Source: Megamerina dolium
Lineage: Eukaryota > Arthropoda > Insecta > Diptera > Megamerinidae
Direction: 5' to 3'
DNA: 64,000 nucleotides
Assembly: GCA_963854835.1 (NCBI GenBank)
Contig: OY978530.1
Span: 12,548,609-12,612,608, forward strand
Position numbers and translations under genes: made by a program. Shown in pieces: positions 1 through 64,000 of this stretch (positions within the stretch are counted from its first letter, which is position 1; each line of letters begins with the position of its first letter). The notes under the pieces are model-generated. The model was not told the DNA's origin. It ran no database searches and saw only the letters and a program-made list of their open reading frames with translations.

Positions 1-34
1 AAATTTTTACTCTTTCGTTTTCTGTTACTGGGCA

Positions 35-399
35 ATAAAATAAATAAATATGTGGCACTTAAAGCCCCAAAGGGCTCATTGGCCGAGCTTCTCTTCCATT
101 ACTGTTGTGCGTCCTAAATTTGGACAGTATTAGATGGGACCTACTTATTTTAGCCGGTTCCGAACGGCAGAACACTTGTGACATCACTTTTTCTGAGCTT
201 TGTCACAGAGTTCTTTAAGAAGCTTTTTCATGGCAAGTTGTTACTGTCGGAAGAATTGCCAATTGCTTGCCGACAGGTGGGTACCATTCGAAAGAAAAAT
301 CTTTTCGATATTAAATTTGTTATGCATCAGCCGGGGATTGAACCCACGACCTACAGATCAGAAGGCGAACACACTAACCACTGAGCTATGGCACCCACA
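35..399 (-). mobile_element. tRNA-derived SINE, full-length copy 1
   Basis: Read on the minus strand it starts with a tRNA-like head carrying a clear RNA polymerase III A box (TAGCTCAGTGG) and B box (GGTTCAATCCC), followed by a body unrelated to tRNA and a 3' tail of TTTA/TTTATT repeats. It is flanked by the perfect 12-bp direct repeat TGTTACTGGGCA at 23-34 and 400-411, the target-site duplication expected from LINE-type priming. Five other copies lie in this window (2504, 4248, 40931, 42008, 43476). It encodes no protein and would depend on a LINE for movement. I do not assign the parental tRNA; the partner LINE is unknown. Confidence 0.88.
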
Positions 400-516
400 T
401 GTTACTGGGCACTTGTAATAAAAAACTTTTTCGAATTCCACATTATATTTTTGCAACATTATTATGCCTTTTAGTGTAATCTGTGGGGGCCATACTGCTA
501 CATGCTGACATGATAT

Positions 517-517
517 G

Positions 518-554
<37 letters not shown>
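517..554 (+). repeat. (ATT)n microsatellite, probable LINE 3' tail
   Basis: A run of about twelve ATT units. It lies where the 3' end of the minus-strand LINE remnant at 924-2041 should be, so on that strand it reads as an (AAT)n tail, as known for several non-LTR clades. The tail reading is inference; the repeat is directly visible. Confidence 0.8.
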
Positions 555-556
<2 letters not shown>

Positions 557-923
557 TAAGTTACAAAACTGTATATAAAGAACTCATTCTTATATAGTAC
601 ATTACATTTAAAGAACAATTGCAATAAAACTCCTACATACTAATGAAACTTAACAAATACTGCACTAAGAAACTTAACTTAAAGTAAAGTTAAGGATAGA
701 ATTAAAAAAAAAATAAAGAAGACGAAAAAAAAATAATGCAATTAAGGAAAGATGAACAAAAGATAAGGAGGTAGAAGTTAGAGAGTGAGAAGACATAATT
801 AAAGAAGTTAAAACGATTCAATGAGATTGCTTTTGAAACCGCCAACATGAACAATTCGCTTGAGTCCAGATTGAAGCGAGTTCCATAGCCTAATAGCGTT
901 GACAAAGAAGAAATGACTAGAAT

Positions 924-2041
924 TCAAATGAGTAAACCTAGGATTAATGAGTTGAATGGATCGTGTAGATTGCAAAATCGCAATTTCTCATAGAGATACC
1001 CCGGTGTTTTGCTAATGACAAGTGGATGAAAATATATTATATTACGGATTTCCAAAAAGTTAGCCAATCTAACTCCTAGAATAGCGGTAGATTTGTCAGA
1101 AATATGATCATAGAAACGCAGACCAAAAGCATATCTGATCGCACTGTTGAAGGATAGTGTAAGTTTACGCTGAGATGTGGAATCCAATTTACTATAAATA
1201 ACACTGAAGTATGTAATGTGGGGAACTACTAATTGTTTTACCAAGTTGATTCTAACTGCAGACGAAGTGTATTCAGCTGAAAAGCGAAGGGAACGTAAAG
1301 TATTATGTTTTAGAAACGACTCTATTAACATGGTCACAACAGAGTTAATGGAAAAATCTAAGCTCACGACAGTACCAAGCTCGAGTTGCGAATTCCCAAT
1401 TAAGATGGGTTGAATAACTAGAAAACATATATTCTTCCTCGATATAGGCAATATTTTGGATTTCAAAGGATTAATTCTCAGCATGTTTTTGTCTGCCCAC
1501 GAGTTGATGGACTGGAGGTCAGCATTAAGTTTTATGATCATATCGTCAACCTCAGTAGAGATTGCGGAAATATATAGGTGAATATCGTCAGTGTAGGCAT
1601 GGATCGTAGAATGCTTACAAACATGTGGTATAAAATCATAGAAAAAAGCAATAATCCAAAAAATTATCCTTGAGGTACATCACCAAGGAGCAAAGAGAAG
1701 CATGAAGAGTCATCCCTAACTCTTACTTGTTGTTGCCTATTACTGAGGTAATTAGCAATTAGATCGACAGCGCTCCTACTGAAGTTATAATTTAAGAAGG
1801 CATAATTTAATAAATCACGGTTTCTCTTTGTAAGGCTATCGCTCATGTAAATAAATTGATTCCCGCCACAAGAGATGTCATTAAGTGAAATCGGTCTGTT
1901 GTTAGTTCGTCGAAACGCATCAACAGCTTTAAATAAACGACCACGATCATATGACGAAAATAACTTGATAACAAAAGAAGTGTTGTTGTTGTTACTGCTC
2001 TTCAAGTTTTTAGATTTGGCTCTAAAGCACAGCATAGGCAT
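924..2041 (-). pseudogene. LINE reverse transcriptase remnant
   Basis: Non-LTR retrotransposon reverse transcriptase in at least two broken frames. The upstream part (1664-2041) ends in the finger motif YLSNRQQQVRV followed by LLGDVPQG; the catalytic box appears as a degenerate AYTDDIHLYI around 1580-1600; the downstream part (924-1541) has the thumb pattern NSWADKNMLRINPLKSKILP. The reading frame is lost between 1541 and 1664, no endonuclease domain is seen upstream, and the 3' portion probably extends to the (ATT)n run near 517-554. The copy is therefore 5'-truncated and dead. Clade (CR1/Jockey-like) is not certain. It is immediately downstream of a SINE but unrelated to it. Confidence 0.75.
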
Positions 2042-2503
2042 CTCAATGTTAATAGCCTTACATATGTTAACAAAGATGTTATGAACATTTTCTTTATTGG
2101 AGTACGATAATCCGTTAAGAATGACGTCAGCACAGACATCTACATTCTCAACGGAGTTTCTTTAAATAAATTCGGCTTCATATCAATGCTACGTTCCGAA
2201 GAAGTCTGTGGTTCTCTTGCATTGACATCGGCAGAGTTATGCACACGAGGAGATGCGACGACCGTATGTTGGCGAGTAGCGACAGCACGAGTATTTTTTT
2301 TTTTTACATCAGCAGGTATATTGATAGGATTTAAATAATAAGCAAATATGTAAACAGATAAGACCAAACGAATGTAAAACGCGTGGTCCACAAATTCCGA
2401 TAAAATGTCTGCTTAGTCTTCATATCCAGGACATTTTTAAAAATAATTTCTTCACAAGACCTCCTAGTTTTAAGTCATGAATAAGCTGATTCAATCTTAA
2501 AAA
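2042..2503. other. No recognised gene
   Basis: AT-rich sequence upstream of the LINE remnant. A short minus-strand open frame at 2140-2391 resembles nothing I know. A poly-T run lies at 2295-2306. It may be the decayed upstream part of the same LINE. Confidence 0.4.
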
Positions 2504-2583
2504 TATGGTTAGTGTGTTGGCCTTCTTATCTGTAGTTCGTGGGTTCAATCCCCGGCTGAAGCATAACAAATTTAATATCGAAA

Positions 2584-2588
<5 letters not shown>
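2504..2588 (+). mobile_element. SINE copy 2, head only
   Basis: Contains the D-arm to B-box part of the tRNA-like head (GTGGGTTCAATCCCCGGC) and the start of the SINE body, then stops abruptly at a long TA array. The A box is incomplete. Truncated on both sides. Confidence 0.8.

Positions 2589-2637
<49 letters not shown>
2588..2637. repeat. (TA)n microsatellite
   Basis: About 25 TA units directly abutting the truncated SINE head. Similar TA arrays border elements at 34852, 41145, 41806 and 43280. Confidence 0.9.
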
Positions 2638-2639
<2 letters not shown>

Positions 2640-3620
2640 ATATAATTTTTTCATGTCAATGGATCAACTAACTGAAAAAAGTGCGAAAAACATGTTTTAA
2701 GGCAGAGGGTGAGAGATAATTTAAGTGTAACTTTGATGAAATGAGACGAGATGTAGAAGCTAGAAAACTTTAAGTGATGATAGGCAAATTAGATTATAGA
2801 CACAAACTCGTTTGTAAATGGGTCATTCTTTTTTAAATATTTTTTAAATTCTGTTTTAAATTTAAATTTAACAAATTCTTTACGTAAAATAAGCTTGCAC
2901 ATGTATCAAGATTTCTCTCGTAAAAAATTTTTAACGGAATACCATTAAGTTAAAATTTGGAAAAATAAAGTAAGTAAGTAAGTAAGTAAATATAATTTTT
3001 TCGATTTAAAATAAATTAATATATTCAAACTACTTTTACATAACCCATATGCATATAAGTGCATATAATATAAATCTATCGAACTGAAACCTAGTACCTA
3101 CAGTTTGTTTTAGCACAGAACTAATATATCAGATCACGGACTTCGAATGGTGTAGCAATTATATATTATATGGATATATCGTTTTCGATATGATTTTTGC
3201 CATTTTTCGCGAATATCTCGAAAACGCTTCATTAAAGAAATGAATAAAGGTAAGTTTCTCTTTCAGCGGCTCAAGGTTAGTCTAGAAAATTTACTTTTTT
3301 GAGGTCGTAACAAAAGAGGAAAAAATTGTCGAGTAGTGATATTTACAGACTATTTGTGTTAACTAAGCTAATTTCAATTTTAAGTGCATACATAAAAGCA
3401 AAAAGAAAGTGTAAATAAAAGCTAAGAGTGTGAGAACAAAATATAAGTTTGCAACAAAAGCAATAGCGCATGAAATATGATGACCAAATATTGGAATTAA
3501 ATATCCCTATGAATATAAATTTAGAATGAAATCAATAATGTCAAATATTTGAATTAAAATAATTGCCAACCTTAACATCTTCCCCCAGCAGCTTGCCTCC
3601 ACAATCTCTTCATCCTGGTA
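2638..3620. other. AT-rich noncoding stretch with a (TAAG)n run
   Basis: No coding signal recognised. At 2966-2991 there are about five tandem TAAG units. The same motif forms the 3' tail of the LINE at 47277-48227, so a lost LINE end is possible here, but no LINE sequence is visible next to it. Confidence 0.5.
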
Positions 3621-3639
3621 ATTGCTAACCCTATAGCGC

Positions 3640-4725
3640 AAATACCGCTCAATATTCTTGCACGATGATGCCTTGGTGCAAGGCCGTACGCCATTTCTTT
3701 GTTGGAACATTATCTTCCTCAATGTGTTTATTGCTCAACGGAGGTTCCGTGGACTCAGGTGTGTCTATAGGCAATAGTGCTAGTCTATAAAATGGCCTCC
3801 TGCAAGTACGGCTTTGTGTTTTCAAATCAGCAACGCGCAATAATCCATAATCTCATTCAAAAACCCAGGTCACCAACGCGGATGTTAGACTGCTCTTTTT
3901 TCCACTTAATTCTCTATTGGAGCTCACACAAATAGTCCCGTGACCATTGCTTCCAGAGTCTATGTTTAATGTAGGAAACCTAGTTTCTATGATGACAATA
4001 TCCAATTCTTTATAAATAAGAGATGCTGCCGACTTGCTTCAGATTAGCAAATGTTTAGTTAATTTTACGGCTGCCTCCCATAGACCTCCAGAATGTGAAC
4101 CCCTTGGAGGAATGAAATGAAATATGATGCCTTTTCCCCGCGACTCCTTTACAATTTATTCTTGTGATATGATGGAATAAACCGCTTCATTAAGCTCGGA
4201 TAGTTGATTTTGCTGCGGTTTCTTTCTTCTGTCTTTAAAAACAAAAATATTTGGCACTTATAAGCCACGAAGGGCTCTTCCGCCGAACTTCTCTTCCAAT
4301 ATTGTTGTGCGTGTTTTGTCACAAAATTCTTTAGAAGCTTTTCATTGGCAAATTGTTACTCCCGGAAGAATTTCCAATTGCTTGCCGACAAGTGAGCACC
4401 GTTCGAAAGGAAAATGTTTTCGATATTAAAGTTGTGTTTCAGCCGGGGATTGAACCCACGACCTACATTAAAGCGAACCCAAAATAGTCAACAGAAGTTT
4501 CGCTTGAATTGATGGTGGAGAAAGGTTGCCCATAACCTGAGCAAATAATTTTGGCTTGACCTTGGTACATCGTACACAATTTTGAATAGTTTGCCGCTCG
4601 ATAGGTTTTCCCTTTATTGGTCATAATCTCTGTCGTATAAGTTAAATGAGCTTGGGATCCACAAAGACGATTTTTTTTACGGATCATCTGCATCAATTTT
4701 GTTATAGGGTCGTTGTGTGGAATTA
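3640..4725 (-). pseudogene. pol: BEL/Pao pol remnant: integrase and C-terminal DUF5641
   Basis: The 3' portion of a BEL/Pao LTR retrotransposon polyprotein. Around 4490-4600 the minus strand encodes a decayed pre-core segment with a CVRCTKVKPK-type zinc region; at about 4040-4160 the core signature IPPRGSHSGGLWEAAVK is visible; 3840-3960 holds the RLWKQWSRDYLCELQ pattern and 3700-3840 the RVADLKTQSRTCRRP pattern, both typical of the DUF5641 domain that ends BEL/Pao polyproteins. Several stops and frame changes occur. A SINE (4248-4469) is inserted within it. Gag, protease, RT and RNase H of this copy are not present next to it. Confidence 0.75.
4248..4469 (-). mobile_element. SINE copy 3, nested in BEL integrase
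   Basis: Carries the B box region (GATTGAACCC on the plus strand), the conserved body GCCGACAAGTG / CAATTGCTT and the AGGGCT 3' region near 4270. It is more diverged than copies 1 and 5 and has an internal deletion after the GTTGTGCGTG segment. The tRNA head beyond the B box is missing. It splits the BEL integrase into 4470-4725 and 4025-4247. Confidence 0.8.
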
Positions 4726-4769
4726 ACATTTGGTGTTTGGCATCGGATGATTGTAATCGCTTGCCAAAT

Positions 4770-5225
4770 CTTAAAATGCAATGTGTTTCTTGAGATGCTT
4801 GAGATCTTCCTCAACCTTCCACCTCTCAGAACCGCAATAATGCGTGTGATATTTGGACGGGAACAATTTAGCAGTTGATTCGTCCTTTGATTATTATACC
4901 TTGGCCATGTCTGTGTTGACACTGTACAAGTTGACATCCGCCTCCATCTGTGTTCCGTAATGGAATAGTAGTGAGGAGCTATGGTACTTTTTAACTTACT
5001 GAACGGAATAGCTACAGTTTTCGTCAGTGAAACATCCGAACTAGCCCTAGCTAGTTCGTCTGCTCGTTCGTTCTCCTTAATGTTTCTATGACCTGGAACC
5101 CAAACGAGAGTAACTTAGAGCCGTTGGCTGAGTTCTGCGAGTTGTTGTCTGCATTGTAAGACCAATTTTGAAGATATTGTATAAGAATCTAGGGCTTTAA
5201 TAGCAGCTTGACTGTCTATAAAGAT
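4770..5225 (-). pseudogene. LINE RNase H domain fragment
   Basis: On the minus strand the segment begins with GIFIDSQAAIKALDS, continues with TLVWVPGHRNIKENERADELA and ends with SRPNITRIIAVL. These are RNase H core motifs and the following linker of I/LOA/Jockey-group LINEs. It contains stops and a frame break near 4780. The close relative at 49054-49680 has the same residues (TLVWVSGHRNIEGNEKA, SRPNITHITAFLTGHW), so both are copies of one LINE family. No RT is present here. Confidence 0.75.
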
Positions 5226-5644
5226 TCCCGGAGACCAGTCCGGAGCCGAATGGGGCTGAAACTGGTAGTAGCTTCGGCTACGAGGTCTTACCAAAATACT
5301 TTAAATTTGGTACCACGGGTGATCAGGTTGGAATCCCTCCAACCTGATCGTTGTTAAAAATGAAAAAGGCGCGGAATGGCACGATCTCGATGGAAAAACT
5401 TCAAGGACCAAATGTAATGATAATACATCAGTCGAGCATAACACGAACCGCGAAAACCCAAAAACATAAGAAGTGAATTTATGTGGAGAGTTGGGTTGCC
5501 ATATGGTAGGTATGCAAGGTAAGGTAAGTATAATTAATTCATTATATAAATTCTGTTTCATTATTTTTACTTCTTTCTTTCAGGGACTAACCATATGGCT
5601 TGTCTAAAGGGATTTAGACATCGCGGCCCGCATGCACTCGTGCG
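5226..5644. other. Unassigned, with a splice-like pair
   Basis: No family recognised. On the plus strand AAG/GTAAGTAT at 5523-5530 and TTCTTTCAG/G at 5574-5582 look like intron ends about 55 nt apart, but no exon of known type flanks them. A short inverted repeat (AACCTGATC / GATCAGGTT) lies at 5322-5348. Confidence 0.35.
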
Positions 5645-6175
5645 TTAATTGAGCGCATCTAGTAGACGTGACAGTGAGCCGATCGCGTCCTCGATCGCTC
5701 GAGCTGTCCTCCGACGAACATTGGGAGTTGGTCGTCGTCTAGGCTGGGAGCTTCTCGGAGTGGAAGCTGCATGTCGTTGCTCGACGCGACGAGAGCGTGG
5801 AGGGTTTTGTTGAAGTCCGTGGCGGAGATCCTCAGATCTGCGCCGATGCCGGGGTTCAGGATGATGCCTTGTGCGTCCGCCTTCTTCTCGTCCACGTGGC
5901 GCATGATTACGTCGTCGACGCTGTTGGGTGGTGCGGCGATTTTGCAGCCCCTGCCAGTAGGGGCTGGACCGGATGGAGGAGCATGTGATGCGCCAATCTG
6001 CATTTTTTGCACGAGTTTGGTAAACCACCCGATCCGGTCCCGTGCGACCGAAATAAGCAGTTGCGGCAGTATCGATGCGCGCGCACCACATCCTCCCTCT
6101 GGCTTGTGTTCATCGCCAAAAACCCGCGGCAATACCGCAGAGCATGGAGCCGATGACATAGTTGGCACCGATGAT
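5645..6175 (-). pseudogene. GC-rich zinc-knuckle (gag-like) fragment
   Basis: The minus strand encodes RAHRYCRNCLFRSHGTGSG followed by LPNSCKKCRLAHHMLLHP: a paired Cys/His knuckle of the kind in BEL/Pao Gag and some domesticated Gag proteins. One expected cysteine reads as glycine. Neighbouring frames have long arginine-rich shadows because the block is clearly more GC-rich than its surroundings. It abuts the integrase of the BEL copy at 6176, from which it does not derive in order. Different element or a captured fragment; not a complete gene. A host gene exon is an alternative I cannot exclude. Confidence 0.5.
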
Positions 6176-7563
6176 GATCGCTATGGGCGGAACTGGAAAG
6201 ATAGAATTGAAAAACTGAATTAGCTTAAGGTCATGTGGAGCACCTCGCAGGAAGTGACCTGGAGTTAGCGCTATCAGTTCGTTGGGGTCTTGAGAGAGCG
6301 GAGACGATGGTCTAGAGTTGAGCACGGCTTCGATTCTACAGAGCAAAGTTGAAAACTCTTCGAAGCGGAATTTGTGATTGCCGGCAGTTTTCTTAAGATG
6401 AGCCTTAAAGCTTTTGACTGCCGACTCCCATAGACCGCCCATGTGGGGCGCACTGCGAGGAATAAAAACCCAGTCAATACCTTGCGGAGAGTATTGGGCC
6501 AGAATATTTTTGGACGCCTCCTTAGAGAATTTGAGGAATCCTTTACTCATGGCTCTTTGAGCTCCAGCGGAAGTTGTACCATTATCCAACATGATTTTGC
6601 GGGGAAGGCCTCTTCTGCCAACGAATCTGGCGAATGCGGCGCGGAATGCCTCTGTAGAGAGATCAGAGCACAGTTCCAAATGAATGGCCTTTGTGGAAAA
6701 GCATACAAATACAGCCACATACCCTTGAGAAAGGCAGCAGTTCGAAGCGTAGATGCTTTAATTTGGAATGGGCCTGCAAAATCAACACCTGTGGTAGCTA
6801 AAGGTACCGACAAGGTACACCGTTCAGGCGGCAGAGCTGCCATAATCTGTGATCGGACCTTTTGTTTGTGGATGGTACAAACTTTGCATAGAAATATGCA
6901 TTTCCTTATTTGGGGCTTGAGACGAGGAATATAGAATTCTTGTCGAGCCATTCGGAACATGAGCCTTTGTTCTGCGTGTAGGAGCAGAGTATGAAGAAAC
7001 TCGAGGTACAACACGCAAAATCGGGTTTTTTCCGGAAGAATTATGGGGTGGCGCTCACTATAACTAAGACCAGAATGAGCTAATCGACCATTTACTCTCA
7101 TGAGATTTTCCTTGTCGAGAAAAGGATTCAAAGTCAGCAAAGAGCTTTTATTGCTGACTGCGGTTGAGCTGATAAGAGCCTTCAGCTCTTTGGGAAAACA
7201 TTGCCATTGGGCTAACGAGATTAGCAGGCTTTGTGCGAAACGAATTTCGTCCTGCGAGAGTGAGGAATTCGAAATTGGAGAAGATTTTCGCAATTTAGAG
7301 AGTCCGTTATGGACAAAACGGAAAACGTAAGAAATCACACGTAGTGCCCTTGAAAATGATGAGAACCGATCGAGAATGTCGGTATGGTCATATAACGTGA
7401 AAAGAACCTCTACTTTCCTTTGCTCGGGGGGGCAAAGTACTGGAAAGTGTTGGTTTTGGCCAGGCTTCTTCGGGATGATGAAGCCATGCAGGGCCATTCC
7501 ACCAAAGAGTATTGGACACAAGATCTTGGGGCTTGCTTCCGTGTTTCGCTGATGACATGGCAC
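6176..7563 (-). pseudogene. pol: BEL/Pao integrase region (element C)
   Basis: Integrase of a BEL/Pao element in two overlapping frames (6547-7563 and 6176-6718), so a frameshift sits near 6720. Seen in order: the HHCC-like zinc region ending CKVCTIHKQK; the first catalytic aspartate in TTGVDFAGPF; the second in MLDNGTT; and the glutamate in SAPHMGGLWESAVKS. The sequence ends shortly after ALTPGHFLRGAP, so the C-terminal DUF5641 is missing and a different sequence (5645-6175) follows. Continues from the RT/RNase H frame at 7410-8510. Confidence 0.85.
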
Positions 7564-8510
7564 CAGATAGCATTTCCAACGTTTTGGAGTATCTGGGCTG
7601 TACGATTAGCGACGTACGTTTTCCATGTGTGAGGTGGTTTTTCCAGCCATGCGAGAACGATTTGAGAATCGGACCAGAAAAATATGTCTGAGAATTCGAC
7701 ATCTAAAGTTTCTTTAACGGACTTTGTTAGATGCGAAAGTAAAACGGCGCCACACAATTCCAAACGTGGTAAGCTGACCGTCTGCAGAGGTGCAACTTTC
7801 CCTTTAGCCACCAGTAAATGACAGGATATTTGATTATTCATATCCATTGATCGTATGTACAGGGCTGCACAATAAACTTTCTCTGAAGCGTCACAAAATC
7901 CATGAAGCCGGATTCGCTTCTTGGGAGAGAATTGTACCCATCGAGGGATTTCGATGAGACCAATGGACGAAATATTCTCCAGAAATACATTCCATTTGAT
8001 GAGCGATCTGGGTTTCACGCATTCATACCATTCGGTGCCTTCTAACCAGAGCTCTTGGAGAAGCAGCTTGGCTTGAGTCATGATGGGCGAGAGCCATCCT
8101 GCCGGGTCAAAAAGTTTCGCAACGGCAAATAAAATTTGACGCTTGTTAGCAGGGGATGTTGTTTCGATGGGTGATACTGAGTACGAGAATGTGTCAGTCA
8201 ATGCATTCCATCGTATTCCAAGGGTTTTCGTGGCACTGGCACTTTCAAATTTTAGAAAATCAGAATCGATAAGTTCTGATTTTGGGATGTTTTCTAAAAT
8301 TTTAGGATGATTTGCAGTACTTTTATCTACTACTGATTCTACTGCATCTGGAATTGTATGAGAACCAGATAATACGTCATCCACATAGGTTTCTTTGAAG
8401 ATTATTTTTTCCACGAGAGGGAAATTCTTCTTGGAATCCTTTGCCAATTGTTGCAGTGTTCTAATGGCTAAAGATGGAGCGCAATTTACACCAAATGTGA
8501 CTATCTTCAA
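7410..8510 (-). pseudogene. pol: BEL/Pao RT (palm/thumb) and RNase H (element C)
   Basis: Contains the RT catalytic box as ETYVDDVLSGS near 8380, the connection segment (FDPAGWLSPIMTQAK) and RNase H with RLHGFCDASEKVYCAALY, SLPRLELCGAVLL and FWSDSQIVLAWL. It is in the same frame as the upstream ORF at 8520-10241 and is separated from it by one in-frame TAA at 8520-8522 within the RT domain, so a single nonsense change has cut the polyprotein. The 3' end overlaps the integrase frame with a frameshift between 7410 and 7563. Confidence 0.88.
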
Positions 8511-8519
8511 CCGGAAGTC

Positions 8520-10241
8520 TTAAATTGGAGAATTTGGTGACTTGCGAAAGAGAATTCGCTGGAAATCCTGGTCGTCATGGTGGACAAGAATTTGTCGGTA
8601 CATCTTTTGTACATCACCATTGAAAACGAATTGATATAGTCGCCACCTCAGGATGAGAACCATGAGATCTGGTTGTAATGTGGGACCAATATGTAATACG
8701 TCGTTAAGAGAATGGCCTGAGCCGCTGCTTCTTGAGGCATTAAAAACAACACGCACTTTGGTGGTTTTCCTTTCTGGCCTCACCACTGCATGATGTGGCA
8801 GGTAAAAGGAGAAATGCTTGCCATCAGAGATAATTTCATGCGAGCCTGTGGGTTCCATATGATCCAGCGTGAGGTATTCTTCGAGAACCTCATCGTAAAT
8901 GGCTTTGAGATCGCCTTTCTTTGAAAAATTTTTCTCCATACTGCGAAATTGATTATAGGCTATGGTTCGGGAGTGACCAAGAGCCGTAAGAGCGGGAAAA
9001 CTGGATTTAAATGGAAGCCTGACCACATATCTTCCATCTGACCTACGAGATGAGGTCCTCTGATAGTAGTCTTCACAGGCTATATCTTCTTCCGATACTT
9101 GAGCTGGCTGATTGACTTCTTCCTGTTCCCAAAACTTCCTTAGTTGAGAACTAAGAAGTTCATTGGAAACTTCCTCTACCTGTGTCGAGAATCTTGACAC
9201 TTTTTGAGAGATAGGGCCACTAATTATCCAGCCAAATATCGTATTCTGTGCGAGAAGGCTTCCACAGATATTATGGCGGATTCCGGTTAGGAGGATTTGA
9301 GGAATCAAATCACTACCTATGACCATGTCAATTTGCGCCTGCACGAAGCAATTCGGGTCAGCCAAATCTAACATTTCGAATTGCTGCCAATCGAGCTTAG
9401 AAATTTTAAATGTGGGTAGAAATTTGGTCAATTGTGAGAGTACAATTGCCCGTGTTTGTAACTTTATATTAGCCTTTGGGGCGACTAACGTAACGGTACA
9501 AGTCTGGTTAGAGTTTTGGATGGTTTTACCACCCATTCCAGAAACTTCGACGTGAGTTGCTTGCGAAGGAAGCCTCAGCCGATTTTGTACCTTCGTAGAG
9601 ATGAATGTTCGTTGAGAACCTTGGTCGATGAGTGCTCGAACCTTGTGAAGTTCTCCAAGATGCTCTATAGAGACAAGAGCTGTGGGCAAAAGAGTTCTTT
9701 CTTCATTTGAGGTGAACAATGCTTGCACCTTTGAAGAAGATTTGGAGCATGATAAGCAGGGTTGCTCATCTTCGGATGATCGGTCCTGAGATCTCCGGTT
9801 TCTCGAGTTTCTTGAGGGGGTTATCGTCTGCTGGCTGCTCTTTTTCTTATTGTGCGGCTGAAGCGTGGAAGTTTGCGCCAAAACCATGGCGTTCCTACTG
9901 GGAATATTGTCTGCTGGTATGTGAAGTATCGTGTGATGCTTTCGCTGACATTGCAAACAGGAATGTTTGCTCTTGCAGTCCCGTTTATGGTGAGTGAAGG
10001 CCAAGCAGTTCTCACAGAGATTGTGTTCTCGAACTATCCTCACTCTATCACGAACAACTAACTTTTTAAACCGCTCACAGGAATTAAGCGAATGTGCGGC
10101 TTCGCAGATTGGACAAGAGAATGTCCGATTGCTTTCTGCAAAAAAGTTTTGGGTTTTGTTCTGGGGTCTGTTTTGTGGAAATCCTGGTATATTTGGCTTG
10201 ACGCTGTTGTAACAAGTTAGTACTGCGGCTCGTACTTGCAT
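8520..10241 (-). pseudogene. pol: BEL/Pao gag C-term, protease and RT N-terminus (element C)
   Basis: A long open frame. From its start: a Cys/His knuckle pair (CPICEAAHSLNSCERF; then CENCLAFTHHKRDC and CLQCQRKHH), a BEL-type aspartic protease core with ALIDQGSQRTFIS, then the RT fingers with LPHHAVVRPERKTTKVRVVF and LQPDLMVLILRWR. Polyprotein processing and cDNA synthesis are the expected roles. The matrix/capsid half of Gag is absent: upstream sequence from about 10242 looks like a LINE leader instead. The frame stops at a nonsense codon inside RT. Methionine at 10241 is not the true start. Confidence 0.85.
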
Positions 10242-10700
10242 GGCTATCTTGGCTGGATGTCAGGAGTTGGTTTTTCTCTTCTTGTGAAAGGGAAATTCTT
10301 TCCGCTCTTGGTAAAAATTTTGGTTTTGGGGTATTTTTATTTGTTTTTTCTGATATCTTTTTCTTACGGTTGCTTCACCACACTTTCGTCAACCTAGGCA
10401 GCCTCGAGTATATATGGGAAAAACACGGGGTCCACCACGGCAGCGTTCATTACGCGGTAAGGCCACAGTTACTCCTTGAGGCGGCCAGGTATCAGGGAGG
10501 GAGACTCCGTACGCGGTACACATTTTTCAGTTCCCTGCACCATTCAGCCATCAGCGCTATTCCACGAATACCTTGGCTTGAGAATTGATTTTCTATTTTG
10601 ATCCTCGACTGGTATTTTATTTCCCAGTTATCCTGCATGTGTCGAGCAACATCCGCCACCTAGGGACCCGTCCGATGGGAGACAGACAACTCTACACGGA
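10242..10700 (-). mobile_element. LINE 5' leader and ORF1 start fragment
   Basis: Plus-strand positions 10451-10505 share a strongly similar block (CCACAGTTACTCC, TGAGGCGG, CAGGTATCAG) with 22415-22465, which is the 5' leader of the LOA-like LINE at 18484-22600. Both LINEs read on the minus strand. Downstream (10242-10380) a Lys/Ser-rich frame could be the start of ORF1. The family link rests on this shared block only. Confidence 0.5.
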
Positions 10701-10799
10701 ATCTCAACATGTACTCGTTCCAATGTTTTGAATGTTTCATTATGTCGAATATTATAAATTATGCTTCCATTATCATTGTCAGCAGTTATTACAGAATAT

Positions 10800-12010
10800 G
10801 CTCCTACCTTTCATTCCATATTGAAGTTGTCGCCGTATGCTGATAGTGCCTTTTAGTATAGTGGTGGCCTTCTTGACAGGGCAGACATGTTGGCCCATAA
10901 AACCATATGTTACAGGGTGCTAGCTTCCTTGGTGATAGTCGCCATGATAAAACATCAGCACACAATCTTTCCTGAACGACAGGTAAATGATTTGCTACAA
11001 ACGTTCGATAGGATGATCAAGGTGAATTTATTCATGCCAATGTTTTGTGAATCATTCTGAACAACTTTAATTGTTCACTTGGTCATGCGTTTGCAATTGC
11101 GTAGACATACTTTTTTAACAAAATTTATAAATTTTAGGCATCTACGTTAGCCCAAAGTTTTACTCGTTTGATTATTTTCATTGAGGAAGTCAATGTTAAC
11201 TTCTTGTTCTCTGTGTTAATATTTTTAGGTACCTGTGGAAAATTTCCAGATCAATTTTGTATGTCAAGACCATATTGCCATGTTGTTTCAAAATGTGCAT
11301 CAGCTGCAGCTGAATTTCTAGATTTGTATTAAAGTTGTCCGATCCACCAATTCCATTATCGACATAAAGTTATCCTGAAGAAACTGAGCGCTAAGAAGGT
11401 ATTGCAGGATGTTTTCATTTGCAATTTGATGAAGACATTTTGTCGACAAATATGGTGCAGATTTTGATCCATAGGTAACTGTATTCAATTGGTAGTACTT
11501 TATTGATTTTGTTGAATCTTCTCTTCAGGCGATAATTTGAAATTTTCAGTTGTATGAATGACTGATCCATAGGTAACTGTATTCAATTGGTAGTACTTTA
11601 TTGATTTTGTTGAATCTTCTCTTCAGGCGATAATTTGAAATTTTCAGTTGTATGAATGACTGATTTGTTGATACATTTTTTCAAGAGCAAGATAACAAAG
11701 AGCTCGCTCTAGACAGTGGGTCCTGTTTACACGAGATTATTCAAAGACAGGACTTACGATGATTTAGCTGAGTCATCGAACACCGCACGTAATTTTGTGG
11801 TGCAGCTTTCGGGCCTCACAATGCAATGATGAGAAATGAAGTAACTTGTCTTAATGATGGAGTCGATATCTATCTGTTTCATATGACCCAAAGCCTCATG
11901 TTCCTCATAAATGGAATGAAGGAATATGAATTGACTCTTGATTTGTATAGATTTTGCTTACATTTCGTTATTGATTTGCAAAAAATAAACGGCTCGATTA
12001 AAGTCCTGGC
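10800..12010 (-). pseudogene. pol: BEL/Pao RT remnant (element B) with internal duplication
   Basis: Decayed RT of another BEL/Pao element. In order on the minus strand: IYEEHEALGHMKQIDIDS, then SHHCIVRPESCTTKLRAVF (about 11740-11830), then NTVTYGSKSAPYLSTKCLHQ (11400-11480), then YVDNGIGGSDNFNTNLEIQL with the catalytic YVDD altered to YVDN (about 11290-11350), then KTLGLT.MPKI, and a SPRKLAPCNIWFYGPTCL linker near 10870-10930. A 98-bp tandem duplication interrupts it. It is not closely similar to element C. Confidence 0.75.
11465..11660. repeat. 98-bp perfect tandem duplication
   Basis: Units 11465-11562 and 11563-11660 appear identical. The period is not a multiple of three and the units lie inside BEL RT coding sequence, so the duplication itself breaks the frame. 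Confidence 0.92.
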
Positions 12011-12447
12011 GTTTGGGTAGATTAAATAAAAATAAATTGCTTTTATTTCGAATGAGCTTCGGCTACTAGATAAACAAGACTATATGCACGTATTTGATTC
12101 TCTTTAATTGTTCTAACAACTTGTATTTGTTTATCTCGTCATAATTATATATAAAACAGAAAAAGTAAAGGCTAAAAGTGTAACAAAAAAGTGTAAATTA
12201 AATGTAAGTTGTTATTGTTTTAAATTTTAAAACCTAAAGACCAAAGCGTCATTATAAAAAACAACTTACATTTAATTTAGAAAAGACGACAAAATATTTA
12301 AAATGCGATGAATAAAAAAAAATTAAATAAGTGTGGCTATTATGCTTTTTCGATACTTTCTTCTCCAAACGTATCAAATTTTGCTCCAAAAAGGCTTAAA
12401 TTTTCAAAAAATGCTTAACGCAACTCTTGCCATGATCTCATGATTTA
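12011..12447. other. AT-rich spacer with a 20-bp inverted repeat
   Basis: No coding signal. Arms at 12196-12215 and 12260-12279 are perfect 20-bp inverted copies (TAAATTAAATGTAAGTTGTT) around a 44-nt loop that itself is partly palindromic. Could be a decayed miniature transposon; no target duplication seen. Confidence 0.6.
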
Positions 12448-13268
12448 TGCTGTGAACCAAAATGGTACGTATATAATTTATGCGACTTTGCTCAGTACAT
12501 TCTTATGATATTATATATTATATTGTTATATTTCATTACTATAATGTTATACCAACAATTATTATATTCTATATTATATCATTATGTTATTAATATTAAC
12601 CTATAATAACATCATAGGGGTTGAATGATTATTACCGTATTATGTACAACGTAATGATCATTGTGCCACATTGTCGTTAAAAATGCATGGTCATGGTTAT
12701 ATTGCACTTCATTGCCATGGTTGTTGAAAAACTAACAAAATAAGCAACAACCATGGATGCGTAATATTTAAAAATAAAAACAAAACACAAAGCTGAAATT
12801 ATAACTATGACTTTCTGAAGCTATGGCAATGATTTAAAATACAATTTCTTCAGAATTTCTATATTCAAGAACATCAAGCAAAATTGTTAAATTTGGCTAT
12901 ATAAACTAAGAGAACTTCTCTAATTAAGTGAGTTGAAATAAGAAGATTGTTTTAAGATTGTAAAGTGTTAGAGTTGAGGATATTGTAATTACTGCGATCT
13001 TCTCGGGGCCCTCCAGTATTAGTGTAAAAATAAATAACATGAAAGTGTAAAAGTAAAAGTAAAAGTAAGGTAAAGTAAGTAAAAGATTAAGCGACGATTA
13101 TTGTGTGAAGTTAAAGACTTTGTGACTAAGAAAAATTGTCAGAAGACTAAGTAAAAAGAAGTTCATTAACTTTGAACAATAAAAACTAAAAACAAAAGGA
13201 ACTGAAATTTGGGTAAGGAAGTAAGATATTCAAATAAATATTGTGACCTCTGCAAAGGGGACACAACA
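12448..13268 (+). mobile_element. Gypsy-type 5' LTR
   Basis: The end is fixed by ACAACA directly before a primer-site-like sequence (13272-13289). The start TGCTGTGAACC is placed by alignment to the solo LTR at 47215-49049, which begins TGTTGTGAG on its own strand. Both share a TATA block GGCTATATAAACTAAGAG (TATATAAA at 12898-12905) and a preceding CTTCAGAATTTCT-like segment. Length about 820 bp. It drives the remnant gag/pol at 13510-15540. Confidence 0.7.
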
Positions 13269-13271
13269 TTT

Positions 13272-13289
13272 TGGCGCAGCCGGTAGGAT
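13272..13289 (+). promoter_or_regulatory. Primer binding site of the gypsy element
   Basis: TGGCGCAGCCGGTAGGAT begins three bases after the LTR end. It resembles the TGGCGCAGTCGG-type site, primed by a serine tRNA, of 17.6/297-group elements; one mismatch to that form as I recall it. Confidence 0.6.
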
Positions 13290-13509
13290 ACTGCGAAGTA
13301 CCATGTCAGACAAGATATTTTACGTTAAAAGTTAAATGCAGTATTAGGTTTCTTTTGTTCCCTAGGACATAAAATCAATTTGCGTTTCAGGTTAATATCT
13401 TATGGAAGTTAGTATCTCCTTAGATATTGCAATTCATGATGACACCACTTTCATGTAGAATTTAATTAAACGGTAAATTATGAGCAATACGAACACGTAA
13501 ATAGCGTAA

Positions 13510-14430
13510 ATGGTCGGTAGATTAGTTCCAGTGCTCAATGGAGCTGAACCAAAAGATTTAAGAACAGAAGTCTATCAATTCATTTGCGGCTGCGAATTAG
13601 CCAGTAAAGGGATAAAACCAGATGAGATGCGTATAATTTGGTATTGGCCAAAAATTTGCCAATTTGGAAGAATTGTATACACTCCTGAGAAACACATACC
13701 TAAAAGTAATCCCGACAACGGCACAATCAGCTCAATATGGGAGCCAATGTAAGTCTCAATACACCATTATATTCTTATGAGGTTAGACAGACTGAGGCCA
13801 GTAATATAGTGGTATTCCATCAAGCCAGAAATAATATGGTGCCACTCAAAGCAGACCAGTACGAAAAGAATAAAGTGAATCCTCAAAATAGCGTAAGGAA
13901 AGTTCCTAGTTGTTACTTCCGTGACAAAAAGTGGTGTGCCCCCAAACCAATGTTTTAAAAGAAAAAATTCGCCCTTCTGTATTAAATGTAAACAATATGG
14001 GCATGAGTTCAATATATCTTGTATGTCGTTTACCAACAATACAAAGCCCCAGGGGAATAATACTCTAAAAACAGGGCATAGTAAGGGAAGGCTAGAAAAT
14101 GAAGGGCCTAATCGAAGGAAACCAGAAGCTAAATGTCTCTTTTGCAGAAGACTGGACACAGGATTGCCGACTGTTATAAACGCAAAGAGTTGGAAAAAAC
14201 TAAGCGAACTATGGGAGGCCCAGGTACGGCCAATAAACCGGGAACCCCAAAATTTTGCTAAATTAGGCCTGCTGAAATGGAAGGTGTCAGTCATGCGTCT
14301 TTACAGATTGTTGACACATCAGATAGTAAGATCGTGGAAGTTAGTAGTGAGGCGTCCACAGGGATTGTTAACCCATCTTTCCCATCCAGTGATAGCAAAC
14401 GTGGCTACTGTTTTGGAGTCTCTGATGTAG
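13510..14430 (+). pseudogene. gag: Gypsy gag remnant
   Basis: Two short frames (13510-13752 and 13921-14430) downstream of the LTR and primer site. The first has a capsid-like segment (AEPKDLRTEVYQFICGCELA) and the second a Cys/His motif CIKCKQYGHEFNISC, close to but one residue longer than the canonical CX2CX4HX4C knuckle. Frame breaks separate them. Identification as gag rests mostly on position between the LTR and the protease. Confidence 0.5.
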
Positions 14431-15540
14431 ATGATGTGTTCATTGAGTTTCCGTGCAAGGAAGCAAGAAATGGAAAATTCATTTTACTGATGCACTCTGG
14501 AGCAGATACCAGTTTAATAAAATCAACAGTTATTAATAAATACGCTAGCAAGATAGGGGATTCAAGGAAAAATCTTAGTGGTGCATTCGGAGAATTTGTC
14601 ACCACGCTAGGGCCAATAGCACTCCAACATGAAAGGACTAAAAATTTGATTTCGGAATTACACATAATATCTGAAGAGAGAGGGATACCTGCTGATGGTA
14701 TCTTATAACCTATGAAGATAAAAAAATAAATAAAAAAATTAGAGAAACGAGTAACTACGAAAGGGTTACTAAAATATTAAGTTAGATTCAAATTTAAATA
14801 TTGAAGAAAGAAGATCAATGGAAGACATCTTCAAGTCATTTCACTATTTGTTTCATTTGGCGATGAATTGTCTTTCACAACAATAAAACACATGATACCT
14901 GTAAATACAGACCAGGGACCAATGAATCAAAGACAGTACAGGTTGCCAGAAGTGCATAAGGAGGAGATTTATAGACAGGTAAATAACATGTTGGAAGATA
15001 AAATAATGTCCTCATTCCTTCCCATGGAATTCCCCAATAATATTAATTTCAAAGAAGGCATGAAGCGATGGAAAAAAGAAATGGAGGCTAGTTTTGATTT
15101 CAGAAAATTGAACGATGACACCATTAAGCATGTTTTTCCAATTCCACGCATCGATGAAATATTGGATAAGTTAGGTCATAGTAGATATTTCAATACATTT
15201 GATCTGGCTAGTGGGTATCATCAAGTGCTAAAGGAAAAATCAGACAAGGAAAAAACAGCTTTTATAATGTCTTCTGGGTCAACGAGAGCACATTTTACTT
15301 TTCAAAGATTAATGAATCACGTATTGAATGAACTCCAGGTCTATTCCCTATTCCCGTTTTGTATATTTGGATGGCATTGTTGTCTAAGGTCGGAATTTGG
15401 CACAACATAAATCGCGTTTACGAAAAGTGTTTGAACTGTTACGCAAACATAACTTAAAACTAAACACGAGAAGTCAGTTTCTACGAAGAGAGATAATTTA
15501 CCTAGGTCATTAATGCACTGAGGAAGGGGCATTAATGACA
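14277..15540 (+). pseudogene. pol: Gypsy protease and reverse transcriptase remnant
   Basis: 14277-14708 carries a retroviral-type protease core written LLMHSGADTSLIKS, where the usual D-T-G active site has become H-S-G. 14868-15410 carries RT fingers and palm: DFRKLNDDTIKHVFPIPRI, then FNTFDLASGYHQV. The catalytic YLDD reads YLDG near 15360-15390 after a frame change, and a thumb segment (LNTRSQFLRREIIYLGH) ends near 15510. RNase H and integrase are missing: sequence switches to a LINE at about 15540. Confidence 0.75.
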
Positions 15541-17017
15541 TCTGCTACCGACGATGAATACGTGGACCCAATGTACGCAGAAATTGAAAAGCTTTTACGC
15601 TCTATACCAAACAAGGAACCACTTGTCATCGGAGACTTTATTGCCAAGGTGGAGAGAGTAGATATTATTAATTTAAGCGGCATATTAGGAAAATATAGGC
15701 TTGGCGAATAAAACAACAGGGGAGAAAGGCTAATCCAATTTGACTTAGATAACAGTTTACCTACCTTATAATGAATACAATGTATCGTCATCACTCAAGA
15801 AGACTTTACACACGGATAAGTCTGAGCAAAGAATAGCGAAATCAGATAGACTACATGCTTATTCGAAAAAGATGGACACCATCTGTGGAGAATGTGAAGG
15901 CTTAACCAGGCGCAGATTATGACACAGATCACAAGCTTTTAGTATGTACTCTGAATATTAAATTTCATGCAGTAAAATGAAACAAAAATAACACCACTAT
16001 TGAAATTTGTTCCAACAGAAACTGTGTGACACAATTGCCAGCTCTGTGCGTATAAGTAGCGAAATCAAGTGCAAGGAGTAGAAAAATACCGGAGAAATAT
16101 TGGATGATCGAAGAAACGCTGAAACTCGTTGAAGATCGCAGACGAATCAGGAGTAACAATGGTGAAGGTTACACCGATACAATTAGCGCTCTCAACCGAT
16201 CTATTAAAAGAGCTTGTGTCTCTGATAAAAATGATTTCTTGAAGGAAATATGCTGTAATTCGGAGGAACATACGAATAAACATGAATCACATGAGCCCAA
16301 ATAATCACAGATGCCCAAGGAATTCAGAGAACGGATCCAGAAAACATTGCAGAAGTATGGGGCAATATTACATCAATCTCTTCAAAAACGACAACTACTC
16401 AACTAGCTTTACTGCAGATATTTCATCTGAGGATGAACCTCCGATTTTGCTATCAGAAACTCAAACTCTTAAAGAACATAAAAGCGCTTGGCTCAGATGG
16501 TATGACGGCAGAAACAATTAAAGAAATGGGTGAAATTGGCTTGGGGGTGATTTGGAAGATGTGCAACGTAATTTGGCTAACAAAGACATGGCCAAAAGAC
16601 TGGTGTCAATCTGTACTTCTTCCCATCTTCTAAAAAGGATCCCCCACGTCTGCACAAACTATAGGACTATCACCCTCATCTCTCATGCAAGCAAAGTGCT
16701 CCTACATGTAACACATGAGAGACCTAAACCCTACTTGTTAGCACAAATAGCAGAAAAATAAAGCGGTTTTGTTCGCGGAAAGGGCACTAGAGAGTAAATC
16801 CTTAACGTACGACAAATAATAGAGGGAATTTATTGTTACTATTTACCTCTATTTTGTGGGATAAACTGTGGATAATATTGAAGGATAAAGAACCTTTATG
16901 AAAACAATGAAGCGAAAGTAAAAGGGAACCAAATAACATCAAATGAGTTCAAAACAGAGGCTGGCACTAGACAAGGCTGTATTCTTTCGCCAATGTTGTT
17001 TAATATATATGCAGAGT
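15541..17017 (+). pseudogene. RTE-like LINE: endonuclease end and RT
   Basis: Starts inside an apurinic-type endonuclease (YAEIEKLLRSIPNKEPLVIGDF), followed by NLSGILGKY and NNRGERLIQFD. The RT N-terminal part is scattered over several frames (15965-16760). At 16930-17010 the motif FKTEAGTRQGC.LSPMLFNIYAEY is the RT box just before the catalytic YADD, which is missing because the sequence ends at a TAG microsatellite. It is 5' truncated at 15540. Many stops; dead. Confidence 0.7.
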
Positions 17018-17033
17018 ATAGTAGTAGTAGTAT

Positions 17034-17081
<48 letters not shown>

Positions 17082-17091
17082 TAGTAGTATC
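17018..17091. repeat. (TAG)n microsatellite
   Basis: Roughly 24 units with a few substitutions. On the minus strand it reads (CTA)n right after an AATAAA signal of the LINE end at 17092-17835, so it may be that LINE's 3' tail. Confidence 0.85.
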
Positions 17092-17835
17092 TTTTATTTC
17101 AAAAAATTCATTTTTTCTTAACGACTAGTATTATACAATCTTAAGTCTCTAGTATTCAAAATAGCGTTTTAGCTGATACAAATAAAATTATAAGCATTTT
17201 AAATCTATGTATAAATATAGTTTAGAATTCAAATATGTATAGAGATATAATATAGGTGAAATAAAAGGACGAGTGAGTAAAAAAATAATTAATAGGCATA
17301 GCTTATAGCCGTCTGCTAATAATCAGTGGATTATGCAGGCAGTAGATCCTTTGAATACTACATTCAGCTGCCCCACTCTTCATGAGATACTGCATCGTTC
17401 TTCTCTAGCCCTACTTGTCAAAACACTCTAGATCATCTCTGTCATTATCTTTTCTCTAAAGCTAAGTGATTCTTTCAAATAGGATGGAAGCACTCTCCAG
17501 TTTTTGCCGTTCAGCACGTCTACATATTCACCTTCTGTCATTATAGCTTTACACCACTCTTGTTCACGTAGTATAGGGCACACTGCCATGAAATGAAATA
17601 AATCTTCTCTGGTGTTCATGTTGCACATTGTACACCAGTCGTACTCAGTTGGTCTATGTGGCACATAATATAGCCTGATTACTTCGGTTCTTACTCTGAA
17701 ATAGTTAAGTTCGCTTAGGATATGCTTTAGCAGCTGATATATATTTCTAGTTTTTCTCTGCCGAGCCAGCCACTCTAACCTCTCTGTACGGGTTGCATCT
17801 AACTTTCTGACTACATTGCCTTGAATATGTATCAA
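17092..17835 (-). pseudogene. LINE C-terminal fragment and 3' UTR
   Basis: 17428-17835 encodes a LINE RT carboxy terminus with the zinc motif CTMCNMNTREDLFHFMAVC, preceded by FRVRTEVIRLYYVPHRPTEYDW. From 17427 down to 17092 is an AT-rich 3' UTR ending in AATAAA and the (CTA)n tail. The 5' part is absent; upstream is anonymous. Family not assigned. Confidence 0.65.
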
Positions 17836-18048
17836 CGTTTTTATGCTTTCCAGCGTAGTCTCTGGCCAATTGTACCCATTTCGACGATTTTTAAAAATAA
17901 TTCAAATAAAAAAAATATTTACATAAGGCTACATTATGAAATTTGAAGAAGTTACAATATTACTTTTAGACTAAAGTTACAAAATTCGATTTTAACATTA
18001 TTATAACCAAAAGAAAAGTAATGAAATTACATTTCTTTTAATATATAT

Positions 18049-18483
18049 TGTCACGTGTATCGATAGTTGGTTACTCATCACTATTGTGACTGACACTATT
18101 GGCAGCATCGAAACGAATGTCAACAAAAAGAAATAAGCGATAACCAGAACAAGCCAACGAGAAAGGAAGAGAAGAATCTCGATAAAGGAAGATTCTGGGG
18201 TGTTGCCAACAGAGTATGAATAGAGCCAGTGTTGAGAAGTGAGAATCAATTTGATCCCGAACGTGATTGCAGAAACATTGATACAGAGGCAAAAGTTGCA
18301 AATACATTTAAGTGTTATTGTAAATAGTTGATTATAAGCAGAGATGATTGTACATAGATATTATTAAATAAGTTGTTGCTGTATATAGTTGTATAAAATA
18401 AGTGTTGCAGTCATTAGTAACAGAATCCAGTGATCGAACAAGGTAATTCAAATAGAATTAAACGCTCACAAAATAAAAACGTA
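18049..18483 (+). mobile_element. 5' LTR of Gag-integrase element, copy 1
   Basis: Starts TGTCACGTGTATCGATAG, matching TGTAACGAGTATCGATAG of the LTRs at 25408, 41268 and 61172, and ends at AAAACGTA where a LINE is inserted. ATAT at 18045-18048 matches ATAT at 25846-25849 after the 3' LTR, the 4-bp target duplication. Its TATA box reads TATGAATA (18215-18222), whereas the three other LTR copies have TATAAATA, so this promoter may be weakened. Confidence 0.88.
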
Positions 18484-18498
18484 GGTTAGGTTAGGTTA
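18484..18498 (-). repeat. TAACC-type tail of the LOA-like LINE
   Basis: Plus-strand GTTAGGTTAGGTTA. On the LINE strand this is a short TAACC tandem forming the 3' end. It resembles the insect telomere repeat TTAGG but is only three units at a LINE end. Confidence 0.75.
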
Positions 18499-18656
18499 TG
18501 CGACCGCCCCCCAAAGGGGGTCGCACTTACGCCAAATAATTGGCCCATTATGTCATCATGCATCGTTGTGCTTACCATCCTATCTCCTCTGTTAAGCGGA
18601 ACCATTGGGATTTCCTAATGAATAGAGCAATGTCCCTGACATCCATGGGTGCAAGC

Positions 18657-19124
18657 TCAGTGGTATCTGTAAAAAAAGGCACTCCCTAGTAGAGTGTGCC
18701 TTCTGCGTGCCAAGGCGGGGCATCTACAGAGGAAGTGGTGAACACTTTCCTCCTCTTCCTCGTCCTGGCAACTGCGACAAAAATCGTTGGCCGGTAAGCC
18801 GAGCCTTGCAGCATGCCTACCCACAAGCCAGTGGCCCGTGAGTACGGCGACTACATTACTGATGGTTTTCCGGCCCATTGATAACAGTGAACGGGTTCGT
18901 CTATTGTCAAGGATTGGCCAGATTTTCCTAGTGGTAGCACAAGAGCTCTCATCCCGCCATCTTCTGTTGGCTATGGTGAGATAATGTTGTCTGATCTGTG
19001 CACAATTGTACCGATTGAACTCCAGTTTCGTTGACAATACCCCTCTTCCATTCTTCCCTTGAGGGTATATGGGTTGAGAACCTATTGTCAAAGCATGGTA
19101 TGGGGATGGTATAGTCGATGTCAT
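18657..19124 (-). pseudogene. LOA-like LINE ORF2 C-terminus with CCHC knuckle
   Basis: Encodes TISNVVAVLTGHWLVGRHAA and CRSCQDEEEEESVHHFLCRC, the linker and zinc knuckle that follow RNase H in I/LOA-group LINEs. Before it stands STKLEFNRYNCAQIRQHY. The RNase H catalytic core that should precede (a TDGS-type start and a DSQAA-type box) is not found between this block and the RT frame ending at 19180, a gap too short to hold it. The copy therefore appears to have lost its RNase H core. Confidence 0.7.
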
Positions 19125-19179
19125 TCGGAATCGTAGTTCACTCCCCCAGGATCCTTGAATGCCCGTATCCTGGTTGAGC

Positions 19180-20870
19180 TTAGCGTGAAGCTATGTTTAG
19201 CCTAATTGCTGATATCAGAGCTCTCTGCCTGCCAAATAAATCTACGGGGAGTAGATGCAGTAGCGAGTAGAGCGCTTTTGACGGGGTGGTTCTTAGAGCG
19301 CCTCTTGTCAACACCGCAGACGTCCTTTGAACCTTATCTATTTGTCGTCTGTGTACCTCCTTGTTTAAGAATTCCCACCAGACTATCACACCGTAAAAAA
19401 GAATGGGTCTCACGACCGCAAAGTATAGCCATGATACGATTGTAGGACTCATCCCCCATCTTTTACCTATGGCTTTCTTACAGGAATAGGGTGCTGAAGT
19501 TGCTTTACGAACCCTTTCCATCGTGTTTGGTTTCCAACTTAGTTTCCTATCTAAAGTTATACACAAGTATTTCGCCTGTTCAGTTAGCTTTAGACTAGTT
19601 CTCCCAATTCTAGGTAAGGTAGAAATAGGTATTTTATGCTTTCTAGCAAAGAGGACTAGCTCAGTTTTGGCAGGGTTGATGGCCAGACCAGAGTTTGAAG
19701 CCCATTTGGACAGGATTGATAAGGCCTGGTTCATCACTTCGGTGAGTGTATTTAAATATTTTCCCGATGCCACAAGTGCCACGTCATCTGCATAAGCCAC
19801 CGCTTTGCATCCCGTGGACTGTAAAGATATGAGAACTTCATTGATGGTTAAGTTCCATAAAAGAGGCGAGAGCACACCCTCTTGAGGGGTGCCCTTAATC
19901 GCAAATCTGCTAATGCATGAGGTACCCAATTTTGAGTTTATCACTCTTTGCTTTAGCAACAGACTAATGAATCTAATAATAGGTTCATCTACCTTAAGCA
20001 TAGCAAGAGAGTTTTCGACTGCTTCTGGGTTTATGTTATTGAAGGCCCCTTCAATATCTAGAAAGGTGACCAAGCTATATTCTTTGCAGTGCAAAGATGT
20101 TTCGATCTTCTACACAAGTGAGTGAAGGGCTGTCTCAACGGACTTGCCTTTGTTATATGGGTGTTGCAATGAAGAGATATACATACTTAGTATCTATAGA
20201 GTCCCTTAAGTACACATCAGGTAGTCTTTCAAGGGTTTTTAATAAGAAGGATGATAGACTTATAGGTCTGAAATCACTTGGCTTGGAGTGGGACATTTTT
20301 CCGCCTTTAGGGATAAACACCACGTTAACTTGTAGCCATGTCCTGGGGACATAGCATAGCCTTAGGCATCCAGAGAAGATTACCTCCAACCAAGGTGTTA
20401 GAAGGTCCGCACACTTCTGCATGTCCGCAGGTATCATACCATCAGGTCCTGGTGACTTGAATGGTTTAAAATTATTAATCGCCCAATTAATCTTTGTTTA
20501 CTGATTATTTTGTGCGGGACGTCGTAGATAATTCTACTAGGATTAACATTGGGAGTTCGGCCAGGGCTGTCCTCCAAACAGCCTGGAAAGTGGGTCTCAA
20601 TTAGTACCCGAAGAGTTTCTAGACTTGAAGTGGTCCAATCACCATCCCCCTTCATAATGCAGCTGGGTGTAACTGGATTCGTTGCGAGAATCTTTCGTAG
20701 ACGGCTTGCCTCTGAAATTTCTTCTATGTTACTGCAAAGTCATTCCATGATGATCTTTTTGCTCTCCTAATCGCCTTTTTAAACACTCGTAGGCTCTCCT
20801 TATAGGGTTGCCATTGATGAGTGATTTTGGCTCGGTTGAATTGCTGTCGATACTCCTTCCTTAGAGTGAT
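19180..20870 (-). pseudogene. LOA-like LINE reverse transcriptase
   Basis: RT over frames 20434-20655, 20153-20437 and 19180-20094. Seen: SPGPDGMIPADMQKCADLLT, KPSDFRPISLSSFLLKTLER, SLVTFLDIEGAFNNI, GTPQEGVLSPLLWNLTINE, the catalytic VAYADDVALVA, the thumb AINPAKTELVLFARKHKIP and the region VRPILFYGVIVWWEFLNK. The usual GTPQGG box reads PQEG. It has at least two frame breaks (near 20100-20150 and 20660-20720), so it is inactive, but the catalytic residues survive. Function in a live copy: target-primed reverse transcription. Confidence 0.85.
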
Positions 20871-20875
20871 GATCT

Positions 20876-21760
20876 CTACAGACCACCACGGAGGTCCTTC
20901 TTTTTTGGAGTCCTTCTGATTGGACAGGACGCTACAGTAGCTTTCCTGCAAGCTTCTGTAATTTGATCAACAGCGGCCTCAAGGTGCTCCTCATTTTGCA
21001 GGCTTGAGGGCGCCTGAGTGAGAGATTTATTCAGGGTGGCCCTATACTTGTCCCAATTTGTGCGTTTCCTATTTGAAAATGGTATCTGCTTTTGTGGCCT
21101 TATATCAAGGCGGAAGCTAATATACCTATGATCCGAGAAAGAGTGTTCTTTGTCAACCCTCCATTCCCTAACTAGACAGTCCGAAGAGTCATTTGTAAGG
21201 GTTATATCTAAAACCTCCTCCCTGTTGCAGGTAATAAAGGTCGGTTCTGTACCCATATTTGCGAGAGTCAAGTTAGAACTAATAAAATATTCAAAAAGTG
21301 ACTCACCTCGTTCGTTGTTATCTGAGCTGCCCCAGATATAATGGTGTGCGTTGGCATCGGCTCCCATCACCAGATTCGCCTCACATTTCTCCGCCTCCCG
21401 AACTGCCTTCCTTATTATAGGGTGAGGTGGGGGCTCAGTGTGGTCGTGAGCCATGTACGCAGACATCAGCCAATATATATGGGATTGATGATCTAGCGCA
21501 ATGGTCACAGTATCCTTGTCGCTGTAATCAGAGAGTAGGAATGCTTTGTAGCATTTCTTCACTAAAATACATGATCGAGGCTTATCTGCGTTTTGAGCAT
21601 AGTAGAGTCCATAATTTGCGGAGCTTAGTCCGCGCACCTTATCATCCAGGACCCACGGTTCCTGAATTAGAAAGATATCCTCCGCTTTATCGCTTAGCCG
21701 GAGAGCAGCGTTAGCTGCTTTACAGTGGTGCAAATTAATCTGAACCACCCTAAACATCAT
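20876..21760 (-). pseudogene. LOA-like LINE endonuclease
   Basis: N-terminal part of ORF2: RVVQINLHHCKAANAALRLS, FLIQEPWVLDDKVRGL, the metal/DNA contacts NLVMGADANAHHYIWGSSDN and the catalytic histidine region HSFSDHRYISF. Length and order are normal for the apurinic endonuclease of this group. Its frame leaves the RT frame at an A-rich run near 20900, which is a probable one-base frameshift. In a live element this domain nicks the target DNA. Confidence 0.85.
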
Positions 21761-22315
21761 CCTTTGCAGAGTTTGATATAGACGCCTCGGTCACCGTCGT
21801 TTCGGTGTCCTCGACGTCACAGCTTAATAATTCGTCCTCATCCGCTGTGCTAACTTCCACATCTCGGAAGAGGTCGCCAACTATCTCAGACGTTGACAGC
21901 GTATCGCTGTCCCCGTCACACGACATGTCCTCAATCGGGGCCGAACTTACTTTCGTATCCCCTGGTTTTGGATCTACTTTTCCTGCGTATTTTTCATAGA
22001 CTTTCAGTGTGATTTGGGAGAAGCCATAGCTTATCACCCCCTTCTGTTTAGCGAGAGGTGCCAAGGATTGCTCATTTAAGATCACAACGACCTGTCTTGA
22101 GCTCTCCTTGGCCTCTCCCACCTTCACAACCCTCCAATCATGTGTGGGAAGGGATGGATTTGCGAGCCGCATATGATCCAAGATTTCCTTAGGATCTGAC
22201 GGCTCTGCTTGGGACGAGTCCCTGTGGTGTCCGATTTGGACGTGGGCCTACCCCCCAGGGGAGGCCTTTTGGGGTTTTCGGAATAGTCCGAGGCAATTTT
22301 TGTTTTGTTTTCCAT
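21750..22315 (-). pseudogene. LOA-like LINE ORF1
   Basis: Two overlapping frames. 22124-22315 is a basic N-terminus (KRPPLGGRPTSKS) and 21750-22181 has LANPSLPTHDWRVVKV and KGVISYGFSQITLKVYEKY, a pattern of the DUF4780-type domain I associate with LOA-clade ORF1 proteins, followed by an acidic tail. It overlaps the ORF2 start by about 10 bases. A frameshift near 22150 splits it. Confidence 0.65.
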
Positions 22316-22609
22316 ATTTCATATACGACCGCTTACCCGACGTATCAGGCATCGCGGTCTAATCATTTAGGAGGGATTTGGAGGTCGGCCGGAGCAGAGT
22401 CCTATACTACGGAAAGTCCACAGTTACTCCCTGAGGCGGACAGGTATCAGAGAGGCTCCGTTAAAATACAGCCAGCAAAGTCCCCCGGCTGCAAACTAAC
22501 CAGTGGGCACGGAAACGCCTAAGACCCTGGATTGGGGGAAGGATTTTACCGACTCCCAGGTCTAGATCCGTAGTGTTCTGTTGATTGGCAGGGTCACCTC
22601 AAGCAGGAT
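22316..22609 (-). mobile_element. LOA-like LINE 5' leader
   Basis: GC-rich noncoding leader between ORF1 and the resumption of the host gypsy element. Contains the block shared with 10451-10505. The exact 5' edge is uncertain, near 22590-22609. Confidence 0.6.
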
Positions 22610-22633
22610 GTGACAGAGTCACGCACTGTAAAG

Positions 22634-25396
22634 ATGGTGAAAATTGACCAACTAAAAGTGGACCAACTTATAAAGCTGTTGGTAGAGATGAATCTATCGT
22701 CATCAGGTGCAAAGGCGGAACTGCTGGTGAGGTTGAGGCAAGCTATGGAGGCTAAGGGAATTAATGTAGAAGAACATGAGTTCTTTGAGGAAACCGATAT
22801 ACAAGCAGTTGTGCACGCTGAGGAAGAGAGCAAAATAGATTCGAGTGGTCAACTCATGGAATTCATGAAAACCATGATGCAACAGCAGCAACAACAGCTA
22901 CAAGAAAATGCGTCTCGCATTGACTCCAAGTTTCAAGAACATTCGGATGAATTGCGTATGGAAATTCAAGAAGTTTCGGCTCCACAAGAACACGTCATCG
23001 AAAATCTACAAAAAGGAATTATGCTTAGATTTCAGGAAATTTCCGGAACTATTAATGAAAAAGTCATGGATCTGAAGGAACATGTAGATGACTTGGAAGA
23101 TAAGTTCGAGAAATTACAGCACGAACTCAATCAACTAAAAATAAATGGACCAGCCACATCAGTGATTCGAGATTCAAGCACAATCAAACTAAAGCCACCA
23201 ACATTTGACGGAAGCACGCCATTCAACATCTTCAAGCTTCAATTCGAGACAACAGCTTCGAAGAATCAATGGGATGACAGCGACAAGACTGCTGCTTTAA
23301 TAGTCGCATTAAAAGGTAATGCTTCCGAGGTGTTACAGATGGTTCCAGAGAAAGATCGTGGTAGCTATCAGTCACTGATGAATACACTCCAGCGGAAATA
23401 TGGAAATGAATACAAGAGTCAGTTACATCGAGTGGAGTTAAGATCGCGAGTGCAACGGAGTAATGAGAGCTTGCATGAATTCGCTTCTGACATTGAGCGC
23501 TTATGTCATCTTGCATTCTCTGGTAATTCGGAAGAGTTCGTCGAAAAAATCAAAATAGAGGCTTTCATAGATGGCATAGTCATGTCACCAAGGAATACTT
23601 ATGCCGAAACAGTCAGTAGTGCCTTGACGTTTGAAGCCGCCAGTTTGATGTGTCGACCAATACCACGGGTACGCCAACTAGAAACAGAAACAGCAGATCT
23701 GGTTGAAGCAGTGCGTCAGGCAGTAAAATCAGTAGTTCAGCCTGAAGCAAGAGCAGGTCGACGCGAAAACAAATTTAATGGTAAGTGCTTCATTTGCGAC
23801 AAACGAGGGCATATAGCGCGTGATTGCAATCAATCGAGTATGAAGCCTAAAGAAAGAACAGGGAATCAACACAAAAATAAATTTGCCGGTAAGTGCTTCA
23901 AATGCGATCAAAGAGGACACATGGCGCGTAATTGTCGTCATCGTGGTAAGACTGATACTCCATATCATCGTACTTGCACCGTAGATAGCAAACATTGCTC
24001 TCGGGTAGGAAGCCAGAATCACATTGTTAACCTACGACTTACGAATGTATTATCGGAAGAGTCATGGACCACCGAACGAGTTCAAGAAGATCAACGGAAC
24101 GACCCAGATCTCTCAAAGATCATGAAATACAAGGAGCAGGGCATACGTCCAGATTGGCAAGAGATGGCTAATGAGAGTCCAATAGCAAAGGCATATTGGG
24201 CGCAGTGGCAAAGCTTGCACTTACGAGACGGATGTTTATTCAGAGCATGGGAAAGTGAAGATGGAAAAATCACTAATTATCTTCTAGTGGTACCCAAGGC
24301 AAGAATAAATGAAGTGATAGCTGAGTATCACAATGCCTCCAGTGGGGGGCATTTGGGAATCACCAAAACCGTCGAGAAAATAAAGAAACGATTTTATTGG
24401 GTTGGATGTCATGACCATGTCGCTGATTGGATTCGGAAGTGTAAGCAATGTGCAATGGCCAAAGGTCCCACTAAGAAAAGTCGAGGTAAGATGCACCAAT
24501 ACACCGTGGGTGCTCCATTTGAGCGAATTGCTATGGACATAGCTGGGCCATTTCCAATAAGCAACGCAGGAAACAAGTATGTTCTGGTGGTTATAGATTA
24601 CTTCAGTAAATGGCCTGAAGTATACCCCATTCCAAATCAGGAAGCTAGTACAGTTGCGGATGTATTCGTCAACCAATGGGTTACTCGTTTTGGTGTACCG
24701 ATGGAGTTACACTCAGACCAAGGTCGACATTTCGAATCAGTTGTATTCCAAGAGATATGCCGTATGCTGGGTATATACAAAACTCGTACAACACCTTTGC
24801 ATCCACAATCTGATGGCATGGTAGAACGATTTAACCGTACCTTGGAGGAATATTTGAGAAAAGTCGTAGATAAATACCAAAGAGAATGGGATGTACATAT
24901 ACCAATGTTTCTCATGGCATATAGATGCGCACAACATGATACGACGGCTACTACACCGGCAATGGCAATTTTTGGAAACGATTTAAGACTGCCAGCTGAT
25001 TTAAAATTTGGAGTCGTAACACCAACGAGATCAACCGAAGGTAATTATACTAACGAAAAGCGGGAACAGTTGGATGAAGTACATCGGTTCATCAGAGAGC
25101 GGTCGCAGATGATAAGCGATAAGATGAAGGCCAGGTATGACTTGAAAGCAAATTCAAAAGGGTTCTATGAAGGAGAGCTTGTAATGCTTCATAATCCACA
25201 AATAAAGAAAGGCCTGTCCCCTAAACTACAAACTCATTGGGAAGGACCATATGAGATTATAGCAAAGACAAATGACGTAGTGTATCGTATTCAACGTGCC
25301 TGGAATAAAAGAGCAAAGTTTAAAGTAGTGCACTTGGAGCGACTTGCACCATATCGGGGGGAATTACAAAAACTTGTTCGGGACGAACAAGGTTAA
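22634..25396 (+). CDS. Gag-integrase fusion protein of a PR/RT-less gypsy element
   Basis: An uninterrupted frame of about 920 residues. I chose ATG 22634 because the same start follows the primer site in the copy at 61631. Domains: a SAP-like helix pair at 1-40 (LKVDQLIKLLVEMNLSSSG), a Q-run and coiled coil at about 80-170, a capsid-type domain at about 190-300, two knuckles CFICDKRGHIARDC (about 384) and CFKCDQRGHMARNC (about 421), an HHCC region ending CKQC (about 605), integrase residues D635 (AMDIAGP), D695 (HSDQGRHF) and E731 (GMVERFN) with DD35E spacing, and a GPY module (HWEGPYEI, about 869). Protease, RT and RNase H are absent; the knuckles pass straight to the post-RNase H segment (TCTVDSKHCSRV). 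A 27-bp in-frame deletion sits near 23577 relative to copy 2. All catalytic integrase residues are kept. Confidence 0.9.
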   Translation: MVKIDQLKVDQLIKLLVEMNLSSSGAKAELLVRLRQAMEAKGINVEEHEFFEETDIQAVVHAEEESKIDSSGQLMEFMKTMMQQQQQQLQENASRIDSKFQEHSDELRMEIQEVSAPQEHVIENLQKGIMLRFQEISGTINEKVMDLKEHVDDLEDKFEKLQHELNQLKINGPATSVIRDSSTIKLKPPTFDGSTPFNIFKLQFETTASKNQWDDSDKTAALIVALKGNASEVLQMVPEKDRGSYQSLMNTLQRKYGNEYKSQLHRVELRSRVQRSNESLHEFASDIERLCHLAFSGNSEEFVEKIKIEAFIDGIVMSPRNTYAETVSSALTFEAASLMCRPIPRVRQLETETADLVEAVRQAVKSVVQPEARAGRRENKFNGKCFICDKRGHIARDCNQSSMKPKERTGNQHKNKFAGKCFKCDQRGHMARNCRHRGKTDTPYHRTCTVDSKHCSRVGSQNHIVNLRLTNVLSEESWTTERVQEDQRNDPDLSKIMKYKEQGIRPDWQEMANESPIAKAYWAQWQSLHLRDGCLFRAWESEDGKITNYLLVVPKARINEVIAEYHNASSGGHLGITKTVEKIKKRFYWVGCHDHVADWIRKCKQCAMAKGPTKKSRGKMHQYTVGAPFERIAMDIAGPFPISNAGNKYVLVVIDYFSKWPEVYPIPNQEASTVADVFVNQWVTRFGVPMELHSDQGRHFESVVFQEICRMLGIYKTRTTPLHPQSDGMVERFNRTLEEYLRKVVDKYQREWDVHIPMFLMAYRCAQHDTTATTPAMAIFGNDLRLPADLKFGVVTPTRSTEGNYTNEKREQLDEVHRFIRERSQMISDKMKARYDLKANSKGFYEGELVMLHNPQIKKGLSPKLQTHWEGPYEIIAKTNDVVYRIQRAWNKRAKFKVVHLERLAPYRGELQKLVRDEQG

Positions 25397-25407
25397 GAGG
25401 AGGGCAG
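25394..25407 (+). promoter_or_regulatory. Polypurine tract
   Basis: AAGAGGAGGGCAG immediately before the 3' LTR, overlapping the stop codon of the Gag-integrase frame. It is the expected primer for plus-strand DNA synthesis. Confidence 0.75.
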
Positions 25408-25845
25408 TGTAACGAGTATCGATAGTTGGTTACTCATCACTTTTGTGACTGACACTATTGGCAGCATCGAAAAGAATGTGAACAAAAAGATATAAGCGAT
25501 AACCAGAACAAGCCAACGAGAAAGGAAGAGAAGAATCTCGATAAAAGAAGATTCTGTGGTGTTGCCAACAGAGTATAAATAGAGCCAGTGTTGAAAAGTG
25601 AGAATCAATTTGATCCCGAACGTGGTTGCAGAAACATTGATACAGAGGCAAAAGTTGCAAATACATTTAAGTGTTATTGTAAATAGTTGATTATAAGCAG
25701 AGATGATTGTACATAGAGATTATTAAATAAGTTGTTGCTGTATATAGTTGTATAAAATAAGTGTTGCAGTCATTATTAACAGAATCCAGTGATCGAACAA
25801 GGTAATTCAAATAGAATTAAACGCTCACAAAATAAAAACGTAACA
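25408..25845 (+). mobile_element. 3' LTR of Gag-integrase element, copy 1
   Basis: TGTAACGAG to CGTAACA, 438 bp, followed by ATAT. TATA box TATAAATA at 25574-25581. Very similar to the 5' LTR at 18049 with a scatter of substitutions and the TATA difference. Confidence 0.92.
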
Positions 25846-26052
25846 ATATTTAAAATTAAAAATTTTTTACAAATTTTTAATAAACATTAACTTTATTAAA
25901 TTTGCTGCAGCTACGGTTACCTTTAGGAATTGCATTTTTCTAGTATCTTCGCTATTTAAATAATTTGTTTAAAAAGGTTGTTGTTATGGATGCAACCATT
26001 TATATCCAATCTGGAAAATATAAGAAATAAATCAGTTCTACAATGAAATATA

Positions 26053-27703
26053 CAGTGGCTCCCAGCTTATTTCGTACAGTGACAGTTTAAAAATTGCTGC
26101 AGTCGTAATTCCTAATATTGCAAAAATTTGAACAAAATATAAATGCCATTTTTGAAAGGAAGGTTTGTTTTTTATTTTCCAATATTTACTTTTTCAAAAT
26201 TTTAGTGTTTGACACTATAAAAAAATAAAATAAGAATAAAATAGGAAAATTCATGTCACAGCTTATTTCGTACAGTCTCTTTAAGTTCAAACTAAAAACA
26301 AAGTAAGTTGATTTTAATATTTAGTATGACATCCCTTAGCGTTAATGATAGCCTGGAGTCTATTTGGCATTGAATCCACCAATTTTTGAGTGATGTCTGG
26401 TGTGATTTTTTTCCATTCCTCCATCAGTACCTTCTTTAGGTCTTGCTTATTAGAAATCTTGTGTGTTCTTATTTTATTGTCCAAAATAGACCAAAGATTT
26501 TCAATCACATTCATGTCAGGTGACTGTGGTGGTGGAGACATCAAGTGTGGGCAGTTCCAAATAAGCCAAGATTGCACAATTCCAGATTTATGTTTTGGGT
26601 CATTATCTTGGTAGTACCGAAATTCTTCCCGCAAATCCAGTTTGTCTGCACTTTGAAGTAAATTGTTTTTCAGAATCTCGAGGTACTTCATTTTGTCCAT
26701 TGTTTCCTCAATAAAAACCAATTCACCTACTCCGGCTGCTGACATACAGGCCCAAACCATCACGCTACCGCCACCATGCTTCACTGTGGGCTTAAGGTTC
26801 TCCTTGTTTAGCTCGGTATTCGCTTTACGCCAAACATATGACATTCCGTCCGAGCCAAAAATATTAAACTTAGACTCATCCGCGAAAATAACGGTATTCC
26901 AGAACGCAGGAGTATTAATAATATGCTCTTTGGCGAAGTCAAGTCGGCGTTGTATATTCATTTTCGAAATGAATGGTTTCTTTCGGGCTACTCGACCGTT
27001 CAAGTCATGATTGCGCAGCACACGTCGGACAGTTTCAGCACTGGATGATTTTCCTATTTCACGCTGAACCTCTGCAGCCAACTTCGGAGCGGATAACTTT
27101 GGATTTTTCTTAATTTTTCGTACAATTAACGCTCGTCTGAAGCGTTGAAAATCTTATTAGGTGCTTCTCTGCCCTTGTTCTCCAACCGATTTTCGCGAAC
27201 GAAGCGTTGAATGATGTATTGGACAGTTGAGGCACTTAAATTTGTCATTTCAGCAATTTTTCGCACACTCTGACCTTTCCTAAAATGGTTAATTACCAGT
27301 TTACGCTGTTCCATCGTTGTACGACGACCCATAACACTAAATGTTTAATTTACAGCACTTTAACTATTTAAAATAAGAATAATAAAAATTGTTATAATAG
27401 TTAAAAAGGTCCAAAAACTCATACAATTCAAAAAAACTTTGTAACTGCGCGGCAGAATGAAACTTACTTACATTGAAGTTTGTGTACGAAATAAGATGTG
27501 AGCTGAAAATCAGCTGATCAATAGTTTTTCTCTCTTGCATGACAAAAAGAACAATTTTTGGGGTTCCCCGTTTTCTTATTAGGTTTACTAAACACATACA
27601 CAGACATCTACATTCAAAACTTATCGATAAGTTTTTTAGTTTCGATGTTACAGCCATGTACATAAAAATATATACACTGTACGAAATAAGCTGTGAGCCA
27701 CTG
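26053..27703 (-). mobile_element. Tc1-type DNA transposon, copy 1
   Basis: Flanked by TA at 26051-26052 and 27704-27705. Ends are inverted: CAGTGGCTCCCAGCTTATTT on the left and its near-complement on the right. A second copy of the core (CACAGCTTATTTCGTACAGT) lies about 200 bp inside each end (26257-26276 and 27482-27502), giving an IR/DR layout with two transposase-site repeats per end. The length, 1651 bp, equals that of copy 2. Confidence 0.93.
26314..27332 (-). pseudogene. Tc1-type transposase (copy 1), frameshifted
   Basis: Starts MGRRTTMEQRKLVINHF with a helix-turn-helix (SVRKIAEMTNLSASTVQYII), then the DDE core: IFADESKFNIF, YQDNDPKHKS and SPDMNVIENLWSILD, with DD34E spacing. Two bases are missing near 27122 relative to copy 2, so the DNA-binding part (27126-27332) and catalytic part (26314-27081) are in different frames. 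The catalytic half is uninterrupted and has all three acidic residues. Confidence 0.92.
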
Positions 27704-27705
27704 TA

Positions 27706-30700
27706 TGTTTTAAGTAATTGATAGTATTAGTATAAAAAATTGGTTGATTTAGACGTAATTAAGCGTATATTGGTACTCACGACATATATGAGGGAGTTTT
27801 ACGTCGGTGAACTTTCAACGTCAGTTGCACCTTGGTGGCAATGTTGTTGCAATTGGCGGTTGATGATAATGTGACTACGTGTGTGTGGATGTTGCTGCTT
27901 TATAAACAATAAGAAGATCGCAAATTTCAAAAACGTTATAATATTTACGCATTTTATATTTTTTCACCACACTTATATACAATATAATAATTTAATAGAA
28001 TTAATATGGAAATCAATAAAAGCATTTATGAATTATTAATAAGCTAGAGATTAGGGTTTATTTCTTGTGCCCATAATACTATGTTGAATATGCAAGTTAA
28101 TGAACACTGTAATTTTATAATGTTGACACCAGACCTGTAAAAGAATGGAATCATTACGGAATTCACTCACCCTTAATTCATTTAAAAGCTGCATCAACGA
28201 GACTTCACTCTTTTGCTTCGTATTCGTTAAAGAATGACAGACGAACCATTCATCATTCTCAAAAGCTTAAAATTATCACACTTTCCCATTCAGTAAAGAG
28301 TGGGACTTCAAAAATATCAATCCCATTTTTGCTAGGCTTAAAAATATGATGAATTCATTCAATATTATAATTCTTTTGAACTTTGAAATACTGGAAATAT
28401 GTTATTATTTACTACCAGCATAGCTGCTTTGGAACAAAACCCATAGTGTTATTATGGAGGTAGAGCAACTACAAAAAAATCCTATTGGCTGCGCGATATA
28501 ATGTCAGAAAATGGTTTCTTATAGTGTCAAGATAGTGTGTTTCTTGTTTCCTTTTCAACTTCTTCTTCTTCTTTTACCATGTGTTTTTTGTTGTTTTATT
28601 TACTTTTTCTCTTTCATTCATGAGAACTCTCCCCAATGGCTCTACCTTGTGTTATTATACCATGACAAAACCAATCAGCTGTTATTATTCACATAAATAA
28701 ACGAATTGTAGTTTATAAATTATTGGTTTTGAAATGTTTATAAGGTTGGTTGTTTGAGGTATTTAATTGGTTTGTTGCGTTGTTGCGGTTCTCACAATCA
28801 ATTAAATTTTCAGTTTCTTTTGAACACATTCTTAATTTATCATTATACGTAAATATGCGTATATATATATGTAATATTCTTGAAGGAGGTCCAGGTACAA
28901 ACATGCTAGTCGTTATTGCTCAATTTATTAAAAAGATTACGAAAAAACAAACAAACAAATTTTATTACGAAATAAAACTTCTATAATTTTTTGCATTTAA
29001 TACTTTCTTTATATTTAATATAAGCCAATGACAACCCAGAAATGAAAGATCCAACAACCATACAGATATTTTGTAAACAACAAAACGCGAAGAAGAAGAA
29101 AGGCTATCAGCTTGCTACTGAATGGATATCGCCACTCCCATTCTTTTTAGGCTGCAGCCATCTGCTGCTGCATTCATCAAAATTTCAATTCTGTGTAAAT
29201 TCTTTAGGTTTTTCAATTCATGAATTGAAAACTATAGGACTTGTTCATTTTTATCAGCCTAAAGACTTCACATACTGAATGCTAGAAAAAAAAGGATTTC
29301 AGCTTTTCAAAATTTAAATAAAAGAATTAAAAGTGAAATTGACTTACACTTTTACAACTCTGGTTGACACATACAACACAACATTCCAGACCATAAATTT
29401 GTCAATTATGCTGACACCATATTCTCGGCACTGCAACAAAGACTACACTTCATTACAATTAATTTTTGGCGGATTTATGATGTGGTTCGATTCATAATTT
29501 TGACTGCAGTGAACCTGCTTACTGAAGCGCTTACCACCAGTTGCATTTTAACACAAAAGTTAAATATATTTAAAGCACTACAATGCATGCAAGGTTAACA
29601 GATTATAACTAAATTATGTTCCATTTCAGTAAGAAACACTGCACTTTCACTTTTCTTTTTTTTTAACTTTCATATTCAACATAGATAGATGCAATATAAC
29701 AAAATCAAAATAAATTGCAAACAATTTACTTACTTCAGCTATTGGCTATATCCATAATTAACAATTGTATGGCTTGTATGGCATATGACGAATATGCTTG
29801 CTTTGTCTTTTTACATTAAATAAAATCATATAAAATTTTTGCCAACTTACCAATTTGAACGCTTTAATGTAAAATTTTCAGAAATTTAATGACAGTTCAA
29901 CATTTGTTCAGTCATTGTCAACATTATTTACCCTCTGGTTGACCACAAGATTTTGAATGTATATTTTTTAATTTTTGAAAGCAAAACAAGGTCCTTTAAA
30001 CAAATTTTTGATCATTTTAATTATAGTAACAATTAACTAAAGATTTATAAGTTAGTGCAATCACGATGAAATTAATACTAATCGAAAAGAAAAAATACAC
30101 AAATGCATTTTAAAGTTTGACTCTCATACATAACCAAGGGGTTAATGTGTGAAAAAATTTTCGAATTTATCACATTTGCAGATTTCATAAAGCAAGAATG
30201 AAAGCTCAAACTATTTTGTCAATTAATGTCATGTTGTTTCATTCGCACTCATTATATAAAAAAAGAAAGCAATAAAAAATATCCCATAAATATGCATTAG
30301 TATTTGTATTCAGAGAAAAAAATTTAAGATTGTATGGAATTTTATGAGAAGTGGTTACTTGTATTCTATAATTTATTTCTACAATATTTTGTTGAAATTA
30401 TAATATTAATATTTTTAAATAACAATAATCTAGTTATTATCTAGTATTATTATTATTATTATTATATTACTAATTTCTAATATTTGAATTCCTCTTTCAT
30501 GAATTTGTTAACTATCTTAGTATGTAATAAGTTGAACCGTTAGATCAGTAATGTTATTTCTATTTCTCTTTATGCTTTGTACTTATGAAATTGCAAATTA
30601 AATTTAATATAATAAATCAGTACTATTGATGGCAACGAAATGGATCACATCGATTCGTACTTAATTAAAATTCATTTAATTAAATTATAGAACCATTGGC
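27706..30700. other. 3-kb anonymous AT-rich DNA
   Basis: No coding or element signature recognised in any frame; only short open frames. It contains a perfect 22-bp palindrome at 29210-29231, a TTA run near 30448-30468 and a CTTCTT run near 28558. Either single-copy intergenic DNA or very old decayed elements. Confidence 0.6.
29210..29231. repeat. Perfect 22-bp palindrome
   Basis: TTTTCAATTCA followed by its exact complement, no spacer. Could be chance in AT-rich DNA. Confidence 0.8.
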
Positions 30701-31280
30701 TATTTTGCTATTTGTCCTATTTCTACAATAAAATTATTTTTACCATTGGTTGACATCGAGTGACTGTCATTGTCGTCGAACATTTCACGGAAAATACATT
30801 GGACGTGACGTTCAAAAAGTACATTTGGAACGGTAAAATTTTGCGGCATTGTACTAGACAATACCGCTACGACCTAAGAAGGTTACCATTCGCATAAAAG
30901 ATCCAACAAAATCGCTGCTTAAAAACAGTTAAGCGTAACCTAATACTGATCTTAACAGTGCTGTATTTAACATATCTATACATATTAATACATATTATGA
31001 GTTGCGCTGCTCTTAACATTATTTTCGCTACTTTCATTTCTTTGGGTTTCTGCGCTCATCTTTACAAAGCACTGTAATTACATTTTCACTTCCACGTTTT
31101 CACTGCATTTTCCAGCTTCTTTGATACTGCGCTGCACTATCTCTTTCTCTTCGACAACCGCTATCGTTTTTATTCTCGATTTCTTGCTGCATAGTGCTGT
31201 TAATTTATCATCATATCGTAGCGCTACGGTTAATCATTTGTCTTTTTGGGTTTGGTACATTTTGCGAATAACATTTTACG
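30700..31280 (+). mobile_element. Probable BEL/Pao 5' LTR/leader (element D)
   Basis: Sequence leading to a BEL-type gag start at 31281. TTTGGTACATTTTGCG at 31248-31265 sits where a primer site would be. LTR limits cannot be fixed from one copy. Confidence 0.4.
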
Positions 31281-31830
31281 ATGAGCTTAGAAGAGCTAAA
31301 ACAACAGCGCGCTAATACTAAATAGTATTATGTGCATAAAAAATATAATAGATACCATTGCGTGAAGGGAAAAGAAAGCAATTTCAGTAGCAGAGCTTAA
31401 ATGTCGTTTAAGGATCGTTGAGTCATATTTTAAACTAATCCTCAGCATTCAAATACATATTGAGAATCTAGATAGTGAGGACAATGCTCCCGCTGATTTG
31501 TAAGAACTCTACGTCACGACAAAATTGGCTATAGAATCGCAACTAAATGCGGAACGGAACGGAACGGAAAGTTCCCAAAAGTAAATCAATATGTTTTGGC
31601 AAATCAGGCTCGGTGACAATTTGCCCGTTTTCCAGAAAACGCTCATGGGTTGGGTTGTGTCAGGTCGATATCAAAGGCCTCCCAGAGCGCAAACATCGAC
31701 ATGTTTGTTGGCATGCGATGAATCATTGGATGACAAAATAGAACGTTTGTGGAAAATCGAAGAATTTTGTAATACTGTGGATATGTGGACTCGTCAGCAA
31801 CTCTTTTTCTTGACAGAGCGTGGTGGCGTA
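31281..31830 (+). pseudogene. gag: BEL/Pao gag and protease fragments (element D)
   Basis: ATG 31281 opens MSLEELKQQRANTK, a typical BEL Gag start, which stops almost at once. Other frames give RIVESYFKLILSIQIHIENL, then YVTTKLAIESQLN around 31500-31550. After a large internal loss, 31590-31800 encodes LPVFQKTLMGWVVSGRY, a post-protease motif of BEL polyproteins. No RT follows. Dead remnant. Confidence 0.65.
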
Positions 31831-31849
31831 TTATAAATGCACATTTTTC

Positions 31850-32480
31850 GATGCGGTGCGCCATGTTGTTCGATCTTGCATAGTGTGTATAGTCTCATTC
31901 ATCGTTGTAGTTGATCGACCTATCTTGTAACTGACCTTCCTCGTCTTCTATTTCCGCTTACTTTGCCCTCCACAACCATTTGCTCCAAGGGATCATATCT
32001 CCTAGCCACATGTCCAAAATACGTCAGATATGCATTGGAGATTATTCAAGTACAGAGAGGTTCATCCGATGAGCAGTCCATGGAATTCTTAGTACCCTTC
32101 TGTACACCTATAGTTCAAAGGCTTCAATTTTTTGCCTGTCTACTTGTTTGATGGACCATGTTTCACCTGCATAGGTAGCTATTGCAAATATCAAGGCATT
32201 TACAAGTCGAAGCTTCGTGGTTTTTGTAATTGTTCTATCCATCCATATTTTTGTAAGTTTTGATGTTGCGGCCAATGCCATTGCTAATCGGCGTTTAATT
32301 TCTTCGGAACTACCTCCTGTTCCTCGTAGCCTGCAATCGTTGTTAAATTGGATTGATTATTTTCCTGTCTATCGACTATCATGATTTTTGCCCATCAGAA
32401 TGTCAATATCTTCTTCCGTCCGCATACAGCAGGTTATGTATTTTCCTCTCTCCAGCAGATATGCCGCCTTCCCAATTTTC
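31850..32480 (-). pseudogene. LINE RT 3' fragment (RTE-like type)
   Basis: On the minus strand: VDRQKIEAFELWVYRRVLRI, WTAHRMNLSV, then GKVSGNRRRGRSVTR. This is the thumb-to-C-terminus region of RTE-related LINEs. Frames shift repeatedly. RT catalytic core absent. Confidence 0.65.
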
Positions 32481-32540
32481 ACGCAAAATTAGTTCAACTC
32501 GGTACTACCCCATACTATAGTAGAAGGGCTGAACCAATAA

Positions 32541-33900
32541 ATTAGTTTTGATGAAGTGGTAGCGACAATTAATCGTAGCAAAAATAACACCTGGGCATCT
32601 GGGGAAGACATAATTCCTGCAGAATTTTTAGTAAAAGTCTCAAGTGAGTTCATAAGATACTTAACGGCATCGTATAATTATATATTCTGCACCGATAATA
32701 TACCGCCAGGATTTCGTAAAAATATAATATATAAACTAGCAAAAAAAGGCGACCGACCGGACTCTGCAAACTACCGAGGAATATCATTTCTTAATGCGAT
32801 TATGAAAACGTTTACATCAATAATACATGCACGATTAAGTCATTAGGTGGATAAGCACAACATCCAGAGCGAATACCAGACAGGGTTCAGAAAAGGTTAC
32901 TGAACAGTAGACAGCATTTTTGTACTTACAGCTATGACAAAAGACTATATACAAAGGAAAAAGAGGATGTATTGCTTTATCATTGACTTCGAGGCGGCGT
33001 TTGACACAATAAACAGGAGAAACATTTTCCTTAAATTTAGCAACATCGGCGTATCCACAAAAATGATCAACATTATACAAAAACTATATGTGGAAAATAA
33101 AACAGCGGTTTGGGATGGACAAAGGCTATCAGACTGGTTCATCTGTAACCATGGGGTGAAACAGGTCTGTCTGCTAAGCCCACTCCTATTTGCTCTATAC
33201 GTAGATGACATAATGAAGACACTTCCAGGCGGCGTTAAATTGGGAGAAGAAAGAATAAAAATAAAGATGTATGCAGACGACATGACCGCTCTAGTTGAAG
33301 ATCCAGAAACACTGCAGAATGTAATAGATGCGACGCATTGATACTGCTTAATATGGGGGCTACAAATAAACTGTCAGAAGTCAAAAATAATGGTGTTCAG
33401 GCAAAGCAAGGACCGCATGGCGAACGAACTTATATGGATGCTAAACGGTCACGAATTAAAATATTTGGGTGTGATGGCTGCCGCAAGCTTCAACAAACAC
33501 ATACGTCTCAAGCTCAGTGATGCGAAAACAGTGACCCACAGTACCTAGAAATCAGTAATAAACAAGAAAAACGTGGAACACGGCACGAAATTTGAATTTT
33601 TCTTAGCAACAGCCAGAGCAATCATATGTTATGCAGTTATGAGGTATGGGGATATCTGCATTTTGAGGAGGTGGAACAAAAAAAAATTTCTATCTGCCAA
33701 CTAATACCCCGACGTATGCTATACACCTGGAAACTGGCCTACCTCCACTTTATATACACACACTGCAACTTCATTTCGATAACCTCAAAAAAGGTAATGA
33801 AAATGCGAGAACACATACTAACAAAAATTGTAGCGAAACATCTTCTCGTGAGAAAAACACAATGCTTTCAGCAATGGGTACAATTGGCCAGAGACTACGC
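32541..33900 (+). pseudogene. LINE reverse transcriptase, second type
   Basis: RT fingers ANYRGISFLNAIMKTFTSII, palm CFIIDFEAAFDTINRRNIF, box NHGVKQVCLLSPLLFALYVDD and the catalytic IKMYADDMTALV at about 33270-33295. The thumb follows in another frame (33340-33520) and a C-terminal stretch at 33626-33940. A stop at 32844 and one at 33341 interrupt it. Different from the LINE on the minus strand just upstream. Clade not assigned. Confidence 0.75.
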
Positions 33901-33904
33901 TATT

Positions 33905-34820
33905 AACGCAAAAGCAAGGCCAATCGTATTCCAATATTAGGAAAATTACTGCCGATGTCCCGCAAGGCATCATTCTTGGACCAGTTTTATACTTGCTCTA
34001 TACCGCTGATCTTCCAGTTCCAAGGACCAGTAAAATAGCAACCTTTGCCGATGACACTTGTACATTAACTGTGGGTGTTAACAAGCTTCAGTCGACCGTA
34101 AAACTTCAAGCATCGGTTGATGAGATAGTAAATTGGAACAAAATGTGGAGAATTAAACTTAACGAAACGGAATCGATCTATGTTAACTTTAAATACAAGA
34201 AGATTTCATACAAATCAATAAATATAGCCTCAGTCACCGTCCCATATGCGAACAACGCACAGTATCTGGGCATGACCTTAGATGCCAAGCTTAAATGGAA
34301 GGAACACATAAAAATGAAAGCTTCAGAACTGAAAATTAAACTCTAGAAACTAAACTGGCTTATCGGCTGAAAATTAACTGTAGGTACAAAACAAAATTGC
34401 AATTTACAACCAAATATTAAAACCAGTTTGGACGTACGGAATCCAATTATGCGGATGTACTGCAAACTCCAAAGTTGAAATTATCCAGTGTTTTCAAAAC
34501 AAGGTGATTAGAGGCATGGTTAACGCTCCGTGGTATGTAAGAGACGACGACCTACATAGAGACCTATGCATGCGTAAAGTCGCAGATATAACAAATTTAA
34601 TCGCTTCTAAGCACGCAAAAAGGCTACATCAACATATCAATACTGAAGCTTCATCCCTTTGCAATATACAGAAGAAGGCTAAAAAAACTAAACTACAGAA
34701 TCTTGTGGTTAACACTTTATAACAGGATTTATAATCTGAAAAATATTACTTGTTAGTGTAGAACTAGGTGTAATAATATAAAATGTATTTATATTTTACA
34801 AACGTTTCAATAAAAAAAAT
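33905..34820 (+). pseudogene. Jockey-like LINE, 5'-truncated copy
   Basis: Begins inside RT at ITADVPQGIILGPVLYLLYT and continues with the catalytic region IATFADDTCTLTVG, AQYLGMTLDAKLKWKEHIK and, in another frame, NAPWYVRDDDLHRDL. It keeps a 3' UTR ending in AATAAAAAAAA at 34809-34818. This is the classic dead-on-arrival structure. Stops near 34344 and frame breaks are present. Confidence 0.78.
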
Positions 34821-34847
34821 ATGTACATGTAACTTCATGTTCTGTTT

Positions 34848-35589
<742 letters not shown>

Positions 35590-35602
35590 AATCTTTTTTA
35601 AT

Positions 35603-35620
35603 TGGCGCCCAACGTGGGGC
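35603..35620 (+). promoter_or_regulatory. Lysine-tRNA primer binding site
   Basis: TGGCGCCCAACGTGGGGC, matching the lysine tRNA 3' end used by gypsy and by several vertebrate retroviruses. Confidence 0.88.
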
Positions 35621-35648
35621 ACGCCGAAAATTGAAAAATAAAAAAATT

Positions 35649-35930
35649 TCTAAATCATCAAAAACTACACTCCTGTGAAGAATAAATCATCAAAAACTAT
35701 ACTCCTGTGAAGAATAAAGTTCAATCATCAAAAGCTACACTCCTGTGAAGAATAAATCATCAAAAACTATACTCCTGTGAAGAATAAAGTTCAATCATCA
35801 AAAACTACACTCCTGTGAAGAATAAATCATCAAAAACTATACTCCTGTGAAGAATAAAGTTCAATCATCAAAAACTATACTCCTGCGAAGAATAAAGTTC
35901 AATCATCAAAAATTATACTCCTGTACGAAA
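35649..35930 (+). repeat. Tandem repeats in the errantivirus-like leader
   Basis: Eight copies of an ATCATCAAAA...ACTCCTGTGAAG unit, alternating between about 32 and 38 bp depending on an extra AGTTCA. Lies between primer site and gag. Confidence 0.9.
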
Positions 35931-36152
35931 TCTTTTAAATCAGCAATCAACAAATCGCTCATGCTTGACGACTTAGAACTGGAATTAGCAAGGATAGTTG
36001 AACCAAACGGCGTGTCTCCAGAAACCAAACATCATTAGAATTCAACCTACACTGTGGAGGAACTTGAGCAGATACTCGGAGAACCCAAATTCGAATTTGT
36101 ATCTACAGGAACCAACACTACAAGCGAGGATGAGGTTAAATACTACAACATT

Positions 36153-36158
36153 GTAAGT
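36153..36158 (+). promoter_or_regulatory. Candidate splice donor
   Basis: ATT/GTAAGT in the leader about 100 bp before gag. Together with the acceptor at 40898 it would produce a spliced env transcript as in gypsy. Inference. Confidence 0.4.
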
Positions 36159-36249
36159 CGAATTTTAAGAAAAAGAGTAATTATAACTTATGAAATTAAG
36201 GAAAAGTAAAAATAATAACAATATTTAAAAATTAAATTGTTGAGATTCT

Positions 36250-37467
36250 ATGAGTATTGAGGAGCTGAGCATAGATCAGCTAACCGAAGAACTAAGCAGC
36301 TGGCAATTAAGATTAGGCGACAACGAACAGGACGAAACCAAACAAAACATAATGGACGCTGGCGGAGTACGAGCGCTCCTCACGACAGCAATAGAAGTAG
36401 CTACAGAACAAACAAGAAAGGACTTTCAAGTTACTGTTGATGACTTAACTAACAGACTGAGACTTTTAGAAACACCCACTCGGGTCGAACCTTATAAACC
36501 AATCACGATAATTCAAAATGTGGACTGTAGTGAGTCCCTTGACATTGTTAAATCCATTCCAGAGTTTAACGGTGATCCCTCAAGATACGTTTCGTGGCGA
36601 CAAGCCGCCACAACTGCTCACAAACTTTTCGAAAAATATGAAGGCAGCTCACGTTATTATCAAGCAGTTGCTATCATGCGAAATAGAATTGTAGGTGCAG
36701 CTGACACTGTCTTGAGCTCATATAATACAGTCCTTAATTTTAAAGCGATCATCGCTCGGCTAGATTTCTCTTATGGAGATAAACGCTCAATTTTCACACT
36801 GGAGCAGGAGCTTTCTACTCTCAAGCAGGGAACAAGATCAATCGTGAGTTTCTATGATGAAGTAGAACAAAAACTCACATTGACAGTCAATAAGGTAATT
36901 ATGACAAACGAAGGAAACCAGATGTTGATAGAATCTCTGAACCAGAAATACAGACAAGATGCCCTTCGGGTATTCATATCTGGGCTCAGACGACCCCATT
37001 GTGACATTCTGTTCTCATGCAGGCCTTCAGATATGCCTTCTGCCCTTGCGCTAGCTCAAGAATTGGAATCGAACCAAATAAGGTATAATTTCGCAACTAC
37101 CTATTGGAACCAGTCGCCAAGGCAAAACCCCGTATTAAATTCTCCACACTATAACCATCAATCTAATGTTTCTCCACAACGTGCATTTGGCCAAAACGGC
37201 CCGCGTCCAGCAAATAATTTCGGACAACACCAAAGGTCATTGAATAGGCTCGGTCAGCCCCAAGGACCAGCAAATAGTTTTGGTCAACACCTAAGACCAG
37301 TAAACAACTTTGGTCAAACCCAAAGGCCAATCAACAATTTTAGTCAATTCCAAGGACCAACAAATAATTTTGGACAACCTGAAAAACCTCATTATCAGGC
37401 CAGACCTGAACCAATGGACGTTGATCGCAGCTTAAGAAGCATACAGCAAGAATTATTTAGGCAATAG
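36250..37467 (+). pseudogene. gag: Errantivirus-like Gag
   Basis: ATG 36250 opens a 405-residue frame. Contains the capsid-like segment PEFNGDPSRYVSWRQAA, RLDFSYGDKRSIFTLEQEL, and a C-terminal run of NNFGQ/QRP repeats (about residues 305-380). No CCHC knuckle, which is normal for this group. The frame stops at TAG 37465-37467, yet the same frame remains open to about 37683 and includes a slippery site at 37641, so the stop is probably a nonsense mutation that removes the true C-terminus. Gag would form the particle. Confidence 0.82.
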
Positions 37468-37640
37468 GCTCAGGGTACTAAGAGACCTTTAGAATCACTG
37501 AGGCAGAATCCACCTAAATTCCAAAGATTGAATCACCTAAATCAAGAAGAGCAGTACTCCCAAGAAGAACAGAATTCAGGATCATATGATGAGATCACAA
37601 CTGATGAAACTGGTGAAACAGTTGGACAAGACGAGATAAA

Positions 37641-37647
37641 TTTTTTA
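37641..37647 (+). promoter_or_regulatory. Candidate -1 frameshift site
   Basis: TTTTTTA in the form T TTT TTA of the Gag frame. A slip back by one base enters the frame that encodes the protease (LLIDTGASKNYI at 37704), which is open from 37641 onward. Same heptamer type as HIV-1. Confidence 0.65.
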
Positions 37648-37703
37648 GAGGAACATCCCTCCTCTCATACGTCGAGAGATATATTGGGGGAAAATTAATT
37701 AAG

Positions 37704-38387
37704 TTGTTAATAGATACCGGTGCATCAAAGAATTACATAAAAAATTTAGAAGTCTTAAAATCAATAAAACCTGTCAGGAAACCATTTTTTGTCAAATCAG
37801 TCCATGGAAATTCAGTAATAAATTCAAAATGTTGTATTAACCTTTTTAATAAAAACGCGTGTTTCTTTATCTTACCTGAACTAGAAACTTTCGAAGGCAT
37901 AATTGGCCTTGATTTCTTAAACGAAATCAATGCTCAGATTAACTTGAAGAAAGGGGTTTTAGTACATAACAATGGAATGGAGATTTTAAAGTACTTTTAT
38001 TGTAAGGAGGTTAATAACATTTTAATAGCCCACAAACACATCCGAAGTGCACCAACCTTAGAAAAAAATCTTAATGAACTTTTAGAAAACTATAAAGCCG
38101 TTTTTGCCGATCCAGACGAAGCGCTGCCATACACCACAAATGTAGTAGCAACCATCAGAACTATAGATCAGGAACCGATATACTCAAAATCCTATCCTTA
38201 TCCACTCGCCTTATCCGAATTCGTTAACCAAGAAATTGCGGAACTACTCAAAAATAAAGTAATCAGGCCTTCCCGATCTCCTTATAACAATCCACTTTGG
38301 ATTGTGGATAAAAAGGGATTTGACGATCTCGGAAGACCGAAAAAAGATTTGTCACGGATTTCAGGAAACTCAACTCGAAAACAATAA
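37704..38387 (+). pseudogene. pol: Errantivirus-like protease and RT N-terminus
   Basis: Protease active site LLIDTGASKNYI at the start, flap region with GIIGLDFLNEI, then RT fingers YSKSYPYPLALSEFVNQEI and NPLWIVDKKGFDDLGRPKK. The frame breaks at about 38340 in an A-rich run, after which RT resumes in another frame with VTDFRKLNSKTISDKYPIP. The listed start is only the first in-frame TTG; the real entry is by frameshift from gag. Confidence 0.85.
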
Positions 38388-39841
38388 GTGACAAATACCC
38401 TATTCCAAACACTTCCGTCATTCTTTCAAACCTAGGCAAAGCAAAATACTTTACCACTATTGATCTTAAATCAGGCTTCCATCAAATTAACTTGGCAGAA
38501 AAAGACAGGGAAAAAACTGCGTTTAGCGTAAACAATGGAAAATATGAATTTTGTCTCCTTCCATTCGGATTAAAGAACGCCCCAAGTATTTTTCAACGGG
38601 CAATTGATGATGTTTTACGAGAAGAAATAGGGAGGAGTTGTCATGTTTATATTGACGACATTATAATCTTCTCCGATGCAGTAGATCAACATTTTAAGGA
38701 TATAGAGACAATTTTGCAGAAACTATACAAAGCGAATATGAGAGTATCACCCGAAAAATCTAAATTTTTCCAGGAGTCCGTAGAGTTTCTAGGATTTGTG
38801 GTATCCCAGAAAGGTATTAAAACATGTCCAGATAAAATCAGAGACATTGTAGAATATAAGGAACCTAGAACTCTGAGAAGCTTAAGGTCATTCTTACGAT
38901 TAGCAGGGTACTATAGAAGATTTGTTAAAGATTATGCTCAGATCACGAAACCACTTACGAAGTATTTGCGTGGAGAGAATGGACACATTGGTAGTAGATA
39001 TTCAAAAAATATTCCAGTGAACTTGGACAAAGAAGCGCTCGAAGCATTTATAAGAGTAAAGCAGATACTGTCCTCAGAAGATGTACTGTTATTACAGCCT
39101 GACTTCAGTAAACCTTTTGAGCTTACAACTGATGCCTCCTCAACAGCTTTGGGTGCTGTACTTTCTCAGGATAGTAGGCCTATAACTATGATTTCAAGAA
39201 CATTGTCACCCACAGAAGAGAATTATGCGACCAATGAGCGTGAATTATTGGCTATCGTTTGGGCCTTACAAAAATTGCGAAACTATCTGTATGGCGTAAA
39301 AAGCCTCCACATCTATACTGACCACCAACCACTTTCATTCTCAATATCCGAGAAAAATCCAAATACTAAAATTAGGCGATGGCGGGCTTTCATTGAGGAG
39401 TTCACTCCGAAATTCTTCTATAAACCCGGCAAAGATAATGTTGTCGCGGATGCATTATCCAGGCAATACGTTAATAATTTAGAGGACGACTTAGAATCCA
39501 TTAGCTCTGTAGGTGCAGATTTTGGATCGGATACCAGATCAGATACGGAAACTGCATCAGAAGGACAAAGTCAAGGACCAGGGGAATCTCAAAACTCAGA
39601 AATAGAAACCATTCATAGTGAAGAATCCCTTACGGAAATAATTAGGACAGTACAAAATCCTGTAAATTGTTTTAGGAATCAAATCATTCTAAATAAGACC
39701 AATACATCAGAACTCACAACCGAAACGGTATTCAAAAAACAGATCAGGCATTTAATAAACTTTAGCACCATTAACGAAATATACCCTCTTTTGAAAGATG
39801 CCGTGAACCCGCAAGTAATAAACTGCATTCACTGCGATTAG
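38388..39841 (+). pseudogene. pol: Errantivirus-like RT and RNase H
   Basis: RT palm FTTIDLKSGFHQINL, LLPFGLKNAPSIFQRAID, catalytic HVYIDDIIIFSDAV, thumb KSKFFQESVEFLGFVVS. RNase H: ELTTDASSTALGAVLSQ, NERELLAIVWALQKLRN, IYTDHQPLSF and PGKDNVVADALSRQ. All catalytic residues look intact over 450 codons. The frame stops at TAG 39839-39841, just before integrase, leaving the HHCC start in other frames. Confidence 0.88.
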
Positions 39842-40839
39842 CACACCCTAGGACAAATTCAAAACGGAGTTGTCAAACGCTTCCCTTCGGCTAAATTCCG
39901 CCATTCGGAAAAGATTGTAATAGACATACATAATCCTAACGATCAGTCCGAGATCTTATCAGTGAACATAACCGAGCACACAGAAACATCCAAGAAAATA
40001 GAAATCAAATTCTTGAATATTACTACTTTCCAAAAATGTCAAGGAAATTAAAAGAGATTGCCCTTAACTGTAGAACATGCAAAGAAGCGAAATATGACAG
40101 ACACCCCACAAAGAATCAGATTGGCAAGACACCAATCCCAGCTCACCCTGGACAGATCATCCATTTGGACATATTTTCTACTGACAGGGTCCATTTCATT
40201 ACTTGTATCGATAAATTTTCAAAATATGCCCTTACTTTCCCCATAGAGTCGCGATCCATAGTAGACATAAAAATACCAATGTTACAAATCATGAATTTCT
40301 TCCCGAATGCCGAAACAATAGTGTGTGATAACGAAAAATTCTTCAATTCGGAAACCGTAAAATCCTTGCTAAGAAACAATTTCGGAGTATCTTTATTTAC
40401 CGTGCCCCCAGCACACAGCACTAGTAACGGTCAAGTAGAAAGACTACATAGCACACTTGGCGAAATAGCTAGATGTTTAAAGAATGAGGGACAAATCTCA
40501 TACACCAAAGACCTTGTTCTCATCGGTACCTCTAAGTATAATAACACTATCCATTCAGTAACAAATTGCAGACCCGTAGATATAATCCACTCTCTTCCAG
40601 AAGAAAAAAAGGAATACATTATAAAAAAACTGACCGAGATTCAAGAAAAGGACCTTCAGTATCATAATAAGGATAGGCATATAAGAACATTCAAACCCGG
40701 AGATATCGTGTATGTCAAAACTAATAAGCGTATAGGAAATAAGTTCAGCAATCTGTTTGTTAAGAAAATGGTGCAAAAAGATATGGGGAATTCAGTACAA
40801 ATTGATAGCAGACTAGTCCACAAGGATAATATTAGGTAG
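39842..40839 (+). pseudogene. pol: Errantivirus-like integrase
   Basis: Open from about 40036 with MSRKLKEIALNCRTCKEAKY (C-C half of the zinc region); the H-H half is missing upstream. Core: HLDIFSTDRVHFI (first D), IVCDNEKFFNS (second D), GQVERLHSTL (E). C-terminal FKPGDIVYVKTN and a DSRLVHKDNIR end. Stop TAG at 40837-40839. Disrupted at the N-terminus, otherwise well kept. Confidence 0.85.
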
Positions 40840-40930
40840 ATGCTCTTCACTTCAAATCTATTAAATTTCGTTTCTTTCTCTTCTCACCTCTTTCCCAGGC
40901 TTATAATTTTATTGTTTCCTTACATCCACA
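40840..40930 (+). other. Remnant of env start with splice acceptor
   Basis: A pyrimidine-rich run (40870-40895) ends in TTTCCCAG/G at 40898, followed by a hydrophobic stretch. This is where gypsy-type env exon begins. A truncated SINE replaces the rest. Confidence 0.4.
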
Positions 40931-41123
40931 CCACTTGTGACATCACTTTTTCTGAGCTTTGTCACAGAGTTCTTTTTAGAAGCTTTTTCATGGCAAGTTG
41001 TTACTGTCGGAAGAATTGCCAATTACTTGGCGACAGGTGGGTACCGTTCGAAAGAAAAATCTTTTCGATATTAAATTTGTTATGCATCAACCGGGTATTG
41101 AACCGCGACCTACAGATCAGCTA
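40931..41123 (-). mobile_element. SINE copy 4, truncated
   Basis: From CTTGTGACATCAC to the B-box region and part of the anticodon arm; lacks both the 3' third and the A box. B box reads with one base lost. Sits between the errantivirus-like end and a TA array. Confidence 0.82.
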
Positions 41124-41144
41124 CGGAACCCACAAAAAATATAA

Positions 41145-41251
<107 letters not shown>

Positions 41252-41267
41252 GTGTATACGAGTATAT

Positions 41268-41796
41268 TGTAACGAGTATCGATAGTTGGTTACTCATCAC
41301 TATTGTGACTGACACTATTGGCAGCATCGAAACGAATGTCAACAAAAAGAAATAAGCAATAACCAGAATAAGTCAACAAGAAAGAAAGAGAAGAATCTCT
41401 ATAAAGGAAGATTCAGGGGTGTTGCCAACAGAGTATAAATAGAGCCAGTGCTGAGAAGTGAGAATCATTTTAATCCCGAACGTGATTGCAGAAACATCGA
41501 TACAGAGGCAAATTTAAGTGTTATTGTAAACAGTTGATTATAAGCAGAGTTTATTGTACATATAGATTATTAAATAAATTGTTGCTGTATATAGTTGTAT
41601 AAAATAAGTGTTGCAGTTATCATTAACAAAATTCAGTGATCGAACAAGGTAATTCAAATAGAATTAAACGCTCGCAAAATAATTGTTGCTGTATATAGTT
41701 GTATAAAATAAGTGTTGCAGTTATCATTAACAAAATCGAGTGATCGAACAAGGTAATTCAAATAGAATTAAACGCTCGCAAAATAAAAACGTAACA
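41268..41796 (+). mobile_element. Solo LTR of the Gag-integrase family
   Basis: TGTAACGAG to GTAACA with ATAT at 41264-41267 and 41797-41800. No internal sequence follows, so it arose by LTR-LTR recombination. A 104-bp segment is tandemly duplicated at 41577-41680 and 41681-41784, lengthening it to 529 bp. Confidence 0.92.
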
Positions 41797-41805
41797 ATAT
41801 ATAAC

Positions 41806-41942
<137 letters not shown>

Positions 41943-42007
41943 ACGAGGGCGGTCCCAGAACTACCCGACCCGACCTGACATATAGATGGCGGCAGTAGTT
42001 TGAAAAA

Positions 42008-42392
42008 TAGGTGCCGTAGCTCAGTGGTTAGTGTGTTCGCCTTCTGATCTGTAGGTCGTGGTTCAATACCCGGCTGATGCATAACAAATTTAATATCGAA
42101 AAGATTCTTCTTTCGAACGGTACCCACCTGTCGGCAAGCAATTGGCAATTCTTCCGACAGTAACAACTTGCCATGAAAAAGCTTCTAAAAAAAAAAAAAG
42201 AACTCTGTGACAAAGCTCAGAAAAAAGTGATGTCACAAGTGTTCTGCCGTTCGTAACCGGCTAAAATAAGTAGCTCCATTCTAATACTGTTCAAAATTTA
42301 AGACGCACAACAGTAATGGAAGAGAAGCTCGGCCAATGAGCCCTTTGGGGCTTTAAGTGCCACATATTTATTTATTATATTTATTTATTTAA
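42008..42392 (+). mobile_element. tRNA-derived SINE, full-length copy 5
   Basis: Full tRNA-like head with A box TAGCTCAGTGG and a slightly altered B box (GGTTCAATACC), body and TTTATT tail. Flanked by TAGTTTGAAAAA at 41996-42007 and 42393-42404, a 12-bp target duplication in mariner sequence. Contains a 13-A run near 42187 absent from copy 1. Confidence 0.92.
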
Positions 42393-42499
42393 TAGTTTGA
42401 AAAAAATTACTTTGGTGAAAAGTGGCAACCTTATAAAATATATGTTTTAAGTTTCAAGGTGACACGTTGTTTAGTCATTTCTTTGAAGCCATTGAAAGT

Positions 42500-43250
42500 T
42501 AAAGACTTCAATGAATTTGTAAGAAATTCAATTATGTAATTCAATACTTTCATTTGAAAGGTATCAGTCCAACGAATATTAAAGCCGAAATAGATTATAC
42601 TCTGGGGGAGTCTGCTTCTTCGTTTATGACCATAAAATATTGGGTAGTTCAAAAAGTGCTATACATCGCATATTGACCGAAAATGAGGAGATGAGAAAGC
42701 TGTGTACAAGATGGGTGCCGCGTTGCTCACAATAGAACAAAAGCAACGTCGTGAAGATGTTTCTGTAGAGTGTTCGACGATGTTTCTGTAGAGTGTTCGA
42801 CGATGTTTCAGAGTAATAAAGCCGAGTATTTTCGTTGATTCATAACCATGGATGAGACATGGATCCACCACTTCACACCTGAGACAAAGAGCAGTCAAAA
42901 CAGTGGACTGAAAGGGGAGAATCATGTCCAAAGAAGGCGGAGACAGTTCCATCTGCAGGCAAGATTATGGCGTCTGTTCACAATATTCACAGTTCACAAA
43001 TCCATTATTGCGATGGCCAAAATCAATGAGTTAAAGCTCGAATTGCTTCAGCACGCACCTTATTCGCCAGATTTAGCTCCTGCGGATTATTTTCTATTTC
43101 CAAATTTGAAGAAATGGCTTGATGGTAGAAGATTTGCAAACAATGAAGAGGTGGAGTCTGCGGTAGATGGCTAATTTAATGAGCTAGACATTTCATACTA
43201 TGAACAGGGTATCGAAGCTATAGAATATGTATAGAGCTAAAGGGAGATTA
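42500..43250 (+). pseudogene. Mariner transposase remnant
   Basis: Frames in order: FHLKGISPTNIKAEIDYTLG with SASSFMTIKYWV (HTH region), LTENEEMRKLCTRWVPR, then MDETWIHHFTPETKSSQNSG (first catalytic D) and YSPDLAPADYFLFPNLKKWL (third D). The HDNAPAH-type segment holding the second D is deleted, with a junction near 42975. A 23-bp tandem duplication (GATGTTTCTGTAGAGTGTTCGAC) lies at 42766-42811. Not closely similar to the Mos1-like copies at 45202 and 52928. Confidence 0.82.
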
Positions 43251-43279
43251 TGTTGAGAAATATAGAAAAATTTTCCGAA

Positions 43280-43761
<482 letters not shown>

Positions 43762-43920
43762 ATACCTACTTTTTAATTTTCTGGGTGCCAAATCCGAAAA
43801 ATGGTGAAACAAAGGAGACTTAAGTGCAAAGGTAAATACAAATTTTTAAAAATGCGACTTAAGTTACAATGAAAAATTTTGTGAAGCCGGCTGTTTGTTA
43901 GTGAATTTTATTTACAATAC

Positions 43921-44330
43921 TGTTACTTTTCTATCTTGTGAACTTTTAGTTCTACTCGAATCAACCCTGTTCGATCACTGGATTCTGTCAATAATAATTG
44001 CAACAGTTATTTTGTACTAACTATATGCCACAACTATTTATTTAATTTATTTACTATTAATTTACAATCACATTTTAATGAACTTTCTCCCTTACTCTCC
44101 ATCGTATGATGTTGCCTCACTCACTTTCGGAATTCGCCCTATTTATACTCTGTGGCAACACTCCAGAATGTTTGTTTATCGTAATCGAGTTTTTTTCTTT
44201 CTTTCTTGTTGGATATTTCTAGTTATAGTTGTTTGTTGACGTTCGTTTCGATGCTACCGTTATTCGTGGTATTCACAAATAAAGGTGAAATTAGTGAAAT
44301 CAGCTGGCAGTCTGAACTAGTTTCCTAAAA
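43921..44330 (-). mobile_element. Diverged LTR of the Gag-integrase family
   Basis: Reverse orientation: starts TGTTACTTTTCTATCTTGTGA and contains CTGTTCGATCACTGGATTCTG, the complement of the LTR 3' region, and TTTCGATGCTACCG near the other end. Clearly older than the other LTR copies; the high-coordinate edge is approximate. Confidence 0.72.
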
Positions 44331-44340
44331 TTGCCATTTA

Positions 44341-44515
44341 TGGGGTAGTGGCTGTCGTATCATGTTCTGGGCATCAATATGCCATAAGGCACATTGGCAT
44401 ATGCGCATGTATGTCTCTTCGATATTTATCTACGACCTTTCTTAGATTTTCCTCCAAAGCACGGTTAACCCGTTTTAGAGTGCCATCAAATTGCGGATGC
44501 AAAGGTGTTGTGGAT
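44341..44515 (-). pseudogene. pol: Gypsy integrase fragment
   Basis: Complement of the integrase region corresponding to 24790-24960: HPQFDGTLKRVNRALEENL-like sequence and CPEHDTTATTP. The C-terminal part up to the LTR is deleted. Belongs with the diverged LTR at 43921. Confidence 0.72.
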
Positions 44516-44524
44516 TCCAGTAGT

Positions 44525-44996
44525 GTTCAGCACGACAATATACATCGCCGCGACTGTGTTTTCTACCAAGCATCCTTTTTAATTAGTGCTCACACTATCC
44601 CAGGTTTTCAAACAAGCGTTAAAATACCCTACGATAAGGATCGGTAGCTGCCCTTTTACTTCCAGCTCCATAGCCTCGGTGGTGCGTAACAGTTCACATA
44701 GTAGAGGCTTTTCAGTTTCACCCATGTGTACCCACAATCCATATCCCCACCAGTTTTTCAGAGTCTGGCATTCAATTATGTGAGTCGATATCTTTATATT
44801 GTTCAGATAATCGTGCTACGTTCACCTTGTTTTCAGCAACCGTTTGCCACAATAGGTCTTGTGCTGCTTTGCAGTGGTTGGTATTAAACTGGGGAGGCTT
44901 CATGCTATAATTTTGCGTTCCGATTCTGCCGATAGCGCTGACACTTTCCGCTACCAGCCGCATGCGTTCCATTGCATAGTGTACATTTTTCAACAT
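44525..44996 (-). pseudogene. R1-like LINE endonuclease fragment
   Basis: Encodes QFNTNHCKAAQDLLWQTVAE and VARLSEQYKDID, the start of an R1-group endonuclease, then a degraded ILIVGYFNACLKTWDS where GDFNA is normal. No RT follows. Stops are frequent. Confidence 0.6.
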
Positions 44997-45039
44997 TCTT
45001 GCAGCTTACTGCCTGCTACTCTACTATACCACACTGCCG

Positions 45040-45199
45040 AATCAAAATCCAGCGGCTGCGCTGTCTAGGTCATATCGAACGAATGGAAGAAAACGCTCCA
45101 GCGAAGAGAGTAATTCGGCACCCGTTGGAAGAAGAAGAGGAAAACCAAACCTCCGTTGGAAGGACCAAGTGTAACCTGACGGCGCTTGGAATATCCATA
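45040..45199 (+). pseudogene. LINE C-terminal scrap
   Basis: IKIQRLRCLGHIERMEENAP and LTALGIS match the C-terminus of the LINE at 47277-48227 (IKIQRLRWLGHVERMEEHAP). Interrupted on the right by the mariner at 45202. Confidence 0.72.
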
Positions 45200-45201
45200 T
45201 A

Positions 45202-46475
45202 CCAGGGTTACAGGCTTAAATCCGCTGTTTGCTCGTAGATGGCGTTAGTGAGCATTTTGAGCTATTATCGACTGTGCATCCTTTTTTTATGAGTTCGACA
45301 CCTGTTTACATCAATTAGTAAACATCATCAGTGATTTCATACAACAACATATATTTTTCCTCGTATAATCATGTCTAGTTTCGTGCCAGAAAAAGAGCCT
45401 ATGCCGGAAGCTCTACTTTTTTGCTTCAATTTGAAGAAATCTGCTGCTGAGTCGCATCGAATGCTTGTGGAGACAGTGCGCTATCGAAAACCACTTGCAG
45501 AGACTGGTTTCGTCTGTTCAAAGAAGGCCATTTTGACTTGAGTGATAAGAAGCGTGAAAATAGACCCAGAAAAGTTGAGGATCATGATTTGCAGGCTCTT
45601 TTGGATGAGGACGACACCCAATCGCAAAAAATGCTTGCCGAACAGTTAGGTGTTACTCAACAAGCCATTTCCATACGTTTACGAGCCATGGGGAAGGTTC
45701 AAAAATTTGGAAAATGGGTACCCCATGAATTGAACGATAGGCAGATGGAGCGACGCCAAAACACATGCGAAATCTTTCTTGCTAGACAAAAAAGAAAGTC
45801 GTTCCAACATCTTGTGGTGACTTGCGATGAAAAGTGGATATACTTTTAGAAGCCTAAACGTAAAAAATCGTGGATCGTTCCCGGCCAACCAGCAACTTCT
45901 TCTCCAAGACCAAATCTCTTTGGACGCAAGACGATGCTGTGCGTTTGGTGGGATCAGCAGGGTGCCATCTACTTCGAGCTGTTGAAACCTGGTGAAACTG
46001 TCAATGCTCACGCTACCACCAACAACTAGTGAAATCGTGCCGTACTTTGGGTGAAATAATGCCTGGTTATGAACAAAGACATGAGAAGCTGATTTTTCTT
46101 CACGATAACGCCCCATCGCACACGTCAAAACTGGTCCAAAACTACTTGGACACACTCAATTGGGAGGTGCTACCTTATCCCGCTTATTTACCAAACCTGG
46201 CCCCTTCTGACTATCACCTGTTTTCGTCGATGGGTCACGCGCTCGCCGAACAGTACTTCGATTCGTACGAAGACGCCGGAAAATGGCTTGACGAGTGGTT
46301 TGCCTCGAAAAATGTGGAATTCTTTTGGCATGGTATACACAAATTGCCCGAGAGATGGGAAAAATGTATAGCTAGTGAGGGCAAATACTTTGAATAAATT
46401 AATTTTTGGCTTTCTATGAAAAAGAATATGTTTTATTTTTACCGAAAAACAGCGGATTTAAGCTTGTACACCTGG
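45202..46475 (+). mobile_element. Mos1-like mariner, copy A
   Basis: Bounded by TA (45200-45201, 46476-46477). Terminal repeats CCAGGGTTACAGGCTTAAAT and, on the complement of the right end, CCAGGTGTACAAGCTTAAAT. About 1274 bp, near the 1286 bp of Mos1. Inserted in a LINE C-terminal scrap. Confidence 0.9.
45371..46397 (+). pseudogene. Mos1-like mariner transposase (copy A)
   Basis: Starts MSSFVPEKEPMPEALLFCFN. A frameshift near 45470 separates this from the remainder (LSDKKRENRPRKVEDHDLQA, IRLRAMGKVQKFGKWVPHEL). Catalytic region: TCDEKWIYF then TAG at 45847-45849 and another frame break near 46010; LHDNAPSHTSK and LAPSDYHLFSSMGHALAEQY give the second and third aspartates of the DD34D triad. 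Ends LPERWEKCIASEGKYFE. Inactive. Confidence 0.9.
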
Positions 46476-46489
46476 TAATACAACATTAA

Positions 46490-47214
46490 TAATGTGCGCG
46501 CGTATAGAAACGTAAAGGAATTGGTAATTTCGGATAAATACCTTCCTATAAATGTAAACCCAGGCAAAACACACCAGATGCTATTTACCACTGACACGAA
46601 AATACCAAACTTTGATCTCCTTATGCTTGACTGGAGACGAAACGTAGAACTTAGAGTTAGGAAAGCTAGCACAGCTCTCTCTCTACATTTGTAAGCGTAT
46701 GATGGGTAAAAAATGAGGACTTAAACCAAAATTATCTTTATGGTCGTATACAACCATTATACGGCCAATCATAACTTATGCGGCACTAATCGGGTGGCCG
46801 GCACTGAACAAACAGTATAAGCAAATGAAATTGAGCATAATACAAAGATCAGCTTATTACCGATAGATTTTCACATCAAATCTCCCGCTGCATGTAGCGC
46901 AGTTATACAATATCCTATGGTCACAGCAAGATACTTTTCAAGGACTCTCGCTACTAAACCCCAACACTGATTACACAACACCCTGCCTCAATTTTAAGAA
47001 ATACTTCTTAGTACGGTTTCCAGAAAGAGCCGAATGGAGAAAGGGGCAGATAATAGGATGCTATTATTGGGAAATCTACACCGATGGTTCAAAGATGAAG
47101 GGCGGGTATGTATTCGGAGCCCCTTTAAGTGTCCAAATCATTACGTCTTCCTGCTGAGTCCAGTGTGTTTCCACAGAGTCTTCACAGACAGTCAATCTGC
47201 TATGAAAGCCCTAG
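46490..47214 (+). pseudogene. LINE RT thumb and RNase H start (5' half)
   Basis: INVNPGKTHQMLFTTDTKIP, NVELRVRKASTALSL, TIIRPIITYAALIGWPAL-like frames, then RNase H: EIYTDGSKMKGGYVFGA and VFTDSQSAMKAL. The sequence breaks at CTAG 47211-47214 where a solo LTR is inserted and resumes at 49050 with LDSETISSKLVLQ, exactly where RNase H should continue. Same family as 4770-5225. Confidence 0.75.
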
Positions 47215-49049
47215 TGTTGTACCTTCTTTTAGAGAACTATAACTTTTACTTAGATAACTTATGTACTAGAACTTACTTACTTACTTATGTGGCCATAACA
47301 ACCGAATATCGATTTAGGCCGAAAATAACATGCTTCGCCAGCCATCTCTGTTCTTCGCTAGCTGGCGCCAGTTAGAAATTCCAAGCGCCGTCAGGTTCTC
47401 CAGTACTTGGTCTTTCCACCGGAGGTTTGGTCTTCCTCTTTTGCGTCGTCCTCCAGCGGGTTCCGAATATAACACCTTCTTAGCTGGAGCGTGTTCTTCC
47501 ATTCGCTCGACATGACCTAGCCAGCGCAGCCGCTGGATTTTGATGCGCTTTACTATGTCAATATCGGCATACAGCTCGTACAGCTCATGGTTGTACCTTA
47601 TTCGGTACTCGCCACCAACGCAAATAGGTCCAAAGATCTTGCGTAGGACTTTTCTCTCGAAAACTCCAAGTATTCGCTCATCCGAGGTGGAAATTGTCCA
47701 GGCTTCAGCGCCATATGTTAGGACAGGCATGATGAGAGACTTGTAGAGTGTAGTTTTCGTTCTTCGAGAGAGGGCTCGACTTCTCAATTGCTTACTCAGC
47801 CCAAAGTAACACCTGTTAGCAAGAGTTATCCTACGCATGATCTCCAAGCTGACGTCATTACTGCTGTTAATGCTGGTTCCAAGATAGACAAAGTCCCTTA
47901 CTACTTCAAAAGCGTAGTTGTCAACAGTGACGTGCTGTCCAAGACGCCGGGACTCTTTGTTTGTTGACACTAGATACTTCGTCTTGCCCTCGTTCACCGT
48001 GAGACCCATCCGACGCGACTCTCTTTCCAACTCTGAGAATGCTGCACTGACTGCTCGCGTGTTCATGCCGATTATGTCAATATCGTCGGCATACGCTAAC
48101 AGCATGACACTTTTGTTGAAGATAGTGGCATTATGTGGTAGATCAGCAGCTCGTATTATTTTCTCCATAATAAGATTGAAGAAGTCGCACGATAACGAAT
48201 CACCTTGTCTGAAACCCCGTTCGGTAAGTACTAGAACTTACCCCTTTTTATTCTTCTTCTGCTTTCCGTAACTCTTTCACGCACAACACAATTGTTTTTT
48301 CAATATAGTTTTTAAATAACAGTATATATATTTTCCCTTGCACGAGGTAGTTTTAATTTGACAATCTGTTATTTTCTTCGCCAAGTAGTTTTTGTTTACC
48401 AATGATGTATTCTTTATATATTTTCCTTTCACTATATGTATTTTCTTTCCATAATTTGGTTTTATCAAGAATGTTATATCCTTCACAATATGATTACTAC
48501 TTTTAGTTCACTCTAACTCGCTCTTCGAGTCATCTACTTATTTTACTTAACTAGATTCACTAACTTACTGACTCCCTATTTCTGCCGCCCTCTTAGTTTA
48601 TATAGCCTAATGTCTGTGACGAAATTTACAGTTTAACCCTGTCCTTGTATAAAAGAATTTCTGAAGAAGTTGCAATTTCGCATCGATGCAAGGTCGATAC
48701 ATTGCAATTTCTTCAGTAGGTCATGATTACTATTTGTATTCATGGTTGTTGCTTATTTTGTTTTTGTTCTTTTTCTTTTTACTGTGTATAGTTGCTAAAT
48801 TATTTCATAATCGTACAGTGAGGTACTATAACGCTGACCACGCATTTTTATAAATATACTATAACCCATTGTAGCCAATGATAATCACGTTATGTATAGT
48901 ATGCTGATGATCATTAATTAACGGTTACAGCGATATTCATAAAGTAAATACACATAATAGAATAACATAATAATAATAGTAATATTACTGAAACATTTGT
49001 AGTGAGTCAAAATGCAAAAATTTGATGAGCATTATTTTAACTCACAACA
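47215..49049 (-). mobile_element. Solo LTR (about 870 bp without its own insert)
   Basis: Ends TGTTGT and ACAACA with the 4-bp duplication CTAG at 47211-47214 and 49050-49053. TATA block (TATATAAA on the minus strand, 48597-48604) and flanks match the LTR at 12448-13268. A LINE (47277-48227) is nested inside. 48242-49049 holds no gene. Confidence 0.85.
47277..48227 (-). pseudogene. LINE, 5'-truncated copy with 14-bp target duplication
   Basis: Flanked by GTACTAGAACTTAC at 47263-47276 and 48228-48241. Starts inside RT (GFRQGDSLSCDFFNLIMEKI), catalytic LLAYADDIDIIGMN, thumb LTVNEGKTKYLVSTN, then VLRKIFGPICVGGEYRIR and a C-terminus NWRQLAKNRDGWRSML. The 284-residue frame 47314-48168 is uninterrupted. 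The 3' tail is (TAAG)n. Recent insertion, dead on arrival. It hits the solo LTR. Confidence 0.92.
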
Positions 49050-49680
49050 CTAGATTCTGAGACAATATCTTCAAAACTGGTCTTACAATGAGGAGAACAA
49101 CTCGCAGAACGTAGCCAACAGCTCCAAGTTACTCTTGTTTGGGTTTCGGGTCATAGGAACATTGAGGGGAACGAAAAGGCAGAAGAATTGGTTAGGGCAG
49201 GTTCTGCATTGGAGGTTTGACTGGCGGAAACTGACCGAATTCCGTTCAGCAAAATAAAAAGTGTCATAACTTCTCATTACTCTTCCATTGCGGAACAGAG
49301 GTGGAAGCTCTTGCACCGTGTCAAGACAGACATGGCCAGGGTATAACATTCAATTCATCAGTCCGATCAACTGCTAAATTGTTCTCGTCCAAACATCACA
49401 CATATTACTGCATTTCTGACGGGCCATTGGAAGGTAGGAAAACATGCAGAAAGACTGAATCTTCCCTTCAATTCACTCTGTTGCAGCTGCCAGGATGAAA
49501 ATGAGTCAGAAAATCTCTCTCACTACATATGCGAATATCCTGGTTTGGCGAGAGCAAGAATGCGTTCCTTCGGTAAACCATTTCTTCAAAATATTGCTGA
49601 AATCTCAGAAATAGATATTAAAGGAATATTGTTATTCCTGGATCTCACAAAGTGGTTGTAGCACTTTAAGAGATAGGAAC
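49050..49680 (+). pseudogene. LINE RNase H end and C-terminal knuckle (3' half)
   Basis: Continues 46490-47214: TISSKLVLQ, VTLVWVSGHRNIEGNEKAEE, SRPNITHITAFLTGHWKVGK and CCSCQDENESENLSHYICEY, ending KGILLFLDLTKWL near 49660. Frame changes near 49225 and 49340. Confidence 0.8.
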
Positions 49681-50611
49681 CTAAAAACTATGTCTAGTTT
49701 CAACTGTTCCATATAGTAAAATATAATACAACACTTAACAAACACTCAACGAGTATACATGGTAATAAAACGGTGCTAGCCACTAATTTTGTCTTTTAGA
49801 AGAAAGCAGACATTTTAACGACAACAACAACAACGTGGTCAATATGTATACACATACAATATATGGCTTATGTTATTACTTATGTATGTGGCCATCGTGT
49901 CTAACTGCCTCAACCGGGTGGGGCTAGCGCAATCCTTGTTGGACTCATCGCAAGTCAACTCCCTGGCTGCCATGTAGTTTGATCTGAGCACTATGTGATG
50001 ATACCTTTATTTGTTAATGAGGGGTAGTCATATGGCTTGCTCTGCTTACTATGTGATAGCGCTTTCATTATTATTAATGGGGGCCCTCCATGTGGCGACC
50101 ACCGGGCAACGTCTTCCCGTTGGGAGGCGTCTTCCCGTTGGCACCCGCTGGGAGGCGGCTGAAGTGAGTGGCGAAAATCTCCTCGGTTAGAGGTTGTGCG
50201 TTGGGTTTGGGACCCGCCACATAAAAAACCCCCCGAATGAAAAAAACAAATATGCCTTTAAATAAATATTCTGTTAGAAATTTCTTATATTTGTTTGTTT
50301 TTCTTTTTTTTTATATTTTTAAGTATTAGATAGATAGATAGAGATAGATATCGTTCTTTATTTTAACAAAATTTTCTTTTAATCTAGTACATTTTAAATA
50401 ACTTAATTAAAGAACATACGACATTGATTCTATGTTCGTCAGTCGGAAAACAACAATTTTCATGACTTCGTAAGTAAATATTACAAAAAATTAATGCACG
50501 TATATATGTAATATAATTATGGCAATGAGTAGCGGAATATTTCCAAAGTTGAAATGGTATATGATTCCTTTTCCGTATGAAAAATACGAAAAACAAATAC
50601 GAATCAGCTAG
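49681..50611. other. Noncoding, with a GC-rich block
   Basis: 49890-50250 is much more GC-rich than its surroundings and has short direct repeats (CGTCTTCCCGTTGG at 50110 and 50128; GGGAGGCG twice). It looks like a LINE 5' leader (CTCGGTTAGAGGTTGTGCG, GGGACCCGCCAC) but no ORF follows. A GATA run lies at 50330-50345. Confidence 0.45.
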
Positions 50612-50799
50612 TGTTGAAATAGTATTGAAGCAGTAGCTGAATTAGTCACATGCAACCCGAATATCTGGCACTATATTTCTCTCTCCATTTTCTTATTTTC
50701 TTATAATATGTTCTTTTATCTATTAGCTCTAAGTCTTGAATAAACCTTTGAATAGCAATGATCTGCGCGTATTCTTATTCTCAACGGCAATAACTAACA
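50612..50799 (+). mobile_element. Copia-like 5' LTR
   Basis: TGTTGAAATAG to ACTAACA, 188 bp, immediately before the copia-type primer site. Short length is normal for copia-group LTRs. Confidence 0.78.
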
Positions 50800-50817
50800 T
50801 AGGTTATGGGCCCAGTC
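50800..50817 (+). promoter_or_regulatory. Copia-type primer binding site
   Basis: TAGGTTATGGGCCCAGTC, the initiator-tRNA-Met internal (half-tRNA) site known from copia. Confidence 0.85.
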
Positions 50818-50938
50818 ACCCGTAGCGGTTTAGGACTACCCACGAAATCAGAAGGCGATAGTGACATTGAAGAGTAAGTGTTCGAAGATACCCTAAGTTT
50901 TAGTTCAATTACTGCTGTACGCAGAAGAAGTTTCATAA

Positions 50939-51811
50939 TGGGAACCCGTTTATACGCGATCGAAAAGTTAGACGACACAAATTATGATTCCTGATGTGTC
51001 CAGATGCGAAGTGTTTTAATACACTCTGAGTTATGGAAGGTTGTCTCCGGGAAGTTGGAGAAGACTGCGGCAAATACCAAAGAATGGAAGCAAATATATT
51101 AAAAAGCGCTTGCAACAATTGAATTGTTAGTCAAACCAACGCAGCTTAACCACATACAGAAGTGCGAGACTTTAGCCGAAGCATGGACGAAGCTTGAGTC
51201 AATTTACAAACCAAAAGGGCCTGCTCGAAAAAGAGCCTGCACTGTATAAAAACCTTTTGAATCTTCGCTTGTCGGATGACGGTAACGTACCACAGTACTT
51301 AAATGCTTTTACCAATATCGTCGAAAAGCTAGCAGAAGTTGGAATTGATCTTGCCGGTGAAATAACATCGATAATGCTTTTGTCAAGTCTTCCAAAGAAA
51401 TACGAAAGTTTCATAATTGCGATGGAAACAAGAGATAAGCTACCTGATTTCGATGCACTTAAGGTAAAGCTTCTAGAAGAGTTTGAGCGCAGAAGTAATC
51501 ATAATAACGTCATCGATTGCAATCAGCACGCATACATTACACATCACAGCGGCATTGGCGCCAGCAGCAGCAACCGCGAGAAATATGATAGCTGTAAACA
51601 TATTAGAAGGTACAGCAAAAGTGTGAGTACAAAAAGTAGCAATGCAAAAAACAACGGCAAATGTTTCAACTGCGGACAAAAAGGTCACTATGCGGCAAAT
51701 TGCAGAGACGTCAAAAGAAAAGACAAAGAGCATTCCTGTTTTGCAGCAGCATTGACTCTCACAGAGAGTCAAAGATGGAAATTCGGCGATTTCGTTTGGT
51801 GCGTTGAGTAA
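50939..51811 (+). pseudogene. gag: Copia-like Gag
   Basis: MGTRLYAIEKLDDTNYDS, then WKVVSGKLEKTAANTKEWK and ATIELLVKPTQLNHIQKCET in the first frame (stop near 50992), and from 51194 the UBN2-like part LNLRLSDDGNVPQYLNAF, SLPKKYESFIIAMETRD, then the knuckle CFNCGQKGHYAANC (about 51660-51705). A frame break lies near 51225. No protease, integrase or RT follows. Confidence 0.85.
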
Positions 51812-52927
51812 TTCATAGAATTAAAGCTTTAAATAGAATGCAGAAGCAATCGGAAAAATTCTCTGAGAGATACAATATAACGCGAAAGGCCGTGAAAACC
51901 TTTGAAAACTGCTAACTTTATGTAATTCGTATAATTACAGTAGCAGGAGGAAAAAAAATAAGTGAAAGCGAATTAGAATCGACTTGTTGATCGGGTATCA
52001 GATGTTCGATTCTTCTGAATGACTTAATCTTTATGTAAGTTTACCGTATATAGTACCGGGAAGTATAGTAACGTATAGAAACGGAACTCCAAATAAATTT
52101 CTCGTAGTAGGTTGTAACTAGTAACCACTGTTTAAATTCAATCCAACTCGAGAGAGTTGGATTGAATTACTCGAGAGATTCCACGTTCCAAGTACGATGA
52201 ATTTAATGTAAGGATTATGTACGCACTGATTCATTTGGTATAGTAACGATATAGTAAAAATCACTTCATGTTCAATTTTGAGTGATAACCCAGCCAACCA
52301 GCGGCTCTTTTCGGAGGCTCCCTAGGAGAGAAAAGTGAAAGTGCTTTTCAATATATATGAAAAAAGTGTTCTTAGATGGATTACTGCATTCTTGTTTGAA
52401 AATTTCATCATCCTAAAAAATGTCTGATTGTTTTTCTATTAGCTTTCGTTTGCCAATTGTTTAAATATAATTTATAATTACCAATACCGAACCGCGTTTA
52501 AGAACACTCTGGTTTGTACTAATAAATGTCAAGCGTACGTATTCAGCAAAGGAAGCGAAATGCACGCACAAATTCTAAAGGGAAATGCTTCATGTATATA
52601 TATGATTATCTCGCATTCGCAACAAAAGCAAATGCTAAAAAGAAAGAACAAGATAATAATATAAGAAAATAAAACGACATAACGTGATTTAACACTTCGT
52701 AAACGCTCCCATGCGGTGCTCTTGTGGACTCTTATCGAAACACTCCTTCAAGGTGTTCTGTGGGAGTCCCTTTTCACTCCTCCTTCGCATTTGGCTGGCT
52801 TTGAATGGAATTGTACGAGCACCATATACGATATATGTGTGTATATTTGTATGTGTGAACAAACAAAACTGTCGTACCTGTATGGTTTTTAATGGTGTAT
52901 TATATTCTTTTAGATCGAGAACGTACA
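51812..52927. other. No recognised gene; contains a strong hairpin
   Basis: After copia-like gag I find no pol sequence. A perfect hairpin is at 52135-52168. A short minus-strand frame at 52689-52928 has no family resemblance. Confidence 0.5.
52135..52168. repeat. Hairpin, 15-bp stem, GAGA loop
   Basis: AATTCAATCCAACTC (52135-52149), GAGA, then its perfect complement (52154-52168). ACTCGAGAGA occurs again just after. Confidence 0.9.
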
Positions 52928-54067
52928 CCAGGTGTACAAGCTGATTGCTCGTAGATGGCGTTAGTGAGCATATTGAGCTATTATCAACTGTACGTCCTTT
53001 TTTTATGAGTTCGACACCTGTTTACATCAATTAGTAAACATCATCAGTGATTTCATACAACAACATATATTTTTCCTCGTATAATCATGTCTAGTTTCGT
53101 GCCAGAAAAAGAGCCTATGCCGGAAGCTCTACTTTTTTGCTTCAATTTGAAGAAATCTGCTGCTGAGTCGCATCGAATGCTTGTGGAGACAGTGCGCTAT
53201 CGAAAACCACTTGCAGAGACTGGTTTCGTCTGTTCAAAGAAGGCCATTTTGACTTGAGTGATAAGAAGCGTGAAAATAGACCCAGAAAAGTTGAGGATCA
53301 TGATTTGCAGGCTCTTTTGGATGAGGACGACACCCAATCGCAAAAAATGCTTGCCGAACAGTTAGGTGTTACTCAACAAGCCATTTCCATACGTTTACGA
53401 GCCATGGGGAAGGTTCAAAAATTTGGAAAATGGGTACCCCATGAATTGAACTATAGGCAGATGGAGCGACGCCAAAACACATGCGAAATCTTTCTTGCTA
53501 GACAAAAAAGAAAGTCGTTCCAACATCTTGTGGTGACTTGCGATGAAAAGTGGATATACTTTGAGAAGCCTAAACGAAAAAAATCGTGGATCGATCCCGG
53601 CCAACCAGCAACTTCTTCTCCAAGACCGAATCGCTTTGGACGCAAGACGATGTTGTGCGTTTGGTGGGATCAGCAGGGTGTCATCTACTACGAGCTGTTG
53701 AAACCTGGTGAAACTGTCAATACTCACCGCTACCACCAACAACTAGTGAAATTGTGCCGTACTTTGGGTGAAAAAATGCCTGGTTATGAACAAAGACATG
53801 AGAAGCTGATTTTACTCCACGATAACGCCCCATCGCACACGTCAAAACTGGTCCAAAACTACTTAGACACACTCAATTGGGAGGTGCTACCTCATCCCGC
53901 TTATTCACCAAACCTGGCCCCTTCTGACTATCACCTGTTTTCGTCGGTGGGTCATGCGCTCGCCTAACAGCACTTCGAAAATGGCTTGAAGAGTGGTTTT
54001 AATTTTTGGCTTTCTATGAAAAAGAATGTGTTTTATTTTTACCGAAAAAAAGAGCTTGTACACCTCG
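52928..54067 (+). mobile_element. Mos1-like mariner, copy B
   Basis: Left end CCAGGTGTACAAGCTGATTG; right end CTTGTACACCTCG before TA at 54068-54069. Near-identical to copy A over most of its length, with about 130 bp deleted near 53975-54000. Confidence 0.88.
53087..53967 (+). pseudogene. Mos1-like mariner transposase (copy B)
   Basis: Same start as copy A and the same frameshift near codon 34, so 53254-53967 is the long open part. It has TCDEKWIYFEKPKRKKSW (first D), LLHDNAPSHTSKLVQNYL (second D) and NLAPSDYHLFSSVGHALA (third D), but the SPDLAPSD motif reads SPNLAPSD. TAA follows HALA and the C-terminus is deleted. Confidence 0.9.
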
Positions 54068-54639
54068 TATATTGGCGCCAGCAAGCGAAGAACAGATAAG
54101 ACTGGCACCGCCTATCTCCTCACCTAGGCGTTTTCCTAGCTTAGTTAGTACCCTGGTTTTCGGCGACGTTAGTGCTGCAGTGCTCTTGCAGGTCATTTCA
54201 GGATGTGGCTCTTCGTTACGTATGGACGGTCGTGGGCACTGAAATCCGGAAAGAAAGTCTTTCCCATATACTCATATACCGAGCTTTGTTGGGGCATGTC
54301 AGCACCCAACCCAGCAATGGATGGTATATTATCGAGAGGATTTGACCCAGGCCGTTCAAAGAAATGTTCCGTTGTTGACTGCTTAGCAACGTTACGTTAA
54401 TGCCACTTTGATAAAGGCGATTAACGACCGAAAAGGAGGCATTTTCTTCCTCAATTCACTAACGTCTACGGCATCCAACCCAATCCGTCACACGAATAGA
54501 AAATAATGAATGGGCCATGAGCAGGTACATTTGACAAGCACTTAAAAATAGTATTTATCCCGCATTAAATTGAGCCCCCAGTCAATGTAACAGAACAAGT
54601 GAAACTGTGTTGAGCCATACCCGTTAGATAACCCACCTA
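54068..54639. other. No recognised gene
   Basis: Moderately GC-balanced sequence between the mariner and Tc1 copy 2. No family signature in any frame. Confidence 0.45.
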
Positions 54640-56290
54640 CAGTGGCTCACAGCTTATTTCGTACAGTGTATATATTTTTATGTACATGGCTGTAACATCG
54701 AAACTAAAAAACTTATCAATAAGTTTTGAATGTAGATGTCTATGTATGTGTTTAGTAAACCTAATAAGAAAACGGGGAACCCCAAAAATTGTTCTTTTTG
54801 TCATGCAAGAGAGAAAAACTATTGATCAGCTGATTTTCAGCTCACATCTTATTTCGTACACAAACTTCAATGTAAGTAAGTTTCATTCTGCCGCGCAGTT
54901 ACAAAGTTTTTTTGAATTGTATGAGTTTTTGGACCTTTTTAACTATTATAACAATTTTTATTATTCTTATTTTAAATAGTTAAAGTGCTGTAAATTAAAC
55001 ATTTAGCGTTATGGGTCGTCGTACAACGATTGAACAGCGTAAACTGGTAATTAACCATTTTAGGAAAGGTCAGAGTGTGCGAAAAATTGCTGAAATGACA
55101 AATTTAAGTGCCTCAACTGTCCAATACATCATTCAACGCTTCATTCGCGAAAATCGGTTGGAGAACAAGGGCAGAGAAGCACCTAATAAGATTTTCAACG
55201 CATCAGACGAGCGTTATATTGTACGAAAAATTAAGAAAAATCCAAAGTTATCCACTCCGAAGTTGGCTGCAGAGGTTCAGCGTGAAATAGGAAAATCATC
55301 CAGTGCTGAAACTGTCCGACGTGTGCTGCGCAATCATGACTTGAACGGTCGAGTAGCCCGAAAGAAACCATTCATTTCAAAAATGAATATACAACGCCGA
55401 CTTGACTACGCCAAAGAGCATATTATTAAGACTCCTGCGTTCTGGAATACCGTTATTTTCGCGGATGAGTCTAAGTTTAATATTTTTGGCTCGGACGGAA
55501 TGTCATATGTTTGGCGCAAAGCGAATACCGAGCTAAACAAGGAGAACCTTAAGCCCACAGTGAAGCATGGTGGCGGTAGCGTGATGGTTTGGGCCTGTAT
55601 GTCAGCAGCCGGAGTAGGTGAATTGGTTTTTATTGAGGGAACAATGGACAAAATGAAGTACCTCGAGATTCTGAAAAACAATTTACTTCAAAGTGCAGAC
55701 AAACTGGGTTTGCGGGAAGAATTTCGGTACTACCAAGATAATGACCCAAAACATAAATCTGGGATTTGCAATCTTGGCTTATTTGGAACTGCCCACACTT
55801 GATGTCTCCACCACCACAGTCATCTGACATGAATGTGATTGAAAATCTTTGGTCTATTTTGGACAATAAAATAAGAACACACAAGATTTCTAATAAGCAA
55901 GACCTAAAGAAGGTACTAATGGAGGAATGGAAAAAAATCACACCAGACATCACTCAAAAATTGGTGGATTCAATGCCAAATAGACTCCAGGCTGTCATTA
56001 ACGCTAAGGGATGTCATACTAAATATTAAAATCAACTTACTTTGTTTTTAGTTTGAACTTAAAGAGACTGTACGAAATAAGCTGTGACATGAATTTTCCT
56101 ATTTTTTTCTTATTTTATTTTTTTATAGTGTCAAACACTAAAATTTTGAAAAAGTAAATTTTGGAAAATAAAAAACAAACCTTCCTTTCAAAAATGGCAT
56201 TTATATTTTGTTCAAATTTTTGCTATATTAGGAATTACGACTGCAGCAATTTTTAAACTGTCACTGTACGAAATAAGCTGGGAGCCACTG
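54640..56290 (+). mobile_element. Tc1-type DNA transposon, copy 2
   Basis: TA at 54638-54639 and 56291-56292. Same inverted ends, IR/DR layout and length (1651 bp) as copy 1, in the opposite orientation. Confidence 0.94.
55011..56029 (+). pseudogene. Tc1-type transposase (copy 2), frameshifted
   Basis: ATG 55011 (MGRRTTIEQRKLVINHF). HTH and the first two catalytic aspartates (IFADESKF, YQDNDPKHKS) are in one 263-residue frame. About one base is lost near 55770 relative to copy 1, so the part with the glutamate (SSDMNVIENLW) is in the next frame, to TAA 56027-56029. The N-terminal break of copy 1 is not present here. Confidence 0.93.
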
Positions 56291-56722
56291 TATATATACA
56301 TTTTTTAAACCGAAGTGAAAGAAACTTTCGATAATTTAAACATCAAAAAAGCTCCTTGGATTGGAATTCATTATTCTACCCGATGATGCTCGATTTTGTG
56401 TACCAATTAAATTTTATGTCAGCTTGACTGCACTTTATACACTAAAGCTGTATAAAAGAGGTAATACAAACATTTTCGGAACCAGGACACTCACGGATTC
56501 AGGAAGTGGAGTGTGTTCACAGTGTCATTGAGCGACATTTAGAAATTCCAAGTTAAACGACATTGGCACATCTATTAAGAAATACTGTATACTGAACCTT
56601 AAATTTTAGAAATGGACAAAAATTAACAATTTTAAGCAGAAGCACTGAATATTAAATGCATACCATTTATTTAAAAACGAATATCTGCGACGCATAATTC
56701 GCATGCATGACATGTTATTGTG

Positions 56723-56726
<4 letters not shown>
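56291..56726. other. No recognised gene
   Basis: AT-rich spacer between Tc1 copy 2 and a long microsatellite. Nothing recognised. Confidence 0.5.
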
Positions 56727-56781
<55 letters not shown>

Positions 56782-56832
56782 TATATATATACATATATAT
56801 ATACATATATATATATACATATATATATATAC

Positions 56833-56883
<51 letters not shown>

Positions 56884-57041
56884 TATTCATATATATATAT
56901 ATATATATACATATATATACATATATATATATACATATATATATATACATATATATATATATATTTATATATATATATATATATACATATATATACATAT
57001 ATATATATACATATATATATATACATATATATATATATATT

Positions 57042-57074
<33 letters not shown>
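56727..57074. repeat. Long TA/TACATA array ending in (GT)n
   Basis: About 330 bp of TA with regular TACATA interruptions, then ten GT units at 57055-57074. The GT run borders the 3' end of the LINE on the minus strand. Confidence 0.95.
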
Positions 57075-57075
<1 letters not shown>

Positions 57076-58715
57076 GTCCACTAACTCCTAATTGGAGCAT
57101 AGGGCATCGACTACACCTCTCCGCCAACGAACTCGGTTTTGTGCAAGGGATCGCTGCTCGTTCCAAGATAGACCAAGCGCCCGCATTTCAGCTTCCTTAG
57201 AGCGGCGCCAGGTAACATGCGGTCTACCACTTCCTCGGGTTGAAAAGGGTCCCTACACTGGGACCCTTTTCAACAAGCTTTGACACATTATCGTTGCTCC
57301 TTCTTAGCGTGTGACTGATCCACTGCCATTTCCTTTTACGGATTTCGAGTGCCACATCTAGCTGGTTGGTCTTTTTCAGCAGTTAGACGGTAGAGATCGT
57401 CCGAGGCCAGGTGGTGCAACCATACAGCAAAACAGAGTTCACGCTTGTGTTAAATATACGTAGCTTGGTGTTGAGGCTGATGTTGTTATTTTGACACAGT
57501 GGTGCGAGGATACCAAAGGCAGATTTAGCTTTACCAATTCTGCATTCAACATCCAACTCGGAACCACTTTGGTTTTTCTAACATTGACTTCAAGTCCAGT
57601 AAGTCGCAGCTTCTCCTGCATGGCTTGAGTTAGCAGCTTTAGATCACACACTTTGTATGTGGGCAAGCAGATGTCGTTAGCATATGCAAGACACCTCAGG
57701 AAGGTGTTGTTTATCTGCCACTGTATGCCCCTATGTTGATTTTCGTTGCTGAAGGCAGCACCCAGGACGTCTTCAATGACAAGAAGAAACAGAATAGGAA
57801 AAAGGATGCATCCCTGTCGCACTCCACACAGGACCTGAAGAGGCTCCGATAACTTGCCCTTGTGAAAACGTAGCAGTTTGCGTTGCTGTAGCTTTCCTTA
57901 ATTAGTGCAACAAGTTTATCTGGAATAACTCTTCTCCGCAACGCAACCTAAATAATCTCCCCTTTAACACTATCGAAGGCTTTTTCAAAGTCTATAAACA
58001 GCAGCTGCAATTTAGACTTGAGCTCAACACATTGTTCAATAATTATTCGGAGAGTGATTATTTGGTCAGCGCAGGAAACCCACTGCGGAAACCGGACTGA
58101 CAGGAACTGATGGAAGCTTCCAGATGATTCTTCAGCCGGTTAAGAATAATGCGTGCAATGAGCTTTGCAATTTCAGGAAGCACACAAATACTCCTCTAGT
58201 TGTTGCAGTCCTTGAGGTCGCCTTTTTTCGCCAATTTGACTATAATTCAATCTTTCCATTCACGCGGGAAAGTGTCTTACTCCCACATTGATGTTATTAG
58301 GGGTGATAGCATTTCCGCGGAAAAGACGACATCATTTTTATAAAATTCAGACGGTATACCATCGATTCCGGTAGCTTTGCCATTCGGCAGTTGCTTTATG
58401 GCAGCAGGGATATCAATGATGTTTGGTGGAGATGCTTTTATCCTGGAGTTCATATCGGTGGTGTCGTTTGAAATAGAGGGTTGGTCGACAAAAGGATCAA
58501 GCACATTGTTAAGAACAGCCGAGAAATGCTCTTTCCATCGAAGAAGTTGTTGTTCGTCAGTAATCAAAAGGTTGCCGTTTAGATCTTTAATCGAATGATC
58601 GACACAAAGGCTCTTGTCGACCAACTTTTTGGTCATCCTGAATAGCGAGCGGGAGTCGCTAGTACGGGCTGCTTATTCTGCATCCTCAGCGAGGCCGTTG
58701 ATGTGCCGCCTCTTA
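57075..58715 (-). pseudogene. LINE, RTE/Proto2-like type
   Basis: From the high-coordinate side: SRSLFRMTKKLVDKSL, LLRWKEHFSAVLNNVLD, LPNGKATGIDGIPSEF, VPDKLVALIKESYSNANC, RQGCILFPILFLLVIEDVLG, CLAYANDICLPTYK (catalytic YADD changed to YAND), LTGLEVNVRKTKVV, and the C-terminus near 57085-57235 ([29 protein letters not shown]). Several frame breaks. 5' truncated at about 58715. Clade call is tentative. Confidence 0.78.
57240..57273. repeat. Hairpin, 14-bp stem, 6-nt loop
   Basis: TTGAAAAGGGTCCC, TACACT, and the perfect complement. Lies in the LINE near its C-terminus. Confidence 0.92.
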
Positions 58716-58739
58716 TGATTCTTATGATTCATATATATA

Positions 58740-59212
58740 AAAAAAATCTCAACCTGAGGATCTTTAGATCCTTATTCAAAATAAAAATATTTTTTTTTTC
58801 ATTTTTACAACCTATTTTGATTACTATATTAAGACTAATTTTACAAATGCTTAATTGCTATAACATAACTTTACAATATTGTTTTTTTCTCTCTTGTCTT
58901 GTTTTCGTCGTTGGCTAACATGTTTTGCTAACGGATTGAGTTTTATTATTATTACAAAATGCATTAATATTGTTTGATTTCAAATAATATTATATTTCAA
59001 AGTTTATTGACTTATGTCAGTAAACTCTTATGGGAAACAGTGGCTTTGAAGTACTTATTACAAAATGTGTTGATATTGCTAAATTAGGTTGATTGAACTT
59101 TTATTGTTATAACGAAATATATTAATATTGTTAAATTATAAGTAGAATCATATTTCTATGTTTATTGGCTTATGTCAATAAACTTTTATGGGGAACAGTG
59201 GAGGACGTAACT
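58740..59212 (-). mobile_element. Errantivirus-like 3' LTR, second family
   Basis: On the minus strand a purine tract (AAGGGGGGAGAAG, 59211-59224) is followed by AGTTACGTCC, a gypsy-group LTR start at 59212. The LTR contains two diverged copies of a TTTATTG.CTTATGTCA.TAAACT segment (59002-59043 and 59160-59201). The far edge is approximate. Confidence 0.6.
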
Positions 59213-59221
59213 TCTCCCCCC

Positions 59222-60660
59222 TTAGAATGAAGTCTCTCCTGAGTCGTTATAATATTTTTGATTTGCATTCCGTTTCTTTTTTTTTATGGTTAAGATTATT
59301 AAAATTAAACTGATAATAATAATACATATTGTGTATATTCCTCCATATACAAACTTCTGAATTTTCTCGTATTTGACTTCTTTTATTAAATTTATATTTT
59401 CTAAATCGTTAAGTATTACATCATCAAAAATTAATTCTTTATTCATATATTTTATGTTATCTACTTCTGATTCTATTACAAAACTTTGTTTGAATGTTAT
59501 TTTGTTGTTACTAAAAGTATTATTGCCAATTATTATTGTAAAATTATTAAAATTTATTAGAAAGTTAACGTTTAGAAATTTTTCCGGTATGTCAGAATTG
59601 CTACTTATTTTGCTGTCTTACAATATTAATATTACATCCTCTTTTATATTAATTATTTCTGATCTTTTTTTATTTTTTTTAATGCAATTTTCTTAAAAAT
59701 ACAATTATTACAAATTTTTAAATGTTTTATATCTATTTTGTTTTCAAGAGGATACGATTCATTTTTGTATTTAATTATTTATTCTTTATTAAACAGAAAT
59801 TCAAAATTTAAAGAGTTCCCTATTGGCATGAATAGCATTTTGGGTAGAGTTAATATTGTTTTAGGTACCTTTATGATAAATACAATTTTATTTGTATTGT
59901 CAATTCTAGTTCCAAGATGTATTTTCTGTAGCTTTTGAAGGTTGATGTCTAGTTTGTCTATCTCCTCATTTGTCAAGAGGTTGCTATGGACTGTTCCTAA
60001 TCTTGCTCATGCTATATTATCTTGAATGTGCTCAACGTTGTCTTGCAATATTTTTAACTTTAGTGTGAAGTCAATGAGTAGGGCCTGTTCGTAAAGTTTA
60101 TTGTTATTGGTTTTAAGGCTGCTGAAGTTTTCAAGTATTTTATTACTATCCTGTTTTATGATTTCTTTTAGCTTGATGATTGTGTCATTGAAGTGTGTGT
60201 TTATTGAAATTTGCTTATTGAGATTGTTTATTGCATTATGGTTATTAGTTTCTAATACTGACATGTGATTTTCTATTTCTTGTCGGTCGTCGTCGTCCAT
60301 TGTGCCGTAAAGCCATTTCTGTAATTTTCCCACAGCGTTAATTAGGCCTCTCCTTTGTCTGTAAGGGATGATTGTTTGAATTTTGCTTCTGATTGGGATT
60401 ATATATAATTTCAGAACTTCTGTTCCAGTTTGTAGGTGTGCCTTCTCAATATTGTTTTGCAGTATGTTAAGTATATTTTCTATTTCGATTGGATCAATTA
60501 TATGCAATATTGTCTCCACGCTTTTCACAATGTCTTCAGATCCCGTTTCGATTTCAATGAATCCGTTTTCAGTTTGTATTTCTCTATCGTCACTTGTCCC
60601 ATTACTGTCGTTGTTATTATCAGTGCTAGTAATAGCATCAGGGTCCATCGTGCCTGAACA
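59222..60660 (-). pseudogene. env: Errantivirus-like env remnant
   Basis: Baculovirus-F-like fusion glycoprotein gene of the gypsy group, here broken. In order: a hydrophobic signal-type segment (TLMLLLALIITTTVMG, 60600-60650), then in another frame 60007-60648 with a furin-type site RQRR followed by GLINAVGKLQKWLYG (fusion-peptide region) and heptad-like Asn-rich helices; a further piece at 59779-59976; and the C-terminal transmembrane segment (CIIIISLILIILTIKKKK, 59222-59446). Frame breaks separate signal, ectodomain and anchor, so no full protein can be made. The matching pol is only the tail at 60854-61160. Confidence 0.82.
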
Positions 60661-60853
60661 TTTAGTTTTTCTTTTAACGTTTGATGTATGTATATTATCT
60701 AAGTTTGCTTTAATAAATTTAGGTTGCTCTTTGTGTCTAAGAGCTCTATAATTATTTGTATATTCTTTTTGTCTTTCTGCTATGTAATTTTCTCTTTTTA
60801 TGTTTTGTTTTTTATATATTTCTCTTTTCCTATTTTTAGATTGTTATAAATTG

Positions 60854-61160
60854 CTAATTTGTCACATTTCCCTTCATACACGTTTTGTGCGTCTCTTTTA
60901 TTGGTGAATGATAACTGCGATTGTTAAATTCGATTGCTTTGCTCATTTTGTCCTCGATATTAATATTTCTAGCTTCTATCGTAAGGGTTCTCATTTTCTC
61001 ACTGAGAGTACTGTGTAAGCGTTCATTATCAGCGTTGCCTGTATGGCTGTTAGGTGTTGTAAGGCGGAGTTCTATTCTTTCGGTTCTAAGCAAATCCTTT
61101 ATATTTACACTCCTAAATTCGTTATCTGTAATTAATTTCTTCTGTGACAAGTATAGTCTT
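60854..61160 (-). pseudogene. pol: Errantivirus-like integrase fragment
   Basis: KLITDNEFRSVNIKDLL (second D of the core) and NADNERLHSTLSEKMR (catalytic E region), then EFNNRSYHSPIKET. The N-terminal part is cut by the LTR at 61172. Different family from the integrase at 40036-40839. 60661-60853 between it and env has no clear coding sequence. Confidence 0.78.
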
Positions 61161-61171
61161 ATTTTTTATAT

Positions 61172-61601
61172 TGTAACGAGTATCGATAGTTGGTTACTCA
61201 TCACTATTGTGACGGACACTATTGGCAGCATTGACATGAATGTCAACAAAAAGAAATAAGCGATAACCAGAACAAGCCAACGAGAAAGGAAGAGAAGAAT
61301 CTCGATAAAGGAAGATTCTGGGGTGTTGCCAACAGAGTATAAATAGAGCCAGTGTTGAGAAGTGAGAATCAATCGAATTCCGAACGTGACTGCGCAAACA
61401 TCTATACAGAGGCAAAAGTTGCTAGTACATTAAAGTGTTATTGTAAATAGTTGATTATAAACAGAGTTGATTGTAAATAGAGTTTATTAAATAAATTGTT
61501 GCTGTATATAGTTGTATAAAATAAGTGTTTATTAACAGAATCCAGTGATCGAACAAGGTAATTCAAATAGAATTAAACGCTCACAGAATAAAAACGTAAC
61601 A
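61172..61601 (+). mobile_element. 5' LTR of Gag-integrase element, copy 2
   Basis: TGTAACGAG to CGTAACA, 430 bp, preceded by ATAT (61168-61171). TATA box TATAAATA at 61338-61345. Confidence 0.93.
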
Positions 61602-61603
61602 AT

Positions 61604-61622
61604 TGGTGTCAGAAGTGGGATT
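61604..61622 (+). promoter_or_regulatory. Leucine-tRNA primer binding site
   Basis: TGGTGTCAGAAGTGGGATT, complementary to the 3' end of a leucine tRNA as I recall it, two bases after the LTR. The same region in copy 1 is disrupted by a LINE. Confidence 0.78.
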
Positions 61623-61630
61623 CTGTAAAG

Positions 61631-64000
61631 ATGGTGAAAATTGACCAACTAAAAGTGGACCAGCTTAAAAAGCTGTTGGTAGAGATGAATCTATCGTCAT
61701 CAGGTGCAAAGGCGGAACTGCTGGTGAGGCTGAGGCAAGCTATGCAAACTAAGGGAATTAATGTAGATGAACATGAGTTCTTCGAGGAAGCCGATATACA
61801 AGCAGTTGTGCACGCTGAGGAAGAGAGCAAAATAGATTCGAGTGGTCAACTCATGGATTTTATGAAATCCATGATGCAACAACAGCAGCAGCAACTGCAA
61901 GGAATTAATGCGAAGTTACAAGAAAATGCGTCTCGCATTGACTCCAAGTTTCAAGAACATTCGGCTCGCCAAGAACACGTCATCGAAAATCTACAGAAAG
62001 GAATTGAACTTAGATTTCAGGAAATTTCCGGAGCTATTAATGACAAAGTCACAGAGCTGAAAGAACACGTGGATGAGTTGGATGATAAGCTGAAGGAACA
62101 TGTCGACGACTGGGAAGACAAGTTCGAGAAATTACTGCACGAACTCAATCAACTAAAAATAAATGGAACAGCCACATCAGTGATTAGAGATTCAAGTACA
62201 ATCAAATTAAAGCCACCAACATTTGACGGAAGCACGCCATTCAACATCTTCAAGCTTCAATTCGAGACAACAGCTTCGAAGAATCAATGGGATGACAGCG
62301 ACAAGACTGCTGCTTTAATAGTCGCATTAAAAGGTAATGCTTCCGAGGTGTTACAGATGGTTCCAGAGAAAGATCGTGGTAGCTATCAGTCACTGATGAA
62401 CACACTCCAGCGGAAATATGGAAATGAATACAAGAGTCAGTTACATCGAGTGGAGTTAAGATCGCGAGTGCAACGGAGTAATGAAAGCTTGCATGAATTC
62501 GCTTCTGACATTGAGCGCTTATGTCATCTTGCATTCTCTGGTAATTCGGAAGAGTTCGTCGAAAAAATCAAAATAGAGGCTTTCATAGATGGCATACGTG
62601 ATGGAGAGACAAAGCGTGCCCTAGTCATGTCACCAAGGAATACTTATGCCGAAACAGTCAGTAGTGCCTTGACGTTTGAAGCCGCCAGTTTGATGTGTCG
62701 ACCAATACAACGGGTACGCCAACTAGAAACAGAAACAGCAGATCTGGTTGAAGCAGTGCGTCAGGCAGTAAAATCAGTAGTTCAGCCTGAAGCAAGAGCA
62801 GGTCGACGCGAAAACAAATTTAATGGTAAGTGCTTCATTTGCGACAAACGAGGGCATATAGCGCGTGATTGCAATCAATCGAGTATGAAGCCTAAAGAAA
62901 GAACAAGGAATCAACACAAAAATAAATTTGCCGGTAAGTGCTTCAAATGCGATCAAAGAGGACACATGGCGCGTAATTGTCGTCATCGTGGTAAGACTGA
63001 TACTCCATATCATCGTACTTGCACCGTAGATAGCAAACATTGCTCTCGGGTAGGAAGCCAGAATCACATTGTTAACCTACGACTTACGAATGTATTATCG
63101 GAAGAGTCATGGACCACCGAACGAGTTCAAGAAGATCAACGGAACGACCCAGATCTCTCAAAGATCATGAAATACAAGGAGCAGGGCATACGTCCAGATT
63201 GGCAAGAGATGGCTAATGAGAGTCCAATAGCAAAGGCATATTGGGCGCAGTGGCAAAGCCTGCACTTACGAGACGGATGTTTATTCAGAGCATGGGAAAG
63301 TGAAGATGGAAAAATCACTAATTATCTTCTAGTGGTACCCAAGGCAAGAATAAATGAAGTGATAGCTGAGTATCACAATGCCTCCATTGGGGGGCATTTG
63401 GGAATCACCAAAACCGTCGAGAAAATAAAGAAACGATTTTATTGGGTTGGATGTCATGACCATGTCGCTGATTGGATTCGGAAGTGTAAGCAATGTGCAA
63501 TGGCCAAAGGTCCCACTAAGAAAAGTCGAGGTAAGATGCACCAATACACCGTGGGTGCTCCATTTGAGCGAATTGCTATGGACATAGCTGGGCCATTTCC
63601 AATAAGCAACGCAGGAAACAAGTATGTTCTGGTGGTTATAGATTACTTCAGTAAATGGCCTGAAGTATACCCCATTCCAAATCAGGAAGCTAGTACAGTT
63701 GCGGATGTATTCGTCAACCAATGGGTTACTCGTTTTGGTGTACCGATGGAGTTACACTCAGACCAAGGTCGACATTTCGAATCAGTTGTATTCCAAGAGA
63801 TATGCCGTATGCTGGGTATATACAAAACTCGTACAACACCTTTGCATCCACAATCTGATGGCATGGTAGAACGATTTAACCGTACCTTGGAGGAATATTT
63901 GAGAAAAGTCGTAGATAAATACCAAAGAGAATGGGATGTACATATACCAATGTTCCTCATGGCATATAGATGCGCACAACATGATACGACGGCTACTACA
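61631..64000 (+). CDS. Gag-integrase fusion protein, copy 2 (runs off window)
   Basis: ATG 61631, 790 codons open to the window edge. Same domain order as 22634-25396: SAP-like start, Q-run, coiled coil with a short extra repeat (about 155-175), capsid, knuckles CFICDKRGHIARDC and CFKCDQRGHMARNC, then directly TCTVDSKHCSRV and integrase. The bases around the deletion junction (62986-63060) are identical to copy 1. It keeps the 27 bp (RDGETKRAL) that copy 1 lacks. D (AMDIAGP), D (HSDQGRHF) and E (GMVERFN) are present. Confidence 0.9.
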   Translation, partial: MVKIDQLKVDQLKKLLVEMNLSSSGAKAELLVRLRQAMQTKGINVDEHEFFEEADIQAVVHAEEESKIDSSGQLMDFMKSMMQQQQQQLQGINAKLQENASRIDSKFQEHSARQEHVIENLQKGIELRFQEISGAINDKVTELKEHVDELDDKLKEHVDDWEDKFEKLLHELNQLKINGTATSVIRDSSTIKLKPPTFDGSTPFNIFKLQFETTASKNQWDDSDKTAALIVALKGNASEVLQMVPEKDRGSYQSLMNTLQRKYGNEYKSQLHRVELRSRVQRSNESLHEFASDIERLCHLAFSGNSEEFVEKIKIEAFIDGIRDGETKRALVMSPRNTYAETVSSALTFEAASLMCRPIQRVRQLETETADLVEAVRQAVKSVVQPEARAGRRENKFNGKCFICDKRGHIARDCNQSSMKPKERTRNQHKNKFAGKCFKCDQRGHMARNCRHRGKTDTPYHRTCTVDSKHCSRVGSQNHIVNLRLTNVLSEESWTTERVQEDQRNDPDLSKIMKYKEQGIRPDWQEMANESPIAKAYWAQWQSLHLRDGCLFRAWESEDGKITNYLLVVPKARINEVIAEYHNASIGGHLGITKTVEKIKKRFYWVGCHDHVADWIRKCKQCAMAKGPTKKSRGKMHQYTVGAPFERIAMDIAGPFPISNAGNKYVLVVIDYFSKWPEVYPIPNQEASTVADVFVNQWVTRFGVPMELHSDQGRHFESVVFQEICRMLGIYKTRTTPLHPQSDGMVERFNRTLEEYLRKVVDKYQREWDVHIPMFLMAYRCAQHDTTATT

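What the first reader, a model, noticed from the sequence alone, without database searches (positions are those of the whole stretch)
22634..25396. A spreading gypsy subfamily that encodes only a Gag-integrase fusion
Two copies (22634-25396 and 61631-64000) pass from two zinc knuckles straight to integrase with identical sequence across the junction. Protease, RT and RNase H are missing. The frame is intact for 920 and at least 790 codons, and all DDE residues remain. Random decay would not keep a fused frame open in two loci, so the deletion seems to have preceded amplification. It suggests a non-autonomous element that supplies its own coat and integrase while borrowing RT.
Basis: partly seen in the sequence, partly recalled or inferred. 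Interest (0 to 1): 0.88.

Follow-up and report, generated by a model that had tools for sequence, protein, structure and literature searches.

The report
Gag-integrase jumping gene borrowing reverse transcriptase
A family of hundreds of shortened retrotransposons in this genome encodes only a fused coat protein and integrase, and appears to spread by borrowing the missing copying enzymes from a longer, intact relative with which it keeps swapping sequence.

Summary
Confirmed and extended. Both loci are LTR retrotransposons whose one ORF runs SAP-Gag-two zinc knuckles-integrase, without protease, RT or RNase H. A fusion marker matches 678 places (<=3 mismatches) in the 500-Mb genome, the marker of a full-length relative 1,537, reversed controls 0. 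That relative is 6 kb, with like LTRs, the same primer site and ATAT target site, gag, a GTTAAAC frameshift site and a separate PR-RT-RH-INT ORF. The fusion lacks the frameshift site and PR-RT-RH and has a duplicated knuckle.

In the copies compared, fixed differences between the two forms lie only within about 330 bp around the fusion; elsewhere they share polymorphisms, and r2 with the fusion falls from 0.87 to 0.07. The fusion is thus a diverged haplotype in a recombining family, best explained by co-packaging and mobilisation in trans. INT shows purifying selection in fused lineages that multiplied; for gag the private-variant test is not significant. Proteins and particles are untested. 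New variant of a known kind.

The parts
18045..18048 (.). ATAT target-site duplicate, left, copy A
   Evidence: read from the sequence; right partner at 25846-25849
18049..18483 (+). 5' LTR of copy A, last three bases lost at the LINE insertion
18484..22625 (-). LINE (non-LTR retrotransposon) nested between the 5' LTR and gag of copy A; it replaces the primer-binding site. RT 19180-20094, endonuclease 20876-21760
   Evidence: Pfam RVT_1 and Exo_endo_phos_2; boundaries by comparison with copy B
22634..25396 (+). Gag-integrase fusion ORF, copy A (920 codons from ATG)
23780..23830 (+). first zinc knuckle of copy A
23888..23941 (+). second zinc knuckle of copy A; the unit that aligns with the single knuckle of the full-length relative
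23804..24133 (+). fusion haplotype block: the only part with fixed differences from full-length copies in the copies compared
23942..23953 (+). fusion junction of copies A and B; 21 codons present in most relatives are missing here
24290..25351 (+). integrase: H2C2 24290-24463, rve core 24515-24805, p58_C 25244-25351
   Evidence: Pfam
25408..25845 (+). 3' LTR of copy A
25846..25849 (.). ATAT target-site duplicate, right, copy A
61172..61601 (+). 5' LTR of copy B, preceded by ATAT at 61168-61171
61604..61621 (+). primer-binding site of copy B (TGGTGTCAGAAGTGGGAT); leader 98% identical to the full-length relative
61631..64000 (+). Gag-integrase fusion ORF, copy B, runs past the window; its 3' LTR is at L009:6062-6499
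41268..41796 (+). solo LTR of the same family, with an internal duplication of its 3' part

Best explanation
This is a semi-autonomous Ty3/gypsy-type LTR retrotransposon subfamily. Its RNA encodes one Gag-integrase polyprotein. Protease, RT and RNase H are borrowed from a 6-kb full-length relative in the same genome, in shared particles. Shown by sequence: the structure; the large copy number; the full-length relative with like LTRs and the same primer site, ATAT target site and gag; deletion of the -1 frameshift site together with PR-RT-RH; an in-frame fusion whose junction block forms its own haplotype; almost complete mixing of the rest with full-length copies; and purifying selection on INT in fused lineages that multiplied. 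Inferred: the two RNAs are co-packaged and RT switches template between them; helper PR cleaves the polyprotein; the fused product joins the particle as Gag and INT made 1:1 instead of through rare frameshifting; the shorter genome and duplicated zinc knuckle may favour packaging and copying.
For: Domain content and two LTRs with TSDs: 9 of the 16 copies examined have clean ends on both sides, each flanked by ATAT. Copy number 678 against 1,537 full-length, controls 0; integrase-side block marker 696. Partner: pol frame of 1,201 codons in 22 of 39 scored places with PR, RT, RH and INT; INT 95-96% identical over up to 1,443 nt; 5' LTR 93% and leader 98% identical. Recent activity: LTR pairs differ by 0.7-1.0% in L022, L026, L027, L028 and by 1 of 440 in one full-length copy. 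Recombination: 30 fixed differences in the first 180 nt of the INT side and 0 in the next 1,260, with 14 shared polymorphisms in the latter; r2 0.87, 0.28, 0.07 with distance against 0.03 for shuffled labels; one clade of fused copies rejected for INT nt 241-1440 (p-AU 0.019). Selection on fused-only INT variants: N/S ratio 0.88 for singletons, 0.31 for shared, p = 0.005. Helper-donor mobilisation of deleted Ty1 and Ty3 is described in passages of PMC4974528.
Against: No RNA, protein or particle data. Only 4 of 20 fused copies have an uninterrupted ORF. The gag test on fused-only variants is not significant (p = 0.13). INT integrity can partly come from recombination with full-length copies. 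Fused copies were picked by similarity to window 23800-24200, which contains the block, so block diversity is underestimated. Residual association beyond 300 nt (r2 0.067) still exceeds all 300 label shuffles and fused copies cluster in part on the tree (8 changes against a shuffled mean of 13.9): mixing is strong, not complete. Within-copy LTRs are not always closest to each other (copy B 6.7%), which points to mosaic copies.
Confidence: 0.72

Rival explanations
1. Pure passenger. Only the RNA signals (LTR, primer site, packaging signal, PPT) matter; the Gag-INT ORF is a leftover kept readable by recency and by recombination with full-length copies.
For: Internal sequence of Ty1 and Ty3 is dispensable when proteins come in trans (PMC4974528, passages). 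Gag and INT outside the block are nearly the same pool as in full-length copies. Most fused copies examined are interrupted (16 of 20).
Against: Fused-only shared INT variants are depleted in amino-acid changes relative to singletons (0.31 against 0.88, p = 0.005). In the non-recombining block, codons 30-60 diverge with dN/dS near 0.25 from full-length (0.087/0.355). The readable junction length of 205 nt is kept in 19 of 36 places scanned, and shortened forms of 142, 166 and 190 nt keep the same phase without stops. About 2.8 kb of coding sequence has not been trimmed as in TRIM or LARD elements.
Confidence: 0.2
2. Interfering element: the Gag-INT product poisons or throttles particles of the full-length element, like a truncated Gag that limits copy number.
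For: A Gag carrying INT at 1:1 could disturb assembly (inference). Ty1 p22/p18, a truncated Gag, restricts Ty1 (PMC8458377, start of abstract in a search listing).
Against: The element itself amplified to hundreds of copies with LTRs and ATAT duplications. Nothing here measures interference. The full-length family is also abundant and young.
Confidence: 0.05
3. The fusion arises again and again by similar deletions, so there is no subfamily.
For: Junction lengths vary. L012/L013 have an intermediate junction.
Against: The fused copies compared share a diverged block, with 30 fixed differences from full-length on the INT side. Two markers at separate points of that block give 678 and 696 matches. 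Repeated deletion would give junctions with full-length-like sequence.
Confidence: 0.03

Closest known systems
Semi-autonomous gypsy elements of wheat, RLG_Sabrina_SA and RLG_WHAM (PMC9744471, passages seen)
   Same: High-copy LTR elements that keep part of the coding set, lack RT, and are thought to be mobilised by a full-length partner with the same primer site and LTR ends
   Different: They encode Gag-protease and lack INT; their partner RLG_Wilma has hardly any sequence in common with them. Here Gag is fused to INT, protease is missing, and the partner is the same family and recombines with it
RLG_Quinta with partner RLG_Cereba (PMC11302176, abstract and passages seen)
   Same: Autonomous and non-autonomous pair sharing LTR parts, LTR termini and primer site; the defective member contributes Gag
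Nonautonomous centromeric retrotransposons of grasses, e.g. CR2-Sb-B (PMC4079200, passages seen)
   Same: Nonautonomous and autonomous members recombine; co-packaging and template switching proposed
   Different: RT and integrase are absent or truncated there; no intact Gag-INT fusion seen in the passages
Mini-Ty1 and mini-Ty3 donor-helper systems (PMC4974528, passages seen)
   Same: Internally deleted elements move with proteins supplied in trans
   Different: Laboratory constructs without coding function; here a natural family keeps Gag and INT
TR-GAG elements of plants (search listing only; definition recalled)
   Same: LTR elements reduced to Gag
   Different: No integrase
BARE-2 of barley (one sentence in PMC9744471)
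   Same: Member of a family that lacks one function and takes it from relatives
   Different: Opposite division: its gag is disrupted, pol is intact

Membership tests
Ty3/gypsy LTR retrotransposon | Two LTRs beginning TG and ending CA, short target-site duplication, tRNA primer site, polypurine tract | tested here: met
   LTR TGTAACG...GTAACA; 9 of 16 copies with clean ends have ATAT on both sides; PBS and PPT read directly. The tRNA itself was not identified
Ty3/gypsy LTR retrotransposon | Domain order RT-RNase H-integrase in the pol of the family | tested here: met
   full-length relative L029: PR, RT in the first piece, RH then INT in the second; pol searched in two pieces
Ty3/gypsy LTR retrotransposon | RT groups with Ty3/gypsy in a phylogeny | not tested
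   no RT tree was made; clade within gypsy not assigned
Ty3/gypsy LTR retrotransposon | The fused element itself encodes RT | tested here: not met
   hence non-autonomous
Semi-autonomous LTR retrotransposon with a full-length partner | Keeps some intact coding sequence and lacks RT in the whole subfamily | tested here: met
   24 of 30 junction rows are gag-INT without RT between, the other 6 are full-length relatives; 4 of 20 fused ORFs uninterrupted; the rest of the 678 marker places were not read
Semi-autonomous LTR retrotransposon with a full-length partner | Shared LTR ends and primer site with an autonomous partner in the same genome | tested here: met
Semi-autonomous LTR retrotransposon with a full-length partner | Active at the same time as the partner | tested here: met
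   low LTR divergence in both and shared polymorphisms; only one full-length LTR pair was compared
Semi-autonomous LTR retrotransposon with a full-length partner | Its proteins enter the particle; mobilisation in trans observed | not testable with these tools
   needs RNA and protein data
Ginger / domesticated gypsy integrase (GIN) genes | Integrase-like gene with terminal inverted repeats, or a single-copy host gene, without LTR retroelement structure | tested here: not met
   LTRs, PBS, PPT and hundreds of marker places

The most novel reading that the evidence does not exclude
The Gag-INT fusion is a long-lived structural allele kept by selection inside a recombining retrotransposon family. 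A roughly 330-bp supergene-like block (duplicated knuckle, lost frameshift, fused INT) has persisted while both sides of it were continually exchanged with full-length copies. It would represent division of labour within one family's particles, with the fused form making Gag and INT without frameshifting and the full form adding PR-RT-RH.
Probability: 0.4. Interest if true: 0.78.

Novelty: new variant of a known kind. Interest (0 to 1): 0.63.

Why it matters
The deleted retrotransposons met in the passages read keep Gag, Gag-protease or nothing. A high-copy family that keeps Gag and integrase while dropping protease and RT shows another way to split the set, and loses the frameshift that normally keeps integrase rare relative to Gag. 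The sharp decay of linkage around the fusion makes template switching between a defective element and its helper measurable from a genome sequence. It also gives a test of co-packaging that needs no laboratory system, and it bears on whether parasitic elements feed on or cooperate with their helpers.

Tried and rejected
Considered and rejected. (a) The second gypsy element in the window (36250-40839) as partner: its gag and pol are unrelated in sequence (INT match 25% over 191 residues), and the family LTR at 41268-41796 beside it is a solo LTR with TA repeats on both sides. (b) RT on the minus strand upstream of copy A's gag as part of the element: it is a nested LINE with an endonuclease, absent from copy B. 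(c) Segmental duplication of A and B: flanks do not match. (d) Assembly collapse: hundreds of other copies have the fusion. (e) The one-mismatch marker group being RT-bearing donors of the block: 4 of 4 sampled (L059-L062) are fusions, and the INT-side marker count (696) is close to the fusion marker count. (f) A protein database search found only ordinary pols, at most 35% identical over a third of the query; one of these, P0016, led to the partner.

Led nowhere. In one search the gag part found one copy only and the INT part mixed in full-length copies; one search used a wrong reading frame and its ratios are not used; one full-length copy with an indel spoiled the comparison; replace them. 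One search failed on a script error. Seven of 39 places list frames of 1,571-2,023 aa; two were read in part (L034, L035) and both still have the gag stop and frameshift site, so the long frames were not explained. A pseudoknot between the hairpin loop GCGGGGCG and a downstream GCCCC was noticed by eye only; the folds predict two hairpins, with z = -3.06 for 58 nt (1 of 200 shuffles as good) but only -1.21 for 106 nt (25 of 200).

Literature: in the held open-access library showed me no Gag-integrase semi-autonomous LTR family. Most hits were seen as listings only, so this is not proof that none is in print.

Full report
What is there. The window is C6:12548609-12612608 of an unnamed 500.5-Mb genome in 8 contigs. 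Copy A is an LTR retrotransposon with its left LTR at 18049-18483 and its right LTR at 25408-25845, flanked by ATAT on both sides. A minus-strand LINE of about 4.1 kb is nested between the left LTR and gag and has replaced the primer-binding site. Its ORF 22634-25396 encodes a SAP domain, Gag, two zinc knuckles and a complete integrase, with no protease, RT or RNase H family found by Pfam. Copy B begins with an LTR at 61172-61601, an intact primer site at 61604 and the ORF from 61631; outside the window it closes with a second LTR (L009). A and B are 39 kb apart, and four comparisons of their flanks score no better than shuffled sequence.

The family. A 401-nt query across the junction gave 40 scored places from 1,341 candidates. 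In most of them 63 nt more lie at the junction, so the exact A/B junction is a later in-frame deletion: a 33-nt pattern over it has 2 matches in the genome, both in the window. The family-wide fusion marker has 678 matches with up to 3 mismatches and none for the reversed control. Four loci of the one-mismatch group were read and all four are Gag-INT. A marker 45 nt further into INT has 696 matches. Of the 30 junction rows translated, 24 are gag-INT (two of them the same locus, copy B) and 6 are RNase H-INT of full-length relatives. Of 20 fused copies with gag start in hand, 4 are uninterrupted (copy A, L009, L022, L027), and 7 of 25 have the INT part open. Both counts come from copies chosen by similarity to the window junction.

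Movement. Of 16 copies examined, 9 have clean LTR ends, each with ATAT on both sides. LTR pairs of L022, L026, L027 and L028 differ by 0.7-1.0%. For L022 and L027 this is less than to any other LTR compared; for L026 and L028, which are near-copies of each other, it is not. Copy B's pair differs by 6.7% and L024's by 12.9%, so some copies are old or mosaic.

The full-length partner. The database search with the fused protein found only ordinary pols. One of these, P0016, used against the genome, found places with an uninterrupted pol frame: 39 were scored of 10,832 candidates, 22 of them with exactly 1,201 codons. L029 carries protease, RT, RNase H and integrase. Its INT is 95.7% identical to copy A over 1,443 nt and its gag part 87.7% over 608 columns. 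Its 5' LTR is 93.4% and its leader 98.2% identical to copy B's. It spans 5,986 bp, its LTRs differ at 1 of 440 sites, and it is flanked by ATAT. A full-length marker has 1,537 matches and no control matches. Fused copies thus make about 31% of the marker places (678 of 2,215).

How the two differ. In the full-length element gag ends after one zinc knuckle, and pol lies in the -1 frame. At the gag stop sits GTTAAAC followed by TAA or TAG in 5 of 5 boundaries read, and the same sequence was found in four more loci, L015, L016, L019 and L023. Six bases further is an 11-bp hairpin. This is a textbook -1 frameshift arrangement (recalled knowledge; not assayed). The fusion keeps part of the gag tail after the knuckle, lacks the frameshift site, PR, RT and most of RNase H, and resumes at the residues just before INT. 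Most fused copies have a second knuckle unit; the downstream one aligns with the knuckle of the full-length element, and L016 and L025 appear to have one. By inference, Gag and INT would be made 1:1.

Recombination. Twenty-three fused and 17 full-length INT regions were compared; L012/L013, fused but with an intermediate junction, were set aside, and the window's partial copy B was dropped as a duplicate of L009. On the INT side, codons 0-50 differ with dS 0.37 and dN 0.17. Codons 70-480 differ with dS 0.052, no more than among fused copies (0.055). Thirty fixed differences (90% rule) fall in the first 180 nt, none in the following 1,260, where 14 polymorphisms are shared by both forms. In gag (31 fused, 8 full-length; two unclassified rows and one duplicate dropped) the only 4 fixed differences are in the last 30 nt and 23 polymorphisms are shared. 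Mean r2 with the fusion is 0.87 within 180 nt (35 SNPs), 0.28 at 180-300 (6 SNPs) and 0.067 beyond (35 SNPs), against 0.03 for shuffled labels; even the last value exceeds all 300 shuffles, so mixing is not complete. For INT nt 241-1440 a tree in which the 22 fused copies form one clade is rejected (difference 57.7 log units, p-AU 0.019), yet fused copies still cluster (8 changes, shuffled mean 13.9). The simplest reading is template switching between co-packaged fused and full-length RNAs; gene conversion between inserted copies is not excluded.

Selection. Among variants seen only in fused copies, singletons in INT have an N/S ratio of 0.88 (154 N, 47 S, 14 stops) and shared ones 0.31 (21 N, 18 S, 1 stop), p = 0.005. 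So lineages that multiplied kept INT coding. The same test in gag is weaker: p = 0.039 for all variants, 0.13 for fused-only ones. Only 17 full-length INTs defined 'fused-only', so some of these alleles may be shared after all. In the block, codons 30-60 of the INT side differ from full-length with dN 0.087 and dS 0.355, and codons 0-30, the RNase H remnant and linker, with 0.264 and 0.343: INT proper stayed constrained while the linker drifted. Without an outgroup the branch is unknown.

Interpretation. The best reading is a semi-autonomous subfamily that supplies Gag-INT and is reverse transcribed by the enzymes of its full-length sister. Deleted Ty1 and Ty3 move with proteins in trans (PMC4974528, passages), and wheat has Gag-only and Gag-protease partners (PMC9744471 and PMC11302176, passages). 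I saw no Gag-INT family in the ten answered searches of the held library, most results being seen as listings. Whether the fusion protein works, only rides along, or interferes cannot be settled here; I put the working form first because of the fused-only selection signal and the kept frame at the junction. The block's high divergence next to near-zero divergence in the flanks suggests that the fusion is much older than the present copies. A donor family for the block was not found: its INT-side marker count is close to the number of fusions.

Noticed in passing
window 18484-22625: A minus-strand LINE with endonuclease and RT is nested in copy A; its 3' end, at the LTR junction, carries a short run of AGGTT units (CCTAA-like on its own strand).
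   Followed up: no
window 41268-41796: A solo LTR of the same family with its last 120 bp duplicated, bounded by TA dinucleotide runs.
   Followed up: partly
window 43921-44511, minus strand: Fragment of a more distant relative: INT piece 69% identical in protein and LTR-like pieces at 78-83%.
   Followed up: no
window 36250-40839: An unrelated gypsy-like element (gag, protease-RT, RNase H, integrase) broken into several frames.
   Followed up: partly
window 6547-10241, minus strand: BEL/Pao-like element (Peptidase_A17, aspartyl protease, integrase zinc domain) in broken frames.
   Followed up: no
window 26042-27708 and 54635-56302: Two inverted 1.67-kb copies, 98.5% identical, of a sequence whose first copy encodes a Tc3-like transposase (HTH_Tnp_Tc3_2, DDE_3).
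   Followed up: no
G000 C1:47040863-47047559 and C3:24600199-24612156: Fusion markers spaced evenly by about 3.35 and 3.44 kb suggest tandem arrays of fused elements sharing LTRs, as also seen in L023.
   Followed up: no
L012 and L013: Two near-identical fused copies 8.2 kb apart whose INT side turns full-length-like within about 30-60 codons of the junction: a candidate recombinant near the block edge.
   Followed up: partly
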